DNA of 64,000 nt from Bacteroidota bacterium (GTDB taxonomy: Bacteria; Bacteroidota; Bacteroidia; Palsa-948): the NCBI GenBank assembly GCA_003164895.1, contig PLUL01000065.1, forward strand, positions 1 to 64,000. The letters are read 5' to 3'. The notes below the pieces were generated by a model. It made no database searches. It saw only the letters and a list, made by a program, of their open reading frames with translations, and was not told where the DNA came from. This document shows, piece by piece, positions 1 to 64,000 of this stretch (its first letter is position 1; each line of letters starts with the position of its first letter). Position numbers and translations under genes: made by a program.

Positions 1-3
1 TTG

Positions 4-77
4 TCGGGTGGACGAGATTTGAACTCGCGACCTCTCGCACCCCAAGCGAGTGCGCTACCGGGCTGCGCCACCACCCG
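4..77 (-). tRNA. tRNA-Pro (anticodon GGG)
   Basis: Read on the minus strand, the segment folds as a standard 74-nt cloverleaf. The acceptor stem pairs CGGGUGG with CCACCCG, with discriminator A. The anticodon stem pairs CUCGC with GCGAG around the loop UUGGGGU, placing GGG at positions 34-36. A TpsiC arm with GUUCAAAUC follows. The terminal CCA is not encoded (the genome reads CAA), so it would be added after transcription. The tRNA points away from the TonB receptor gene that follows. Confidence in identity is high; the exact 3' base could differ by one. Confidence 0.95.
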
Positions 78-115
78 AATCTTTTATGGAATATTCTTAC
101 AAAGAACTGATTGCT

Positions 116-139
116 TTTTTAGATTTGCAAATCTAAAAA
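116..139. promoter_or_regulatory. perfect 24-bp palindrome with mirrored -7 boxes
   Basis: TTTTTAGATTTGCAAATCTAAAAA is perfectly self-complementary (12 bp per arm). It lies between the tRNA and the TonB receptor, ending 9 bp before the receptor start. Each arm contains TAGATTTG, an exact match to the Bacteroidota -7 consensus TAnnTTTG (120-127 on plus, its mirror on minus). It could be a divergent core promoter, an operator for a dimeric regulator, or an AT-rich bidirectional terminator with A and T tracts. No good -33 TTTG is seen at the expected spacing, so the role is an inference. Confidence 0.45.
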
Positions 140-148
140 TTATCCTCC

Positions 149-2644
149 TTGAAGTTTTGTAGCGCAAATATAATATTCCTTGCTTTAGCAAATTTTTTGC
201 TGATTACAGCTTCGTTTTCCCAAGAACAAAATCCGAAATTCACCGTCAGCGGATATATTAAAGAGCAATCAACCGGTGAATTTTCTATTGGTGCGAATGT
301 GTATCTCAAAAAGAAAAATTCAGAAGAAGAGCGAAAGGGAGTTGTAACAAACGCTTACGGATTTTTTTCCATCACGTTGGAAAAGGGCGATTATCAGATG
401 ACGGTAAAGTATCTTGGCTTCAACGATTACACACAGGATATTACACTCGATAAAGACATCCGTGTGAATATTTCCATGAAAGAAAAGGCAGTAACAGCCA
501 AAGAAGTTGAAATTGTAGGAGAGAAAAGCGATGAGAACGTAACCAAAAGCGAAATGGGAACAATGACTTTGGAAGTGGAAAAGATAAAAGCACTTCCGTC
601 TTTCATGGGAGAAATGGATATTTTGAAAACCATTCAACTTCTTCCCGGTGTTCAATCCGCAGGAGAAGGAAATACCGGATTTTATGTTCGCGGCGGAGGA
701 CCGGACCAGAATTTAGTTTTGCTGGATGAAGCGGTGGTTTACAATACCGGTCACCTGTTCGGATTTTTTTCGGTGTTCAATGGCGATGCAATAAAAAATG
801 TGGAGCTCATAAAAGGAAGCATGCCGGCACAATATGGCGGACGGCTTTCATCCGTGCTGGATGTGCAGATGAAAGATGGCAATACACAGAAAACGCAAGT
901 TGAAGGCGGGATCGGACTTATCGCTTCACGTTTGACAATTCAGGGACCTATTAAGAAAGACACTGCCTCTTATATTATTTCAGCCAGAAGAACGTACGTT
1001 GAATTACTCAAACCATTTGCCAAGCTGTTTACAAAGAATAATGCGCTAAGCGGTTCCTCCTATTATTTTTACGACCTGAATGCCAAAGCGAACTGGCGGT
1101 TGTCCGACAAAGACAGAATCTTTCTCAGCGGATATTTCGGAAGAGATGTTTTTAATTTTTCTGACGGATCAGCTTTCAATGTGAACATGCCATGGGGAAA
1201 CGGAACCGCCACGCTGCGATGGAATCATCTGATCAATCAAAAACTTTTTGTAAACACGTCTGCTGTTTTCAGCGATTATAAGTTTGGTTTTAATTCTACC
1301 GAAGACGAGTTTTCTTTCAAATTGCTTTCGGGCATCCGCGATTGGAACGGAAAAGTAGATTTCAGTTATTTTCCCAACTCGAAGCACAGTATAAAATTTG
1401 GCGTGAATTATATTTTTCATACGTTCACACCGAATGAAACAAGCGCAAAATCCGGTGACGTGACGCTTAACCTCGGTCAAGCTCCAAAACTTTTTGCACA
1501 CGATGCTGCGGCTTATATAGGCGATGATTTCGACATTACAAAAAAAATCCGCTTGAACGTAGGGCTTCGTTATTCTTATTTCATGCAGGTTGGTCCGTTT
1601 GAGCGATATATAAAAAGCCCGATCAACGGACAAATACTCGATACCACAAAATACAGCGCAGGGCAAAAAGTTGCGGATTACGGAGGATTGGAACCCCGCG
1701 CATCCATTCGTTTTATACTCGACAAAAACTCTTCCCTCAAAGCCGGATTCGACCAGAACTACCAGTACGTTCATCTTGCCTCTGTTTCTTCCGTTTCGCT
1801 TCCCACAGATATCTGGATGCCGAGCACATCAGTTATCAAACCTCAGTTCAGCCGACAATATGCGCTCGGATATTTCAGAAACTTTGACAATAATAAATTT
1901 GAAACTTCGGTGGAAATTTATTACAAGGACATGCGAAACCTGATCGAGTTTAAAGAAGGAGCGCTGCCCGATCAGAATATAAAAGACAATGTGGACAACG
2001 CTTTTACCTTCGGAAGAGGATGGTCGTATGGCGCGGAATTTTTTCTGAAGAAACGCATGGGAAAATTTACAGGATGGATCGGATACACGCTTGCATGGAC
2101 ATGGGAAAAATTCGATTCGCTCAATCAGGGAAAAGTTTTTCCCGCCAAGTACGACCGAAGGCACGATTTTTCCGTTGCGCTCACGTATGAATATAATTCG
2201 CACTGGACCTTCGGAAGCGTTTTTGTTTTTGCAACCGGAAACACTGCTACGCTTCCTGAATCGTGGTATTTCATAGAAGGACGAATGATTCCCGAATACG
2301 GTGCAAGAGATTCGTATCGCATGGTTCCGTATCACCGCCTTGACCTTTCGGTTACATTTACTCCCGACAGGAAAAATGTTATTACACGGCAGAAAACCCG
2401 TTGGGAAAAAAGAATGGCGAAAAAAAATATTGACATCAGCGGAAAAGAAATGCCTTACAAATGGTACAGGGATATGAAAAGCACATGGATTCTTTCCGTT
2501 TACAATGTGTATAACCGGCATAATCCATATTTTATTTATTTTGATAATACAGGAAGCGCATATAACGGAACCTTGAATATAATGGCAAAACAAGTTTCAC
2601 TTTTCCCGACTCTGCCATCAATCACCTGGAATTTCAAATTTTGA
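149..2644 (+). CDS. TonB-dependent receptor with carboxypeptidase-like N-terminal domain
   Basis: Outer-membrane active transporter of the SusC/FecA superfamily; substrate unknown. After a signal peptide (residues 1-25, ending ASFSQ) comes a CarboxypepD_reg-like beta domain (about 30-112, VSGYIKEQSTGEFSIGANV). A plug domain follows (about 140-245, with LPGVQSAGEGNTGFYVRGGG and AQYGGRLSSVLDVQ), then a beta-barrel ending in an aromatic residue (WNFKF). At 831 aa the length is normal. The start is TTG at 149: an in-frame TAA at 134 leaves no ATG, and the signal peptide begins directly at this codon. The DUF4249 gene follows within a few bases, so the two are probably co-transcribed. In this phylum that pairing is common and resembles a receptor with its surface lipoprotein. 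Confidence 0.93.
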   Translation: MKFCSANIIFLALANFLLITASFSQEQNPKFTVSGYIKEQSTGEFSIGANVYLKKKNSEEERKGVVTNAYGFFSITLEKGDYQMTVKYLGFNDYTQDITLDKDIRVNISMKEKAVTAKEVEIVGEKSDENVTKSEMGTMTLEVEKIKALPSFMGEMDILKTIQLLPGVQSAGEGNTGFYVRGGGPDQNLVLLDEAVVYNTGHLFGFFSVFNGDAIKNVELIKGSMPAQYGGRLSSVLDVQMKDGNTQKTQVEGGIGLIASRLTIQGPIKKDTASYIISARRTYVELLKPFAKLFTKNNALSGSSYYFYDLNAKANWRLSDKDRIFLSGYFGRDVFNFSDGSAFNVNMPWGNGTATLRWNHLINQKLFVNTSAVFSDYKFGFNSTEDEFSFKLLSGIRDWNGKVDFSYFPNSKHSIKFGVNYIFHTFTPNETSAKSGDVTLNLGQAPKLFAHDAAAYIGDDFDITKKIRLNVGLRYSYFMQVGPFERYIKSPINGQILDTTKYSAGQKVADYGGLEPRASIRFILDKNSSLKAGFDQNYQYVHLASVSSVSLPTDIWMPSTSVIKPQFSRQYALGYFRNFDNNKFETSVEIYYKDMRNLIEFKEGALPDQNIKDNVDNAFTFGRGWSYGAEFFLKKRMGKFTGWIGYTLAWTWEKFDSLNQGKVFPAKYDRRHDFSVALTYEYNSHWTFGSVFVFATGNTATLPESWYFIEGRMIPEYGARDSYRMVPYHRLDLSVTFTPDRKNVITRQKTRWEKRMAKKNIDISGKEMPYKWYRDMKSTWILSVYNVYNRHNPYFIYFDNTGSAYNGTLNIMAKQVSLFPTLPSITWNFKF

Positions 2645-2646
2645 AA

Positions 2647-3624
2647 ATGAATAAGCTGATTAAAAATAGATGGCTCCGTTTTACTTTATACTTTTTAGTT
2701 TTTGCAGTTTACGTATTTTCTTCCTGCCAGAAAGTTATTACCGTAAAACTTCCTCCTGCAGTGCAAAAAATTTGTGTGGATGGAAAAATTGAACCCGGAA
2801 TGCCACCGTATGTTATTCTCACGCACAACACGCCTTATTTTGGCCCGACAGATGTAAACTCGCTGCAAAATATGTTTGTGCATGGTGCGGTGATAAATGT
2901 TTCCAACGGAGCCACCACCGTTACGCTTACAGAATATTGTTCAAAGAGTTTGCCCGATTCTCTCCTCGCACTTGTTGCTGCGTTCACAGGTGTGGATACT
3001 TCATCTCTGAAACTTTTTAATTATTGTCTTTACACTACGTTCAATAAGAATATATGGGGAACCGTAGGCACCACTTACAACCTTACCATTAATGCCGATG
3101 GAAAAGTTTATACTTCCTCCACTTCCATTCTCACTCCCATTCCGCTGGATAGAACCTGGCACAAATATTTAACGGTGAATAATGCCGGCGACTCGCTTGG
3201 ATTTATTTACGCTCATCTCTCCGATCCTCCTTTGGTTGGAAATTGTTACCGCTGGCTGGCGATGCGGAAAAAGAAAGACCAGTCTTTTCTTCCTCCGCCC
3301 GGCTCGGCATTCAATGATAAATTTATTAACGGACAAAGTTTTGATTTTTCGTACAACCGCGGCATGGTGCCCAACTCCACCGCGCCCGATGATAAAAATG
3401 AAGAAGCAGGTTATTTTAAAAAAGGCGATACGGTGTATGTGAAATTTTGCACCATTGATATTCCATCGTATAATTTTTTCTTTCAGGAAGATGTTGCAAT
3501 TTACAGCCAGGGAAATCCATTTGCATCGCCCTCCTCGGTGCCGAGCAATGTGTATCCGCAGGGAGAAGCGCTGGGTGTGTGGTGCGGTTATGGAGTTTCA
3601 AAAGATACGGTGGTGTTTAAATAA
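2647..3624 (+). CDS. DUF4249-family lipoprotein
   Basis: Probable outer-membrane lipoprotein and partner of the upstream TonB receptor. The N-terminus has a basic patch and a hydrophobic segment ending in a lipobox-like VFSSC, with Cys at residue 27 when counted from the ATG at 2647. A beta-rich body follows, starting with the VDGKIEPGMPPYVILTHNTPYF pattern that DUF4249 proteins show near the N-terminus. A TTG at 2641 overlaps the upstream stop and would add two residues; I prefer the ATG. The family has no established biochemical role. Its constant pairing with TonB receptors suggests ligand capture or receptor gating, which is inference. Confidence 0.85.
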   Translation: MNKLIKNRWLRFTLYFLVFAVYVFSSCQKVITVKLPPAVQKICVDGKIEPGMPPYVILTHNTPYFGPTDVNSLQNMFVHGAVINVSNGATTVTLTEYCSKSLPDSLLALVAAFTGVDTSSLKLFNYCLYTTFNKNIWGTVGTTYNLTINADGKVYTSSTSILTPIPLDRTWHKYLTVNNAGDSLGFIYAHLSDPPLVGNCYRWLAMRKKKDQSFLPPPGSAFNDKFINGQSFDFSYNRGMVPNSTAPDDKNEEAGYFKKGDTVYVKFCTIDIPSYNFFFQEDVAIYSQGNPFASPSSVPSNVYPQGEALGVWCGYGVSKDTVVFK

Positions 3625-3707
3625 AAATTCTCTCAGATATTTCTGAATGCTTTTTCTTTTTGCGATTGGAAACTATTTCCGTACATTTATCAAATAAATT
3701 CTTTTAT

Positions 3708-4554
3708 ATGAAAAAATATTTACTCATTGCCTTGATTGCATTTGCAGTAATTGCAAAGGCACAAGTAGCATTGGAACACACATATGATTCAGCTGGTTCC
3801 TTTATTGCTTATCCTTCACAAGCACAATTATATATTATAAAATTGGAAGTTGATAGCGAAAAATATGTATTTGTTGATAGGATTAATAAAGCAGTTAAAT
3901 TATATAATTTAAATCATACGCCTTGGAAAGTTATATCTTTTGCTGGTACAATAGACTTAGATCCAAATTCTAATGCACAAGAAATAATGTATATATCTCA
4001 ACATTTATTTAATACTGATGATAAAATTGAATTTCTATATGCTGACATAAACGCAAACACTCCAGATTGTGTAACACAAATAATAAATGAGGATGGCAAT
4101 ATATAATATATTGTTTACTGAAAACCATGCCGGTCCATGGGTTAAGGCAAATTTTCCAGAAGCCCAACTTCCAATATACAATACAAGTGCTGGTACAAAA
4201 ATGATATTGAGTTTAACCAATGGTAAAGCAAATGTTTATAGTTTAACTGGTACTTTAACCGCAGGTATAAAAGGGTATACAAATAATGGATTATTAACCA
4301 ATTTAGTTTCTAATCCTTATCCCAACCCAACAAACAATACTACGCGGGTTGATTATACTTTGCCAAACGGAGTTAACCAAGGCGAAATTGTTTTTTACGA
4401 TTTGCAAGGCAAAGAAATAAAACGCTTTAAAGTGGATAGAACTTTTGACAGTTTGCTTATTTCCACAACGGATATTCCGGCAGGCACCTATTATTACCAG
4501 TTGCAAACCTCCAGCCAAGCCAGCGGTGGAAAAAAGTTGGTGGTGGTGAAGTAA
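3708..4554 (+). pseudogene. T9SS type A cargo protein broken by a frameshift
   Basis: Two reading frames together make one protein. Frame 1 (3708-4106) starts MKKYLLIALIAFAVIAKAQ, a clear signal peptide, and stops at TAA after QIINEDGNI. The frame shifted by one base (open from 4087 to 4554) continues with NILFTENHAGPW. It ends in a type A sorting domain: SNPYPNPTNNTTRVDY, then GEIVFYDLQGKEI, then GTYYYQLQ and a basic tail KKLVVVK. The shift must lie between 4087 and about 4103, within the AT-dinucleotide-rich GGCAATATATAATATATTG. Neither half would give a secreted protein alone. It is either a recent pseudogene or a sequencing/assembly error. The gene is more AT-rich than its neighbours. Confidence 0.75.
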
Positions 4555-4619
4555 TTTTTTTCTGAAAAATCCTTTTTGCCTTCACAACCTTTATATCTTT
4601 ATTTCCCAAAATAAATTTT

Positions 4620-5561
4620 ATGAGCGAACATGTTAAATGCTTAATCATCGGTTCAGGTCCTGCAGGATATACTGCCGCAATTTATGCCGCACGCGCTGAT
4701 CTAAAACCTCTTGTCATTGCCGGCGTGGAACCGGGCGGACAATTAATGACTACCACCGAAGTGGAAAATTTTCCCGGCTACCCGAAAGGAATTCAAGGTC
4801 CTGAAATGATGGAAGATTTTCGCAAGCAGGCAGAACGCTTTGGAACCGATATTCGCTATTCATTTGTTTCAGCAGTGGATTTTTCTTCCAAGCCCTACAA
4901 AGTGACGGTGGATGAAAAGCAAACCATTCTTGCAGATACAATTATTATTTCTACAGGAGCTACGGCTAAATGGCTCGGCATTGAATCGGAACAGCGATTG
5001 AGAAAATTAAGCGGAGGCGTTTCTGCCTGTGCCGTATGCGATGGATTTTTTTTCAAAGGACAGGATGTGGCGATCGTAGGCGGTGGCGATACTGCCGCTG
5101 AGGAAGCTACATATCTTGCCAAGCTCTGCAAAAAAGTTTACATGATCGTGCGGAAAGATTTTTTGCGCGCATCAAAAGCGATGCAGCGCAGAGTTGAAAC
5201 CACTCCCAACATTGAATTGCTTTACAATCACGAAACCAAAGAAGTTCTTGGCGAACAAGGAGTTTCAGGTGCATTATTTAAAAATGTAAAAACAGGTGCG
5301 GAGCGAAAAGTTGACATCACCGGATTTTTTGTCGCCATCGGTCATCAGCCCAATACAGAAATCTTTAAAGGAAAAATTGATCTGGATGAACAGGGATATA
5401 TTAAAACGGTTTTGGGAACCACCAAAACAAATGTGGAAGGAGTTTTTGCCTGCGGAGATGTTCAGGATAAACATTATCGTCAGGCAGTAACTGCGGCAGG
5501 AAGCGGATGCATGGCTGCGTTGGATGCCGAGCGTTATCTCAGCTCACAAGGAAATCACTGA
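4620..5561 (+). CDS. trxB: thioredoxin-disulfide reductase
   Basis: Cytoplasmic flavoenzyme that reduces thioredoxin with NADPH. The N-terminal FAD Rossmann motif is GSGPAGYTAAIYAARA (about 12-27). The redox-active CAVCDG lies near residues 138-143. The NADPH motif is GGGDTAAEEATYLAK, and the C-terminal FAD-binding signature is GVFACGDVQD. Length (313 aa) is typical of the low-molecular-weight bacterial class. The ATG at 4620 puts the nucleotide-binding strand at the usual distance from the N-terminus. It appears to be a stand-alone gene on the plus strand, with no thioredoxin gene next to it. Confidence 0.97.
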   Translation: MSEHVKCLIIGSGPAGYTAAIYAARADLKPLVIAGVEPGGQLMTTTEVENFPGYPKGIQGPEMMEDFRKQAERFGTDIRYSFVSAVDFSSKPYKVTVDEKQTILADTIIISTGATAKWLGIESEQRLRKLSGGVSACAVCDGFFFKGQDVAIVGGGDTAAEEATYLAKLCKKVYMIVRKDFLRASKAMQRRVETTPNIELLYNHETKEVLGEQGVSGALFKNVKTGAERKVDITGFFVAIGHQPNTEIFKGKIDLDEQGYIKTVLGTTKTNVEGVFACGDVQDKHYRQAVTAAGSGCMAALDAERYLSSQGNH

Positions 5562-5633
5562 ATCTCCAAAGCAGAAATTTATTAGTTTTATTCTCCTTAT
5601 ATTTACGAACAAAATCTGCTTTTGCATTTCTTC

Positions 5634-6362
5634 ATGACAAGAAAAATTATTCCATATTTATTTTTATTATTTATTTTCCTTTCTTCATTTTCCATTTGCT
5701 CGGCTCAGATCAAACATGGTGAAATGCTGGAGCTGAACGATGTGTATGATTCCGCTTATGGAATAAATGTCTATGATAAATTAAACAGAAATATTGGCGG
5801 TGATTCTGTTCGTAACGATGGAAAAGGATATGCGCAGCAAGGATGGATCGAAGATTATTATCCGAACAAGCAGGTACTGCACAAAGGATATTACATTGAC
5901 GGGCAACTGAAAGCGTATAAAAATTTTTTTCCGAACGGACAATTGGAGCGAGAATTTAAAATGACGGATTTGAATAAAAGTTCCATGACAGTTTTTTATC
6001 CTGATGGTAAGCTGCGATCCAGCATCAGCTATTCGGGATCGGATGTTTTAAAAGAAGAAGATTATTATTCAAGCGGGCAGCTTTCTTATATAGAAGAAAA
6101 CAATAAGAAAGGCGGATATTATATTCAGCGAAAATTTTATAATCCGAATGGAAAACCAACTTCGCTTTTGGAGATTACCAACGAGAAAAAGAAAATTTAT
6201 TCCAGCAAAGAATATTACGACAATGGAAATATAAAAGAAGAAGGCGACTTGATTTATAATGACGGTATTAGTGATTACCAAAAAAATGGCAAATGGAAAT
6301 TTTATGACGAAAGCGGAAAATTAAAGGAAGAAAAATCTTTTACCAAAGGTGAAGAGGATTAG
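5634..6362 (+). CDS. secreted MORN/YwqK-like repeat protein
   Basis: A signal peptide (MTRKIIPYLFLLFIF to CSAQ) precedes about seven short repeats of the MORN type. Examples are NKQVLHKGYYIDGQLKAYKNF, PNGQLEREFKMTD, PDGKLRSSISYSG and YDNGNIKEEGDL. NCBI labels such proteins toxin-antitoxin YwqK family antitoxin, but that function is not demonstrated for secreted Bacteroidota members. The ATG at 5634 is chosen because it starts the signal peptide; a TTG at 5622 is also in frame. A larger paralogue is at 58153-59922 on the other strand. The role is unknown; MORN repeats usually form extended beta-hairpin sheets. Confidence 0.8.
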   Translation: MTRKIIPYLFLLFIFLSSFSICSAQIKHGEMLELNDVYDSAYGINVYDKLNRNIGGDSVRNDGKGYAQQGWIEDYYPNKQVLHKGYYIDGQLKAYKNFFPNGQLEREFKMTDLNKSSMTVFYPDGKLRSSISYSGSDVLKEEDYYSSGQLSYIEENNKKGGYYIQRKFYNPNGKPTSLLEITNEKKKIYSSKEYYDNGNIKEEGDLIYNDGISDYQKNGKWKFYDESGKLKEEKSFTKGEED

Positions 6363-6447
6363 TTTGAAGCTGTTTAAAAAAAAATTATATTATGTATTTT
6401 TGTAATAAAAAGGAAAGTAAACGAACACACTAAGCCAAAACACGATT

Positions 6448-8748
6448 TCATATTTTAATTCCAATAATACAAACATCATCTACCTGTTCCAGATTGCCTT
6501 TCCACGCGCTAAGAGTTTTACCCAATAATTCTTTTTGCTCCGCTAATGATTTATCGCTTAGCACTAATAAAATTCCTTCCAATTGTTTGTACTTGAATTT
6601 TTTTCCTTTCGGTCCGCCAAATTGGTCGGCATAGCCATCGGTAAAGAGATAGAAAGTAGTCGGGAGTTCAGGGTTGAGGGTTGAGAGATTAATCGTGTGT
6701 GTTGTGAATGGTTTTCGGTTATCGTATTTGCCGATGGGTTGTTTGTTGGCGGTAATATCAATCAACTTTCCTTCTTGAATGTACCATAGCGGATTGTTTG
6801 CTCCGCTCCAATGTATTTCATTCGTTATTTTATTAATCGCAAGCAAAGAAATATCCATGCCATCCTTCACATCGGTATCGCTCTTTTCAAAAGTTTCTAT
6901 AACAAGATCGGTTACTTTGTCTAATATTTTTCCAGTGTCGCGCAAACCAAATTCTTTAATGGTGCGGTTAAGCGCATTGCTGCACACAAGAGAAACCATC
7001 GCGCCCGGCACTCCGTGACCTGTGCAATCTGCGGCAGCGATAAAAATAATGTTATCCCGAACTTCCATCCAATAAAAATCTCCTGCCACAATATCTTTTG
7101 GAGTGTACAAAATAAAACTATCGGGTAAATATTTTTTTACATACTCGTTCGGAGGCAAAATGGCTTCCTGTAATCTTTTTGCATAGGTGATGGAATCAAT
7201 AATTTCTTTTTGATGTTCCTCTACTTTTTTCTTCTGCTGCTCTACTTCTGTTTTCTGTAATTCAATAATGTGGTTTTGTTTGCGCGTAACCCGAAGCGAC
7301 CTGAATATAAATCCTGCAAACACAACTACCAAAAGCAACCCTACGATAACCGACCAAGTAATTATTTGCTGTTTACGTTTTTCTCCCAATGCGATTGCAT
7401 CTTTTTTGTCCTGATCAAATTTCAGTTGCTGCTCTCGTTTTTCAAATTCCATTTGCGATTCTTTCTGCACTAAATTTTTCGCACCTTCCACATTGGTCAA
7501 CGTATCTTTTTCTGCGGTGTATTTTTTGTAGTAGTACAATGATTTTTCAAATTGCTTCAAATCAAAATAATCACCGCTTAATATTTCGCTTGCGTTTTTT
7601 ATTTGTTCCGCATCATGGACGCTGTCAGCAATGGCAAACGCACGTATAGCATATTTTTCCGATTGAGTAAACTTCTTCTGAAGTTGAAAATGTATGGCTA
7701 AACTATTTAGTGCAAGCGCTATATCGCTTTGACTTCCTAATTGCTTATATAATTCTAAGGATTTGTTAAGATAGGATAATGCTTGAGGAAAATCATTCAG
7801 TTCCCAATATGTATTTCCAATATTATTTGAGACCAGCGCAAGCGTGTATTTGTCATCACTTTCTTCAAGAATGCTCAATGATTTGGAGTAGTTTTCTAAT
7901 GCAGAACTGAATTTGTTTCTTCTTAGAGAATTGTCTTTTAAATCTTTTCCTTGTAGTGAATATATACCGGCAATATTATCCAGCAATTTTGCAATTTCGT
8001 TTTGGTGCCCCAATTCTTTTTGGAGTAATAAAGCTTTTTGATAATAATCCAATGCCTTTACAAATTCTTTTACGCGCTGATAACCAAGCCCAATATTATT
8101 CAGTGCATTAGCAAGATTATCAGATTTTTCTTTTATTGCATCATATAATTTCACCGCTTTAAATCCAAAATCAATTGCCTTGTAATAATCCGGAAGGTCA
8201 AGATAAGCGCTGGCGATATTATTATACGACCTTGCCATTCCAACTGTATCTTTTATTTCCTGCCTGAGTTCCAGGGACTTTGTATGATATTCTATTGCCT
8301 TTTTTTTATCCCCCAGATTATCATAGGCATTTCCTGCATTGGTGTAGGAGGCGGAAATATCTTTTTTACATTTTCCGATTTCATCCTGATTTCCGTTCTG
8401 CTTCATTTGTTCCAGCAGTTCTTTCCGAATAGTTAACGCTTGCTGATGATATTCAAGTGCTTGTTTTCCCTTGTCAAGATTGTAGTAAGCAACTCCAATA
8501 TTATTTAACGACTGAGCAATTCCTTTTTTGTAACTTATTTTTTTTGCAAGTTGCATCACTTTAATTTCGCAAGCAATGGCTTTTCCATTATCATCGAGCT
8601 TGCGGCAAAGTTTATTCAGCGAGTCCACTTTGCCGATACCATCTTTCAAAGAAAGGAATGCCCCATCAAATGTTCTATCTGTGAATTGCGCAGACGAGAC
8701 AAGAGAGGCAAAGAAAAAAAGAAAAAAAGAAAATGCCCACATTCTCAT
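6448..8748 (-). CDS. TPR-repeat, membrane-anchored SpoIIE-type PP2C phosphatase
   Basis: Signal-transduction serine phosphatase with an extracytoplasmic sensor. Order: signal peptide (1-21), about eight TPR units (about 55-400; e.g. NNIGVAYYNLDKGKQALEYH), a coiled coil, one transmembrane helix (about 465-485, ITWSVIVGLLLVVVFAGFIF), a second coiled coil, and a C-terminal SpoIIE domain. The phosphatase metal-binding motifs are present: GDFYW, ADCTGHGVPGAM, DGMDISLL, LFTDGYADQFGG and DDVCIIG. The TPRs should face the periplasm and the phosphatase the cytoplasm. Such proteins usually dephosphorylate anti-anti-sigma or similar regulators, but no STAS or anti-sigma gene is nearby. A heptanucleotide repeat lies inside the phosphatase domain. 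Confidence 0.92.
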   Translation of the reverse strand: MRMWAFSFFLFFFASLVSSAQFTDRTFDGAFLSLKDGIGKVDSLNKLCRKLDDNGKAIACEIKVMQLAKKISYKKGIAQSLNNIGVAYYNLDKGKQALEYHQQALTIRKELLEQMKQNGNQDEIGKCKKDISASYTNAGNAYDNLGDKKKAIEYHTKSLELRQEIKDTVGMARSYNNIASAYLDLPDYYKAIDFGFKAVKLYDAIKEKSDNLANALNNIGLGYQRVKEFVKALDYYQKALLLQKELGHQNEIAKLLDNIAGIYSLQGKDLKDNSLRRNKFSSALENYSKSLSILEESDDKYTLALVSNNIGNTYWELNDFPQALSYLNKSLELYKQLGSQSDIALALNSLAIHFQLQKKFTQSEKYAIRAFAIADSVHDAEQIKNASEILSGDYFDLKQFEKSLYYYKKYTAEKDTLTNVEGAKNLVQKESQMEFEKREQQLKFDQDKKDAIALGEKRKQQIITWSVIVGLLLVVVFAGFIFRSLRVTRKQNHIIELQKTEVEQQKKKVEEHQKEIIDSITYAKRLQEAILPPNEYVKKYLPDSFILYTPKDIVAGDFYWMEVRDNIIFIAAADCTGHGVPGAMVSLVCSNALNRTIKEFGLRDTGKILDKVTDLVIETFEKSDTDVKDGMDISLLAINKITNEIHWSGANNPLWYIQEGKLIDITANKQPIGKYDNRKPFTTHTINLSTLNPELPTTFYLFTDGYADQFGGPKGKKFKYKQLEGILLVLSDKSLAEQKELLGKTLSAWKGNLEQVDDVCIIGIKI
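6659..6686. repeat. degenerate 7-bp tandem repeat in phosphatase gene
   Basis: Four heptamers in a row on the plus strand: GTCGGGA, GTTCAGG, GTTGAGG, GTTGAGA. They encode the stretch LSTLNPELP between the conserved KPFTTHTIN and TFYLFTDGYADQ. At this place SpoIIE domains of this type usually have only a short turn, so the repeat looks like an insertion into a loop. It belongs to a group of 7-bp repeats spread over the window. Confidence 0.6.
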
Positions 8749-8764
8749 AATAAAAGAATATGGG

Positions 8765-8772
8765 CAAATCTA
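8765..8772 (-). promoter_or_regulatory. -7 box for the TPR/SpoIIE phosphatase gene
   Basis: TAGATTTG on the minus strand is an exact match to the Bacteroidota -7 consensus TAnnTTTG. It lies 17 bp upstream of the ATG at 8748, implying a leader of about ten bases. It sits just past the hairpin that follows the 2028-aa adhesin gene, so the phosphatase probably has its own promoter. Confidence 0.5.
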
Positions 8773-8782
8773 AGATTTATTC

Positions 8783-8804
8783 TCCGATGAAATAGTTCAT
8801 CGGA
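8783..8804 (-). terminator. hairpin after the SprB-repeat gene
   Basis: TCCGATGAA and TTCATCGGA form a perfect 9-bp stem with a 4-nt loop, 17 nt past the stop codon of the minus-strand adhesin gene. No uridine run follows on the minus strand, so it may be an RNA 3'-end stabiliser or a weak terminator rather than a classic intrinsic terminator. Confidence 0.5.
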
Positions 8805-8820
8805 ATAACCAATTTACTTC

Positions 8821-11800
8821 CTATTTGGAAATGAGAATTTTTCTATTCGTTGTTCCTTTATCGGTTACAATTCGCATCTGATACATTCCATTAGCAATTC
8901 CCGGAATTGTTATTTCCGTTTTTTGAACATTGCTCACCATGACTTGATACACCATTTCGCCAAGCACGTTATACACATTTAAGCTCTGAATTTTTGATTT
9001 TGAACTTTGAACCGTAACTGTTCCACTGCTCGGATTTGGATACACAATCAGCGTGTTATCAAAACTATGATCCGCAACAGAAGTAAGATTATCGGTAGTT
9101 CTGTCTGAAGAGTTTGACTTGGATCCTTTAATTGTGGTCGCTAATGTAGTTGGATTTTTGGGATTTATTATTGAAGCAAAACAGCCACCCGGATCAGATA
9201 CATCCACAAGATAAAAGAGACTGTCTCCGTTCCGTTGAAAAAGCGAATCGCAATAAACTGTAACAGTTGCCGGAACAGAATCAATAAGCGTCCACGCTCC
9301 ATGAGAAGTTGCTTTTCTGAAAATGTGATAATACGAAAACGGAAAGCCAATATACTCATCCCAAATCAAATTTGTTTTATTACTTGTTGAAGACTGAATA
9401 CTGAAGTGAATGGTTTTGTGGTCGGGGCTTAATGGTCCTTCTTTTCCGCAAACATCATTCATGGATATTTTGTATTTCGCCCATCGGTCGTTCGGGTTTG
9501 TAATTGAATCATAGAAAAGACTCTGTTGGCTGTAAGGAATAAAACCTACACGCTGGTAAATTCCGTTTTGCGAAGATTCGCGGTAAATATTAAATCCTGC
9601 AATGACTGTGCTGATGGGTTTTTCCCATACAATTAAATTCAGTTGCGTCAATGTATCAACCGTTACCAAGCATATCGGTTTAAGCGGAGGTAATGCAGGC
9701 TTCACAGGAACTACGAGTGTACTTTTACACCCTGATGTATCGGTAATCACCACACCGTAATTTCCGGGAGTTACGTTAGCAAGATTTTGCGTAGTGCTTC
9801 CGGTATTCCATTGATATGATGCGATGGATAACGAATCTTGAGGTTTCAATATCAAAAGTCCGCTGCTTCCGCAATCAATAGCAGGAATGGTATCTGCAAT
9901 TACAACCGGACCTACGCTGTCTGAAACTGCAGAAATATCATATATGCTGCATCCATTGGCATCGGTAACAGTAATAGAATAGTTTCCGGCAGATAATCCG
10001 CTGGAAGTAGCTGCATTTACTCCCGAAGACCAATGATACGTGTAAGGAATTGTTCCGCCATTAACAGAAACCGAAACAGAACCATTTGCGCCCGGACAAG
10101 AAGACTTTACGGCAGAAGTAACATCCGATAATGGTGCAGCCGGTTGATTTACAAACACACTTTTTGTAACAGCGCATAAACTTGCATCTGAAACCTCCAC
10201 TTCATAAGGACCATAAGAAATGTTAGAAATATTTTGCGTGGTATTTCCATTAGACCATAAATATTTATAAGGACCGGAGCCGGAAACATTTATATCAATA
10301 GCTCCGTTTGACAACCCAAAGCAAGAAATATTTGTAGTAGAATTTACTGTAACAACGGGTCCATTTGTGCTAATGATAAGTGCATCGGCAAAAGAAAAAC
10401 ATCCGTTACCATCGGTAACATTAGCACGGTAAATGCCGGCATCGAGTCCGCTTATTGCCGTTGAAGTGCTTCCAGTATTCCATAGATAAGAAAATGGAGG
10501 CACAGCACCTGCTCCACTGGTGGAAACACTTGCAGCACCGGAATTATTGCCGCAGGAAGTAGCTGTAACTGTTACAGTAATTGGAATTGCTAATGGTCCG
10601 CCAACCGAAATTGTATCAGAAACTACACATCCATTATTATCTGTAGCGGTTACTGAAAAATTTCCAATACATAAACCATTTGCTATTTGCCCAACTTGCG
10701 AAGGATTTGAACTCCACAAATAAGTGTAAGGAGCTGTACCGCCCGAAAGAGTTTCGGTAGCTGATCCAGTACAGGTATTATGACAGGCGGTATTTGTGCC
10801 GGTTACAGAATGGGTTAATACTGCCGGCTGAGTAATGGTTGCAGTTGCGGAATTTGTACAACCATTTGCATCAGTAACTGTTACAGAATAATTTCCTGCA
10901 CAAAGTCCGATTGTAATTTTAGTGCTTTGTACGGGGGAAGTATTCCACAAATAAGAATAAGAAGGAGTTCCTCCACTTGCATTTGCAATTGCGCTTCCAT
11001 TGCACATTCCATTGCAACTCACATTGGTTGCAGTAGTTGTAACCGTGATTGCTGATGGTTGAGAGATAGAAACAGTTGCCGAATTAATGCATCCGTTTGC
11101 ATCGGTAATAGTTGCAGTATAATTTCCGGCCGAAAGTCCGGTTGCTGTTAGTGTATTTTGACTTGTTGGATTCCATGAATAAGTATAACTGGGAGTTCCT
11201 CCGCTTGCTGTTGCAGTTGCGCTTCCATTCAATCCTCCATTGCAACTACTAACAGGTATTGCGGTAACCGAAGCGGTGATTGCAGTTGGCTGGGTAATTA
11301 TTATGCTTGTTGTTTTGGTGCATCCATTTGCATCTGTAACGGTTACAGAATAAGTTCCACCAGAAAGTCCGGTTGCGATTTGTGTATTTTGCCCTGATGG
11401 ATTCCATGAATAATTATAACTGGGAGTTCCTCCGATCGCAGATACATTTGCACTGCCGTTATTTCCTCCGTTACAACTAACATTTGTTGATGAGGATATG
11501 GGTGCTGATATGGGTATTGGTTGGGTAACTCCTTTTGTTACGGTTGTTGTGCAGCCGTGTGAATCGGTAACAGTTACAGTATAATTTCCAGTTACAAGAT
11601 TATTTGCTGTTTGCGTATTTCCTCCGATGGGACTCCATGAATAAGCATAGGGAGAAGAACCTCCGCTTGCTGTTACAGTTACACTTCCGTTATTGCCTCC
11701 GCCACAACTAACATTTGTTGAAGAAGTAACCGAAGCGGTGAGCACTGCAGGTTGGGTAACTGTTGCACTTGAAGTTGCAACACAGCCGTGTGAATCGGTA

Positions 11801-14800
11801 ACAGATGCGGTGTAAGTTCCGGCACTAAGCCCAGTCGCTGTCTGTGTAATCTGCCCTGATGGATTCCATTGATAGGTAAAAACAGGAGTTCCACCTGTTG
11901 GGGTTGCCACTATAGAGCCATTGCTACTTCCGAAACAACTGATATTATTTGGAATAGTTGTAACAATGAATGGAGATGGTTGTGTGATGGAAACACTTGT
12001 TGTGTTGGTGCATCCATTTGCATCGGTAATGGTTGCAGTGTAATTTCCTGCAACAAGATTATTTGCAACTTGAGCATTTCCTCCCATTGGACTCCATGAA
12101 TAACTAAATAGACCAGTGCCTCCCGATGGTGTCATTAATTGTGCACTTCCATCCGTACCTCCATTACAACTGACATTGGTTGAAGATAATATAGATGCTG
12201 ATATGGCTGTTGGTTGTGTAATTGTTTTAGTTGCTGTTGCAGTACATCCATTTGCATCAGTTACAGTTGCAGTATAAGTTCCGGCAGAAAGTCCGGTCGC
12301 GGTTTTTGTAGTTTGCTCAGATGGACTCCATGAATAACTGTATGGACCAGTGCCTCCGCTTGGAGTCATTAATGGTGCACTTCCGTTATTTCCTCCGTTA
12401 CAACTGACATTGGTTGGAGTTAATATGGGTGCCGATATGGTCGATGGTTCAGTAACTGTTGTATTTGAAGTTGCAGTGCAGCCATTTGCATCGGTAACGG
12501 TTACAGAATAAGTTAAGGCATTAAGTCCGGTGGCGGTTTGTGTAATCTGCCCCAACGGATTCCATTGATAAGTGAACGCACCTGTGCCTCCACTTGCTGT
12601 TACAGTTGCACTTCCGTTATTTCCTCCGCTACAACTAACATTTGTTGAAGAAGTAACCGAAGCGGTGAGTACTGTAGGTTGAGATATTGTAGCTGTTGCA
12701 GTTGCTGTTATTGATAGAACATCCGTTATAATAACGGAATAATTTCCGACAGAAAGTCCAGTTATTGCTTGAGTAGTTGCACTGTTGTTCCATAAATAAG
12801 TATAAGGTGGAGTTCCGCCTAAACCCGTTGCAGTGATTGAACCGTTACTCCCTCCATTACAGGAGATATTTGTTACATTAACAGAAGTTGTAAGAGGTGC
12901 ATTTACAAGAACCGATACGGTGCTTGTCGGACTTGTGCACATGTTTGTTAGAGTAACCGAATAGGTTCCTGACGCAGTTGTAGTTGCACCTGTAATAATT
13001 GGGTTTTGAGCCGATGAAACAAAGCCATTGGGACCAATCCAATTATAAGTTGCACCTCCGGCACTTGCCGCCAAACTTATATCTTGCCCCGCATCAATAA
13101 TTGGGCTGTTAACGCCTGCTGTTGGCGCCTGCGGAGTTGTGTACAAGTAAATTGTATAACTCTGTGGTTGTGAGCAACCATTGGCATCCGTAACCACGAC
13201 ACTATATGATGTTCCATTTGAAGTTGGCGCTACAACAATGTTTGTAGTACTCTGTCCGCCCGGACTCCATGAATAAGCGTAAGGAGTAGTACCTCCGCTT
13301 ACTGTAGTAGAAAGAGTATCGTTTTGCCCGGAGCAAATCTGAAAGTGACCGCTGATAGAAGCAAACAAGGAATTTGATGGTTGTGTAATAGAACCAACAA
13401 CTGTTGCATTGCAACCATTTGCATCTGTAACGGTGGCAGTATAATTTCCGGCTGAAAGCCCAGTAGCAATTTGGGCGTTTCCACCAAAAGGACTCCATGT
13501 ATAATTATATCCGCCGACTCCTCCGCTTGCAAATATGTTTATGTTTCCGTTCGATCCTCCATAGCAGCTAACATTTGTTAAAGATGTTACCGAAGCGGTA
13601 AGTGCAGTGGGTTGAGTGATTGTTGCAATTGAAGTTGCAGTACAACCCTGCATATCTGAAACAGTTGCAGTATAACTTCCGGCTGAAAGCATCGTTGCTG
13701 TTTGTGTGATTTGCCCTGATGGATTCCATGAATAAGTATAACTGGGAGTTCCTCCAGAAGCAGTTAACATGGCAGAACCATTGTTGATACCGAAGCACAT
13801 AATATTGTTTGAAGAAGTAACCGATGCAGTGAGTGCAGTTGCAGGTTGAGTAATTGTTACGGTCTTTGAAGGAATAGAACCCGTAGTACAACCATTCGCA
13901 TCGGTAACGGTTACAGAATAAATTCCGGCAGAAAGCCCCGTGGCGGTTTGTGTAATTTGCCCTGACGGACTCCATGAATAAGAATATCCCGGCGTTCCTC
14001 CCATTGCAGATACATTTGCAGTTCCATTCGTTCCACCAAAACAACTAACATTTGTTGAAGTAGGTGATGCGGTGAGCGGAGTAGGCGAAACAATTGTTTT
14101 GGTTGAGGTTGTAGTACAACCATGTGCATCGGTAATCGTTGCAGTATAATTTCCGCCAGAAAGTCCGGTGGCGGTTTGTGTGTTTTGCCCTGATGGATTC
14201 CACGAATAAGTATATCCCGGTGTTCCTCCGCTTGCTGTTACATTTGCAGTTCCATTCGTTCCACCAAAACAACTTACATCTGTTGAAGACGTTACCGAAG
14301 CGGTAAGCGCAGTTGGTGAAGTGATTGTTGTAATTGTGGTTGCGGTACAACCATTCATATCTGAAACGGTTGCAGTATAACTTCCAACCGAAAGCCCGAT
14401 TGCTGTTTGTGTGTTTTGCCCTGATGGAGTCCATAAATAAGTATAACTGGGAGTTCCTCCGGAAGCATTTACCATAGCAGAACCATTGTTGAAGCCGAAG
14501 CACATAATATTGGTTGAAGAAGCAATTGAAGCAGTAGGTGCTGCATGGATTGTTAAATAAGGAGGAGAAGTCATAATTTGTGTTACGACCGGGTTACTGC
14601 TTACAACCTGAATTTTATACATTGCTCCTGAAGGTATTCCTCCGGGAATAGTTGCAGTGATGGTTCCCGCCGTTGTTGAGGAAAGTGTTCCAATAGTAGT
14701 GGGAGATACAAAACTTCCGGTGGCATCAGACAACTGTGCCGTAAATATATTACCGCCATTGTAAGTTCCGGTAATTGTATATGGTACTGGTAAAATTATA

Positions 14801-14907
14801 CCTGCACAGAAAGTACTAGGTGTAATTGTAGCAATGGTTATGGTGTTTTGTGCATTTACAGCGCAAACAAACAATAATAAGAAAATGCTAAGTAGAATTC
14901 TTTTCAT
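8821..14907 (-). CDS. giant SprB-repeat adhesin with T9SS type A sorting domain
   Basis: Very large surface or secreted protein (2028 aa) built almost wholly of beta modules. Order: signal peptide (1-19), an N-terminal beta domain (about 20-125), then about 21 modules of roughly 75 aa. Nineteen are SprB-type repeats, with the pattern NVSCxGGxNGS, GGTPxYxYxW, GLSAGxYTxTVTDANGC and ITQPT. One PKD-like and one Ig-like variant are interspersed near the middle. Two fibronectin-III-like domains (about 1720-1900) and a type A sorting domain (VYPNPSSGTVTVQS to NRKILISK) end the protein. In Flavobacterium johnsoniae SprB is the mobile gliding adhesin; whether this organism glides cannot be told from the window. 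The repetitive DNA creates long antisense open frames, which are shadows. Confidence 0.93.
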   Translation of the reverse strand: MKRILLSIFLLLFVCAVNAQNTITIATITPSTFCAGIILPVPYTITGTYNGGNIFTAQLSDATGSFVSPTTIGTLSSTTAGTITATIPGGIPSGAMYKIQVVSSNPVVTQIMTSPPYLTIHAAPTASIASSTNIMCFGFNNGSAMVNASGGTPSYTYLWTPSGQNTQTAIGLSVGSYTATVSDMNGCTATTITTITSPTALTASVTSSTDVSCFGGTNGTANVTASGGTPGYTYSWNPSGQNTQTATGLSGGNYTATITDAHGCTTTSTKTIVSPTPLTASPTSTNVSCFGGTNGTANVSAMGGTPGYSYSWSPSGQITQTATGLSAGIYSVTVTDANGCTTGSIPSKTVTITQPATALTASVTSSNNIMCFGINNGSAMLTASGGTPSYTYSWNPSGQITQTATMLSAGSYTATVSDMQGCTATSIATITQPTALTASVTSLTNVSCYGGSNGNINIFASGGVGGYNYTWSPFGGNAQIATGLSAGNYTATVTDANGCNATVVGSITQPSNSLFASISGHFQICSGQNDTLSTTVSGGTTPYAYSWSPGGQSTTNIVVAPTSNGTSYSVVVTDANGCSQPQSYTIYLYTTPQAPTAGVNSPIIDAGQDISLAASAGGATYNWIGPNGFVSSAQNPIITGATTTASGTYSVTLTNMCTSPTSTVSVLVNAPLTTSVNVTNISCNGGSNGSITATGLGGTPPYTYLWNNSATTQAITGLSVGNYSVIITDVLSITATATATISQPTVLTASVTSSTNVSCSGGNNGSATVTASGGTGAFTYQWNPLGQITQTATGLNALTYSVTVTDANGCTATSNTTVTEPSTISAPILTPTNVSCNGGNNGSAPLMTPSGGTGPYSYSWSPSEQTTKTATGLSAGTYTATVTDANGCTATATKTITQPTAISASILSSTNVSCNGGTDGSAQLMTPSGGTGLFSYSWSPMGGNAQVANNLVAGNYTATITDANGCTNTTSVSITQPSPFIVTTIPNNISCFGSSNGSIVATPTGGTPVFTYQWNPSGQITQTATGLSAGTYTASVTDSHGCVATSSATVTQPAVLTASVTSSTNVSCGGGNNGSVTVTASGGSSPYAYSWSPIGGNTQTANNLVTGNYTVTVTDSHGCTTTVTKGVTQPIPISAPISSSTNVSCNGGNNGSANVSAIGGTPSYNYSWNPSGQNTQIATGLSGGTYSVTVTDANGCTKTTSIIITQPTAITASVTAIPVSSCNGGLNGSATATASGGTPSYTYSWNPTSQNTLTATGLSAGNYTATITDANGCINSATVSISQPSAITVTTTATNVSCNGMCNGSAIANASGGTPSYSYLWNTSPVQSTKITIGLCAGNYSVTVTDANGCTNSATATITQPAVLTHSVTGTNTACHNTCTGSATETLSGGTAPYTYLWSSNPSQVGQIANGLCIGNFSVTATDNNGCVVSDTISVGGPLAIPITVTVTATSCGNNSGAASVSTSGAGAVPPFSYLWNTGSTSTAISGLDAGIYRANVTDGNGCFSFADALIISTNGPVVTVNSTTNISCFGLSNGAIDINVSGSGPYKYLWSNGNTTQNISNISYGPYEVEVSDASLCAVTKSVFVNQPAAPLSDVTSAVKSSCPGANGSVSVSVNGGTIPYTYHWSSGVNAATSSGLSAGNYSITVTDANGCSIYDISAVSDSVGPVVIADTIPAIDCGSSGLLILKPQDSLSIASYQWNTGSTTQNLANVTPGNYGVVITDTSGCKSTLVVPVKPALPPLKPICLVTVDTLTQLNLIVWEKPISTVIAGFNIYRESSQNGIYQRVGFIPYSQQSLFYDSITNPNDRWAKYKISMNDVCGKEGPLSPDHKTIHFSIQSSTSNKTNLIWDEYIGFPFSYYHIFRKATSHGAWTLIDSVPATVTVYCDSLFQRNGDSLFYLVDVSDPGGCFASIINPKNPTTLATTIKGSKSNSSDRTTDNLTSVADHSFDNTLIVYPNPSSGTVTVQSSKSKIQSLNVYNVLGEMVYQVMVSNVQKTEITIPGIANGMYQMRIVTDKGTTNRKILISK
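8987..9014. repeat. degenerate 7-bp tandem repeat in sorting-domain coding region
   Basis: Heptamers TGAATTT, TTGATTT, TGAACTT and TGAACCG follow one another. On the coding strand they specify the stretch VQSSKSKIQSLN within the type A sorting domain of the SprB-repeat protein, a region whose length varies between family members. Confidence 0.5.
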
Positions 14908-14965
14908 AGATGTTTTTGTAAGTTGTTTTGGGTTTTTTGTATTTCGTTCCTTGTAATAGGCACTA

Positions 14966-14978
14966 TTCGTAAAAATAA
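14966..14978 (-). promoter_or_regulatory. 13-bp motif shared upstream of both giant adhesin genes
   Basis: TTCGTAAAAATAA (minus strand TTATTTTTACGAA) occurs 59 bp before the start of the 2028-aa gene. The identical 13 bp occur 38 bp before the 4982-aa gene. Both sites are in the leader or promoter region on the same strand. It could be a core promoter variant of the -7 box (TATTTTTA) or a shared operator; this is inferred from the match alone. Confidence 0.4.
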
Positions 14979-15341
14979 ATAAAAAAGAGATACATCATAA
15001 GTAATCCGGTTTGAATTGCATACAACAATTCGCAAGTAGGAAAATAATTGATTTGTCAGATAGAGATTTATTTTCATATTTTATGGGAAACATTTCACGC
15101 AAAGAATGCATAAGTCTTAACTAATGATAAAAGAATGATTTGTAATAACCATTGTGTTTTTCAACGCAGGAATTAATAAAAAGTTACAAATAATTGGGTG
15201 CAAATAATGAAATCCATACAGATTATTACTTGTAACCGTGCGAAATGAGTTGTTAACCTCCGTGTTTTTACTGTTAATTGCGCTGTTTTAGGTATTATTT
15301 ACTGTGTTTTTACTTCTCATTATTAATCCATGAGGATTGAG
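14979..15341. other. intergenic region upstream of the SprB-repeat gene
   Basis: AT-rich DNA with no open reading frame worth calling on either strand and no RNA gene that I recognise. From about 15240 it begins to resemble, weakly, the degenerate repeat units that start at 15342 (GTGTTTTTACTGTTAATTGC-like stretches). The rest shows no clear structure. Confidence 0.4.
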
Positions 15342-15693
15342 AATGAAATTATTCCTATTAATTGTGTTGATTTTGCTATTAATTTTTGTGTTTTGCAATC
15401 TCATTTTAAAATTATCCTCATTCAATGTTAAATTATTTCGGTTAATTGCTGTGCTGACACATTTAATTACGATGTTTTCAAAATAAACATTGCTGTTGAC
15501 TCATTTCACTATTGATTTATCATAAGTAAAAATGAAATTAACCCAGTAAGTTGTGGTGTTGACGCTGTTAACTATGCTGTTTTACAATCTCATTTTAAGA
15601 TTATCATCATTCAAAATGAAATTATCTCATTAATCTGCGGTGCTTACGCTGATAACTCTAATGTTTTCGCAATTAACATTTGTGTCGGCTCAC
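15342..15693. repeat. degenerate tandem repeat, four units of about 80-107 bp
   Basis: Four consecutive units begin with AATGAAATTA or a close variant, at 15342, 15424, 15531 and 15615 (lengths 82, 107, 84 and about 79). Each continues with TTAATTGYTGTGYTGAC-like sequence, then GTTTT-CAAT and, in units 1 and 3, a CTCATTTTAARATTATCMTCATTCA end. The units are too diverged and too full of stops to code. The last unit runs up to the stop codon of the 295-aa gene. It looks like an eroded minisatellite or remnants of a short mobile element. Confidence 0.6.
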
Positions 15694-16577
15694 ATAAATA
15701 TATCGAAATGGTTATCCTGCCCTGAGATGATGTGAATAAGCGATGTGTAATCGGTGAATCCTGCCGCTTTTATGCTGAGAGTAGGGTTTCCTTTGCGCAC
15801 CTGTTCAATAGTCATGAATCCTTTGGCATCCGATGTTCCTGTTTTCTTACTGTTGCTGAGCGAACCTGTGGCATTTGTAATGGGCGAATTATCCGATTTC
15901 TTTTTAACGGTTACCGATAACGTGGTATGATGAATATTTACAACCGGAATAACACATTGAGCAAGAAGATTGTTATAAAAATCGGCATTGCTGGTTATAT
16001 ATTTTCGCGCCAACAAACAAATATCGTTAATGGTACTGTCAATGGTAATTATGGCTTGTTTAAAATTTTTACGTTGCTCCGGTATTCCTTGACTCACCGA
16101 AGTGGAACTGCCTTGCGTGGTGTTGAAGGTATTAATGAGGTTTTGCAAACCTGTAAGATCATCGGCGGTAACATAATCAGGACTTAAATTGGTAATGTTG
16201 GCATCCATCACATCGTGAGCGGATTGCGCCAGCGCTTTGGCTTCGGTATCGGGTATGTGTGAATATTCGCTGCTTGAAATATGAAGCTGCGATGCTTCAA
16301 GATTTTTTTTGAGTTTGAGCAAACACACCTGTGCAAAACCCGAAAGATGTGCGGCACTATCTGCCATATCTTTTTTTGCCTGCATCTTTTGTTTGCTGTA
16401 TCCTGTATTATCCACGCTTAAAATAGTGGCAATGTCATTTATTTCTGTCAACTGATCCGAAAAATTTTGTCGGTCGGTACTGAAAGCTTTGTTGGTTTCA
16501 TATGCCTTGACATTATCAGTTAAAAATTTATCAATGGCATTATACATTTTTGTTTTTGCAATTTCTTTTTGATTCAT
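15690..16577 (-). CDS. uncharacterised protein: helical N-terminal region plus C-terminal beta domain
   Basis: I do not recognise the family. There is no signal peptide or membrane helix (it starts MNQKEIAKTKMYNAIDKFL), so it should stay in the cytoplasm unless exported otherwise. Residues 1-205 look all-helical. Residues about 215-295 (TLSVTVKKKSDNSPITNATG to KGFMTIEQVRKGNPTLSIKAAGF) resemble a carboxypeptidase-regulatory/transthyretin-like beta sandwich. That fold is usually found in surface proteins, which makes the missing signal odd. It lies between two giant secreted-protein genes on the same strand. Similar four-helix/beta layouts occur in Bacteroidota proteins of unknown role. Being a real gene is well supported; function is open. 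Confidence 0.8.
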   Translation of the reverse strand: MNQKEIAKTKMYNAIDKFLTDNVKAYETNKAFSTDRQNFSDQLTEINDIATILSVDNTGYSKQKMQAKKDMADSAAHLSGFAQVCLLKLKKNLEASQLHISSSEYSHIPDTEAKALAQSAHDVMDANITNLSPDYVTADDLTGLQNLINTFNTTQGSSTSVSQGIPEQRKNFKQAIITIDSTINDICLLARKYITSNADFYNNLLAQCVIPVVNIHHTTLSVTVKKKSDNSPITNATGSLSNSKKTGTSDAKGFMTIEQVRKGNPTLSIKAAGFTDYTSLIHIISGQDNHFDIFM

Positions 16578-16584
16578 AAAAATA

Positions 16585-16605
16585 AAGTTTTAAGTTTTAA
16601 GTTTA
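16585..16605. repeat. 7-bp tandem repeat just upstream of the 295-aa gene
   Basis: Three copies AAGTTTT, AAGTTTT, AAGTTTA begin 8 bp upstream of the ATG at 16577. This is the leader or core promoter region, so copy number would change spacing there. It belongs to the group of heptanucleotide repeats in the window. Confidence 0.6.
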
Positions 16606-16726
16606 AAAATTAGATGGTTTAGAAATTAAATGAGCCGCAATATTCTAACATTCCGCTGTATGCACCAATGACTTTGATCATCAAACAAATTGTTTTAAAT
16701 CACTTTTAAAGAAAAGATATTGTAGT

Positions 16727-16754
16727 AAAAAGCCCCGCGTGGTACAGGGTTTTA
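16727..16754 (-). terminator. possible terminator after the kelch/BNR gene
   Basis: On the minus strand AAAACCCTGTACCACGCGGGGCTTTTTAC can pair AACCC with GGGG/CTT and ends in a run of five T. The stem is short and imperfect. It lies about 80 nt past the stop codon of the 812-aa gene, beyond a two-hairpin palindromic element. Confidence 0.4.
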
Positions 16755-16827
16755 CCTCATCCTCACTCCTTCTCCTTCAGGAGAAGGAAGTCGTTTCCCC
16801 CTCTGACGGAGGGGGTGAGGGGGAGGC
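16755..16827. repeat. REP-like two-hairpin palindromic element
   Basis: The outer arms CCTCATCCTCAC (16755-16766) and GTGAGGGGGAGG (16816-16827) pair at 10 of 12 positions. Inside are two perfect hairpins. The first has a 9-bp stem TCCTTCTCC/GGAGAAGGA with loop TTCA (16767-16788). The second has a 7-bp stem CCCCCTC/GAGGGGG (16797-16815). The single strand would fold as a three-way junction. High GC sets it apart from the AT-rich surroundings. It ends 3 bp from the stop codon of the 812-aa gene. A related hairpin with the CTTCAGGGGAGG core lies inside the gene at 37375-37977. Confidence 0.7.
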
Positions 16828-16830
16828 AGG

Positions 16831-19269
16831 TTATTTATTTATCACCAACTTCTTTGTTGCCACGCCCTGCTCGGTTTTAAATTGCAGAAAATAAATGCCG
16901 TTGGGCGCAAAGCTCAAATCAATTTGCTGATTTGGAGATTTGATGATTTGACGATTAATACATTCTCCCATTACATTATAAATTTCCAATTCTCCTTTTG
17001 ATAGTTGAGAATTGAAAATGAAATTACCGCTTGTGGGATTTGGATAAATATTAATGTTTGAAATATTGATATTAGATTCAAAGACACCAGTGGTTGCCGT
17101 TGTGTCTTTCCATGAGTATCCTCCAACTCCACATGCATAAGCCCTTGTTCCCTTAAATGATAATGCGTAATAAGTAGTTGTTATAACATAATTTCCTGAA
17201 TTGTCAAGAGTCCAAGAACTTCCGCCATTTGTTGTTTTATAAATACCGCCCGAAAGATAACCGTCATTGCTTGCTGCATATCCAAGTTGTGGAGTATAGA
17301 AATAAACATCCCAAATATCTGTTTGTATCGCAGAAACGGGAATGGGTGTCCAAGTGGTTCCTCCATTAGTAGTTTTGAAAACATGACCTGTTGTAGCAGC
17401 TGCAAATCCAGTAGTGTTGCTTATAAATTGCAATGCATGAAATCCATCATTATTGCCTATTGTGAAAATCTGCGTCCATGTTGAACCTCCATTTGTAGTT
17501 TTATAAATGCCCGCAGCTGCACTTGATGCTAACGTACATGCAAAGCCATTTGTATCATCAAGAAATTGAATTCCACTAATCTCGTTGCCACTCATCGCAG
17601 TTGAGGCAATAGAAGAAATATCCGACCAAGTAGTTCCGCCATCAATAGTTTTTATCAAAGTAGTTCCTCCGGTTCCAACTGCTCCGCAAATATATCCTAC
17701 GTTTGAACTTGGAAAAAATATTTTATCTATAGGGCTTCCGAATGAAGTCAATGAAAGTGTATCCCAAGTAACTCCGCCATTTATTGTTTTACAAATAAAT
17801 GGATATGTTCCATCTCTACCTCCAACACAAAAACCAATGGACGGAGACGTAAAGAAAATATTATGCAAAGAATGTGATTTTGATGAAGGCGAAGGTGGAT
17901 CCGCAACCTCAAAAACTTTAGTCCATGAAGCACCTCCATTTGTAGTACTGTAAATTCTATTATAAAGGTTTGATGTACCATTAGCCCAACCACATATGAA
18001 CCCTGTGTTTGCATCTAAAAAATAAATATCAAGAAGTGCATCAAGATTACTGCTAAAATTAACATTTGTCCAATTATTACAGTCAACAGTAGCACTGTTG
18101 GTGCTGCTACATAAATTTGCGTCAGTAACATTTACGGTGAATGAATCTACTGGTTGCCCTGAAAGACCTGAAATTGCGGAAGTGGTGTTACCATTGCTCC
18201 AAAGAAAAGTATAAGGGCTTGTACCACCCGATGTAATTATAGAAACACTACCATTATTGTTACCGCAAACAGGAGAAACAATAGTAACAGAATTTGTTAT
18301 TAACGGGCATCCCTGTGTATATTCCCATAAATCCTGTGGAAAAATGAAATTAACACCTTGTTGTTCTTCTCCAATACCAATATAACCATGATTATTAATA
18401 GAAAATCCTACAGCATAGGATCTCCGTGTAGGTAAACCAAAATTTGCGATCTGTGACCATGTATTACTTGTTTGGTCCCAGACCCATACATCACCTAAAA
18501 AATTATATTGAGTATTTGCTCCAGTTCCAATATACCCTTTATGTCCGATAGAAAAACCAACAGCTCCCCATCTTGGATTGCCGGCAAAGTCTGCTTTTTG
18601 AGTCCAAATATTACTTGCCTGATCCCATTCCCAAAAGTCATACATTGCATAAGTGTTTGCATTATATGTGTATGAACCTGTTCCTATATATCCCTTACCT
18701 GCAATAGAAAATCCTACAGCACCAATTCTTGCCGCACCACCAAAATTTGCTTTTTGAGTCCATACATTTGTTGCTTGGTCCCACTCCCAAAAATCCACAT
18801 AATACGTTTCAGTAGGGGATCCGCCATTGCCCCCTGTACCTATGTATCCTTTTGTACCTATTGAAAACCCAACGGCACTCTGTCTTGCTGTACCTCCAAA
18901 GTTTGCTTTCTGTGTCCAAATATTCGTGGCTTGGTCCCATTCCCAAAAATCATCAGATGTATTACCGGATGCCGTTCCAATATATCCTTTAGTACCTATT
19001 GAAAACCCAACTGCATCCTGTCTTCTTATTCCACCAAAATCTGCTTTTTGTGTCCACACATTTGTTGATTGGTCCCATTCCCAAAAATCAAGGAGATGAT
19101 TACCACTAACATCACTACCTGTTCCAATATACCCCTTTGCTCCAATAGAAAAACCAACAGCTTGATATCGGGTAATTCCACCAAAATTTGCTTTTTGTAA
19201 CCAAGTGCCTTGTGCATTTGCAATTGTGCAAACAAAGTGAAATAAAATAATTGAATAAAGTTTTTTCAT
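16831..19269 (-). CDS. secreted kelch + SprB + YCF48/BNR-like protein with T9SS type A domain
   Basis: Secreted mosaic protein. Order: signal peptide (1-19, ending ANAQ), then six kelch repeats (about 22-335), each of the form WTQKANFGGxAR, AVGFSIGxKGYIGTG, DFWEWDQATNV. One SprB-type module (about 340-395) follows, then a YCF48/BNR-like propeller (about 396-730) with SxxxGxSWTxV and KTTNGGSTW motifs. The last part is a type A sorting domain (IYPNPTSGNFIFNS to KKLVINK). Six kelch units are enough for one closed beta-propeller. The same kelch unit recurs in the gene at 53047 with a different secretion tag. A terminator separates it from the upstream 4982-aa gene. Ligand and role are unknown. 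Confidence 0.9.
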   Translation of the reverse strand: MKKLYSIILFHFVCTIANAQGTWLQKANFGGITRYQAVGFSIGAKGYIGTGSDVSGNHLLDFWEWDQSTNVWTQKADFGGIRRQDAVGFSIGTKGYIGTASGNTSDDFWEWDQATNIWTQKANFGGTARQSAVGFSIGTKGYIGTGGNGGSPTETYYVDFWEWDQATNVWTQKANFGGAARIGAVGFSIAGKGYIGTGSYTYNANTYAMYDFWEWDQASNIWTQKADFAGNPRWGAVGFSIGHKGYIGTGANTQYNFLGDVWVWDQTSNTWSQIANFGLPTRRSYAVGFSINNHGYIGIGEEQQGVNFIFPQDLWEYTQGCPLITNSVTIVSPVCGNNNGSVSIITSGGTSPYTFLWSNGNTTSAISGLSGQPVDSFTVNVTDANLCSSTNSATVDCNNWTNVNFSSNLDALLDIYFLDANTGFICGWANGTSNLYNRIYSTTNGGASWTKVFEVADPPSPSSKSHSLHNIFFTSPSIGFCVGGRDGTYPFICKTINGGVTWDTLSLTSFGSPIDKIFFPSSNVGYICGAVGTGGTTLIKTIDGGTTWSDISSIASTAMSGNEISGIQFLDDTNGFACTLASSAAAGIYKTTNGGSTWTQIFTIGNNDGFHALQFISNTTGFAAATTGHVFKTTNGGTTWTPIPVSAIQTDIWDVYFYTPQLGYAASNDGYLSGGIYKTTNGGSSWTLDNSGNYVITTTYYALSFKGTRAYACGVGGYSWKDTTATTGVFESNINISNINIYPNPTSGNFIFNSQLSKGELEIYNVMGECINRQIIKSPNQQIDLSFAPNGIYFLQFKTEQGVATKKLVINK
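16921..16952. repeat. 8-bp tandem repeat in sorting-domain coding region
   Basis: Octamers AATTTGCT, GATTTGGA, GATTTGAT and GATTTGAC follow one another and encode IIKSPNQQID in the type A sorting domain of the 812-aa protein. It resembles the 7-bp repeats elsewhere but has an 8-bp unit. Confidence 0.45.
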
Positions 19270-19285
19270 CGTGTTTGACTTAGAT

Positions 19286-19318
19286 AAAAAAAGCCACGCA
19301 AAATTGCGTGGCTTTTTT
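19286..19318 (-). terminator. intrinsic terminator after the 4982-aa gene
   Basis: AAAAAAGCCACGC and GCGTGGCTTTTTT form a strong GC-rich stem extended by A/T pairs, with a small AAAATT loop and a run of T on the minus strand. It lies 12-44 nt past the stop codon of the giant gene (19330) and before the start of the kelch gene (19269). The two genes are therefore probably separate transcripts. Confidence 0.9.
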
Positions 19319-19329
19319 ATTTTTCAACT

Positions 19330-22300
19330 CTATCGTATCAGCACCACCCTTCGGTTCACGGTGCCTTGCTTTGTTACAATCTGTATGTGGTAAACACCTT
19401 CGGCAAAATTACCTGTGTTCACTTCATATTTATGTTTCATCAGCCCGCTGCCTTGTCCGCCTGCATCGTTAATCACATTTATTTTTTCACCCAGCGTATT
19501 TATTAGGTCTATTTCAATGGGCGATTCAAGCGTGGTGTTGAACTCCAGCGTAAAGTGGTCTAACGCAGGGTTCGGATACACGCTTACATCCTGCACAGGA
19601 TCATTGAGCGAAGCAACACTCAGCGGATTCACCACAACAACAACCGTTGCACTGTTGGAGCAACCATACGCGTTGGTTCCGATTACAGTATAGGTAGTAG
19701 TTACCGTAGGATTTGCAGTAACCGTTGCACCTGTGCTGGAACTTAATCCTGCCGATGGTGCCCACGAATAAGTTACGGCATTATACGCATGAAGCACGGT
19801 TGAATTATTCTGCACAATGGTTATAGAATGAGTATTTATCGTAACCAGCGGCGTAGGATTAATAGTAAGAGCCACCGTATCCGCAGCGCTGTTTCCGCAT
19901 CCGGCAGAAAAGTCGGTAACATAATAGGTATATGTTCCCACCGTAGTTCGTCCGGTATTGAAATTAGTTGCGGTGCTTACCATGTTGATAAGCGTTGCAT
20001 CGCTGTACCACTGAGGATGAATAGCAGTGGTGGTCAATACAGCAGCACCTCCGTAACAGATAGCAACATTATTTGCTGTTGGTTTAGCAGGAGATGCATT
20101 GATGGTGAGCGTTGCAGAATCGGCATGAATGCTCACGCATCCGGTTAAACTGTCGGTTACATAATATTTGTAAACGCCCACTGTGGTATGTCCGGTGCTG
20201 AATGTATTTCCAACATGAACAAGATTAGTGAGTGCAGCATTGCTGTACCATTTAACATGCGTTCCGCTCGAAGTAAGCGCAGGAATTGGATTTCCGGCAC
20301 ACACCGCCATGCTGTTCGCCACCGGAACAGGAGGAGATTGCAGGATCAAAAGTTTTGCAGTATCACGCACACTTTCGCAACCAGTTACGGCATTCTTCTG
20401 AGTCACAGTATAAAAATGTAATCCTGCAGTTGTTTGTCCTGTAGCAAAAGAGTTTCCGGTGAAGACATGCGTACCCAGTGAATTATACCACTGAACATTT
20501 GTTCCTGTTGAAGTTAAATTTGGAATTGTTGCAGCAGAACAAACGGTGGTGTCGAGCGCAACAGGCACTAACGGCAATGGGTTAATTGTAAGATGAACCG
20601 TATCCGTTTTGCTTGAACAAGTAGTTACGGTGTTGGTCTGCGTTACATAATAGGTATAGGTATTTGCAGCAGTTTGTCCTGATGCAAACGTATCTCCGCT
20701 GAATACAAGTGCGTGAATACTGTTATACCATTGAACATCCGTTCCTACAAAAATTAATTTTGGAGTTGTGTTACCAAAACATACTGCAGTATCATGAACC
20801 ACAGGAGTAATTGGCTGAGGATGTATGGTGAGCATGGATGTATCAGCAGGACCATGAGGACATCCCGGAGTACTGTCAGTAGCGAAGAACGTATATGTTC
20901 CCGCAGCGATCAATCCGGTAGCAAACGGATTTCCCATAAATAGATGATGCGTAAGGGCAGCATCGCTGTACCAGTCAATGATGGTTCCGTTCGTAGCGTG
21001 TAAATCAGGAATAGTAGTACCGGCGCATCCGATTTGATTTGAAACTACAGGAGCCAGCGTAGGTTGAGTGCTGATATATAAAAGCACTGTGTCTTTCTGG
21101 CTTGCACAGGAAGTAACTGTACTTGTCTGAGATACATAATATGTGTAAGTTGCCGCAGCGGTTTGTCCGGTTGCATAACTATTGCTTGTTGACACAAGTG
21201 TCATGGTTACATCGTACCATTTAATGTTTGTTCCTGTTGCCACGAGTGGCGGAACTGTATTTCCAAAACACACTGCCACATCAGGAGCAACCGGAGGAGC
21301 AGTAGAATTGATGGTTAGTTTAACTGTATCTCCATAGCTTTCGCAACCTGTTGCACCATTGGATTGTGTTGCGTAATACATGTACACACCAGGCGCAGTT
21401 TGTCCGGTTACAAACGGAGTGCCTGCATGTACCATTGTCCCCGAAAGATTATACCACTTGATGTTTGTTCCAACAGCAGAAAAATCGGGTGTGGGATTGC
21501 CAAAACAAATTGCAGTGTCTTTGCTTGCAAAAGGAGGTACAGGTAGAGGATTGATCGTGAGCATTACGGTATCATTCACACTAACGCATCCGGTAACAGT
21601 GTTTGTCTGTGTAGCTACATAGGAATAAGTTCCAACAGTAGTTTGTCCCGTTGCAAACGGATTTCCGGCATACACCATTGTTCCCGTCATATCGTACCAT
21701 TGGATGTTAGTGCCTGTAGCAGAAAGATCAGGAATTACTCCGAAAACACAAGCGCTTTGATTACTTGCTGTGAGTTTTGCAGGAAGCGGATGAATGGTGA
21801 GAGTTACCATCGTAGCAGGACTCTGAATATTATTCACTGTTTGAGTAACATAATACGTGTAAGTTCCGGCAGCAGTTTGTCCTGTTGAAAACGGACTTCC
21901 GGTTCCTACAAGCGTTGTAAGAGTTACATTGCTGTACCACTTGATATTTGTTCCGGTTGCAGTTAAATCTGGAGCTACTTGTCCAAAACAAACAGCTTGA
22001 CTTGTTGAAGCTGGTGCTCCTGGATAAATTGTAACAGTCACTGTATCTTTTACTCCTTCGCATCCAAATAAAGTTTGAGTAACAAAGAAAGTGTAAGTAC
22101 CGATGACAGTTAATCCTGAATTATACGGACTGCCTGCATGCACCATTGTGTTGGATGCATCGTACCACTGAATGTTAGACCCTGATGCTGATAAAGAAAC
22201 CGGAGGCGAACCAAAAACAAGAGACGTATCATTTACAGCGAGCTTGGGTGTAAAATGAATAATGAAAGTTGCTGTATCCGACGGACTCTTACATCCCAAG

Positions 22301-25300
22301 GCAGTTTGTGTTACATAGGCAATGTAAGTACCTCCTGCAGTTACCGTAGGTGTTAAAGTACCGCCACTGATTATCAAATTTGTGGTAGCCGAATTACCCC
22401 ACCATTGAATATTTGTTCCGGTTGCTGTAAAAGATGGATTGGACTGACCGAAACAAATTGAATCTTTCTGTGGAACTGAAACAGGCGCAGCTGGAATTGG
22501 ATTGATAGTGACATTAATTAAACTGGTTGCTGTACATCCTCCGGCATTTGTTACCTCAACAGAATAACTGCCGGTAGCGGAAACGACCAAGGTCTGTGCA
22601 GTGGAATTATCCGACCACAAATACGTAGCTCCAGAATTTCCAGCATTCAATGTTACTGTACCTCCGCACTGTGTTACATCCGCTCCTAAATTTACAACTG
22701 GGATTGGATTTATTTTAAATATAGCTGTGTCAGACGGACTCTTACATCCCAAAGAAGTTTGTGTTACATAGGCAGTATAAGTTCCCACAGCTGTTACGGT
22801 AGGAGTTAAAGGACTGCCACTTGCAATCAATGTTGTGGTTAAAGAATTACTCCACCATTGAATATTTGTTCCGGTTGCTGTAAAAGAAGGATTGGATTGA
22901 CCAAAACAAATTGAATCTTTCTGTGGAACAGAAACAGGCGCAGCAGGAATAGGATTGATAGTGAGAGTTGCAGTGTCAGCAAGACTGTGCGGACATCCGG
23001 AAATACTGTCTGTTACAAAGAATGTATAAGAACCAATAGCAGAAAGTCCGGTATTATATGGGCTTCCGGAATGAATAATTGGAGTAAGTGCAGGATTATT
23101 ATACCATTGAGGAATTGTTCCGGTAGAAGTAAAAGGAGGAACAGGTTGTCCGAAACAAACTGTTACATCACCTGCAGTAGGTTTGCCCGGAGACCCGTTG
23201 ATGGTAAGAATAACAGCATTTGATAAACTTCTGCATCCTGTTACAGTATCGGTTTGTGTTAGGTAATAGGTATATGTTCCAACCACAGTTTGTCCGGTTG
23301 CATAGGAATGTCCGGTATAAATAACAGGAGTAAGTAAAGAACTGCTGTACCAATGCACCGTGTCACTTCCTGTGATTCCTGTCGCAACCAGATTAGGCGT
23401 TGGATTTCCAAAACAAACAAATGTATTTGTTGCAACTGGTGTGGATGGAAGTGCATGGATCGTTAAATGAACAGTATCCGATGCGCTTGTACATCCGGCA
23501 GAAAATTGTGTTACATAATACGTATAGTTTCCGGCTGCAGTTAATCCGGTATTGAATGGACTTCCGCTGTGAACAAGAGTTGAGAGAGCTGCATCACTAT
23601 ACCATGAAATATTTGTGCCTGTAGCAGTAAGTGCCGGTGTTGCTTGACCAAAACATGATTGTTGATTTGGAGCAGTGGGCTTAGCCGGAACAGGATTGAT
23701 GGTAATTGTTACCATCTTCGTGTTGCTTTCGCATCCATTTAGCGTTTGTGTTACATAATAAGTATAGGTATGAACGGAAGTCAGTCCGGTAGTGAAAGGA
23801 GAACCCGAATGAGCCAATGTTAAAGTGGAATCATACCACTTTATGTTTGTTCCTGTTGCTGAGAGAATTGCGGGATTGCCGAAACAAACATTCACGTTGT
23901 TTGCAGTTGGCTGCGGAGTGAAATTGATAGAAAGTGTTGTTGTATCTCTTAAACTTGCACAACCAGTAACGGTATCGGAAGAAGTTACATAATACGTATA
24001 GGTGCCTGCAGAAGTTTGTCCTGTGCTATAAGGACTACCCTTGTAAACAAATGACATGGCAGAATTATACCACTTAATTGTATCATGACCTATTCCTGTG
24101 GCTACAAGTGAAGGAACTGTTCCTCCAAAGCAAACGGCAGCATTGCTTGACAAAGGTCGGGCAGGTAAAGGATTAATAGTTAGTTTAACGGTATCCGCAG
24201 AACTCTTGGGACATCCACCTGTACTGTCAGAAACGTAATAAGTATAAGTTCCTGCAGCAGTTAATCCCGTATTGTAAGGGCTTCCGGTATGAACATGGTT
24301 TGTTAATGTTCCATTGCTAAACCATAATTGATTTGTTCCGGTGGAAGTGAGAACAGGAGTAGTTTGTCCAAAACAACTTGACTTCTTCGTTGCCGTTGGT
24401 TTACCTGGCGCGGAATTAATATGAAGCCGCACAGTATCTTTCTGACTGGTACAACCGTTGTTATCTGTAGAGGTTACATAGTATGTGTAGGTTCCAACAA
24501 CCGTTTGCGTAGAGACAAAAGGGTTTCCTTTATACTGGAACACCATAGAGGAATTGTACCACTTAATAGTATCTCCTGCAATTGCATTTGCAATCAGCGG
24601 TGGCGTTGGATTTCCAAAACATACTGCTGTATCTCTGGCAACAGGATGCGCCGGAGGCAATGAATCAATCATCATTGAAACAGAAATTGTATCCGATGGA
24701 TTAGATGGATCGTTAGAATTTAAGTAAAGCGGAATGGTATGCGCTCCGTATGATAATCCGTCTTTCTTAAATTTAACTTGCAATGTATAGGTATTGGTAG
24801 GCGTAACTGTTCCGGTTGAAGCAGGAATAAATTGTGCATTTGGAATTGTAATGGTGGTAGTACCAAGCGTTCCATTGTTGCCATTCGCAGTCAGATCATT
24901 TGAAGTTCCGTTATCAAAATTCCAATATCCCTGCAAACCATTTTCATTGCCCTTCAACGTGTTCGTCATGTTAGCAAGAATTTCCGCTTGAGATAATGCG
25001 CGGTTATAAATTCTTACTTCATCCAACTTACCATTAAAATTTGAATATCCTCCATGAAAATAAGTACCCATATTAAAGTTGGTAGGAGAAAGAGTTGGTA
25101 ATGCTCCAAATGCGCCATAATACGGATGTCCGTTCAGATATAAAGTAATAGAAGTTCCATTCATTACCATTGCAATGTGATTCCATTGATTTAATGTTGC
25201 TACCTGTCCAAAAGAAATATTGTTGCACACATTATCCAATCCAATGGTTCCATTACTAATATATAAAACCACACTTTGATAACAACTTGGACCTCCCCAA

Positions 25301-28300
25301 GAAACAACTGCTGAATTACCGGAATACGCAGTAGGATAAACCCATGCAGAAACGGTCATAACACTTCCGGATGGAAAATTCACAGGATTATTTGTAGCAC
25401 TTCCTCCTAAATTAATTGTGCTGCTGCCATTAAAGCTTGCACTTCTTCCATAAGGAGACCAAAGATTGTAATATAGATTGCTTGCTCCGGCAAGAGCAGA
25501 ATTGCAAACCGAAAGATTATCAATAATTGAATCCTGGCAGATAGTAAAGTGAACATTATATGTATTCGGGCTGTGGCATTCTATCGGAGGAGGAATTCCA
25601 GCACCCGACAGACAAACAGTATTAGTACTCACAACATCGTTACTATTAAATGTAATTGTAGCCGTATAATTCACAGCAGTAGTTGGGTCAAAAATTACTT
25701 TAACATATCCCGAATCACCGGGTGGAACATTTCCGGCAGTTGGAGTTACGGTGAAATTCCCAGATGGAGTAACTACAATGCTGGAGACCTTCAATGTATC
25801 GCATCCTGTGTTTGTAACCTTTACAGAATCTTTTGTTGTTGAGTTAACAAACTGAGTTCCATAATTAATACAAGTTTTATTCAAAACAATTTTTGGAGTT
25901 CCAACCACATGCAGTGTGCATGGGATTGTATCGCTTGGTTTTAAAGGATCATTAGAAGCAATAGTAATATTTGTGGTATAAGTGCCAATAGTTAATCCGC
26001 AACTTTTTAATTTCACATGAACCGAATCCACACTACCCTTTGTAACTGTATCGGCTTTAGGATTAATAGCCATCCAGCTTACACTTGCATTCGCACTATA
26101 CATAAGTGCATTTGCCATTAACGTAGCTCCATTAGTTGAAGACGACCATCCACCTGCGATTGCATTGCTTGAAGGAGGAAACATTCCTAAGTCAACCCTA
26201 TTAGTTCCATTAATGACCCGTGTTGCAATTAGGGGTGTTCCATCCGACCAATCTGCAATTCTTGTTGCACTGTTATTAATTGTGGTTGCTGTTTCATGAT
26301 ACACACCTGTTCCACTCAAACTTGTTACCCCTTTTAAAATTGGGTGATTGGGAACATAAATAGTTCCAAGTGAAACAGCACCACTTGTTTGTGCACTAGG
26401 GTTTATACAATAATAAGCATTGCCTGTACCAAATCTTCCGGCAATTGGCATAGAAGCATCAGAAAAAGTCGCGACAACTACACCGCCTCCGGCATCCACA
26501 TAGTCGGCAAGATTGTTTCCAATTGTAGTAACATTATTAAAAGGAGAATTACTCCAAACCATAACAGCGTCGTATGCTTGGAGTTGTGACAATGTTGGCG
26601 TGGAAGAAGTTGCATTAATTATATCAATCGTTGTGAATTTTCCAGTGCCAGTCAACTTCGTTTGTACATCTGCAACATAACCAGCATCCGCATTAACAAG
26701 CGCAACTTTAATTTTTCTGCCACCTCCACCTGAAATTTGATTTATCAAATTTAATCCGCCTGCATTATGAATTGCCAATCCTTTTGTTATGGAATCGCAA
26801 CAACCTAACGTATAACTTAGAGCAGTTGGAACGGTGGAAATAGTTGGTCGTGTATATGAATATCCGGTAAGGCACACGGTTTTAGTTATATTGCTATTAA
26901 GTATCGTAATATTATCTGTAAAAGATCCTGCTGTAAGCGGTGAAAATTTAACTATCACTCTTGCGGAGTCACCTGTCAAAATATTTACAGCTGATGGGGA
27001 AACAGAAAAAGTGGGTGAAGTTGTTGTAGTCATACTTGTAACATGCAACGTATCACAACCGGTGTTTTTTATAAAAAATGAATCTATACGTGTTGTGAAC
27101 TGAGCGATAGAGTCAGCGGGCCCCATGTTCACACAAGTTTTCCAAATTGAAATTTTTCCTGCACCTATTACATGCAAGGTGGCAGGTATAGTGTCAATCG
27201 GTTTTGCGGGATCATTTGAAGCAATGGTAATATTGGTTGTATAAGTACCAATAGGTAATCCGCAGCTTTTAAACTTAATATTTGCCACAGTAGAATTTCC
27301 AGGCGTAACCGTAGCTGTTGAAGCAGAAGTATTTTGCAGCCAAGTTGGGAACGCATTAAGACCAGTAATTGAAATATCATCCATATTTATCCCGGCATAA
27401 GTAACAGAACCATCTGAAGTGAAATTAAATCGTAACAAAACCGAGTCTCCATTATTTACATACGATGTGAGTGGATAAGAATGATACGTCCATCCATGAG
27501 AACTGCAATTCCAATTATTGGTTGTCAAAGAAATGAAACTTCCACCGTTAACACTTATCAGCACATTATAAAAATCGTAATTACATTCTGTTTGACCTTG
27601 TTCCCAAAAGGATAATGTACAGTTAGTTTTATCACCTACTTTTAATTTATGAGCGAGTTGTATATACTCGTTCATGCTGTTATTATAATTACCGGTCGGA
27701 CTTTCTTTAAGAGAGTAAGAGCCCGAATGCGGATTTGGAACAATTGTCCAAATTGAACCCGAACTTGGTATCCATTTACTTAATCCATTTTCAAATCCTT
27801 CAGAAAAAATTCCAGTTGAGTTTATCTGATAATTCAAGTTGCTTGCACCTGTTATACCATTATTATGAATTGTTACTGGAATAATTGTTGAATCACAGCA
27901 AGCTAAAGTATAACTAAGTGCAGTTGGCACGGTGGCAATAACTGGTGGTGGAATAACCACGCCTTGCAAGCAAAATGTTTTGGTTGCATCATTATTATTA
28001 ACAGTAATGGTAGTTGTTACAGTTCCGGTACCTGTTGGAGTAAGAGCAATGGTGATCTTTGCTGAATCAATAGGAGCTATTTTTGCCGGGAAAGAAACAA
28101 CGGTGAACTGGCTGGAAGAAGAAGTTACGCTGGTAATACGCAATGTATCGCATCCTTTGTTATACACCTCAAACGATTTTGACTCGTTGAATCCTAATAC
28201 CAGTGTATCATATTTTGGGCATAAACTTGTCAAAGGAATATGAATATCAAATTGCTTTGGTGGGCAAATATTTTTTGTTTGCACCGGAGTTAATCTCTGA

Positions 28301-31300
28301 GTAGTGGTGCTATCGCCTAATTGTCCGTTTCCATTATTTCCCCATGCCCATACGGTACCATCATTTTTCATGGCAAGTGTATGATAGTCTCCTGCAGCTA
28401 TGGCAGTAACGGTTCCGGTAAGTGCGGTTACCTGAACTGGAGCATTATGTTGGTCGGAAAGGCTGCCATCCCCTAATTGTCCATTTGAATTATATCCCCA
28501 CACCCATACAGTGCCATCGTTTTTTAAAGCGAGAGAATGGTATTGCCCGGCAGCAATGGCAATAATTCCTGTAAGTCCGCTCACCTGAACGGGAGTCATT
28601 TGTTGGTAGGTAGTAGTATTATTGCCTAATTGCCCATAACTACCATATCCCCATGCCCATACAGTACCATCGCTTTTCAACGCAAGAGAATGATTGGTTC
28701 CTCCCGCAATGGCAGTAACAGTTCCTGTTAGCCCGCTAACCAGAACTGGAGTTAATCTTTGTGTTGTGGTGCCATCTCCTAGTTGTCCTAATCCATTATT
28801 TCCCCATGCCCATACAGTACCATCGCTTTTAAGTGCAAGAGAATGATAACCATCCAATCCTGTAGCAACTGAAGTAATTCCTATAAGCCCGCTCACCTGA
28901 ACGGGGGATATTTCCTGTGTGGTAGTTCCATCGCCTAATTGCCCATAACCATTATTTCCCCATGCCCATACGGTACCATTTCCTTTCAGCGCAAGTGAAT
29001 GATAATATCCTGCTGCAATAGCAAGATTTGTTCCGCCTGTATTCACCTGCACTGGAATTAATCTTTGTGTGGTAGTACCATCACCTAATTGTCCCCATCC
29101 ATTATATCCCCATGCCCATACGGTACCGTTGCTTTTTAACGCGAGTGAATGATAATATCCTTCAGCAATAGAAGTGATCCCTGTTATTCTTGATAGCACT
29201 GGAGTGTGTCTTTCGGTTGTGGTGCTATCGCCTAATTGTCCATAATTATTATATCCCCAGGCAAATGCATCATCGCATACACTGCATATTGCATGTGAAT
29301 TATTATTACTTCCGGCAAGAGGTTCGGAAAGAGTCAAAGGATTGATGCCCGTTCCCGATAAACATACTGTGGCATCGGGAAGATTACTATGAAACGTAAC
29401 TGTACCCGTATAACTTCCAACAGCAGTTGGTCCAAAAGTAACTTTAACATATACCGATTGACCCGCTACAAGATTTACGCTGGTTGGTGTTACTGTAAAA
29501 TTTGGTGTTACCGTGATGCTGGTTACATTCAATGCAGTGCATCCTGTGTTGGTAAGCAACACAGAATCTTTTGGTGTAGTATTAACCACTTCTGATCCGT
29601 AATTTATACAGGTTTTGCTAAATTCATTTAAGGGACAAACATTTAAGGTTTGCACCGGAGTTAATCTCTGAGCAACGGTTCCATCGCCTAACTGTCCGTT
29701 TCCATTACTTCCCCACGCCCATACGGTGCCATCGTTCTTCATGGCTAGTGTATGATAGTCTCCTGCAGCTATGGCAGTAACGGTTCCGGTAAGTGCGGTT
29801 ACCTGAACTGGAGTTTGATGATAGTTGGATAAATTACCATCTCCTAATTGTCCATTTGAATTATATCCCCACACCCAAACGGTGCCATCATTTTTCAGAG
29901 CAAGAGAATGATATTGTCCGGCAGCAATGGCAATAATTCCTGTAAGTCCGCTTACCTGAACAGGTGTTAATCTCTGATTGTAAGTTCCATCACCCAATTG
30001 TCCATACCCGTTATATCCCCATGCCCATACGGTGCCATCGCTTTTAAGAGCAAGAGAATGATTTGTTCCTCCGGCAATTGCAGTAACTGTTCCTGTGAGT
30101 CCGCTTACCAGAACAGGAGATAATCTATTCGTACCTGAGGTGCCATCGCCTAATTGCCCATTTGCATTATTTCCCCATGACCATACAGTGCCATCATTTT
30201 TAAGTGCAAGGGAATGATAACCATCCAATCCTGCAGAAACAGCGGTAATGCTTGTAAGCCCACTCACCTGAACCGGATATTGACTTTGGGTAGCAGTGCC
30301 ATTACCCAATTGCCCGTAAGCATTATACCCCCATGCCCATACCGTGCCGTTTCCTTTCAGAGCAATTGAGTGATAATATCCGGCAGCAATGGCAAGATTT
30401 GTTCCGCTAAGTCCATTCACTTGAACGGGAGCTAATCTCTGATTGTAAGTGCCATCGCCTAACTGTCCATATCCATTATATCCCCATGCCCATACGGTGC
30501 CGTTACTTTTTAACGCAAGCGAATGCAAATTGCCAGCAGCGATAGAAATTGCCCCTGTTATTCTCGATAGAATAGGAGTGTGCCTGTCAGTTGTGGTGCT
30601 ATCGCCTAATTGTCCATAATTATTGTATCCCCAGGCAAATCCATCATCACATGAACTGCATATTGCAAGTGACTGAGCATTACATCCGGCAAGAGGTTCG
30701 GAAAGAGTCAAAGGATTGATGCCTGTTCCTGACAAACATACGGTGGCATCGGGAAGATTACTATGAAACGTAACAGTTCCTGTGTAAGATGTTATAGCAG
30801 AAGTTGGTCCAAAGGTTACTTTCACATAGACTGATTGACCCGCTACAAGATTTACGCTAGTTGGTGTTACTGTAAAATTTGGAGTTACCGTGATGCTGGT
30901 TACATTCAACGGGTTACAGCTTGTGTTGGTAAGCATCACAGAATCTTGTGATGTAGTATTAACCACTTCTGATCCGTAATTTATACAGGTTTTGCTAAAT
31001 TCATTTAAAGGACAAACATTTAAAGTTTGTACCGGAGTTAATCTCTGATTGTATGTTCCATCTCCTAATTGCCCGTTCCCATTATTTCCCCATGACCAAA
31101 CAGTACCATCATTCTTCATGGCAAGTGTGTGATAATATCCGGCAGCAATGGCAGTAACGGTTCCGGTAAGTGCGGTTACCTGAGTGGGGGTTGGATTCTG
31201 GTTGGTGGTACCATTCCCCAATTGCCCATAAGCATTATAACCCCATGACCAAACAGTACCATCATTTTTCAATGCAAGTGTGTGATAATATCCGGCAGCA

Positions 31301-34278
31301 ACTGCAGTAACCGTTCCGGTAATTGCAGTTACCTGAACAGGTGTTAATCTCTGATTGTATGTTCCATCACCTAATTGCCCGTTTCCATTATTTCCCCACG
31401 CCCATACGGTACCATCGTTTTTAATAGCAAGAGAATGAAATTGTCCACAAGCAATAGCAACTATTCCTGTAAGTCCGCTCACCTGAACAGGAGATAATCT
31501 TTGTGTAGTAGTGCCATCGCCTAATTGCCCGTTTCCATTATATCCCCACGACCATACAGTACCATCGCTTTTTAGTGCAAGAGAATGATAATAACCGGCA
31601 GCAATGGCAGTAACGGTTCCTGTGAGTCCACTCACAAGAACAGGAGTTAATCTTTGTGTGGTAGTACCATCTCCTAATTGTCCGTTTCCATTATTGCCCC
31701 ATGACCATACAGTACCATTGCCTTTTAAAGCAATTGAGTGATAATATCCGGCAGCAACTGCAGTGGCAACTCCCGTAAGTCCCGTTACTGGAACTGGAGT
31801 TAATCTCTGAGTATAAGTGCCATCACCTAAATTTCCCCATCCATTATTTCCCCATGCCCATACGGTGCCATTACTTTTCAGCCCAAGTGAGTGATAATAT
31901 CCGGAAGCAACAGCAACAATGTTTATTAAATTTATTGGAACGGAAGTATGCCTGTCGATTGCAGTACCATCACCTAATTGCCCATATCCGTTATATCCCC
32001 AGGCAAATCCATCATCACATGTACTGCATATTGCAAGTGACTGAGCATCACCTCCGGCAAGAGGTACAGAAAGAGGCAGAGGAGCGATTCCAGTTCCTGA
32101 CAAACATATTGTGGCATCCGTAATATTACTATGAAATGTAACTGTACCTGTATAACTTGCGATGGATGGAGGTGCAAAGGTTACTTTCACGTATGCAGCT
32201 TGTCCAGGCAAAAGGCTTCCGCTTGTTGGAGTAACCGTGTAAGCTCCTGAAGAAGAAACAATGCTGCTTATGTTTAAATTGCCACATCCGGTATTAGTAA
32301 CTAATACAGAATCTTGCGCTGTTGCACCCACCATAAGCGATCCGAAATTCAAACATGGTTTGCTAAAAGAAATTTGGGCTGACCCCTGAACAGTAAGCGT
32401 GCAAGGAACATTCACGATTGGATTTACAGGATCATTCGAAGAAATAGTAACATTAGCAGTATAAGTTCCGGCTGTTAATCCGCAACTTTTAAATTTTACA
32501 TTTACATTACTCGTGCCGCCAGATATCGTGGTAGTTGTGGTTGGGTTAGCTGAAAGCCAAGTACTTTTATTATATACATAATAAAGTGCATTGGCAAACA
32601 TCATATCGGTAGAAGCATTTGCCAAATTAAGATTGTTAGGATAGATAACCATGCCAACTACTTTTCCGGAATGATTTTCGGCTACAACATTATTACCAGA
32701 CATATCTGTTGCCAGCAAGGTCGCACCGGGATTAAGAAAAGGATTGGAATAATTACAATTTGTATTATAAGTTGGATTAATACTGATGTTTTTAAATATT
32801 GGATGATTGGGATTCGGAAGAGTCAATAAATTAATAGTTCCTGAAACGCATTGAGAAGCCGAAGGAGAAAATGGAGAATAGTTAGGTGCCATAATTCCTC
32901 CTGACATTTGCCAAGTTGTACTAAAACCATATGTACCAATTATTACACCACCACCATTATCTACAAATTTTTTCAACGTATCCCCTACCATAGTGGAACC
33001 AAAAGGAGAATCCGTCCAAACCAATACTGAATTATAAGGCGCTAACATAGACATGGTGAGTGTGCCCGGATTAACTAATATATTAATATCAGATAAATTA
33101 AATTGACCGGAAGAAACAAGTGCATTCTGTGCATTTGTACCTGCATCACTTGCAGTAGTAATGATGAGAACTTTTGGTTTTGCATTACTTACCCCACCTC
33201 CGGTAATGTTGCTGTTCAAATTAGCTCCACCTGTATTGTGAATTGTTAATGACTGTGTTACAGAATCACAACAAGACAATGTTGCCGTTAATGCAGTTGG
33301 AGTTACAGAAATAATTGGAGGTGGTGCACCTGTTCCTGTCAAACACACAGTGTTATTACTAACATTATCATTGCTGTTAAATGTAACAGTGCCTGTATAA
33401 GTGGTTTGAGCAGTTGGGAGAAATGTTACTTTGATATATGTTGGCTGCTGGCCAGGCAAAACATTTACACTTGACGGAGAAACAGTAAAAACACCAGGAG
33501 TAGCAACAATGCTGGATACTTTCAGCGTATCACAGCCGGTATTGCTGATCATCAAGGAATCTTTTCTTGATCCATTCACTGCTACTGAGCCGAAATGTAA
33601 ACAAGTTGAATCCAAACTCATAACAGGAATAACATCTCCGGCTGATGGATAAGAGATGTATTGCACATCATCCATAAAACAATTGTCGCCACCATTACTG
33701 GCGAACTGAAAAAGAATTACATTGTTACAAGTATTATAGCCGGGTGGAATATTAAAAGTATATTGAAACCATCCGCTTGTAACAGTGGTAAGTACACTGC
33801 CGGAAACTAAATAAGTACCGTTTGCACTTGCTGCACCTGCTCTTGGAACAAAACCCAATGCTGTTTGCCCGGAAAGACTGGCAACAGAAATATTTACACC
33901 TTCTGTGAGGTATGGAGAAGCGTTAAAAGCAGATACATCCCTCCAAAACCAAAAACTTACCGTAGGAGTATTTGACGCTCTTCCACTCCATGAAATCCAT
34001 GGGGATTCAAGAAATCCCGTAGTACCAGAAGATGTAGAATTGCTATTCCATTGTAATTCTCCTAAACCTGAATGAGGGGTTTGAGCAGGCGATGTTCCAG
34101 CTGTTACTCTGGATAATACACCTCCGGGAGGACCAGGAGGTACAATCCATCCGGCAGGTGGAAAAGTAACTCCATCAAATGATTGATTGTTTATTACCTG
34201 CGCAAAAGAGGACTGCGAAACAAGCAAGCAACAAAAAAAAGAAACAGCGCTAAAAAGTGAGCGTAAATAATTTTTCAT
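19330..34278 (-). CDS. 4982-aa modular secreted protein (RCC1, HYDIN-like, LamG, Ig-like) with T9SS type A domain
   Basis: Enormous secreted or surface protein, all beta structure. Order: signal peptide (1-27); choice-of-anchor J-like jelly roll (about 28-215); HYDIN-like/choice-of-anchor D units, seven in all, with xxCxNYGSxxV starts. A beta-sandwich scaffold with a CCDS motif recurs and holds inserted domains: glutamine-amidotransferase-like (about 368-580 and 2520-2730), MAM/CUB-like (about 2150-2320) and LamG (about 2944-3140). Three RCC1 arrays of seven repeats each lie near 756-1088, 1210-1546 and 1668-2004. From about 3213 to 4810 are 19 Ig-like units of about 78 aa plus one different unit, then a PKD-like domain and a sorting domain (VYPNPALDHFTLEF to VNRRVVLIR). 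The amidotransferase-like parts lack a catalytic Cys. The frame is intact throughout, which argues for selection. Function is not known; adhesion is likely. Confidence 0.92.
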   Translation of the reverse strand: MKNYLRSLFSAVSFFCCLLVSQSSFAQVINNQSFDGVTFPPAGWIVPPGPPGGVLSRVTAGTSPAQTPHSGLGELQWNSNSTSSGTTGFLESPWISWSGRASNTPTVSFWFWRDVSAFNASPYLTEGVNISVASLSGQTALGFVPRAGAASANGTYLVSGSVLTTVTSGWFQYTFNIPPGYNTCNNVILFQFASNGGDNCFMDDVQYISYPSAGDVIPVMSLDSTCLHFGSVAVNGSRKDSLMISNTGCDTLKVSSIVATPGVFTVSPSSVNVLPGQQPTYIKVTFLPTAQTTYTGTVTFNSNDNVSNNTVCLTGTGAPPPIISVTPTALTATLSCCDSVTQSLTIHNTGGANLNSNITGGGVSNAKPKVLIITTASDAGTNAQNALVSSGQFNLSDINILVNPGTLTMSMLAPYNSVLVWTDSPFGSTMVGDTLKKFVDNGGGVIIGTYGFSTTWQMSGGIMAPNYSPFSPSASQCVSGTINLLTLPNPNHPIFKNISINPTYNTNCNYSNPFLNPGATLLATDMSGNNVVAENHSGKVVGMVIYPNNLNLANASTDMMFANALYYVYNKSTWLSANPTTTTTISGGTSNVNVKFKSCGLTAGTYTANVTISSNDPVNPIVNVPCTLTVQGSAQISFSKPCLNFGSLMVGATAQDSVLVTNTGCGNLNISSIVSSSGAYTVTPTSGSLLPGQAAYVKVTFAPPSIASYTGTVTFHSNITDATICLSGTGIAPLPLSVPLAGGDAQSLAICSTCDDGFAWGYNGYGQLGDGTAIDRHTSVPINLINIVAVASGYYHSLGLKSNGTVWAWGNNGWGNLGDGTYTQRLTPVPVTGLTGVATAVAAGYYHSIALKGNGTVWSWGNNGNGQLGDGTTTQRLTPVLVSGLTGTVTAIAAGYYHSLALKSDGTVWSWGYNGNGQLGDGTTTQRLSPVQVSGLTGIVAIACGQFHSLAIKNDGTVWAWGNNGNGQLGDGTYNQRLTPVQVTAITGTVTAVAAGYYHTLALKNDGTVWSWGYNAYGQLGNGTTNQNPTPTQVTALTGTVTAIAAGYYHTLAMKNDGTVWSWGNNGNGQLGDGTYNQRLTPVQTLNVCPLNEFSKTCINYGSEVVNTTSQDSVMLTNTSCNPLNVTSITVTPNFTVTPTSVNLVAGQSVYVKVTFGPTSAITSYTGTVTFHSNLPDATVCLSGTGINPLTLSEPLAGCNAQSLAICSSCDDGFAWGYNNYGQLGDSTTTDRHTPILSRITGAISIAAGNLHSLALKSNGTVWAWGYNGYGQLGDGTYNQRLAPVQVNGLSGTNLAIAAGYYHSIALKGNGTVWAWGYNAYGQLGNGTATQSQYPVQVSGLTSITAVSAGLDGYHSLALKNDGTVWSWGNNANGQLGDGTSGTNRLSPVLVSGLTGTVTAIAGGTNHSLALKSDGTVWAWGYNGYGQLGDGTYNQRLTPVQVSGLTGIIAIAAGQYHSLALKNDGTVWVWGYNSNGQLGDGNLSNYHQTPVQVTALTGTVTAIAAGDYHTLAMKNDGTVWAWGSNGNGQLGDGTVAQRLTPVQTLNVCPLNEFSKTCINYGSEVVNTTPKDSVLLTNTGCTALNVTSITVTPNFTVTPTSVNLVAGQSVYVKVTFGPTAVGSYTGTVTFHSNLPDATVCLSGTGINPLTLSEPLAGSNNNSHAICSVCDDAFAWGYNNYGQLGDSTTTERHTPVLSRITGITSIAEGYYHSLALKSNGTVWAWGYNGWGQLGDGTTTQRLIPVQVNTGGTNLAIAAGYYHSLALKGNGTVWAWGNNGYGQLGDGTTTQEISPVQVSGLIGITSVATGLDGYHSLALKSDGTVWAWGNNGLGQLGDGTTTQRLTPVLVSGLTGTVTAIAGGTNHSLALKSDGTVWAWGYGSYGQLGNNTTTYQQMTPVQVSGLTGIIAIAAGQYHSLALKNDGTVWVWGYNSNGQLGDGSLSDQHNAPVQVTALTGTVTAIAAGDYHTLAMKNDGTVWAWGNNGNGQLGDSTTTQRLTPVQTKNICPPKQFDIHIPLTSLCPKYDTLVLGFNESKSFEVYNKGCDTLRITSVTSSSSQFTVVSFPAKIAPIDSAKITIALTPTGTGTVTTTITVNNNDATKTFCLQGVVIPPPVIATVPTALSYTLACCDSTIIPVTIHNNGITGASNLNYQINSTGIFSEGFENGLSKWIPSSGSIWTIVPNPHSGSYSLKESPTGNYNNSMNEYIQLAHKLKVGDKTNCTLSFWEQGQTECNYDFYNVLISVNGGSFISLTTNNWNCSSHGWTYHSYPLTSYVNNGDSVLLRFNFTSDGSVTYAGINMDDISITGLNAFPTWLQNTSASTATVTPGNSTVANIKFKSCGLPIGTYTTNITIASNDPAKPIDTIPATLHVIGAGKISIWKTCVNMGPADSIAQFTTRIDSFFIKNTGCDTLHVTSMTTTTSPTFSVSPSAVNILTGDSARVIVKFSPLTAGSFTDNITILNSNITKTVCLTGYSYTRPTISTVPTALSYTLGCCDSITKGLAIHNAGGLNLINQISGGGGRKIKVALVNADAGYVADVQTKLTGTGKFTTIDIINATSSTPTLSQLQAYDAVMVWSNSPFNNVTTIGNNLADYVDAGGGVVVATFSDASMPIAGRFGTGNAYYCINPSAQTSGAVSLGTIYVPNHPILKGVTSLSGTGVYHETATTINNSATRIADWSDGTPLIATRVINGTNRVDLGMFPPSSNAIAGGWSSSTNGATLMANALMYSANASVSWMAINPKADTVTKGSVDSVHVKLKSCGLTIGTYTTNITIASNDPLKPSDTIPCTLHVVGTPKIVLNKTCINYGTQFVNSTTKDSVKVTNTGCDTLKVSSIVVTPSGNFTVTPTAGNVPPGDSGYVKVIFDPTTAVNYTATITFNSNDVVSTNTVCLSGAGIPPPIECHSPNTYNVHFTICQDSIIDNLSVCNSALAGASNLYYNLWSPYGRSASFNGSSTINLGGSATNNPVNFPSGSVMTVSAWVYPTAYSGNSAVVSWGGPSCYQSVVLYISNGTIGLDNVCNNISFGQVATLNQWNHIAMVMNGTSITLYLNGHPYYGAFGALPTLSPTNFNMGTYFHGGYSNFNGKLDEVRIYNRALSQAEILANMTNTLKGNENGLQGYWNFDNGTSNDLTANGNNGTLGTTTITIPNAQFIPASTGTVTPTNTYTLQVKFKKDGLSYGAHTIPLYLNSNDPSNPSDTISVSMMIDSLPPAHPVARDTAVCFGNPTPPLIANAIAGDTIKWYNSSMVFQYKGNPFVSTQTVVGTYTYYVTSTDNNGCTSQKDTVRLHINSAPGKPTATKKSSCFGQTTPVLTSTGTNQLWFSNGTLTNHVHTGSPYNTGLTAAGTYTYYVSDSTGGCPKSSADTVKLTINPLPARPLSSNAAVCFGGTVPSLVATGIGHDTIKWYNSAMSFVYKGSPYSTGQTSAGTYTYYVTSSDTVTGCASLRDTTTLSINFTPQPTANNVNVCFGNPAILSATGTNIKWYDSTLTLAHSGSPFTTGLTSVHTYTYYVTQTLNGCESNTKMVTITINPVPAKPTAPNQQSCFGQATPALTATGTNISWYSDAALSTLVHSGSPFNTGLTAAGNYTYYVTQFSAGCTSASDTVHLTIHALPSTPVATNTFVCFGNPTPNLVATGITGSDTVHWYSSSLLTPVIYTGHSYATGQTVVGTYTYYLTQTDTVTGCRSLSNAVILTINGSPGKPTAGDVTVCFGQPVPPFTSTGTIPQWYNNPALTPIIHSGSPYNTGLSAIGSYTFFVTDSISGCPHSLADTATLTINPIPAAPVSVPQKDSICFGQSNPSFTATGTNIQWWSNSLTTTLIASGSPLTPTVTAVGTYTAYVTQTSLGCKSPSDTAIFKINPIPVVNLGADVTQCGGTVTLNAGNSGATYLWSDNSTAQTLVVSATGSYSVEVTNAGGCTATSLINVTINPIPAAPVSVPQKDSICFGQSNPSFTATGTNIQWWGNSATTNLIISGGTLTPTVTAGGTYIAYVTQTALGCKSPSDTATFIIHFTPKLAVNDTSLVFGSPPVSLSASGSNIQWYDASNTMVHAGSPYNSGLTVIGTYTFFVTQTLFGCEGVKDTVTVTIYPGAPASTSQAVCFGQVAPDLTATGTNIKWYSNVTLTTLVGTGSPFSTGQTAAGTYTYYVTQTVNNIQSPATMVTLTIHPLPAKLTASNQSACVFGVIPDLSATGTNIQWYDMTGTMVYAGNPFATGQTTVGTYSYVATQTNTVTGCVSVNDTVMLTINPLPVPPFASKDTAICFGNPTPDFSAVGTNIKWYNLSGTMVHAGTPFVTGQTAPGVYMYYATQSNGATGCESYGDTVKLTINSTAPPVAPDVAVCFGNTVPPLVATGTNIKWYDVTMTLVSTSNSYATGQTAAATYTYYVSQTSTVTSCASQKDTVLLYISTQPTLAPVVSNQIGCAGTTIPDLHATNGTIIDWYSDAALTHHLFMGNPFATGLIAAGTYTFFATDSTPGCPHGPADTSMLTIHPQPITPVVHDTAVCFGNTTPKLIFVGTDVQWYNSIHALVFSGDTFASGQTAANTYTYYVTQTNTVTTCSSKTDTVHLTINPLPLVPVALDTTVCSAATIPNLTSTGTNVQWYNSLGTHVFTGNSFATGQTTAGLHFYTVTQKNAVTGCESVRDTAKLLILQSPPVPVANSMAVCAGNPIPALTSSGTHVKWYSNAALTNLVHVGNTFSTGHTTVGVYKYYVTDSLTGCVSIHADSATLTINASPAKPTANNVAICYGGAAVLTTTAIHPQWYSDATLINMVSTATNFNTGRTTVGTYTYYVTDFSAGCGNSAADTVALTINPTPLVTINTHSITIVQNNSTVLHAYNAVTYSWAPSAGLSSSTGATVTANPTVTTTYTVIGTNAYGCSNSATVVVVVNPLSVASLNDPVQDVSVYPNPALDHFTLEFNTTLESPIEIDLINTLGEKINVINDAGGQGSGLMKHKYEVNTGNFAEGVYHIQIVTKQGTVNRRVVLIR
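19850..24640 (-). repeat. array of about 20 Ig-like module repeats inside the giant gene
   Basis: About 235-bp coding units repeat in tandem. Each protein unit starts near xxxVCFGNxTPxLxATGTNIKWYxS and ends GTYTYYVTQT, GCxSxxDTVxLTINPxP. I count 19 such units; a different PKD/SprB-like unit (VVNLGADVTQCGGTVTL) interrupts them between units 8 and 10. Those two flanking units are nearly identical (VSVPQKDSICFGQSNPSF in both), with a DNA period of 453 bp from about 22280 to 22733, pointing to a recent duplication. Confidence 0.8.
28240..32060 (-). repeat. triplicated 1.37-kb RCC1 supermodule
   Basis: Three copies of a block made of one HYDIN-like linker and seven RCC1 repeats. The phrase CCTAATTGTCCATAATTATT or its variant marks the first repeat of each block at 29231, 30605 and 31973, giving periods of 1374 and 1368 bp. 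Within a block each repeat has GxNGxGQLGDGT, SPVQVSGLTG, AIAAGYYHSLALKxDGTVWAWG. Linkers share NEFSKTCINYGSEVVNTT and LTLSEPLAG. Seven RCC1 repeats make one closed propeller, so this reads as three propellers on a string. Confidence 0.85.
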
Positions 34279-34315
34279 GTATATAAATTATGTTTTCTAT
34301 TAGGGACAAAAGCAG

Positions 34316-34328
34316 TTCGTAAAAATAA
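34316..34328 (-). promoter_or_regulatory. 13-bp motif shared with the other giant gene
   Basis: TTCGTAAAAATAA lies 38 bp before the start of the 4982-aa gene and is identical to 14966-14978 ahead of the 2028-aa gene. On the sense strand it reads TTATTTTTACGAA. It may be part of a shared promoter or regulator site. Confidence 0.4.
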
Positions 34329-34407
34329 CAAAATGTTTTTGACAGAACACATTATTTTTCCAACATTATTTCTACTAAAATTAGTACGCGAGGATGATGG
34401 AAATAAT

Positions 34408-34415
34408 TATTTTTG
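34408..34415 (+). promoter_or_regulatory. -7 box for the TPR/PD40 gene
   Basis: TATTTTTG matches TAnnTTTG and lies 51 bp before the ATG at 34467, in the divergent region shared with the giant gene. No clear -33 TTTG is seen. The rest of the 188-bp gap (34279-34466) is AT-rich without other recognisable features. Confidence 0.35.
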
Positions 34416-34466
34416 TGTCCGAATTCGTACGCACTAAACAATTTTAGGTTACATAATTTTTAAAAC

Positions 34467-37280
34467 ATGAAAAATATTTTACTTATTTCTTTTTCTTTAG
34501 TTACGCTTACATCTTTTGCCGGAGATGGAAAAACATCCGGCACACTTGTTTCTCCTACTGTTGAATTGGTCGAAAACGGAAACAAACTTCTCGCAAAAGG
34601 AGAATTCAATTCCGCGATGCTTGTGTGGCAGGAAGTGCTGAGACAAGATGTAAACAATGTCAATGCAAATTTCAAAATGGGATTGTGTTATTATAATTCA
34701 ATTGATGAGCAACCCAAAGCATTACCTTATTTGAAAAAAGCAGTAAAATATCTTTCTGCCAAATATGATTTTTTTGACAAAGCCGATTCCACCGCTCCTT
34801 ACGATGCGTTGTATTTTCTTGGCGAAACTTATTTGACTGCCGACCAGCCCGACAGTGCACTATGGATGTTCTTCAAGTACGAAGATAAATTCAACGGCAA
34901 TCCACCCATTCCGGTTGACAGACAAATCCGCAATTGCATCAACGCAAAAAATTCTAAAAAAAATCCGCGCGATGTGAGCATGAAAAATCCCGGCAAGAAT
35001 GTGAATACAACTTTTGCCGAAACAAATCCTGTTCTCACCATTGATAATTCCGTTATGTTTTTCGCTTCGCGCAAAGCAGCGAAAGATGCAAATAAACAAG
35101 TGAGCAACACAACCGGAAAATACGATCAGGATATTTATTACACGCACAAAGACGCTTCGGGAAAATGGGAAGCGGCAACTTCATTCAAATGGAACACCGA
35201 TAAAGACGAAGCTCCGCTCTATATTTCTCCAGATGGTCTCACACTTTATTTTTGCAAAGAAGTGAAAGGTCAATTTGATATTTATACAAGCAGTTTTGTT
35301 GACAAAGTTTGGGGAACTCCAAAACCGGTTACTGAAATTAATTCTTCTGCAAACGAAACCGGAGTGAGCGTTTCTGCCGATGGAAAATATTTATATTTCT
35401 GTTCCGACCGCGATGGTGGCAACGGAAAGTACGACATTTACCAATGCGTGAAAATCGGAAACAAATGGAGCGCTCCGAAAAATCTTGGCTTGACTGTCAA
35501 TACTTCGTTCAGCGAAATTTCTCCCTATATAAATCCAAACGGAAAAACACTTTTCTTTTCTTCCAACGGTTATCGTGATGGAATGGGCGGTTACGATGTT
35601 TTCTTTTCCGAATTGAAAGATGACGGCACTTGGACCACTCCGCAAAATATGGGCTTTCCAATCAACACCACTCGCGATGATATTAATTTTTATATCACAG
35701 GCGGAGGAACACGTTACTATTCCACCGTGCGTGATGGTGCAGAAAGTTTTGACATTTTCAAAATTGAAGGGGGCGGATTCTCGGTTGAAAATATTGATGT
35801 TGCCGGACAAGTGGTTACTCTCACTCAGGAAATGAGCGTATCGGATGTGGTGGAAGTTCAGAAGACAGTTGAGAAGGAAGTGGAAGTGGTGGAAACAGTT
35901 GAAACCACGGTGGAAGTAATTAAGGAAGTGGAAAAAGTGGATGTGGAAAAAGAAAAAGCAAAAATGGATTCGATGATGGTCATCGCCAAGAAAGCAGCGG
36001 GGCTCGAAAAAAATCAGATAGAACTTGAACGTGCAAAATACGAAGCGCAGAAAGTGCAGGCAAGAGCCGACAGTATCAAAGCTGTAGCGGATATTAAAAT
36101 GGCGGAAGCCAACAAAGCAAAAGCAGATGCGGATAAAGCGAAATCGGATGCTGACAAGGCAAAAGCAGATGCGGATAAAGCGAAATCGGATGCAGTGATT
36201 TCTTCCTCTGAAGCAACCAAAGCAAAAGCAAATGCTGTTGTTGCCGCTGCGCAAAAAGCAAAAGACGATGCTGCTGCAGCAAAAGCAAATGCAGATGCAA
36301 AAGCGGCTGATGCAAATAAAGCAAAAGCAGATGCGGCAACCGCACAAGCCGAAGCAACAAAATTAAAAGCCGAAGCAGATAAATTGAAAGCGCAGGAAAG
36401 CGCAGCGAAAGCAGCATCTGATAAAGCAACTGCCGAGCAAAAAAATAATGAATTGAAAATTCAGTTGGCTGATGCAGAAAAACCAAAGAATGAAGCGTTG
36501 AAAGCGAAAGCCGATGCTGACAAAGCAAAAGCGGAAGCAGATAAATTAAAAGCGCAGGAAACAATTGCAGCCGCTGCAAAATCAAAATCGGATGCTGTGA
36601 TTGCTGCTGCCGATAAATCAAAAGCGGATGCAGACGCGGCAAAATCAAAAGCTGAAATTGCAACTGCGGAAAAAGCGAAAGCAGATGCTGCAAAAGCAGA
36701 TGCAAATGCAAAAGCCGCTCAAGCCGCTGCTGATAAAGCAAAAGCCGATGCCGATGCAGCAAAATCAAAAGCAGAAGTTGCCAACGCAGAAAAAGCAAAG
36801 GCAGAAGCTGCAAAAGCAGATGCAAATGCAAAAGTAGTTCAGGCAACTGCCGACAAAGCAAAAGCAGATGCCGATGTGAAGAAATCCATATCCGATGCAG
36901 CTAACGCGGAAAAAGCAAAAGCGGAAGCTACAAAAGCAGACGCAGCTTCTAAAACCGCGCAAGCAAATGCTGACAAAGCAAAAGCCGAAGCCGATAAAGC
37001 AACTGCCAATGCAAATAAAGCAAAAGCTGATGCAGATGCGAAAAAAGCGGATGCCGATAAATTAAAAGCACAGGCGGAAATTGCTTCGGCAGAAAAAGCG
37101 AAAGCCGATGCAGCAAAAGCGCAAGCGCAAGCCGACAAAGCAAAATCGGATGCTGAAAAAGCTAAAGCCGATGCCGAAGCAAAGAAAGCTCAGGCAGAAA
37201 TTGCAAAAGCACAACAGCCAAAAACGGATGCTGCTCCTAAAAAGGAAAAAACAAAAACAAAGCCTAAATCAGAAAATTAA
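34467..37280 (+). CDS. TPR + PD40 propeller protein with long Ala/Lys/Asp coiled coil
   Basis: Probable periplasmic or envelope protein. A signal peptide (1-18) is followed by TPR-like helices (about 30-160, LLAKGEFNSAMLVWQEVL). A WD40-like/PD40 propeller follows (about 185-440) with motifs such as SPDGLTLYFCKE, SADGKYLYFCSDRDGG and NPNGKTLFFSSNGYRDG. Residues about 470-925 are a low-complexity helix of A, K, D and E, often in heptads (KAKADAD, KAKSDAD), like the stalk of TolA. TPR plus PD40 is the layout of the T9SS protein PorE and relatives, but their C-terminal OmpA peptidoglycan-binding domain is absent here and the coiled coil takes its place. It is transcribed divergently from the giant adhesin gene. 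A span across the periplasm is plausible but inferred. Confidence 0.88.
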   Translation: MKNILLISFSLVTLTSFAGDGKTSGTLVSPTVELVENGNKLLAKGEFNSAMLVWQEVLRQDVNNVNANFKMGLCYYNSIDEQPKALPYLKKAVKYLSAKYDFFDKADSTAPYDALYFLGETYLTADQPDSALWMFFKYEDKFNGNPPIPVDRQIRNCINAKNSKKNPRDVSMKNPGKNVNTTFAETNPVLTIDNSVMFFASRKAAKDANKQVSNTTGKYDQDIYYTHKDASGKWEAATSFKWNTDKDEAPLYISPDGLTLYFCKEVKGQFDIYTSSFVDKVWGTPKPVTEINSSANETGVSVSADGKYLYFCSDRDGGNGKYDIYQCVKIGNKWSAPKNLGLTVNTSFSEISPYINPNGKTLFFSSNGYRDGMGGYDVFFSELKDDGTWTTPQNMGFPINTTRDDINFYITGGGTRYYSTVRDGAESFDIFKIEGGGFSVENIDVAGQVVTLTQEMSVSDVVEVQKTVEKEVEVVETVETTVEVIKEVEKVDVEKEKAKMDSMMVIAKKAAGLEKNQIELERAKYEAQKVQARADSIKAVADIKMAEANKAKADADKAKSDADKAKADADKAKSDAVISSSEATKAKANAVVAAAQKAKDDAAAAKANADAKAADANKAKADAATAQAEATKLKAEADKLKAQESAAKAASDKATAEQKNNELKIQLADAEKPKNEALKAKADADKAKAEADKLKAQETIAAAAKSKSDAVIAAADKSKADADAAKSKAEIATAEKAKADAAKADANAKAAQAAADKAKADADAAKSKAEVANAEKAKAEAAKADANAKVVQATADKAKADADVKKSISDAANAEKAKAEATKADAASKTAQANADKAKAEADKATANANKAKADADAKKADADKLKAQAEIASAEKAKADAAKAQAQADKAKSDAEKAKADAEAKKAQAEIAKAQQPKTDAAPKKEKTKTKPKSEN
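36100..37230 (+). repeat. low-complexity coding repeat (Ala/Lys/Asp heptads)
   Basis: The coding DNA is dominated by GCAAAAGC, GATGC and AAAGC words in units of 21 bp or multiples (AAAGCAAAAGCAGATGCGGAT type). Translation gives KAKADADKAKSDAD-like helix, with occasional AKSKAEIATAEKAK variants repeated nearly unchanged near 36640-36850. Such DNA is prone to length change, always in whole heptads if selection holds the frame. Confidence 0.7.
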
Positions 37281-37303
37281 CTTTGGTATAGTTGAAAGAA
37301 CTT

Positions 37304-37338
37304 AAATCCCCGATGCTGAAAAGTGTCGGGGATTTTTA
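37304..37338 (+). terminator. intrinsic terminator after the TPR/PD40 gene
   Basis: AAATCCCCGA and TCGGGGATTT form a 10-bp stem with a 12-nt loop, followed by TTTATT. It lies 24 nt past the stop codon. The mirror strand also carries A/T tracts, so it may serve the convergent pseudouridine synthase gene as well. Confidence 0.85.
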
Positions 37339-37374
37339 TTTACTACTATTTTGTTTTTTGGTCTAATGCTAAAA

Positions 37375-37977
37375 TTAAAAATTAAGCAGGGAATTTATTT
37401 CCTCCTTTTTAAATTCCTTTACTTCTCCGGGTTGCATTTTTCCAAGAGATATTTTTTCAATTCCAATTCGCACAAGGCGCAAAGTAGGAAAGCCAACACT
37501 TGCAGTCATTTTCCTCACCTGACGATTTTTTCCTTCATGTAAATTAATTTCAACCCAAGTAGTGGGAATGTTTTTTCTGAAACGTATGGGAGGATTTCGA
37601 GCCCCCACCTGTCCTCCCCCTTCAGGGGAGGGAATTATATTTACTTTGCATGGCAGGGTTTTGTAGTTTTTTCCATCCACATTTATATTTACTCCTTGTT
37701 CCATTTTCTTTTTTGCATCGTCAGAAAAACTTCCTTCCACTTGGGCAAGATAGGTTCGGTTGTGTTTGTGTTTTGGATCGAGCAGCAAATGATTCAACAT
37801 TTTGTCGTTTGTCAAGATCAAAAGTCCTTCGCTATCAGCATCCAATCTCCCAACGGGATAAACATCTTTTGGAAAACTGTAATTCAAATTGGCAAGCGTT
37901 TTATGATTTCCTTCCTTCGTGAATTGAGAAAGCATTTCGAATGGTTTGTAAATAATAAAATATCGCGGCGTGATCAT
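37375..37977 (-). CDS. rluE: rRNA pseudouridine synthase, RsuA/RluE type
   Basis: Converts uridine to pseudouridine in rRNA; RluE in E. coli modifies 23S U2457. The catalytic motif GRLDADSEGLLILTND with the key Asp is at about residues 43-58, followed by YLAQVEG. The C-terminal NPPIRFRKNIPTTWVEI and EGKNRQVRKMTA are typical. There is no S4 domain, and 200 aa fits the RluE class. Start MITPRYFIIYKP is usual. An in-frame GC-rich element encodes SPEGGGQVGA where relatives have a short LPER-like link. It lies downstream of mnmH-selD on the same strand, 81 nt after selD. RluE rather than RluB/RsuA is an inference from length. Confidence 0.85.
   Translation of the reverse strand: MITPRYFIIYKPFEMLSQFTKEGNHKTLANLNYSFPKDVYPVGRLDADSEGLLILTNDKMLNHLLLDPKHKHNRTYLAQVEGSFSDDAKKKMEQGVNINVDGKNYKTLPCKVNIIPSPEGGGQVGARNPPIRFRKNIPTTWVEINLHEGKNRQVRKMTASVGFPTLRLVRIGIEKISLGKMQPGEVKEFKKEEINSLLNF
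37604..37634. repeat. REP-like hairpin inside the pseudouridine synthase gene
   Basis: CCTCCCC (37613-37619) and GGGGAGG (37625-37631) form a perfect 7-bp stem with loop CTTCA, preceded by GCCCCCACCTGT. It shares the CTCC-CTTCAGG-GGAG core with the intergenic element at 16755-16827. It is read through in frame, giving SPEGGGQVGA in the protein. Confidence 0.6.
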
Positions 37978-38058
37978 TTCGGAAAATTACTCAGAAAATG
38001 TAATCGGTATAAAAATAATTTGCACAGGAAAATATCAGGTCAGAAAACTTTATTGCTG

Positions 38059-39123
38059 TTAATGAATAGTTATCACTGAGGAAGCAGGAATATTCTCTTG
38101 ATTCAGAAGTTTTCCGAAAGATTGAATATCAAAACCGTATTTTTTTACAAAAGAAATAAATTCATTTTCATGTTTTGAATAAACCGCAACCAAAAGTCCT
38201 CCGCTGGTTTGCGGATCGCAAAGAATTGCTTTTTGATATTCATTCAAGGAAGAAATTTTTCTTCCATAACTTTCCCAGTTGCGCAAAGTTCCTCCGGGAA
38301 TACATTTTTGTGCGATATATTCTTCAAGAACATTTTTTTCTCCCATGCTTTCATGCAACAAAGGAACTTTTGAAAAATCAATTTCAGCAGAAAGTTTGCT
38401 GCCTTCGCACATTTCCAAAAGATGACCCAGCAAACCAAATCCGGTTACATCGGTGAGCGCCTTCACATAATCCAGTTTTCCCAATTCATAGCCAAGCGAA
38501 TTTAATTTTATCATGGATTGTTTTGCCAGTTCAAAATGTTCCGGCTTTACAATTCCTTTTTTCTGTGCGGTTGTGATAATGCCGACTCCGATTGATTTTG
38601 TCAAAAACAATTTGCATCCTTCGGTTGCTGTAGAATTTTTCTTAATGTTCTTTATTTCCACTTCTCCTGTAACAGCCAGTCCAAAGATCGGTTCAGGACT
38701 GTCAATGCTGTGTCCGCCTGCAAGAGGAATATTTGCTTCAGCGCAAATAGTTCTTGCTCCTTCCAGAACTTTTTGAGCAACTTCAGCAGGGATTTTATTT
38801 ATAGGCCAGCCGAGAATTGCAATTGCCATCAATGGTTTTCCGCCCATGGCATATACATCGCTGATGGCATTTGCCGAAGCGATTCTGCCGAAATCAAACG
38901 CATCATCCACAATCGGCATAAAAAAATCTGTAGTGGAAATAATGGCGCGCCCGTTTCCAATATCATAAACAGCTGCATCATCCTTTGTGTCATATCCTAC
39001 CAAAAGTTTTGGATTCGGAGTTTTAAGTTCGGAGTATAATATTTTTTCGAGAACAGATGGCGCGATTTTGCAACCACACCCTGCTCCGTGGGAGAATTGG
39101 GTAAGAAGAATTTGTTCAGACAT
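38059..39123 (-). CDS. selD: selenide, water dikinase (selenophosphate synthetase)
   Basis: Makes selenophosphate from selenide and ATP. The N-terminal [10 protein letters not shown] carries the active-site Cys16 and Lys19 (equivalent to Cys17 and Lys20 of E. coli); the codon is an ordinary Cys codon, not TGA. The AIR-synthase fold motifs follow, including [48 protein letters not shown] and [10 protein letters not shown]. Length 354 aa is normal. The start overlaps the end of mnmH by 8 bp, so the product should feed MnmH directly. No selA, selB or tRNA-Sec is in the window, so selenium use here may be limited to tRNA. Confidence 0.97.
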
Positions 39124-40180
39124 ATTTTTGCTGGAATTTTTTATTTGCGAACGTAATTAACTTTTCGGCATTTACCGATGCATCTGAGGTTTCACATTCA
39201 ATAAAGAAAATATTTTTCATGTTGCGTGCCTCGTGATTGTAATTATACGCTTTATCATAATAAGTCAGGGTGATGTCTGCCACATAGTGAAGATTTCCTT
39301 TTTCAAGTTCTTCAAGCGCGTGCTTCACATGTTGCCCGCCCAAACGTTGTTGAATTTTCAGGATACAATTTTTCAATTCTTCTTTTGAAAATTTTCCATA
39401 ATCATTCACTAATCGTTCAATGCGCAATGTTTTTGGAATGTTGATCCGAAGAATTGGCGCTTGTTTCATTTTCTCCCAAAATGAAATTGGAATTTGTGTT
39501 TTGCCGATGTTTCTCGATTCATCTTCCAGCCAGATGCGTTTTGAAAAATCTAATTTACTCAGGGCTAATGAAAGATTATTTTCAAACTGCTCATACGATG
39601 GTTGCGGTTTTTCTCCCAGCGAACCGAATGCAGAACCTTTATGATGCGCAATATTTTCCAAATCAATAATCTGTTCTCCTTGTTCTTTTATCTGGTGAAG
39701 AATTTCTGTTTTCCCACTACCTGTTTCACCACCGATAATTAAAATGTTTGCATTACAAGTAAAACTTTCGAGAACAAATTTTCTATATGCTTTGTATCCT
39801 CTTACAAGTGTGTGCGTGTTGTAACCATGCGCGTTCAGAAGCTCAGCAAATTTCGCACTGCGCATACCGCCTCGCCAGCAGTGAATTAAAATAGTTGATG
39901 ATTGATGATTGATGATTGACGGTTTGACAACCGTCTGCACTTGCTCGATGAATGATTTTATTTTCGGGTTCGCAAGTTCATATCCAATTTTGATTGCTTC
40001 CTCTCTGCTGATTTGCTTATAAGCGGTGCCGACTTTCGCACGTTCATCATTATCAAACAAAGGAATATTTTTTGCTTCGGGAATATGTCCATGCTCAAAT
40101 TCAGCAGGAGAACGCACATCAACTACAGGAAATCGCTGCGATAGTTTTATAAACTCATTTATGTTAACTGGATGATTCAC
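39116..40180 (-). CDS. mnmH: tRNA 2-selenouridine synthase
   Basis: Replaces sulfur by selenium in the wobble 2-thiouridine of certain tRNAs, through a geranylated intermediate, using selenophosphate. The N-terminal rhodanese domain has [22 protein letters not shown] and the catalytic Cys101 in [12 protein letters not shown]-loop follows at about 150-158 (GGETGSGKT), then the C-terminal region with the typical SAFGSLG and [11 protein letters not shown]. Length (354 aa) is normal. It is the first gene of the mnmH-selD pair (8-bp overlap). A 7-bp tandem repeat encodes SIINHQSS just before the active-site strand, in a loop that varies between homologues. Confidence 0.96.
39895..39919. repeat. 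7-bp tandem repeat inside mnmH
   Basis: Three exact copies of TTGATGA (39895-39915) plus TTGA. On the coding strand it is (TCAATCA)3, giving SIINHQSS about eight residues before the catalytic Cys. Gain or loss of one unit would shift the frame and disrupt mnmH. Confidence 0.8.
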
Positions 40181-40233
40181 GAATAAATATTTGTCCCACG
40201 AATTTATCTATTTTTATGTACTGAATTTTTCTG

Positions 40234-41727
40234 ATGATAAAATTGTTTGCCAATAAAATATTCCGATTGCAGATCATTGCTGTAATTTTTTTTGCAATTG
40301 TATATTCCCTCCTATCCTTAGTAAATCATTATAATTTCAGAACCTACGCTTACGATCTTGGTTTGATGAACAATGCCATGTGGGATTACGCGCACTTTCA
40401 TTTTAATAATTGCACACTTCTACAACCTGAATTGAAAAATTATTTAAGCGAGCATTTTGAACTATTCATTATGCTACTTTCACCCTTCTGTTATATTTTC
40501 GGAACATACACGCTGTTGATTTTTCAGATAGTTGCAATTTTGTTTGGAGGATTTGGAGTTTACAAATACATAAATGAAATTTCCGGAAACGAAAAAAATT
40601 CTTTTCTTGCACAACTTCATTTTTATTTTTTCTATGGGATTTTTTCTGCGCTAAGTTTTGATTTCCACAATAACGTGCTTGGCGCGATGTTCGTACCATG
40701 GTTCTTGTATTTCTTTCACCTTAAGAAATGGAAATGGACAGCTTTGATTTTTATTTTTCAGATCTCAACAAAAGAAAATATGCCTTTGTGGATGGCTTTT
40801 GTTTGTGTTGGTATTTCGCTTTTATATTGGAAAGATAAAACATTGCGAATGGCATCAATCATTTTTTGCGTTTTAGCTACTTGCTATTTCATTTTGGTAA
40901 TAAAATTTATAATGCCTTCTCTTGCCAATGAGGGCGAAGCGTATGTTCAAATTCGCAACAATTATTCCGCAGTAGGTTCGAGTTTGAGTGAAATTATTTC
41001 GTCCATTTTAACAAAGCCAATTTATATTTTCAAATTATTATTTTTTAATCATACTGGAAATTATTTCGGCGATAATTACAAAACAGAAACATATGTTTTT
41101 GTTCTACTCTCAGGTGGAATTCTATTTTTCATCCGTCCGCAATTTCTTATAATGCTCATTCCAATCTTTGCCCAGAAAATGTTTCACAATGATTTTCTAA
41201 AATGGGGAATTGGCGCTCATTATTCCATTGAATTCGCTCCGATATGCAGCATCGGTGCATTTTATGTTATTTCAAAAATTGAAAATATAAAATGGAAAAA
41301 TTATCTTGCATTCGGAATAACTTTTCTCTCCCTTGCTGTATCCGTCCGAAGTTTTGACCGCACCTTCACGTACTTTGACCGCGCACTCCAAAGAATTTAT
41401 CAACCCGGACATTATAAAAGAAATTATGATGTAGCCGAAGCGCACAGTGGTTTAAAATTAATTCCCGATGATGCAAAGGTAAGCGCGCAGTCGGCTTTTG
41501 TTCCACATCTTGCTTTTCGGGATTATATCTACCAATTTCCTGTCATTAACGATGCGGAATTTATTGTTTTCTCCTATGCAGAATATTTCTACCCTCTTAC
41601 AAAACAATCTTTTGATGTTCAGGTGGCAATGCTTTTAAATTCCGGTGAATGGGAAAAGATGTATGACAAAAATCAGATGGTAATTTTGAAAAAGTCGGCA
41701 GTAAAAAACCTACTTAACAAACAATAG
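40234..41727 (+). CDS. DUF2079-family polytopic membrane protein
   Basis: Integral membrane protein with about ten to eleven predicted helices. The N-terminal TYAYDLGLMNNAMWDYAHFHF and the region NYLSEHFELFIMLLSPFCYIF match the pattern seen in DUF2079 proteins (aspartate-rich first loop, then HF-P-L-LL-P-Y). The family is thought to be related to GT-C glycosyltransferases, but no activity is established. The C-terminal 100 residues are soluble. Its 3' end overlaps the convergent T9SS gene by 18 bp. It is divergent from mnmH with a 53-bp gap. The start ATG at 40234 is well placed before the first helix. Confidence 0.82.
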   Translation: MIKLFANKIFRLQIIAVIFFAIVYSLLSLVNHYNFRTYAYDLGLMNNAMWDYAHFHFNNCTLLQPELKNYLSEHFELFIMLLSPFCYIFGTYTLLIFQIVAILFGGFGVYKYINEISGNEKNSFLAQLHFYFFYGIFSALSFDFHNNVLGAMFVPWFLYFFHLKKWKWTALIFIFQISTKENMPLWMAFVCVGISLLYWKDKTLRMASIIFCVLATCYFILVIKFIMPSLANEGEAYVQIRNNYSAVGSSLSEIISSILTKPIYIFKLLFFNHTGNYFGDNYKTETYVFVLLSGGILFFIRPQFLIMLIPIFAQKMFHNDFLKWGIGAHYSIEFAPICSIGAFYVISKIENIKWKNYLAFGITFLSLAVSVRSFDRTFTYFDRALQRIYQPGHYKRNYDVAEAHSGLKLIPDDAKVSAQSAFVPHLAFRDYIYQFPVINDAEFIVFSYAEYFYPLTKQSFDVQVAMLLNSGEWEKMYDKNQMVILKKSAVKNLLNKQ

Positions 41728-43227
41728 TTTTCGGTAGATTTTTTTATTTCCAGACTGAAGTGAAGCTAAATAAAATCCGGGTTTAAATTTTTCAGATGGA
41801 ATTTGAATCTCAATGGGTTCCGAAAAAGATGGAGAAACATTTTTTGTTGTTTTCATAATTCCTCTGCCACAAATATCAGAAACTTCAAACGAGAATTCTT
41901 TTTCATCAGCAAAAAAACTATTGTGTATTTTCAAAAACAAATTTTCAGAAAATGGATTTGGATAAATTAGTGCGCTTGTATCTTTTTCCGAAATTTCATT
42001 CACCGCAACATAAGAATTTGCAGTGTCATTATAATCTCCAAGCTTGTTCGTTTTAGCAATAAAAATATTATCGGGTCCAATTCCTATAGATGCAGTATAG
42101 CCGACCAACACAAAACCCGAGTCGGAAGTTTGCTGTAAATCATATCCCGCCTGGTCATTCACAAGACCAAATGACTGCCCCCACGAAGACCATGATCCAA
42201 ATCCCGTTCCTCTTGTCCATTTATAAAGAAGAATGCCCATGCCCGAATTTACAAGTGTGATGTAATTCAAATCTTTCGTTTCCCGGATGCGGCTGATATA
42301 ATTATTGCCTTTTCCGACAGGAGAAACCGCGTTTGAATCTTTAACATTGCCGACAGAATCTGTTCTTAGAAAATATATTTTCTGCGTTCTGTTGCTCTGC
42401 GTACTTCCACCTAACAAAAATCCTTTATCCTTGCACAACGCCACCGAAGTACAGGAATCATCGGCAGTGCCGCCATAAGTTTTTGTCCACAAAGTATCTC
42501 CGTTTGAATTTGTTTTCACAAGATAAAAATCAGAATTTCCTGCACCAAAACTTGTTGTGTAGCCGGCAAGAATATATCCGTTATCCAAAGTTTGGTGAAC
42601 CTCGTAAGCCGCTTCATCATTTGTTCCGCCAAATTTTTTTGTCCAAAGCGTATCACCATTTGAATTTGTTTTTACGAGATACATTTGGCTGTTATTTCCA
42701 TAGCTGTAAGTTTGTCCGCATAAAATATATCCGCCATCCGATGTTTGTTCCGCCCAATATCCCAAATCCCAATCCGATCCTCCATACGTTTTTTGCCATT
42801 GAAGATGTCCTACAGAATCTGTTTTCACGAGAAACATATCATACCCGCCGTTACCAAAACTATTTGTATAGCCAGAAATAATAAAACCTGAATCCTGTGT
42901 TTGTTTAACAGAATAACCGTTATTAATATTAATTCCACCAAACGTATTTTGCCACTGGTATTTTCCTGCGCTGTCAATTTTCAGCAGGTAAACATTTGTA
43001 TTGCCGATTCCGTAACTGCTAGTTGTTCCGGAAACAATATATCCTTTGTCGAATGTTTGGGCAATGCCTCTTCCACGGTCGTAATTAGTTCCTCCGTAAA
43101 TGGCAACCCATGTTCCTGGAAATTGAGCAAATGAAAAATGAAAAATGAAAAATGAAAAATAAACAACAAGAAAAAATCGTATGAGAGAAAAATTATTACT
43201 TTCGGAAAACTTTGAAGCAAATTTCAT
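41710..43227 (-). CDS. secreted beta-propeller-like repeat protein with T9SS type A domain
   Basis: Secreted protein whose body is a tandem repeat of about 50-55 aa: WQKTYGGSDWDLGYWAEQT, SDGGYILCGQTYSYG, MYLVKTNSNGDTLW. About seven units fit a propeller. The C-terminal 80 residues are a type A sorting domain (IYPNPFSENLFLKIHNS to KKIYRKLLFVK). The signal peptide (to FSFAQF) has an unusual hydrophobic core, FFIFHFSF, encoded by a heptanucleotide tandem repeat. Role unknown. The 3' end overlaps the neighbouring membrane-protein gene. Confidence 0.88.
   Translation of the reverse strand: MKFASKFSESNNFSLIRFFLVVYFSFFIFHFSFAQFPGTWVAIYGGTNYDRGRGIAQTFDKGYIVSGTTSSYGIGNTNVYLLKIDSAGKYQWQNTFGGININNGYSVKQTQDSGFIISGYTNSFGNGGYDMFLVKTDSVGHLQWQKTYGGSDWDLGYWAEQTSDGGYILCGQTYSYGNNSQMYLVKTNSNGDTLWTKKFGGTNDEAAYEVHQTLDNGYILAGYTTSFGAGNSDFYLVKTNSNGDTLWTKTYGGTADDSCTSVALCKDKGFLLGGSTQSNRTQKIYFLRTDSVGNVKDSNAVSPVGKGNNYISRIRETKDLNYITLVNSGMGILLYKWTRGTGFGSWSSWGQSFGLVNDQAGYDLQQTSDSGFVLVGYTASIGIGPDNIFIAKTNKLGDYNDTANSYVAVNEISEKDTSALIYPNPFSENLFLKIHNSFFADEKEFSFEVSDICGRGIMKTTKNVSPSFSEPIEIQIPSEKFKPGFYLASLQSGNKKIYRKLLFVK
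43131..43158. repeat. 7-bp tandem repeat forming the signal-peptide core
   Basis: Four exact copies of ATGAAAA. On the coding strand the unit TTTTCAT reads through all three frames as the same cyclic peptide F-S-F-F-I-F-H, so it makes a hydrophobic stretch whatever the frame. A change of one unit would shift everything before or after it. Confidence 0.85.
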
Positions 43228-43246
43228 TTATAATGATTGAATAGTT

Positions 43247-43254
43247 CAAAGATA
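43247..43254 (-). promoter_or_regulatory. -7 box for the T9SS propeller gene
   Basis: TATCTTTG on the minus strand is an exact TAnnTTTG match, 20 bp before the ATG at 43227. It also lies 21 bp before the divergent psd start. No good -33 box is visible. Confidence 0.45.
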
Positions 43255-43274
43255 CAAAATTCATTGTTAAACTT

Positions 43275-43925
43275 ATGATTCATAAAGAAGGAACTACAAC
43301 CATTGCAATTACACTGATATTTATTGCCATTCTTAATTTGATAATTTATTTTTTTGGCGGAAATGAAATTATTAGAATTGGCGGCTATTCTCTTTCAGGA
43401 ATTTTGCTGATCATCATTTTGCAATTCTTCAGGAATCCTTCCAGAAAAATTATTCAGAACGAAAAAAATATTCTTGCTCCTGCCGATGGCAAAGTGGTGG
43501 TGATAGAAGAAATTTTTGAAAATGAATATTTTCACGACAAGCGTTTACAGGTTTCTGTTTTCATGTCGCCGTTTAATGTTCACGTGAATCGCTATCCGAT
43601 GAGCGGAAAAATTTCTTATTTCAAATATCATCCCGGGAAATATTTAGTTGCCTGGCATCCAAAATCATCTACCGAGAATGAAAGAACGACCGTAGTTGTA
43701 AAGGGAGAAAAATCAGGAGAAATACTTTTCAGGCAAATTGCCGGCGCATTGGCAAGAAGAATTGTTTTCTATGGAAAAGAAAATGAAGAAGTGATACAAG
43801 GAAGTGAATGCGGATTTATAAAATTCGGTTCACGTGTAGATTTATTTTTTCCTCTCGGCACGAAACTGAATGTAAAATTGAACGAAGTGGTGAGAGGCGG
43901 AGAAAGTGTTGTTGCGTTACTTTAA
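43275..43925 (+). CDS. psd: phosphatidylserine decarboxylase family protein (short type)
   Basis: Decarboxylates phosphatidylserine to phosphatidylethanolamine at the inner membrane. Two N-terminal hydrophobic segments (about 8-25 and 33-52) are followed by LAPADGKVVVIEE, FMSPFNVHVNRYPMSGKI and YHPGKYLVAWHPKSSTENE. The autocatalytic cleavage site is FGSRVDLFFPLG: cutting before the Ser creates the pyruvoyl group. At 216 aa it is the short archaeal/Bacteroidota type. pssA is not adjacent. The 3' end overlaps the convergent membrane-protein gene by 9 bp. Confidence 0.94.
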   Translation: MIHKEGTTTIAITLIFIAILNLIIYFFGGNEIIRIGGYSLSGILLIIILQFFRNPSRKIIQNEKNILAPADGKVVVIEEIFENEYFHDKRLQVSVFMSPFNVHVNRYPMSGKISYFKYHPGKYLVAWHPKSSTENERTTVVVKGEKSGEILFRQIAGALARRIVFYGKENEEVIQGSECGFIKFGSRVDLFFPLGTKLNVKLNEVVRGGESVVALL

Positions 43926-45314
43926 TTCCTTCTCATAAACCGAATAATTTATTTCTCTGCCACCGCCAGTGGAATTCGCATTATAGAAATTAATCAACTC
44001 GGGATTATTATCAAGCTGCTTCTTTGTAATACCATTTTCAACCACGGCAAACCAATTTTCCCAAATAATAATATCTCCTTCTTTGATTTGATTCAGCGCA
44101 TTATTTGTTAAATCTATTTTTTTGTTTTTGTCAAAACAATCAATATTCAAGACCTCACTTAAATAAGGATGGTCAAATATAAAACGATGATTTGTTCCTT
44201 TATTTTTGATAATAAAATCTACTGTTTGAATAGCCGATTTCTGGTCTTTTGATAACCTCATATCCTTATCCCAATTTATTGCAGCAGGATTTGAAGTGAA
44301 TGGAAAAATAATAATGTAAGCTGCTAATAAAAATTGAAAAATCAATTTTCCATTTTTTCTTGTTCCGAAAACATCTTCTGTTATAAAATTAAATCCATAA
44401 AGTGAAATTATAGATATCATCGGCATAACACCAATCATCACTCTTTTTAAACCCATCGAATTAAAAATACCGAAATACCAAAATAACGAATGAGCAACAA
44501 AAAAAGATATAAAACCCAGAAAAACTAAAATCCCAAGTTCAAGATTTATTTTCTTTTTTATTGACTTCCAAGATATGCTGATAACTCCCAGCCAAAACAA
44601 GGCATATATAGGAACTCCAATGACATAAATTAAGTCTTGGGCAAAGTCAAATAGTTTACCGCTGCCATATTGGCTACTCATTCTTGCATAAGGAATTTTA
44701 GTAAATACCCAAAATAAATCGTGGTACACAAAAAAACCTGCAATGGAATAAACAATGTGTCCGGTTAAAAGAATTGGAAGTAATTTATATTTTCTTTTTA
44801 ACAGAAGATACAAACCGAATACTCCGATAATAATCAAACCTTCCGAACGAACGAAAGGGAGAAATGAAATTACCAGCGCAACTGTTATAAATTTCTGTTT
44901 GACGCTTGCATACAAACCAATACTTATAAATAAAGCAAACAAGGGTTCTGTTAGTCCCGAGAATGTAAGTATATAATAGAGCGGTGCAAAAATTAAAATC
45001 ACAACGCTGATAATTGCGTTTTTAATATTTAATGCCTCAACTGTTTTATAAGTTAAAAAGATAGTCAGGAACGATACAATTGCATTGAAAACTTTTACTC
45101 CAGTAAATCCAAATTGCACAAAAGGACTGATCAATAAAACATAGAGGGGTTTTGCCCAATGATCAAAAAAAAGTTCCGGATGAACAGGAGCATATTTTCC
45201 ATATAAATAATGTTGGATGCTGTCTCCAGCATCACCTGTACCGTCAAAAAAATAAATAGTTAGCGCAGCGATGATTGCATAAACAAATAATAGTATGTAA
45301 ATTATTTTTTTCAA
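43917..45314 (-). CDS. polytopic membrane protein, probable GT-C-type glycosyltransferase
   Basis: About ten transmembrane helices. After the first helix the loop DGTGDAGDSIQHYLYGKYAPVHPELFFDHW carries acidic residues, as expected for the catalytic loop of the GT-C/PMT-like superfamily. A C-terminal soluble tail of about 110 residues follows (from NWDKDMRLSKDQKSAIQ). This fits a lipid-linked sugar transferase, but the family assignment is from layout only. It overlaps psd tail-to-tail by 9 bp and is divergent from fumC. Confidence 0.75.
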   Translation of the reverse strand: MKKIIYILLFVYAIIAALTIYFFDGTGDAGDSIQHYLYGKYAPVHPELFFDHWAKPLYVLLISPFVQFGFTGVKVFNAIVSFLTIFLTYKTVEALNIKNAIISVVILIFAPLYYILTFSGLTEPLFALFISIGLYASVKQKFITVALVISFLPFVRSEGLIIIGVFGLYLLLKRKYKLLPILLTGHIVYSIAGFFVYHDLFWVFTKIPYARMSSQYGSGKLFDFAQDLIYVIGVPIYALFWLGVISISWKSIKKKINLELGILVFLGFISFFVAHSLFWYFGIFNSMGLKRVMIGVMPMISIISLYGFNFITEDVFGTRKNGKLIFQFLLAAYIIIFPFTSNPAAINWDKDMRLSKDQKSAIQTVDFIIKNKGTNHRFIFDHPYLSEVLNIDCFDKNKKIDLTNNALNQIKEGDIIIWENWFAVVENGITKKQLDNNPELINFYNANSTGGGREINYSVYEKELK

Positions 45315-45621
45315 AATACTTTACTAATGTATGAGAAATTAAATATGTCAGTGGCAAATGTTGATTAATTTTCTCATCGCAAATATTTTCATAATTCCAA
45401 AATCACAAATTATAATCTCAATTTTTTGTATGTTTGCCCGCCTATAGAAAACATAAATTTTTTATTTTTTTCCTGATTGAAATTTTTAATTCACAATTCT
45501 GAATTTTCTTCCATTGTTTAGCAGATAAATGATGATTTTTATCATTCTCAATCCGAGCACTTAATCTCTATATTTGTACGTTTGATTATCAAAAAAAAGA
45601 AAAATATTAAATCTGAAAACC
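45315..45621. promoter_or_regulatory. divergent intergenic region with two plus-strand -7 boxes
   Basis: This 307-bp gap separates the minus-strand membrane-protein gene from fumC. It holds two exact TAnnTTTG matches on the plus strand: TATGTTTG at 45429-45436 and TATATTTG at 45569-45576. The second would give fumC a leader of about 40 nt and is the better candidate. No coding sequence or RNA gene is evident. Confidence 0.45.
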
Positions 45622-47019
45622 ATGAACTACCGCACAGAACACGACACCATGGGCGAGGTAAAAGTACCTGCCGACAAATACTGGGGCGCACAAACCGAAC
45701 GCTCGCGCAACAATTTTAAAATTGGACCCGAAGCAAGTATGCCGAAGGAAATTATTTATGCGTTTGCATATTTAAAGAAAGCCGCTGCGCAAGCAAACTG
45801 TGATTTAAAAGTTCTCACGAAAGAAAAATGTGATTTGATTTCAAAAGTCTGCGATGAAATTCTTGCCGGAAAATTAGACGAGCAGTTTCCCCTTGTCATC
45901 TGGCAGACAGGTTCCGGAACTCAAAGCAACATGAACGCCAACGAAGTGATTGCTTACCGCGCTCATGTTCTTTCGGGTGGAAAATTAACGGACGATAAAA
46001 AAATTCTGCATCCGAATGATGATGTAAATAAATCCCAATCTTCCAACGATACATTTCCAACTGCTATGCACATCGCAGCATATAAACAAGTGGCAGATAT
46101 TACGATTCCCGGAATGCAAAAGCTGCTGGACACTCTGAAGAAAAAAGCGAATGCGTTCCAACCTATTGTAAAAACCGGAAGAACGCATTTCATGGACGCA
46201 ACCCCGCTCACGCTCGGACAAGAATTTTCTGGATACGCTCAACAAATCGAGAACAGCATCCGTGCAATAAAAAATGCGTTGGAAATGATTCGTGAATTGG
46301 CTCTTGGCGGAACCGCGGTAGGAACAGGACTGAATGCTCCAAAAGGATATGATGTTCTTGTTGCGAAAAAGATTGCCGAACTAACTGGATTTCCGTTTGT
46401 AACCGCTCCGAATAAATTTGAAGCGCTCGCAGCTCATGATGCAATGGTGGAACTTTCCGGTGCATTAAAACGCTCGGCAGTTTCGTTGATGAAAATTGCC
46501 AACGACATTCGGATGCTTTCTTCGGGACCGCGTTCCGGCATAGGAGAAATAATTATTCCTGATAATGAACCCGGTTCTTCCATCATGCCCGGAAAAGTAA
46601 ATCCAACTCAGCCGGAAGCACTTACGATGGTTTGCGCGCAGGTGATGGGAAATGATGTGGCGGTTTCCATCGGAGGTATGAGCGGACATTTTGAACTGAA
46701 TGTTTTCAAACCGGTGATTGCATCCAATGTTTTGCAATCGGCAAGATTGATTGGCGATGCTTGCATTTCATTCGAGAAAAATTGTGCAATAGGAATAGAA
46801 CCGAACAAAGAAATCATCAAAAGACATTTGGATAATTCACTGATGCTGGTTACCGCGCTGAATCCGCATATTGGCTATGAAAACGCTGCAAAGATTGCCA
46901 AGAAAGCTCACAAGGAAAACAAAACATTGAAGCAAGCCGCTGTGGAACTTGGACTTGTTACCAATGAACAATTCGATCAGTGGGTAAGACCGGAAGATAT
47001 GACGGGAAGTTTGAAGTAA
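45622..47019 (+). CDS. fumC: class II fumarate hydratase
   Basis: Interconverts fumarate and malate in the TCA cycle; cytoplasmic homotetramer without Fe-S cluster. Family marks: [13 protein letters not shown] near the N-terminus, [14 protein letters not shown], the substrate-site region [35 protein letters not shown], and the superfamily signature [11 protein letters not shown]. The 465-aa length is typical. [19 protein letters not shown] and the following NGN-like [10 protein letters not shown] favour fumarase over aspartase or argininosuccinate lyase. The stop codon directly abuts the stop codon of the convergent gene at 47020. Confidence 0.97.
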
Positions 47020-47475
47020 TTATTTTTTCTTTCCCGGTTTTTCTTTCAGCGTTCCGGAAAAGGAATATTCTTTTTTCGTTTTTCCTTTTTTGGTAATCAC
47101 TACAGTTCCTTCAACCGCATCGTCTGTAATGGTTCCGTCCCATTTTATTTCTTCTTCATCCGGATTTTTTCCGAGAGATTGAAACGTGATGGTTTTAGGA
47201 GAAGCCGAAGAATCCACCGTAACAGTGTACGCTGAAGAAGGAAATTTGTACTCCTGAGTCATGAATTTTGAACTCATCTTTTCACCTTTAAAACTAATTT
47301 CGTCGCTTTCGGGTTTTGGAGTTTTCTTGCCTCCTGTTTCAGTAAGATCAATCGTAAAAACTTTATTAGCAAGAAATTTGTCCTTTTCCTTTTTAGGAGC
47401 TGCTTCTTTTTTCTGTGCGAAAGAACTTAAGCTGGCAAACACCAGCGCTACAAGGAATAAAATTTTTGTTTTCAT
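47020..47475 (-). CDS. small secreted or periplasmic protein of unknown function
   Basis: Not recognised. It has a clear signal peptide (MKTKILFLVALVFASLSSFAQ), a lysine-rich linker (KKEAAPKKEKDK) and a beta-rich body of about 110 aa (FTIDLTETGGKK, DEISFKGEKMSSKFM, IKWDGTITDDAVEGTVVI) ending in a basic tail KEKPGKKK. Such small beta proteins, sometimes described as lipocalin-like, are common in Bacteroidota envelopes. No sorting domain is seen. It converges on fumC with zero bases between the stop codons. Confidence 0.75.
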   Translation of the reverse strand: MKTKILFLVALVFASLSSFAQKKEAAPKKEKDKFLANKVFTIDLTETGGKKTPKPESDEISFKGEKMSSKFMTQEYKFPSSAYTVTVDSSASPKTITFQSLGKNPDEEEIKWDGTITDDAVEGTVVITKKGKTKKEYSFSGTLKEKPGKKK

Positions 47476-47572
47476 ATTTAGTGGGATTTTTGTGGTGAAA
47501 TAATTTGATTCAAATGTAAAAAAAAATCAATTGGTTGTATATGATTAAGCCCATAACATGCTACCCAACAGA

Positions 47573-48661
47573 TTAAACAAACTTCTCTCCTTTCTTCAGC
47601 TTTACATCGTTGACAAAATCGCGGATGCGCTGTTCGTCCTGCTTTTTACAGATGAGAATAATGTTATCCGATTCAACAACAATATAATCTTGCAATCCTT
47701 CCACCACCACTAATTTATCTTTCGAAATATTGACAATGCAGTTTTTACTATCGTACATTAAAACATTCTTGCCGACAACCGCATTTTCAGCAGCATCTTT
47801 TTTGACATGATTGTAAAGAGAACCATATGTTCCTAAATCGCTCCAACCGATGAGTGATGAACGTACATAAACATTATCTGCCTTTTCAAGAATTGCGTAG
47901 TCAACAGAAATATTTTTACATTCAGCATATACGCGTTTTATGCCTTCTTCTTCATTGGAAGAATTATATTTCACCGAAGAAAAACCTTGCGCCATTTCTG
48001 GAAGTAATTTCTGATATGCTTTTACAATACTTTTTGCGGACCATATAAAAATTCCGGCATTCCACAAAAAATCTCCGCTCTGAAGAAAAAATTTTGCCAT
48101 CTCCGCATCGGGTTTCTCCGTAAATGTTTTTACTTTTTTAATTCGCTTGTCTTTTTCTTTCAAAGGCGATTCAATGAACTGGATGTAGCCGTAACCGGTA
48201 TCGGGACGCGTGGGACGGATTCCAAGCGTAATCAGACATTCTTCCGATTTTGATTTTCTGAAACAGGATTTCACTGCCTTCACAAACGTATCTCCTTTCG
48301 CAATGAGGTGATCGGAAGGAGCAACCACAATATTTGCTTTCTTATTGAGAGAATAAATTTTGTAAGATGCATACGCAATGCAAGGCGCCGTGTTTTTTCT
48401 GGCTGGCTCGCAGAGAAGATTTTCAGATTTTAATTCGGGTAATTGTTCCAAAACAAGATTTCTATATGCTTCGTTTGTTACAACAAAAATATTTTCCTTA
48501 GGACAAATCGGAAGAAAACGATCGAAGGTTGACTGAACCAGTGTTCGTCCGGTTCCCAGAATATCAATGAACTGTTTTGGATGAGCCGTGCGACTCATAG
48601 GCCAGAAGCGACTTCCAATGCCGCCAGCCATTATCACGCAATAATTATTTCTTATCGGCAT
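47573..48661 (-). CDS. manC: mannose-1-phosphate guanylyltransferase
   Basis: Makes GDP-mannose from GTP and mannose-1-phosphate for glycan synthesis. The N-terminal nucleotidyltransferase signature is MAGGIGSRFWPMSRTAHPKQF (about 12-32). VAPSDHLI, GYGYIQF, FTEKPD and SGDFLWNAGIFIW follow. At 362 aa it has only the transferase domain with a short left-handed helix tail, without the phosphomannose isomerase domain of bifunctional ManC. It follows the aminotransferase gene by 14 nt, so co-transcription is likely. The symbol is given by family. Confidence 0.93.
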   Translation of the reverse strand: MPIRNNYCVIMAGGIGSRFWPMSRTAHPKQFIDILGTGRTLVQSTFDRFLPICPKENIFVVTNEAYRNLVLEQLPELKSENLLCEPARKNTAPCIAYASYKIYSLNKKANIVVAPSDHLIAKGDTFVKAVKSCFRKSKSEECLITLGIRPTRPDTGYGYIQFIESPLKEKDKRIKKVKTFTEKPDAEMAKFFLQSGDFLWNAGIFIWSAKSIVKAYQKLLPEMAQGFSSVKYNSSNEEEGIKRVYAECKNISVDYAILEKADNVYVRSSLIGWSDLGTYGSLYNHVKKDAAENAVVGKNVLMYDSKNCIVNISKDKLVVVEGLQDYIVVESDNIILICKKQDEQRIRDFVNDVKLKKGEKFV

Positions 48662-48675
48662 CTCTGAAAAATAAA

Positions 48676-49965
48676 TTAAGAAAGTTTTTTGAATGCATTT
48701 CTAAGATTGGAAATTATTCCTTCCACATCTTCAATCCTGCATGTTCCAACTGACAAACGGTACCAGCTTGATTCATCGGAATCTCCAAAAGCTGAAAAAG
48801 GAACAAGAGCTACTTTTGCTTCATCCAAAATATATTTGGTTATATCTTTTGTAGTTGAAAGAATTTTTCCATCCGCAGTTTTTTGTCCGTGCAATGCTAA
48901 TTGAACGGTAAGATATATTGCAGCTTGAGGAGAAATTGCATCCACTTTAAAACCTTCTTGTTTCAAATTCTGAAATCCTTTATAAAAAGCTGTAAGTCGG
49001 TCGCTGATTTTTTTTCGGATGTCTGCAAGATAAATATCAACCGCAGAATCATTCATCAGAAAACGTGCGGTCGCCATTTGTTCCGGTCGTGCCGCCCATG
49101 CGCCCATGTGTCCAAGCATGGATTTCATTTTGTCAATTACTTTTTTCGGTCCCATTCCCCAGCCAACTCGCACACCTGTCGCAGCAAATGCTTTTGAAAT
49201 TCCATCTATGAAAAGAGTGTAATCTTTCATTGCAGGACGAAGCGAAATGGGGTCAAAATGTTTTGTATTTCCGAAAGTAAGCGCCCAATAAATCTGATCG
49301 TACATCAGGTAAACCGGTTTCTTTCCATCACCTCTTCGGGAATTTTCCTCGAGAATCAAATCGCAAATTTCGATAAGCGTTTCTTTGGTCAGCGTTGTCC
49401 CGGTTGGATTCAGCGGAGAACAAAGACAAATCATGGTTGCTTCTTTAATATGTTTTTTTATATCGGAAGCATTTGGCATAAAATTATTGGCTGCCTTTGT
49501 TTCAATAAAAATAGATTTTGCCGATGAAAGCTGTGCATAGTGATTATTATTCCACGATGGCACAGGGAAAATAACGGTATCGCCCGGATCAACAATGGTT
49601 TTATAAATAGCGTAAATGATTGGACGCGCTCCGCAGGTGATGACAATGTTTTCTGTTTTGAAATCAAATCCATGTAAGCGTTTCAAGAAATGACAAACAG
49701 CGGTTCTAAGTTCAGGAACTCCTTCAGCCGGAGGATAATTTGTCTCGTCATTTTGGTATGCCGAAATTATTTCCTTCTTCAGTTCAGCCGGAATGGGGAA
49801 AATCTTTGGGTTGAAATCTCCGATGGTGAGATTATAAATTTTTTCTCCTTTCTTGATTTTATCATTCACCTCCCACGCAAGTTTAATGATTTCGGAACCC
49901 ATGATATTTTCAGCAATGTTAGAAACAATAAGTTCCTTTGATGGGGTGGCAATAGTTATACTCAT
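48676..49965 (-). CDS. PLP-dependent class I/II aminotransferase
   Basis: Fold-type I aminotransferase, related to aspartate and aromatic aminotransferases. The regions expected for the fold are present: NLTIGDFNPKIFPIP, NYPPAEGVPELRTAV, ITCGARPIIYAIYKTI, CLCSPLNPTGTTLTKE, YDQIYWALTF, and the PLP lysine in FIDGISKAFAATGVRVGWGMG. The 429-aa length is normal. Substrate cannot be decided from sequence. It precedes manC by 14 nt and follows the SprT-like gene after an 82-nt gap with a 7-bp repeat. Confidence 0.92.
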   Translation of the reverse strand: MSITIATPSKELIVSNIAENIMGSEIIKLAWEVNDKIKKGEKIYNLTIGDFNPKIFPIPAELKKEIISAYQNDETNYPPAEGVPELRTAVCHFLKRLHGFDFKTENIVITCGARPIIYAIYKTIVDPGDTVIFPVPSWNNNHYAQLSSAKSIFIETKAANNFMPNASDIKKHIKEATMICLCSPLNPTGTTLTKETLIEICDLILEENSRRGDGKKPVYLMYDQIYWALTFGNTKHFDPISLRPAMKDYTLFIDGISKAFAATGVRVGWGMGPKKVIDKMKSMLGHMGAWAARPEQMATARFLMNDSAVDIYLADIRKKISDRLTAFYKGFQNLKQEGFKVDAISPQAAIYLTVQLALHGQKTADGKILSTTKDITKYILDEAKVALVPFSAFGDSDESSWYRLSVGTCRIEDVEGIISNLRNAFKKLS

Positions 49966-50004
49966 AAAATATTTTGATTAATGAGAATGCTAAAATAGGT
50001 ATTT

Positions 50005-50032
50005 GATGTGAGATACAAGATGTGAGATATCA
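50005..50032. repeat. 7/14-bp tandem repeat upstream of the aminotransferase gene
   Basis: GATGTGAGATACAA is followed by GATGTGAGATATCA: two 14-bp units, each of two related heptamers (GATGTGA, GATAYMA). It lies 40-67 bp before the ATG at 49965, in the 82-bp gap. Confidence 0.6.
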
Positions 50033-50047
50033 GAAAAATAGTCTTTG

Positions 50048-50707
50048 CTATGTAATCAGTTCCACCTCGCATAAAGCATGAATCAAATACTCTCTTTTAG
50101 TGCGTGCGTGGATACATTTAAAACGAGTTCTTCGTTTTTCTCCTTTGATAAATATTTCGGAAGAATGTTTTGTTTTTCTATTTGCAATTCTGAATTGTGT
50201 TCCCACAGAAATTCTTTCAAGCAAAAGTGTTTCAGAATCCGTATCGTATTTTTTCAAAACGCGCGATAAATTCAAATCCGAACCGCTTGCTGCTGAAGGA
50301 CTTTGCATGTGTTTTTGTAATGCAATAAAAATTTCTTTCGGGAATATTTTTTTTTCTTCAGATACTACTTTTTCTTTTGTTAAAAAATAATTCAAGAGTC
50401 GGCTATATTCCGATTTCCATTCGCTGCCATGCGGATTTACTCTTCCTTTATATTTTTCCCATGTAGTAAGATGTGCAATTTCATGAATGAGAGTAACCAG
50501 AAAAGCATATTTATTCAAATCATAATTGATGGTGATGACATGATTTTTCCCATCGTGAGGAGACATATAATCTCCTTCCTTTGAACTACGCGATTTCTTG
50601 ACTTTTAATTTGAAATTGTATTTATAAATCCATTCGGCAATCGTATCAATCGCTGCTTCAGGAATATATTTTCTAAGAATGTTTTTATTTCGCTCCTCCT
50701 GATTCAT
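50048..50707 (-). CDS. SprT-like zinc metalloprotease domain protein
   Basis: Has the zincin motif HEIAHLT within FLVTLIHEIAHLTTWEKYKGRVNPHGSEWKSEY, where HExxH plus the later HGSEWK is the SprT pattern (His, His and a third ligand His). SprT/Spartan relatives are DNA-associated proteases in eukaryotes; the bacterial role is unclear. Length 219 aa. The start is 3 nt after the feoB stop, so it is probably translated from the feoAB message, but a functional link to iron is not established. Confidence 0.85.
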   Translation of the reverse strand: MNQEERNKNILRKYIPEAAIDTIAEWIYKYNFKLKVKKSRSSKEGDYMSPHDGKNHVITINYDLNKYAFLVTLIHEIAHLTTWEKYKGRVNPHGSEWKSEYSRLLNYFLTKEKVVSEEKKIFPKEIFIALQKHMQSPSAASGSDLNLSRVLKKYDTDSETLLLERISVGTQFRIANRKTKHSSEIFIKGEKRRTRFKCIHARTKREYLIHALCEVELIT

Positions 50708-50710
50708 TTT

Positions 50711-52732
50711 CTATTTGAACAAATGATACGCCACAAAACTTGCAATATACGCCAGCGTTCCCATATAAATAAATTGAAGTACGGGCCATTTTAAACTTTT
50801 TGTTTCACGATAAACAACCGCCAGCGTACTCATGCACTGCATCGCGAAAGCATAAAAAAGCATCAATGCAAATCCCACGGCAAAAGTGTATCTTGGTTTC
50901 TGTGTTTCAGTGTTTATTTCTGCACTCATCTTTTCTCGGATGGACATTGCGTTGGTATTATCTCCAACACTATATATCGTTGCCATCGTCCCGACAAAAA
51001 CTTCTCGTGCGGCAAACGAAGTAACAAGCGCAATGCCAACCTTCCAATCAAAACCAAGTGGCTTAATTACCGGCTCAATGAATTTTCCCAGGATGCCGGC
51101 AAAAGATGCTTCGAGTTTTTCAGCGGCAACTTGCTGTGGAAGATTATTTATTTTCTCCGGATGTTTATCGGCATCTATCATTTCGGAATAATCAGAATAT
51201 TTTTTCTCTATTTCTTCAAATTTATTTCCCGGAGCATGCGAAGCAAGAAACCAAAGAATAATGGAAATGGCGATGATTACTTTTCCAGCATCAAACAAAA
51301 AAACTTTTACGCGGTCAACAATTGCAAGTCCGACATTTTTCCATCGCGGAGAACGATACGGTGGAAGTTCCATGATAAAAAAACTTCTCTCTTTCGATTT
51401 AATAAGATATTTCATTACAAATGCTGCACCGATAGCAGCAAGAAACCCGATGAGGTAAAGAAACATCAGAACGATTCCTTGCATATTCAAGAATCCAAAT
51501 TTTGTTTCTGCCGGAACAACCAGCGCAATGAGAAGCGCATAAACAGGCAAGCGTGCCGAGCAACTCATCAACGGAGTTATCATAATTGTAATTAATCTTT
51601 CTTTCCAGTTGCTAATGGTGCGTGTACTCATAATGGCAGGAACTGCGCAGGCAACTCCACTTAAAAGAGGAATCACTGAGCGTCCGTTCAAACCGAACTT
51701 GCGCATAATTTTATCCATAATAAAACTTACACGCGCCATGTAACCCGAATCTTCCAAAATAGCGATGAAGAAAAAAAGCAAAGCGATTTGCGGAATGAAA
51801 ACCACCACTCCGCTAAGTCCCGCGAGAACTCCGTTCACCAACAAGTCAGAAAATTCTCCTTTTGGCAAATGCTGCGTTCCCCACTGAGAGAAAAAAATAA
51901 AAAGTGATTCAATCCATTTCATAGGATAAGAAGCAATAAAAAATACCGATTCAAAAATCAGCAGGAGAACCGAAAGAAAAATTACATAGCCCCAGATTTT
52001 ATGTGTGAGGATTTTATCTGTTCGCGAAGAAAAAACTTCTTCGTCTTTTTTCATTTTTATTTTCAGGCAGCCGCTGATAATTTCCGTAATGATTTTGTAA
52101 CGCGCGATGGTTTGATCAGCTTCGTTTCCTTTTGTGATGATTTCTTTATTAAATATTTCTTTTAGAGGAATTTGAACAAGAGAAACAATTCCTTGCCTGA
52201 GTAAATCTATTCCGGTTTCTAATCTCGCGCTTATTGGTATAATTTCCACTCCGAGTTTTTCAGACAGCAGCACCGCATCTATTTCCATTCCTCTTTTCTC
52301 CACCACATCCATCATGTTAAGAGCAATCACAACCGGAATTTTCAAATCAATGATTTGCGCGGCAAGAACTAAACTTCTTTTTAAGTTGGATGCATCTGCA
52401 ATAAAAAGCGTTAAATCAGGATGATCGGGGTGATTTTGATCGCAGAGAAAATCAACAGCGATTTTTTCGTCAAGAGATTTGGGATGTAAACTATAGATGC
52501 CTGGCAGATCAATAAACTCAACAGAAATAATTTTTCCGGAAGTATTTTTAATTTTTACTACGCCTGTTTTTTTATCAACCGTTGCACCCGGGAAATTAGC
52601 GGTGCTTTGTTTTAATCCGGTAAGAACATTAAAGAGTGTGGACTTGCCGCAGTTCGGGTTTCCAATCAAAGCAATTTTAAGCGAAGATTTTTCTGAAAAA
52701 GAATTTTGTTCCACAATCGGATTATTTTTCAT
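50711..52732 (-). CDS. feoB: ferrous iron transport protein B
   Basis: Inner-membrane Fe(II) transporter with an N-terminal G domain. G1 is GNPNCGKSTLFNVLTG (about 23-38), G2 around ANFPGATVDKKTG, G3 DLPGIY, G4 LNMMD. A helical GDI-like region follows, then about ten transmembrane helices with the two Gate motifs (first: GVVVFIPQIALLFFFIAILEDSGYMAR; second: AISIILWFLASHAPG and later EVFVGTMATIYSV). Cys in SGVACAVPAIMSTR is conserved in the family. Length 673 aa is on the short side but complete. It overlaps feoA by 11 bp and is followed at once by the SprT-like gene. Confidence 0.96.
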   Translation of the reverse strand: MKNNPIVEQNSFSEKSSLKIALIGNPNCGKSTLFNVLTGLKQSTANFPGATVDKKTGVVKIKNTSGKIISVEFIDLPGIYSLHPKSLDEKIAVDFLCDQNHPDHPDLTLFIADASNLKRSLVLAAQIIDLKIPVVIALNMMDVVEKRGMEIDAVLLSEKLGVEIIPISARLETGIDLLRQGIVSLVQIPLKEIFNKEIITKGNEADQTIARYKIITEIISGCLKIKMKKDEEVFSSRTDKILTHKIWGYVIFLSVLLLIFESVFFIASYPMKWIESLFIFFSQWGTQHLPKGEFSDLLVNGVLAGLSGVVVFIPQIALLFFFIAILEDSGYMARVSFIMDKIMRKFGLNGRSVIPLLSGVACAVPAIMSTRTISNWKERLITIMITPLMSCSARLPVYALLIALVVPAETKFGFLNMQGIVLMFLYLIGFLAAIGAAFVMKYLIKSKERSFFIMELPPYRSPRWKNVGLAIVDRVKVFLFDAGKVIIAISIILWFLASHAPGNKFEEIEKKYSDYSEMIDADKHPEKINNLPQQVAAEKLEASFAGILGKFIEPVIKPLGFDWKVGIALVTSFAAREVFVGTMATIYSVGDNTNAMSIREKMSAEINTETQKPRYTFAVGFALMLFYAFAMQCMSTLAVVYRETKSLKWPVLQFIYMGTLAYIASFVAYHLFK

Positions 52733-52976
52733 TTATAGATTTCACAATAACTGAAGATGCTTCTGCTTTGCGAAGTCCAAGCACATAGCCACCGACAGAA
52801 ATTGCAATCGGATCTCCAAAAGGAGCAATATTATTTACCTGAATGATTTCCCCTGGAAGACATCCCATCTCCAGCAGCTTCAACGAAACTTCCAAATCGG
52901 TGAAAGAATCAATAATTGCTTTTTCTCCCAACCGAAGTTCTGCAATTGTAAGAAGAGTTCCATTCCCATTTTTCAT
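52722..52976 (-). CDS. feoA: ferrous iron transport protein A
   Basis: Small SH3-like cytoplasmic partner of FeoB. Family pattern: LTIAELRLGEKAIIDSF, LKLLEMGCLPGEIIQVNNIAPFGDPIAISVGGYVLGLRKAEA. Length 84 aa is standard. The first gene of feoA-feoB (11-bp overlap). Confidence 0.94.
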   Translation of the reverse strand: MKNGNGTLLTIAELRLGEKAIIDSFTDLEVSLKLLEMGCLPGEIIQVNNIAPFGDPIAISVGGYVLGLRKAEASSVIVKSINEK

Positions 52977-52983
52977 AAAGCAA

Positions 52984-52991
52984 CAAAGTTA
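52984..52991 (-). promoter_or_regulatory. -7 box for feoAB
   Basis: TAACTTTG on the minus strand matches TAnnTTTG and lies only 7 bp before the feoA ATG (52976), so the transcript would be nearly leaderless. No Fur box is recognised in the 70-bp gap, but it is short and AT-rich. Confidence 0.35.
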
Positions 52992-53046
52992 CTCAAATGA
53001 AATTATTATCTATTACCTAAAAAATGGTATTTTGAAAAAGGAATGT

Positions 53047-54741
53047 TTAACGCATCAAACTGATATTTCCTTTTCTGGCAATTTTTCTTCCGTCAATCAA
53101 TCCTACTTCCGCATAATAAACAAGTACTTCACTTCCTATTTTTTGTGTATTATCTGAAATGCCATTGCTATAATTCCCATCCCACTGAAAGAATGGATTT
53201 GATGATTCATACACTTTTTCTCCCAAACGATTAAATATTTCAATGTGTAAAGTATTGATGCATTCGGAAATTCCCAATAATTTAAAAACATCATTTTCTC
53301 CGTCACCGTTTGGTGAAAAGGCATTAGGAATGAATAGATCTGAAAAAGGGTCAGGAATATTAATTGACAAATGTTCGGTATCTGAGCAAATAGAAGATCC
53401 ACGCACAATAAGTGTTACGATAAAATTACCTGTCAAAGTAAATTTGTGTGTGGGATTTTGAGATGAAGAAGAATGTTCATCACCGAAATTCCATAACCAA
53501 GAGTTGGCAGCGATAGAATTATCTGTAAATTGTATAGACGATGTACACAAGTCAGTATGAAAATTAAATAATGCTGTCGGTGCCGGAATTACAGTTATAG
53601 TCTTTGCTATGGAATCGCTTGTGCATCCATCGCTTACAAGAACTGAATAGTTGGTAGTTACTGATGGATAAGCAACAATAGGATTGTTAGTTGAACCATT
53701 GCTCCATAAATAATTGCTACCTCCACCAGTGGTGAGAGTTACCGATCGTCCAAAACAAAGCGGATCTATAGAACTAAAAATAGTAGCTTTTACAGGAAGA
53801 GGAGCATACTCCCAAAAATCTTTTTGTGGTGTTTGTGATGAACCAGCAGATCCTGTACCTATATATCCTTTGCAACCAATGGAAAAACCTGTAGCAGCAT
53901 TTCTTGCTGTTCCAACAAAGTTTGCTTCCTGCACCCAAGTATTATAGGCAGGAGAAAGAGAGTCACCATTCCATTTCCAAAAATCATTTTTATATGTGCC
54001 ATCATTTCCAGTTCCAATATATCCATTAGCGCCTATGAAAAAACCAACTGCTCCAGCCCTTGCCGTTCCACCAAAGTTTGCCTTCTGTGTCCATACATCC
54101 GTCGCTTGATCCCATTCCCAGAAATCTTGTTTATAAGTGCCATCATATCCGGTTCCTATATAGCCTTTTTTCATAATAGAAAAACCAACAGCGTTCCATC
54201 TTGCAGTACCCTTAAAATCTGCCTTCTTCACCCAAATGTTTATACTTGGATTGTATTCCCAAAAGTCCTTTAAATAAGAAGAACCAGCATCATATCCTGT
54301 TCCAATGTATCCTTTATTTATAATAGAAAAACCTACGGCAGAATTTCTGCCTGTACCAGCAAAATTTGCTTTTTGTATCCATACATTGGTCGCCTGATCC
54401 CACTCCCAAAAATCTTGTGTTAGATAATGGGCATCATTTCCTGTTCCAATGTACCCTTTTATTCCAATCGAAAAACCTACTGCATATGCTCTTGGCGTGC
54501 CGCCAAAGTTTGCTTTCTGTGTCCATACATTAGTTGTTTGATCCCACTCCCAAAAATCCTGTTCTAGAGAAGTGCCATTATAACCTGTCCCGATGTATCC
54601 TTTTGTGGCAATTGAAAACCCGACAGCACCTACTCTTGATATTCCGCCAAAGTTTGCTTTCTGAATCCATGTTCCCTGACAAAAAGAAGCATTGACGAGA
54701 AGAAGAAGTAGACAACTACCTATGATTAATTTACTTTTCAC
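53047..54741 (-). CDS. kelch-repeat + PKD protein with T9SS type B (CHU_C) domain
   Basis: Secreted protein. Signal peptide MKSKLIIGSCLLLLLVNASFCQ, read from a GTG at 54741; an in-frame TTG at 54786 is possible but would add a non-typical N-terminus. Six kelch repeats follow (WTQKANFGGTxR, AVGFSIxxKGYIGTG, DFWEWDQATNV). Next come an Ig/SprB-like module (PLCFGRSVTLTTGGGSNYLWSN), a PKD domain (NFHTDLCTSSIQFTDNS, WNFGDEHSSSSQNPTHKF) and a gliding-motility-associated C-terminal domain (FIPNAFSPNGDGENDVFKL to GNISLMR). That last domain is the type B sorting signal. The kelch part closely resembles that of the gene at 16831, which has a type A signal instead. Confidence 0.9.
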   Translation of the reverse strand: MKSKLIIGSCLLLLLVNASFCQGTWIQKANFGGISRVGAVGFSIATKGYIGTGYNGTSLEQDFWEWDQTTNVWTQKANFGGTPRAYAVGFSIGIKGYIGTGNDAHYLTQDFWEWDQATNVWIQKANFAGTGRNSAVGFSIINKGYIGTGYDAGSSYLKDFWEYNPSINIWVKKADFKGTARWNAVGFSIMKKGYIGTGYDGTYKQDFWEWDQATDVWTQKANFGGTARAGAVGFFIGANGYIGTGNDGTYKNDFWKWNGDSLSPAYNTWVQEANFVGTARNAATGFSIGCKGYIGTGSAGSSQTPQKDFWEYAPLPVKATIFSSIDPLCFGRSVTLTTGGGSNYLWSNGSTNNPIVAYPSVTTNYSVLVSDGCTSDSIAKTITVIPAPTALFNFHTDLCTSSIQFTDNSIAANSWLWNFGDEHSSSSQNPTHKFTLTGNFIVTLIVRGSSICSDTEHLSINIPDPFSDLFIPNAFSPNGDGENDVFKLLGISECINTLHIEIFNRLGEKVYESSNPFFQWDGNYSNGISDNTQKIGSEVLVYYAEVGLIDGRKIARKGNISLMR

Positions 54742-54861
54742 TTCATATAATTTCACAAGACAATGGTAAGAAAATTTAATAGCCAAACAAGGTTAATTTA
54801 GTAACTGGTAGGATTTTTTTAGTAAGTGGTAAAAAATCAAAACGAAATTTTACAATTTCTA

Positions 54862-54984
54862 TCAATGTCCGTGCTTATTCCAGGTTGGACAATCATTGCA
54901 CTTGTTCTTTGGTCGAAAAATAAAACAACCTGACATCAAAAAGCTTGCAATAAGTATAATTAACAAATGCTTTTTCGTTTTCAT
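54862..54984 (-). CDS. small lipoprotein of 40 aa
   Basis: Short gene found by reading the minus strand between two larger ones. It encodes MKTKKHLLIILIASFLMSGC, then FIFRPKNKCNDCPTWNKHGH and TGA. The lipobox is LMSGC with Cys at residue 20. The tail has a CxxC-like CNDCP and two His, a layout seen in many tiny Bacteroidota lipoproteins of unknown role. A -7 box lies just upstream, which supports expression. It is too short for statistical proof of coding. Confidence 0.65.
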   Translation of the reverse strand: MKTKKHLLIILIASFLMSGCFIFRPKNKCNDCPTWNKHGH

Positions 54985-54993
54985 TGGTATTTG

Positions 54994-55001
54994 CAAATCT
55001 A
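54994..55001 (-). promoter_or_regulatory. -7 box for the small lipoprotein gene
   Basis: TAGATTTG on the minus strand is an exact TAnnTTTG match, 9 bp before the ATG at 54984; the transcript leader would be a few bases. TTTGCAAA is partly self-complementary here, like the palindrome at 116-139. Confidence 0.4.
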
Positions 55002-55066
55002 CAACTAAATTAGAAAATGAAATTGTCGTAACCAAATCGGATATTCTCTATTTTCGCGTATAACAA

Positions 55067-55822
55067 ATGGTAACATACGTTTCAAATATTTTTTATCACA
55101 TCGGCAGATATTACTCGCTGATTGCGAGAGCTTTCAGCAAGCCGGAAAAAAATTATGTTTTTCGTAAACGCATCTTTGAAGAAATTGATAATCTTGGAAT
55201 CGGCTCTCTTGCCATTGTTCTCATCATGTCTGTTTTCATGGGAGCCGTTATTACCATTCAGGCGGCATTTGGTTTTACAAGTCCATGGATACCGCCTTAC
55301 GCAATAGGAGTAGCAACACGCGATTCGATGATGCTTGAATTTTCTCCAACACTTGTAAGTTTAATTCTTGCAGGAAAAGTCGGCTCTAACATTGCTTCTG
55401 AAATCGGCACCATGCGTGTTTCTGAACAAATTGACGCGCTGGAAATCATGGGAGTAAACTCGTCAACTCATCTCATCCTACCAAAAATTATTGCTTCGGT
55501 TCTTATCAACCCTTTTCTGATTGTCATAAGCATGTTCGCAGGAATCATAGGTGGCTGGGGTTTTGGCGTACTTACCCATGTAGTAACGCCTTACGGATAT
55601 TTATATGGCATTCAATATGATTTTAGAACTTACAACGTAGTTTATGCGCTTATCAAAGCTGCCGTATTTGCATTTATTATTTCTTCCGTGCCTGCCTATC
55701 ATGGTTATTATACAAAAGGCGGAGCGCTGGAAGTTGGGCAATCAAGCACAAAAGCGGTGGTGTACAGCAGTTTGTTAATTCTGCTTTTTAATTTCATACT
55801 CACACAACTTTTACTTGCATGA
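55067..55822 (+). CDS. mlaE: MlaE-type ABC transporter permease
   Basis: Integral membrane permease of the Mla/Mce lipid-transport family. About five to six helices. The family region GSLAIVLIMSVFMGAVITIQ, the conserved PTLVSLILAGKVGSNIASEIGTMRVSEQIDALEIMGV (coupling helix), and the C-terminal TKAVVYSSLLILLFNFILTQLL all match. Length 251 aa is standard. The next gene overlaps by 4 bp (ATGA). An MlaD/MCE-domain substrate-binding gene is not in the window. Confidence 0.93.
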   Translation: MVTYVSNIFYHIGRYYSLIARAFSKPEKNYVFRKRIFEEIDNLGIGSLAIVLIMSVFMGAVITIQAAFGFTSPWIPPYAIGVATRDSMMLEFSPTLVSLILAGKVGSNIASEIGTMRVSEQIDALEIMGVNSSTHLILPKIIASVLINPFLIVISMFAGIIGGWGFGVLTHVVTPYGYLYGIQYDFRTYNVVYALIKAAVFAFIISSVPAYHGYYTKGGALEVGQSSTKAVVYSSLLILLFNFILTQLLLA

Positions 55823-56565
55823 TTGAAGTTCGAAACATTTCAAAATCATTTGGGGAGAAGCAAGTTCTGAAAAATGTTTCGCTGGTTGCAGAGCAAGGGA
55901 AAACTACGCTTGTCATAGGAGCAAGCGGTTCAGGAAAAACAGTATTAATGAAATGCATAGTTGGATTGGAAGAAGTTAATAGTGGAGGAATTTTTTACAA
56001 TGAACGGAATTTTTCGGAGATGAATACGAAGCAACGCAAAGGAATCCGCAAGGAGATGGGAATGTTATTTCAGGGTGCGGCACTTTTTGATTCTCAATCA
56101 GTAGAAGAAAATGTTGCATTTCCACTTTCCATGTTTACCAACATGACCGAAGAAGAAAAAACCGAGAGAGTAAATTTTTGTCTCAAAAAAGTAAATCTCG
56201 AAAACTCAAACAAACTTCATCCTTCTGAACTTAGTGGTGGAATGAAAAAACGCGTAGGAATTGCTCGTGCTATTTCGTTGAGTCCGAAATATCTTTTCTG
56301 CGACGAACCAAACTCCGGACTTGATCCGCTTACTTCACATGTGATTGATGACCTTATCAAAGAAATCACACAGGAACTTAACATCACAACTATTGTGAAT
56401 ACACACGACATGAATTCCGTGATGAACATTGGAGATAAGGTGATTTTTATTTACAAAGGGGAAAAGTGGTGGGAAGGGAACAGCGCAACTATTCTCCACG
56501 CAGATAACAAGGAAGTTTTAGAATTTGTTGGTACGGCAAAAATGCTGAAAGAGTTAAGAAAATAA
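55819..56565 (+). CDS. mlaF: MlaF-type ABC transporter ATP-binding protein
   Basis: ATPase partner of the preceding permease. Walker A GASGSGKTVLMKCIVG (about 33-48), Q-loop MLFQGAALF, signature LSGGMKKRVGIARAI, Walker B YLFCDEPNSGLDP, and H-switch NTHDMNS. Length 248 aa is normal. Starts inside the last codons of mlaE. The pair probably moves phospholipids or other lipids between the envelope membranes. Confidence 0.94.
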   Translation: MIEVRNISKSFGEKQVLKNVSLVAEQGKTTLVIGASGSGKTVLMKCIVGLEEVNSGGIFYNERNFSEMNTKQRKGIRKEMGMLFQGAALFDSQSVEENVAFPLSMFTNMTEEEKTERVNFCLKKVNLENSNKLHPSELSGGMKKRVGIARAISLSPKYLFCDEPNSGLDPLTSHVIDDLIKEITQELNITTIVNTHDMNSVMNIGDKVIFIYKGEKWWEGNSATILHADNKEVLEFVGTAKMLKELRK

Positions 56566-56634
56566 ATAATTGGTAATCCATATCAGGTTCTCCGTAAATC
56601 GAAAATACTATATTCGCATTCTAAATTATCCTTT

Positions 56635-57015
56635 ATGAATTTTCCATCCAACCTCAAGTACACCAAAGATCACGAATGGATTCGTGTGGAAGGCAATGAC
56701 GCTTTCGTAGGAATTACTGAATTTGCTCAGGGCGAATTGGGCGACATCGTTTTTGTGGATATCGGCACATTGGGAGATACGCTGAACAAAGAAACTATTT
56801 TCGGCACTATCGAAGCCGTGAAAACGGTTTCGGATTTGTTTATTCCCGTAGGCGGAAAAGTGATGGAAGTGAATTCAAAAATTGATACCAATCCTGAACT
56901 CGTAAACAAAGATCCTTACGGTGAAGGCTGGCTGATCAAAATTTCTTTGACTAACGCAAACGAAGTAAAAGAATTAATGTCGGCTGATGATTATAAGAAA
57001 TTGATAGGAAAATAA
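56635..57015 (+). CDS. gcvH: glycine cleavage system H protein
   Basis: Lipoylated carrier of the glycine cleavage system. The lipoyl-lysine motif is [16 protein letters not shown] with Lys63. The N-terminal [14 protein letters not shown] and the C-terminal [10 protein letters not shown] are typical; 126 aa is the usual length. The other gcv genes are not in the window. It starts 69 bp after mlaF and converges on the cysteine desulfurase gene, with 4 bp between stops. Confidence 0.96.
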
Positions 57016-57019
57016 TTTT

Positions 57020-58156
57020 TCAGCTTTTAATTTCTTTTATCTTCTCTTTTATTTTTCCCAAAGTAATTTCTATTTCTTCTTTGGTGGTGAATTTTCCGAG
57101 CGAGAAACGGATTGAAGAATAAGCCATCTCATCTGAAATTTCCATTGCTTTCAAAACATGTGAAGGTTCGGCAATTGCAGAAGTGCAGGCAGAACCTGAT
57201 GAAACTGCAATGTCGGGAAGTTGGGCAATGAGAGAATCTGCTTTTATTCCTGAAAAAGAAAGATTGGTAACGTTCGGCAAACGATTCTTGATACTTCCGT
57301 TCACAAAAACATTTCCTATATCCAAAAGTTTCTGCTCAAGCATTGTTCTTAGCTGAGAAATTCTTGTTGCATCATCCCACATTTCTTTTTCAGCTATCTC
57401 ACAAGCTTTTCCAAGACCCACAATTCCCGGAACATTTAAAGTTCCTGAACGAAGTCCGCGCTCATGCCCGCCACCATGAATGAGAGGAGATAAAGTTACT
57501 CTTGGATTTTTTCTTCTGACAAATAAAGATCCGATTCCTTTTGGTCCATACATTTTGTGAGCGGATAAAGAAAGCAAATCAATTCCGTCACTTTCAACAT
57601 CAACTTTTATTTTTCCTACCGCCTGAGTTGCATCACACATAAAAATGCTTCCTTTCTCGTGAACAATTTTTGCAATTTCATTTATCGGCTGAATCACGCC
57701 CGTTTCATTGTTCGCATACATCACACAAACTAAAATAGTTGATTGGGTAATTGAGTTGCTGAGTTGATTAAGGTCAATCAATCCTTCGCGATTCACAGGA
57801 AGATAAGTTACTTGTGCGCCTTTTGTTTCAAGATATTGGCAAGTATCCAAAACCGCTTTATGTTCGGTGGAAACGGTTACGATATGATTTCCTTTGCTTT
57901 GATAATTTTCAAAAACACCTTTGAGAGCAAGGTTAATCGCTTCCGTTGCACCCGAAGTAAAAATAATTTCGTTAGGTATTGCATTAATAAGTTTTCCTAC
58001 TCGCTCTCTCGCCTGCTCCACCGCAGCTTCTGCCACCCATCCGAATGAATGTGTTTTGCTTGCAGCATTTCCAAATTTTTCTGTGAAGTATGGAAGCATG
58101 GCTTCCAACACGCGCGAGTCAACGGGTGTTGTGGAGTTATAATCCAGATAAATCAT
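57020..58156 (-). CDS. iscS: cysteine desulfurase (IscS/NifS type)
   Basis: Removes sulfur from cysteine to form a protein persulfide, feeding Fe-S clusters, thio-modified tRNA and possibly selenium pathways. PLP lysine is Lys201 in SAHKMYGPKG. The catalytic Cys324 lies in SSGSACTSAIAEPSH, the pattern of group I IscS (flexible loop). YLDYNSTTPVDSRVLEAMLPY and HGGGHERGLRSGTLNVPGIVG are also family marks. Length 378 aa. The start overlaps the end of the MORN gene by 4 bp, so they are probably co-translated. No iscU is adjacent, so the exact partner is open. Confidence 0.93.
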   Translation of the reverse strand: MIYLDYNSTTPVDSRVLEAMLPYFTEKFGNAASKTHSFGWVAEAAVEQARERVGKLINAIPNEIIFTSGATEAINLALKGVFENYQSKGNHIVTVSTEHKAVLDTCQYLETKGAQVTYLPVNREGLIDLNQLSNSITQSTILVCVMYANNETGVIQPINEIAKIVHEKGSIFMCDATQAVGKIKVDVESDGIDLLSLSAHKMYGPKGIGSLFVRRKNPRVTLSPLIHGGGHERGLRSGTLNVPGIVGLGKACEIAEKEMWDDATRISQLRTMLEQKLLDIGNVFVNGSIKNRLPNVTNLSFSGIKADSLIAQLPDIAVSSGSACTSAIAEPSHVLKAMEISDEMAYSSIRFSLGKFTTKEEIEITLGKIKEKIKEIKS

Positions 58157-59922
58157 TGCTTGATTCCGCCTTTGTAAGTTTCCTTGCGAAGAACATTTCC
58201 CTTATCATCATAAAAAATCCATTCGCCATTTTTCACACTTATCCAATCTGATTTTTCATTGGGACGAGAAAGCGAATAATGACCAACGCTTGCAGGTTTG
58301 GCATCCGGCGACCATGTTTTAATTTCTCCCGCCAGTTTTCCATGTTTATGATTTTCTTCTCTGAACTTCACTCCGGTTTCATAAAAAAAAGTCCATTTGC
58401 CATCGTGGTCGCCCTTCGTAAAACTCCCAACACTCTCTTGAATTCCGGTGTCGAACCAAAACTGCCATTCACCTTCCTGTTTTCCATTTTTAAAATTTCC
58501 CTGCTGATGTAATTTTCCATTCTCAAACCAATATTTCCATTCTCCTGTTTTTACACTGTCCGCATAAATACCTTCGTAATTTTTATTTCCGTTTTCATGC
58601 CAGCCAGCCCAGTTGCCGTTCATAATTCCATTTTTAAAAGTTCCCTCATCTTTTTTCTGTCCGTTCTCATACCATGAAGTCCAAACGCTGTCTTGTTTAT
58701 CATTAATATATTTTCCTGCATCAATCTTTTTTCCACTCTCATAGTAAACTTCCCACCAACCGTTTTTCTTTCCATCTTTATAAAAACCTTTTTTCCAAGG
58801 ATGTTCATCTCTATGCCAATATTGCCACAGGCTGTCTTGCTTATCATTTTTATAATTTCCTTCCGCATCTTTTTTTCCTGTCTTGAACCAATAGTGCCAT
58901 TTTCCGTGTCGCAAATCATCTTTCAGCGTTCCATCCACCACTAACTTTCCATCATCTTCATAAAATTTCCAGTCGCCATTTTTTTTATCGTTGGAATAAT
59001 TTCCTTCGCTCTTCACTTTTCCATTTTGAAAATAATTAATACACTTTCCTTCTTTTTTTCCATTGAAATAAGTAATCAAATGCTCTTTCCATCCATCGCG
59101 GTTCCAAAGAATCCATTCTCCATTTTCTCGTCCGTCTTTCAAATTTCCTTCACGAAGTTTTATCCCATCTGCTTCAAAAAAAGTATAGTTGCCATTTCCA
59201 TCCTTCACCTGCTGTTTTCCATCTTCTGTCCAGAAATTCATCACAAGATAGTCATCATCCGATAGATATTTTCTGTCTTCTTTTATTTGTCCGTTCAAAT
59301 ACCAATACGTCCATTTATTTATGCGTTTCCCGTTTTTATATTCTCCTTCAAATAATTTTTTTCCTGAAGGAAAATATCTTGTGAAGATTCCTTCCTCCTT
59401 ATCGTTAAAAAAAACGCCTTCGCTCTCTTTATTTCCGTTCGCGAAGTAATATTGAAAAATTCCATTTTTAAGACTGACCCAATTATATTTTGATTCAACA
59501 ACTTTGAAGTTCTCCAAACTTTTATCCTTTCCTTTTTCATACCAGCTGCGGCAAACGCTGTCAGTTAAATCATGTTTGTAAAAAGAAACGAGCGCCAATT
59601 TTCCGTTCTGATACCAGTAAGTAGATTTTTTTTCCTTTTTCCCTTTCACATAATTCTCTTCGCTTTTCTGCTGACCATTTTCATACCATGCTTTCCAAAT
59701 TCCTTCTTCCGCTCCCATATTGTAGTTTCCTTCTTTGGCAAGTTTGCCGCTCTTATACCATTCGGCAAAATGACCATCCTGCATTCCTTTTTTGAAATTC
59801 TCCTCCGATTTTTTATGAATAGAATCGTTGTTCCAATAGGTGATGACAGGTTGTGAAAAGCAAGTGATGAATGAAAAATGGAAAGTGAAAAGTGAAAATC
59901 CAAAAAATAAAAAGCGTTTCAT
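58153..59922 (-). CDS. large secreted MORN/YwqK-repeat protein
   Basis: Signal peptide (to FSQ) followed by about 23 MORN-type repeats of roughly 23 aa covering the whole 589-aa protein. The form is GxWxxWYENGKKxxEGNYKNGKxxG (examples: GIWKAWYENGQQKSEENYVK, GEWKYWFENGKLHQQGNF). It is unusually long and regular. The database name YwqK family antitoxin is not informative. The start overlaps nothing upstream; the 3' end overlaps the cysteine desulfurase gene by 4 bp. The signal peptide core FSLFTFHFSF is encoded by 7-bp repeat units. Predicted to form one long beta-hairpin ladder; role unknown. Confidence 0.85.
   Translation of the reverse strand: MKRFLFFGFSLFTFHFSFITCFSQPVITYWNNDSIHKKSEENFKKGMQDGHFAEWYKSGKLAKEGNYNMGAEEGIWKAWYENGQQKSEENYVKGKKEKKSTYWYQNGKLALVSFYKHDLTDSVCRSWYEKGKDKSLENFKVVESKYNWVSLKNGIFQYYFANGNKESEGVFFNDKEEGIFTRYFPSGKKLFEGEYKNGKRINKWTYWYLNGQIKEDRKYLSDDDYLVMNFWTEDGKQQVKDGNGNYTFFEADGIKLREGNLKDGRENGEWILWNRDGWKEHLITYFNGKKEGKCINYFQNGKVKSEGNYSNDKKNGDWKFYEDDGKLVVDGTLKDDLRHGKWHYWFKTGKKDAEGNYKNDKQDSLWQYWHRDEHPWKKGFYKDGKKNGWWEVYYESGKKIDAGKYINDKQDSVWTSWYENGQKKDEGTFKNGIMNGNWAGWHENGNKNYEGIYADSVKTGEWKYWFENGKLHQQGNFKNGKQEGEWQFWFDTGIQESVGSFTKGDHDGKWTFFYETGVKFREENHKHGKLAGEIKTWSPDAKPASVGHYSLSRPNEKSDWISVKNGEWIFYDDKGNVLRKETYKGGIKQ
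59871..59898. repeat. degenerate 7-bp tandem repeat in signal-peptide core
   Basis: Heptamers ATGAAAA, ATGGAAA, GTGAAAA, GTGAAAA; on the coding strand TTTTCAC and variants encode the hydrophobic core FTFHFSF of the MORN protein. The unit is nearly the same as in the T9SS propeller gene at 43131-43158. Confidence 0.65.
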
Positions 59923-59938
59923 GGTAAAATAGATTTCT

Positions 59939-59946
59939 CAAAGTTA
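59939..59946 (-). promoter_or_regulatory. -7 box for the MORN gene
   Basis: TAACTTTG on the minus strand matches TAnnTTTG, 16 bp before the ATG at 59922. Confidence 0.4.
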
Positions 59947-60005
59947 ATGTAAAAATGTATTCTTCGTTTTTGATTATGGTTTTTCGCAGAAACGGGTTAA
60001 TTGCT

Positions 60006-60013
60006 TATCTTTG
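60006..60013 (+). promoter_or_regulatory. -7 box for the metal operon
   Basis: TATCTTTG matches TAnnTTTG and lies only 4 bp before the ATG at 60018. If used, the transcript would be leaderless, starting at or just before the start codon. Confidence 0.35.
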
Positions 60014-60017
60014 TTTC

Positions 60018-60410
60018 ATGAAGCGAATCTGCATATCAATTTCAGTTTTATTTCTGTCGGCTTTGGTTATTCTTGGCAGCGGAAAGTATGCTATTGGCAA
60101 AATGATTTGCATCGGAAACGGGCACGCCACTTACTCGCTCGGAAATGCAAAAGATTGCTGTGAGAAGAATGGCACTCAGCGTGAAACAATTAAAAAATCT
60201 TGCTGCGAACTTATCAATGTTGCTTATTCATTGGATGATTTTTCTCCTTCCTCGAAAATCACATCAAGTCCTGAACAATTAGTTTTTACTACTCCTGCTT
60301 TTTCGCTTCTGCCTCCAATATCCAATATCCAATATCCGATTTTCTATTCCGACCTTCCTCTTCCTGACATAAAAGACCTGCTTTATTCTTTCCGTTCGCT
60401 TTTACTTTGA
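60018..60410 (+). CDS. Cys-rich small protein (HYC_CC_PP-like) of a metal operon
   Basis: Residues 1-23 are a signal peptide or anchor (MKRICISISVLFLSALVIL). The body has GNGHATYSLGNAKDCCEKNG and SCCEL, two CC pairs, then LLPPISNI. This H-Y, CC, PP pattern fits the HYC_CC_PP family, which is usually found next to a TonB receptor and an HMA protein in Bacteroidota. That is the case here (TonB receptor 75 bp downstream). It probably binds a soft metal such as copper in the envelope. The start is the ATG at 60018; an upstream frame from 59955 is open but has no signal. A 7-bp repeat encodes ISNIQYPI. Confidence 0.72.
   Translation: MKRICISISVLFLSALVILGSGKYAIGKMICIGNGHATYSLGNAKDCCEKNGTQRETIKKSCCELINVAYSLDDFSPSSKITSSPEQLVFTTPAFSLLPPISNIQYPIFYSDLPLPDIKDLLYSFRSLLL
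60315..60335. repeat. 7-bp tandem repeat in the Cys-rich gene
   Basis: Three exact copies of CCAATAT (60315-60335), followed by CCGATTT. The repeat encodes PISNIQYPI in the tail of the small protein, between conserved PP and the C-terminal helix. Confidence 0.75.
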
Positions 60411-60484
60411 TTTGTTTTTGTTGCAATACATCATTCTGACAAGGTCAGGGTGATTTGATTATTTGTTTTTACAAAACAACAGCA

Positions 60485-62713
60485 ATGAAAATTCAAATTA
60501 AAATATTTATTCTTTTTCTCGGGTTCGCTTTTTCTCTGCCAGCATTTTCACAACACTTAATAGGAAATGTGTCAGAAAAAAATCAAAACGGAAAAGAATC
60601 GCCTTTACCTATGGCAGGAATAAAATGGATTGGAACAAAAATTTATTCAACCTCCGATTCGCTTGGAAATTTTCACATTGCTTTTCCTGATTCGATGCCT
60701 GCTGAACTTATTGTGAGCATGGTCGGATATAAGAATGATACTATCTTTTTTAAAGACAAGTTCACTGCCAATCTAAAAGTTCTTTTAAAGAACGAAGCTA
60801 CCACTCTCGGAACTGTTAACATTACCGAAAAACAACAAAGCACAAGTAATCTTATCACCGCGCCAATGAACACGGAATTAATTTCGCATAAAGAACTAAC
60901 ACTTGCCGCATGTTGCAATCTTTCCGAAAGTTTTGAACGCAATGCGTCGGTGGATGTAAATTTTACGGATGCAGTTTCGGGAACAAAACAAATTCAGATG
61001 CTTGGGCTGGATGGGATTTATACTCAAATCCTCTATGAAAATCTTCCTTTCGTTCATGGGCTTTCATCTTCGTCAGGTCTCTCTTACATTCCCGGTCCTT
61101 GGGTGGAATCCATTCTGGTTACAAAAGGAACCGGCTCTGTTGTGAATGGCTACGAGCCCATCACAGGACAAATTCAAATCGAGATTTTAGAACTGGACAA
61201 AGCAGATAAATTTTTCGTGAACGGTTATGCAAACAGTGAAACAAGATTTGAAATAAATTCTCACTTCGCGCATCGGTTCAATAAACACCTAAGTACACTT
61301 TTGTTGGTGCACGCAAACAAAAACACCATGAGCATGGATAAAAACCACGATACTTTTATGGATTTGCCACTCACCGAACAGTACAACTTTCTTAACCGAT
61401 GGCATTACAGTACGGATAAAATGGAAGGGCAAATTGGAATTCGCGCCTTGAGTGAAAATAAAATGGGCGGGCAAATGATGAATGAATCTATTCCAAATCC
61501 TTACATGATAAACATTCACACAAATCAATTTGAAACATTTACAAAGAATGCGCTGCTTTTTCCTGATGCACCTTATAAAAGCATGGCGCTGATCACCACC
61601 GAGCGTTACCAAAATCAGGATGCAACTTTCGGAACGAAAGAATATTCGGGCGAACAGAAAAGTTTGTATGTAAATACAATTGACCAAACTATCATCGGCA
61701 CAACTTTTAATAAAATAAAATTTGGCGGAAGTTTGGAGCTAGATAATTACAATGAGAAATTCTCTGCGAATACGATTACAAAAAATGATTCTGTTTTTAA
61801 TACGCAGGAAATTGTTCCCGGTGTTTATACAGAATACACTTACAGCAACGATTCAAATATTTCGCTCGTTGCAGGATTGCGTGCCGATTATTACAATTTG
61901 AATGAACTGATGGTTGACCCTCGTTTGCATTTCAAATACAATCTCACAAAGAAAAGCGCTTTTCGTTTATCGGGAGGCAGAGGATTTCGCACGCCGCATA
62001 TTTTTGCAGAGAACATGCAAGTGCTTGCCAGCTCGCGTGAGGTGGTGATAAAAGAAAAACTTCTTCCAGAAGTGGCTTGGAACTACGGCGCAACCTTTAC
62101 GCAGAAATTCAAATTATTCTATCGCGAAGCATCCTTCAATATGGATTTTTTCAGAACAGATTTTCAAAATCAAGTGGTGGTTGATTTGGAAGATGCGCGG
62201 AAAATTCAGTTCTACAATCTGAAAGGAATTTCTTACTCCAATGCTTTTCAAACTGATTTTTCTTTTCAGCCACTTGAACGATGGGATGTAAAACTTGCGT
62301 ACAAATATTACGATGTAAAAACAACTTATAACGGAATTCTTTTAGAGAAACCCTTTGTTCCGACAGACCGCGCACTGCTGAATATTGATTACGCGACTAA
62401 ATTTGAAAAATGGAAATTTGATTTAACTGTAAAGTGGTTTGGAAAAAGCAGATTACCCAATACTTCGGCAAATGCTCCTGAATTTCAATTGCATGACTAT
62501 TCCGATACTTATTTTACCTTGATGGCTCAGGTAACAAAAAAATTCAGATGGATAGATGTTTACATTGGAGCAGAAAATTTGTTTAACTATACAATACCAC
62601 ATCCTATTATTGACCCGACAAATCCATTCGGACCGAACTTTGATGCTACGATGATATGGGGACCAATAACAGGAAGAATGGGTTACGGAGGAATCAGATA
62701 CACCTTAAAATAA
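60485..62713 (+). CDS. TonB-dependent receptor, probable copper/metal uptake
   Basis: Outer-membrane receptor of about 742 aa. Signal peptide (MKIQIKIFILFLGFAFSLPAFSQ), a carboxypeptidase-like N-terminal domain (GNVSEKNQNGKESPLPMAGI to VSMVGYKNDTIFF), and a plug (about 125-240) with SFERNASVDVNFTDAVSGTKQIQMLGLDG. The barrel ends GYGGIRYTLK. No TonB box is obvious. The plug has ACCNLSESF, two adjacent Cys as seen in TonB receptors of copper-type operons. The neighbours (Cys-rich protein before, HMA protein 17 bp after) make metal transport likely. The start ATG at 60485 is chosen for the signal peptide. Confidence 0.88.
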   Translation: MKIQIKIFILFLGFAFSLPAFSQHLIGNVSEKNQNGKESPLPMAGIKWIGTKIYSTSDSLGNFHIAFPDSMPAELIVSMVGYKNDTIFFKDKFTANLKVLLKNEATTLGTVNITEKQQSTSNLITAPMNTELISHKELTLAACCNLSESFERNASVDVNFTDAVSGTKQIQMLGLDGIYTQILYENLPFVHGLSSSSGLSYIPGPWVESILVTKGTGSVVNGYEPITGQIQIEILELDKADKFFVNGYANSETRFEINSHFAHRFNKHLSTLLLVHANKNTMSMDKNHDTFMDLPLTEQYNFLNRWHYSTDKMEGQIGIRALSENKMGGQMMNESIPNPYMINIHTNQFETFTKNALLFPDAPYKSMALITTERYQNQDATFGTKEYSGEQKSLYVNTIDQTIIGTTFNKIKFGGSLELDNYNEKFSANTITKNDSVFNTQEIVPGVYTEYTYSNDSNISLVAGLRADYYNLNELMVDPRLHFKYNLTKKSAFRLSGGRGFRTPHIFAENMQVLASSREVVIKEKLLPEVAWNYGATFTQKFKLFYREASFNMDFFRTDFQNQVVVDLEDARKIQFYNLKGISYSNAFQTDFSFQPLERWDVKLAYKYYDVKTTYNGILLEKPFVPTDRALLNIDYATKFEKWKFDLTVKWFGKSRLPNTSANAPEFQLHDYSDTYFTLMAQVTKKFRWIDVYIGAENLFNYTIPHPIIDPTNPFGPNFDATMIWGPITGRMGYGGIRYTLK

Positions 62714-62730
62714 ATTAAAACTTAAATTCT

Positions 62731-63072
62731 ATGAAACCACTGAAATTAATTTTTACAATTTGTCTTCCGATGATTCTATTCATTGGTAATGTTTCTGCAC
62801 AGCAAGACACCACTATTAAAATAAAAACTTCGGGCGATTGCGAAAAATGCAAATCAAGAATTGAGAGCGGGTTGTCGTTTGAAAAAGGCGTGAAATCAGC
62901 CACCTTTGATACTAAAACAAAAGTGGTTACGGCTACTTATAATCCTAAAAAAACTTCTGCAGAAAAAATTAAAATAGCTATTACAAAAATTGGTTACGAT
63001 GCCGATGAAATGAAAGCGGATGAAAAAGCGTACAACCGTCTTCCAGATTGCTGCAAGAAAGGTGCTAAGTAA
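62731..63072 (+). CDS. secreted heavy-metal-associated (HMA) domain protein
   Basis: Periplasmic metal-binding protein. Signal peptide (MKPLKLIFTICLPMILFIGNVSAQ), then an HMA fold: IKIKTSGDCEKCKSRIESGL with CEKC as the CxxC site, a VTATYNPKKTSAEKIKIAITKIGYDAD core, and LPDCCKKGAK at the C-terminus. The second CC pair is a feature of this operon type. It is the third gene after the Cys-rich protein and TonB receptor. It probably carries Cu(I) or another soft metal. Confidence 0.87.
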   Translation: MKPLKLIFTICLPMILFIGNVSAQQDTTIKIKTSGDCEKCKSRIESGLSFEKGVKSATFDTKTKVVTATYNPKKTSAEKIKIAITKIGYDADEMKADEKAYNRLPDCCKKGAK

Positions 63073-63122
63073 ATAAAGGTCAAGTCAATTTAAACAATTA
63101 ACAAATTGATTTTTTCTTTTGC

Positions 63123-63140
63123 TTATTAAATGTTTAATAA
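63123..63140. terminator. AT-only hairpin between convergent genes
   Basis: TTATTAAA and TTTAATAA form an 8-bp stem with a 2-nt loop, about 50 nt after the HMA gene stop and about 100 nt before the end of the convergent T9SS gene. It could end transcription from both sides, but the stem is weak. Confidence 0.25.
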
Positions 63141-63236
63141 AGAAGTAAAAGTAAAGACCACCAAACTTTCGCACTATGCTTCTCGGTGCTTAAAAGTGTC
63201 TTTTCGGTATATTTAAACTTGAAACCGAACGGAATT

Positions 63237-64000
63237 TTATTCTTTGATTATTTTTTTTACTGATGAACTTCCGTCTTGAGAAGTTGTTTTCAGAAAATAG
63301 ATTCCACTGGGGTGGGAGGAGATGTCTATTGGAGATTTAAGTTGAGAGATAGGACATTGGTATATTTTTTCTCCGAGGACATTGTCAATCTCTAAGTTCA
63401 TTATTCGTATTTTATTAGATGTAATTTGAAATATGCCACTGGTTGGATTTGGATAAATATTAAATCCGGATAGTTGTTCATCAACTGGCAGAACACTTGT
63501 TGCGACAGTAAGCGGCAGATGAGAATAAGAATACTCTTCAACATATTTATTTATATAATGAGTGGTGGTGTCATTATAATATTCCCATGAAAAAACAGGC
63601 TGTCCTGTATTAATATCAAACCACATATAAGTAGTATCCGCTTTAAATGCCGGAGGTATATGAGGTGTGCAAGAAGTATCTATTTCTTGTTCCACTATTT
63701 TTAATCGTGCAACAGAATAACTTGCGTGAGGGGTATTAAGCGTACCATAAGCGTCATAAGTAATTGTTCGGTTTATGTAAGAATTAAAAGTGCATATTCC
63801 TATAGGATGAAGTGAGAAAGAATTATAGAAACTATTTCCAAAATTGAATGGGCAAATAATTTGTTTTTCCGAACCCAATACAAGTTGATAATTACGAACA
63901 TCTATATAATCACCCAAATACGTTACACTATCAGAATTGAATTGATAAAAAGAATAAACTCCATTGGGAGCTAAATCGGCAAGATTAGCGGATGGAAACA
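63237..64000 (-). CDS. T9SS type A cargo protein, 5' end cut by window edge
   Basis: The C-terminal part of a secreted protein. The reading frame is open from the stop at 63237 to the window edge; upstream codons from 63998 read FPSANLADLAPNGVYSFYQF, so the gene starts outside. The C-terminal 75 residues are a type A sorting domain (IYPNPTSGIFQITSNK, MNLEIDNVLGEKIYQCPI, PSGIYFLKTTSQDG, KKIIKE). The remaining part (YNDTTTHYINKYVEEYSY) gives no recognised domain. The full length and N-terminus cannot be seen. Confidence 0.8.
   Translation of the reverse strand, partial: FPSANLADLAPNGVYSFYQFNSDSVTYLGDYIDVRNYQLVLGSEKQIICPFNFGNSFYNSFSLHPIGICTFNSYINRTITYDAYGTLNTPHASYSVARLKIVEQEIDTSCTPHIPPAFKADTTYMWFDINTGQPVFSWEYYNDTTTHYINKYVEEYSYSHLPLTVATSVLPVDEQLSGFNIYPNPTSGIFQITSNKIRIMNLEIDNVLGEKIYQCPISQLKSPIDISSHPSGIYFLKTTSQDGSSSVKKIIKE

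Follow-up and report, generated by a model that had tools for sequence, protein, structure and literature searches.

The window, the whole 64,000-nucleotide stretch of DNA that was analysed, carries on its minus strand an open reading frame of 4,982 aa with an ATG start (19330..34278), whose product is a T9SS cargo with three RCC1 rings. All features of this protein given below lie on the minus strand. From N to C terminus its order is a putative signal peptide, an ASH domain, three ring-bearing units, ASH, MAM, ASH, a weak ThuA-like region, ASH, LamG, an Ig_7 stalk and a sorting domain. The signal peptide (aa 1–27, MKNYLRSLF...SSFAQ; 34198..34278) was read from the sequence and looks typical by eye. 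Pfam places an N-terminal ASH/HYDIN Ig-like domain at aa 218–317 (33328..33627), a MAM-like domain at aa 2183–2305 (27364..27732) and a Laminin_G_3 (concanavalin-like) domain at aa 2962–3100 (24979..25395). The stalk is made of Ig_7 (CHU_C-associated Ig) repeats, detected as 17 Pfam stretches over about aa 3200–4808 (19855..24681, limits approximate), and is followed by the T9SS type A C-terminal sorting domain (aa 4900–4979; 19342..19581). This last domain matches TIGR04183 (E 2.5e-6; 27.4 bits, cut-off 23) as well as PF18962, and the organism's own genome encodes the SprA translocon (TIGR04189, 2478.6 bits) along with 118 sorting-domain matches. The giant protein also contains two weak ThuA/amidotransferase-like segments, at aa 2552–2651 and about aa 365–570 (the second by eye), an unusual enzyme-like domain for a chain of this sort.

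The earlier note on this DNA had counted seven repeats in each of three arrays, and two counts return the same 21. Pfam RCC1 (PF00415) matches 21 stretches of the protein (E 1.4e-242; PF25390, E 4.3e-290), and the core motif occurs exactly 21 times, as 7+7+7, in arrays at aa 758–1090, 1214–1549 and 1672–2006. The corresponding seven-bladed rings span aa 741–1090 (ring 1; 31009..32058), 1196–1549 (ring 2; 29632..30693) and 1654–2006 (ring 3; 28261..29319). Each is preceded by a linker consisting of one HYDIN/ASH-type Ig domain by Pfam. DNA self-alignment defines three units of ASH linker plus ring: unit 1 (aa 638–1093; 31000..32367), unit 2 (aa 1094–1552; 29623..30999), for which the fold was also modelled, and unit 3 (aa 1553–2010; 28249..29622). 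The units adjoin head to tail with sharp ends, at offsets of 1,368 and 1,377 nt, which confirms the proposal of a supermodule of about 1.37 kb in three copies with HYDIN-like linkers. The markers given for it (31973, 30605 and 29231) are equivalent blade 1 codons (aa 769, 1225 and 1683). No partial fourth unit copy was found in the DNA self-comparison. An ASH/HYDIN-like domain does follow ring 3 (aa 2024–2101; 27976..28209; Pfam and DNA self-alignment) and lies outside the duplicated unit: its DNA shows no match to the linkers of the units, which leaves the number of copies at three.

The fold was predicted with AlphaFold from thin alignments (40 and 19 rows for the ring models). A model of the ASH domain with ring 2 has a pLDDT of 87 overall and of 93–98 in the ring, the 28 strands of which form seven sets of four, with the final strand supplied by the C-terminal end. 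Ring closure would therefore be of the velcro type on this model, with one strand from the C-terminal end and three from the N-terminal end making up a composite blade. The best match among solved structures is UVR8 (TM 0.90 on the target, r.m.s.d. 1.5–1.6), followed by HERC, RPGR, RCC1 and BLIP-II. Ring 2 is thus predicted to be a closed seven-bladed propeller of the RCC1 fold and not the open chain that would have contradicted the earlier note. When units 1 and 2 were modelled as one chain, from an alignment with few rows covering the linker, both rings mostly reached a pLDDT of about 90 or more. With a low-confidence linker and a pTM of 0.47, the model does not fix how the two rings are oriented to each other.

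The three rings resemble each other by blade position, least clearly so in blades 3–5 of ring 1. Blades at the same position of different arrays have an identity of 0.77, compared with 0.64 for blades of one array and 0.63 for all remaining pairs. For rings 2 and 3 the in-register match is the best, with 1 of 5,040 blade permutations as good; the figures are 7 of 5,040 for rings 1 and 2 and 21 of 5,040 for rings 1 and 3. The interior blades 2–6 of ring 1 are weakly in register (7/120 and 19/120 permutations). In the tree of the 21 repeats, built from DNA or from protein, position governs the clustering of blades 1 and 7 across the rings and of blades 6, 4, 3 and 2 of rings 2 and 3, and no array forms a block of its own. 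The earlier note had held that whole propellers were duplicated rather than single repeats and had named such a tree as its test. The outcome, clustering between arrays by position and no blocks within them, upholds that claim save for blades 3–5 of ring 1, which are displaced; in the protein tree, blade 3 of ring 1 falls with blade 4 of rings 2 and 3.

We read the displacement of blades 3–5 as local homogenisation inside ring 1. Protein identities hinted at a compensated loss and gain of blades instead, and this candidate was rejected: DNA identities keep blades 4 and 5 of ring 1 nearest to the same positions of ring 2, which makes local homogenisation the simpler explanation. An assembly artefact (a collapsed or chimeric repeat) is ruled out by the divergence of the copies, which differ by 15–30% in protein and have Ks values of 0.48–0.87. 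Ka/Ks between units is 0.22–0.25, which at this Ks indicates purifying selection on all three copies and a duplication that is not very recent. The linkers are 64–92% identical among units, the highest value being that between the linkers of rings 2 and 3 (92%), and rings 2 and 3 are the youngest pair.

Separate amplification of each array from single blades, with seven being simply where amplification stops, would account for the arrays differently. In the superfamily, new propellers arise mainly by amplification of single blades (PMC9218822), a positional signal is missing from many other multi-ring RCC1 proteins, and blades 3–5 of ring 1 look locally homogenised. Against it, the linker was copied along with each ring, the DNA alignment spans whole units, and same-position identity exceeds identity within arrays. 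For rings 2 and 3 the permutation result largely refutes separate amplification, and for the protein as a whole we consider it very improbable.

Duplication of whole rings is also what the orthologues suggest. A tree of 71 rings unites all three rings of the window protein in one clade with a support of 100. Their nearest clade holds the single rings of giant proteins from two congeners (G006 and G002) and four other Bacteroidota (L053, L055, L062/L119 and L073), one ring each, located near the N terminus. The open reading frame of congener G006, of about 4,650 aa, shares the scaffold downstream of the rings by BLAST: aa 1654–2514 of the window protein correspond to its aa 56–896, and aa 3197–4936 to its aa 2858–4600. 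The window protein has about 630 extra residues ahead of the ring-linker units. Because its rings are each other's closest relatives and the orthologues have a single ring, the ring-linker unit was triplicated whole in this lineage. This triplication, set against single-ring orthologues, is new.

To place the number seven in a wider context, we counted the blades of relatives from many phyla with a profile made from the repeat core. Among 228 complete arrays without long gaps, 175 have 7 blades, 25 have 14, three have 21 and two have 28; most of the others have 6 or 13, a shortfall of one that a weak, undetected blade may explain. Multiples of seven account for 30 of the 35 arrays longer than seven. 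Although the arrays are non-independent samples, counts in sevens support selection for a closed ring. In a survey of repetitive propellers, WD40 repeats peak at 7 and 14 with a continuum between (PMC9218822). Blade-by-blade evidence of whole-ring duplication is clear in 15 of 56 multi-ring proteins, the window protein included; in the others the signal is lost or blades were singly amplified. Whole-ring duplication as a family-wide rule was rejected on this count. Rings may also be joined by other single small domains, fn3-like in a Brocadia and CHB_HEX_C_1 in a Fibrobacteres bacterium. A Clostridia open reading frame of more than 8,400 aa (L026:2-25423) has 15 separate RCC1 arrays with six or seven detected blades each.

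Each window ring has cysteines on both sides of the seam where its ends meet, a feature that the earlier note does not mention. On the N side these are C751 (32026..32028) in ring 1, C1207 (30658..30660) in ring 2 and C1665 (29284..29286) in ring 3; on the C side, C1089 (31012..31014), C1548 (29635..29637) and C2005 (28264..28266). In the group of relatives to which the window belongs, the N-side cysteine ends strand 2 of the first blade, at column −6 from the core Trp; in the window rings it stands at −7, the turn being one residue longer. The C-side cysteine occupies column +28 in the last blade, just past the final strand, as the chain exits the ring. Counted in related sequences of this group, cysteine occupies blade 1 column −6 in 48 of 65 arrays and blade 7 column +28 in 37 of 65. 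These are the two top cysteine cells of the whole ring, for which the mean is 0.015 per cell and the next highest value 0.28. With loop length allowed for and the flavobacteria-like families set aside, all 54 arrays of the group that have the N-side cysteine also have the C-side one. Across the Bacteroidota single-ring arrays in the tree, the two occur together in 88 of 88 arrays with the N-side cysteine, and a C-side cysteine is present in 5 of 14 arrays without it; co-occurring cysteines on the two sides of the seam are what a propeller closed by a disulfide would have. A phylogenetically independent test of the pair agreed in direction (2.6/3 and 4.3/6, with about none the other way), but its numbers are too small for significance. 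In arrays from other phyla, neither seam cysteine is present in 70 of 84.

Flavobacteria (Weeksellaceae and families f49 and f21) use different columns, with the N-side cysteine at −21 in 26 of 28 arrays and the C-side one at +26 in 17 of 28, the rest mostly at +27 or +28. The strand limits of the model relate the two arrangements. In an interior blade, the partner of residue −6 is the residue that opens strand 1, which lies at +29 to +32 counted from the Trp of the preceding blade, and this puts +28 1–4 residues off the direct partner of −6. Columns −21 and +26 stand on either side of the turn broken by the seam. Both cysteine arrangements therefore bridge the seam. The seam pair is likely a disulfide that locks the ring: a bond between the cysteine at the end of strand 2 and the one just after the last strand would fasten the seam outside the cell. 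One family-f49 genome (G310; L159) encodes several rings with the flavobacterial pair and one ring with −6/+28, so both staple types can live in one genome.

Two other roles for these cysteines were weighed. The pair could be a metal site or a redox-active centre, since the N side reads CxxC here: a second cysteine follows three residues on in all three window rings (C754, at 32017-32019, C1210 and C1668), and this third cysteine of the ring is common to congener G006. Most other rings lack it, having one cysteine per seam side, and the flavobacterial −21/+26 pair at the same seam suits stapling better than a preserved metal or redox site; we regard this role as improbable. The N-side cysteine could alternatively be a lipidation site, as flavobacterial single-ring proteins have a cysteine directly after the signal peptide (...AQ|C). 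Yet Q before C makes an unusual lipobox, and in the window's group the residue is internal to the chain, where strand 2 ends. Lipidation is refuted for the internal rings of multi-ring proteins, which keep the same cysteine (rings 2 and 3 of L039 and of the window protein), and as a general account it is scarcely credible.

With stapling as the preferred reading, we consider it fairly likely that Bacteroidota RCC1 rings are covalently closed, that at least two disulfide staples (N −6/C +28 and N −21/C +26) arose in different lineages and lock the same velcro seam in secreted propellers, and that the rings were then copied whole as sealed units. Copying by whole rings would keep every copy closed and stapled. 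The proposal in the earlier note that selection maintains the closed fold gains from three sides: the Ka/Ks between units, the blade counts in sevens and the kept seam cysteines. Two further observations concern cysteines and rings of this kind. At column +2, Cys takes the place of the second WAWG Trp in 12–28% of window-group rings per blade position, more commonly than elsewhere. The organism's own genome encodes a second RCC1 protein (L127:3583-5103, contig C39), 506 aa long, with one seven-bladed ring, the seam cysteine pair and a T9SS tail, whose flanking genes look like respiratory-chain components.

Cargo of the T9SS type A kind is anchored through its C-terminal end, which would place the rings far out on the stalk. 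There, toward the outer end of the Ig stalk, they may act as a multivalent binding head (an adhesin), the avidity of which would be raised by tripling the ring. Such an adhesive head is the most likely role, somewhat more probable than not, the main alternative being a passive rigid spacer or scaffold, with the LamG or MAM domains doing the binding. Ig, ASH and SprB-like repeats in such proteins are indeed stalk material, and LamG and MAM are candidate binding parts; solved RCC1-type rings, however, are mostly protein-binding hubs, the secreted bacterial BLIP-II included, and we hold the spacer to be possible but doubtful. Taken jointly, a T9SS surface giant with whole-unit ring duplication, a seam closed by velcro and disulfide, and a binding head is an explanation we think likely.

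The fold family and the T9SS frame are already known. The window rings share with RCC1/UVR8-type propellers (PF25390, PF00415) the repeat sequence, the seven blades, the closed ring and the velcro of C- and N-terminal strands. They differ in being three tandem rings with ASH linkers in a T9SS frame and in their seam cysteine pair, which is absent from most rings of the other phyla sampled. Binding of Ran or the nucleosome, as in RCC1, is not expected of a secreted bacterial protein. BLIP-II, the β-lactamase inhibitor, is likewise a secreted bacterial RCC1-type propeller; it differs as a single small propeller of about 270–290 residues with shorter blades, and it is not a T9SS cargo. That several of its structures have been solved means that the description of bacterial secreted RCC1 propellers as little studied was only partly right. 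SprB-type T9SS adhesins of Bacteroidota are also giant repetitive surface proteins with a T9SS C-terminal domain, but the window protein has RCC1 rings and ASH/Ig_7 domains instead of SprB repeats.

What is new above all is the lineage-specific seam cysteine pairs. A literature search found no paper on disulfides of RCC1 propellers in Bacteroidetes. The ectodomain of the plant receptor CRINKLY4 is an extracellular RCC1-like seven-repeat propeller with proposed disulfides, a C(X10)CWG pair in every repeat (PMC4617170), whereas the window rings have one pair, at the ring seam alone. In four-bladed propellers, a disulfide between first and last blade closes the ring and replaces velcro (PMC4617170); these belong to other families, whereas the window rings are seven-bladed and keep their velcro. 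A propeller is weakest where its ring closes, and this problem has seemingly been solved more than once by one seam disulfide, a solution that could be used in designing stable secreted propellers and scaffolds for binding. The locus further offers a natural, countable case of a repeat protein that grew through duplication of an entire closed domain; published accounts of β-propellers stress single-blade amplification instead.

Several neighbouring genes in the window also encode repetitive or T9SS-associated proteins. Directly downstream of the RCC1 gene, 16831-19269 (minus) encodes an 812-aa T9SS cargo with Kelch-like and SprB matches and tandem 138-bp repeats, which resemble the 144-bp repeat (4 copies) of a T9SS Kelch protein at 53047-54786. 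A 2,028-aa SprB-like adhesin, in which a T9SS sorting domain accompanies at least 17 SprB repeats, is encoded at 8821-14907 (minus). Divergent from the RCC1 gene, 34467-37280 (plus) encodes a protein of 937 aa that matches TPR and PD40 (WD40-like) and has a long repetitive tail rich in Lys, Ala and Asp, its repeats lying at 36112-37178.
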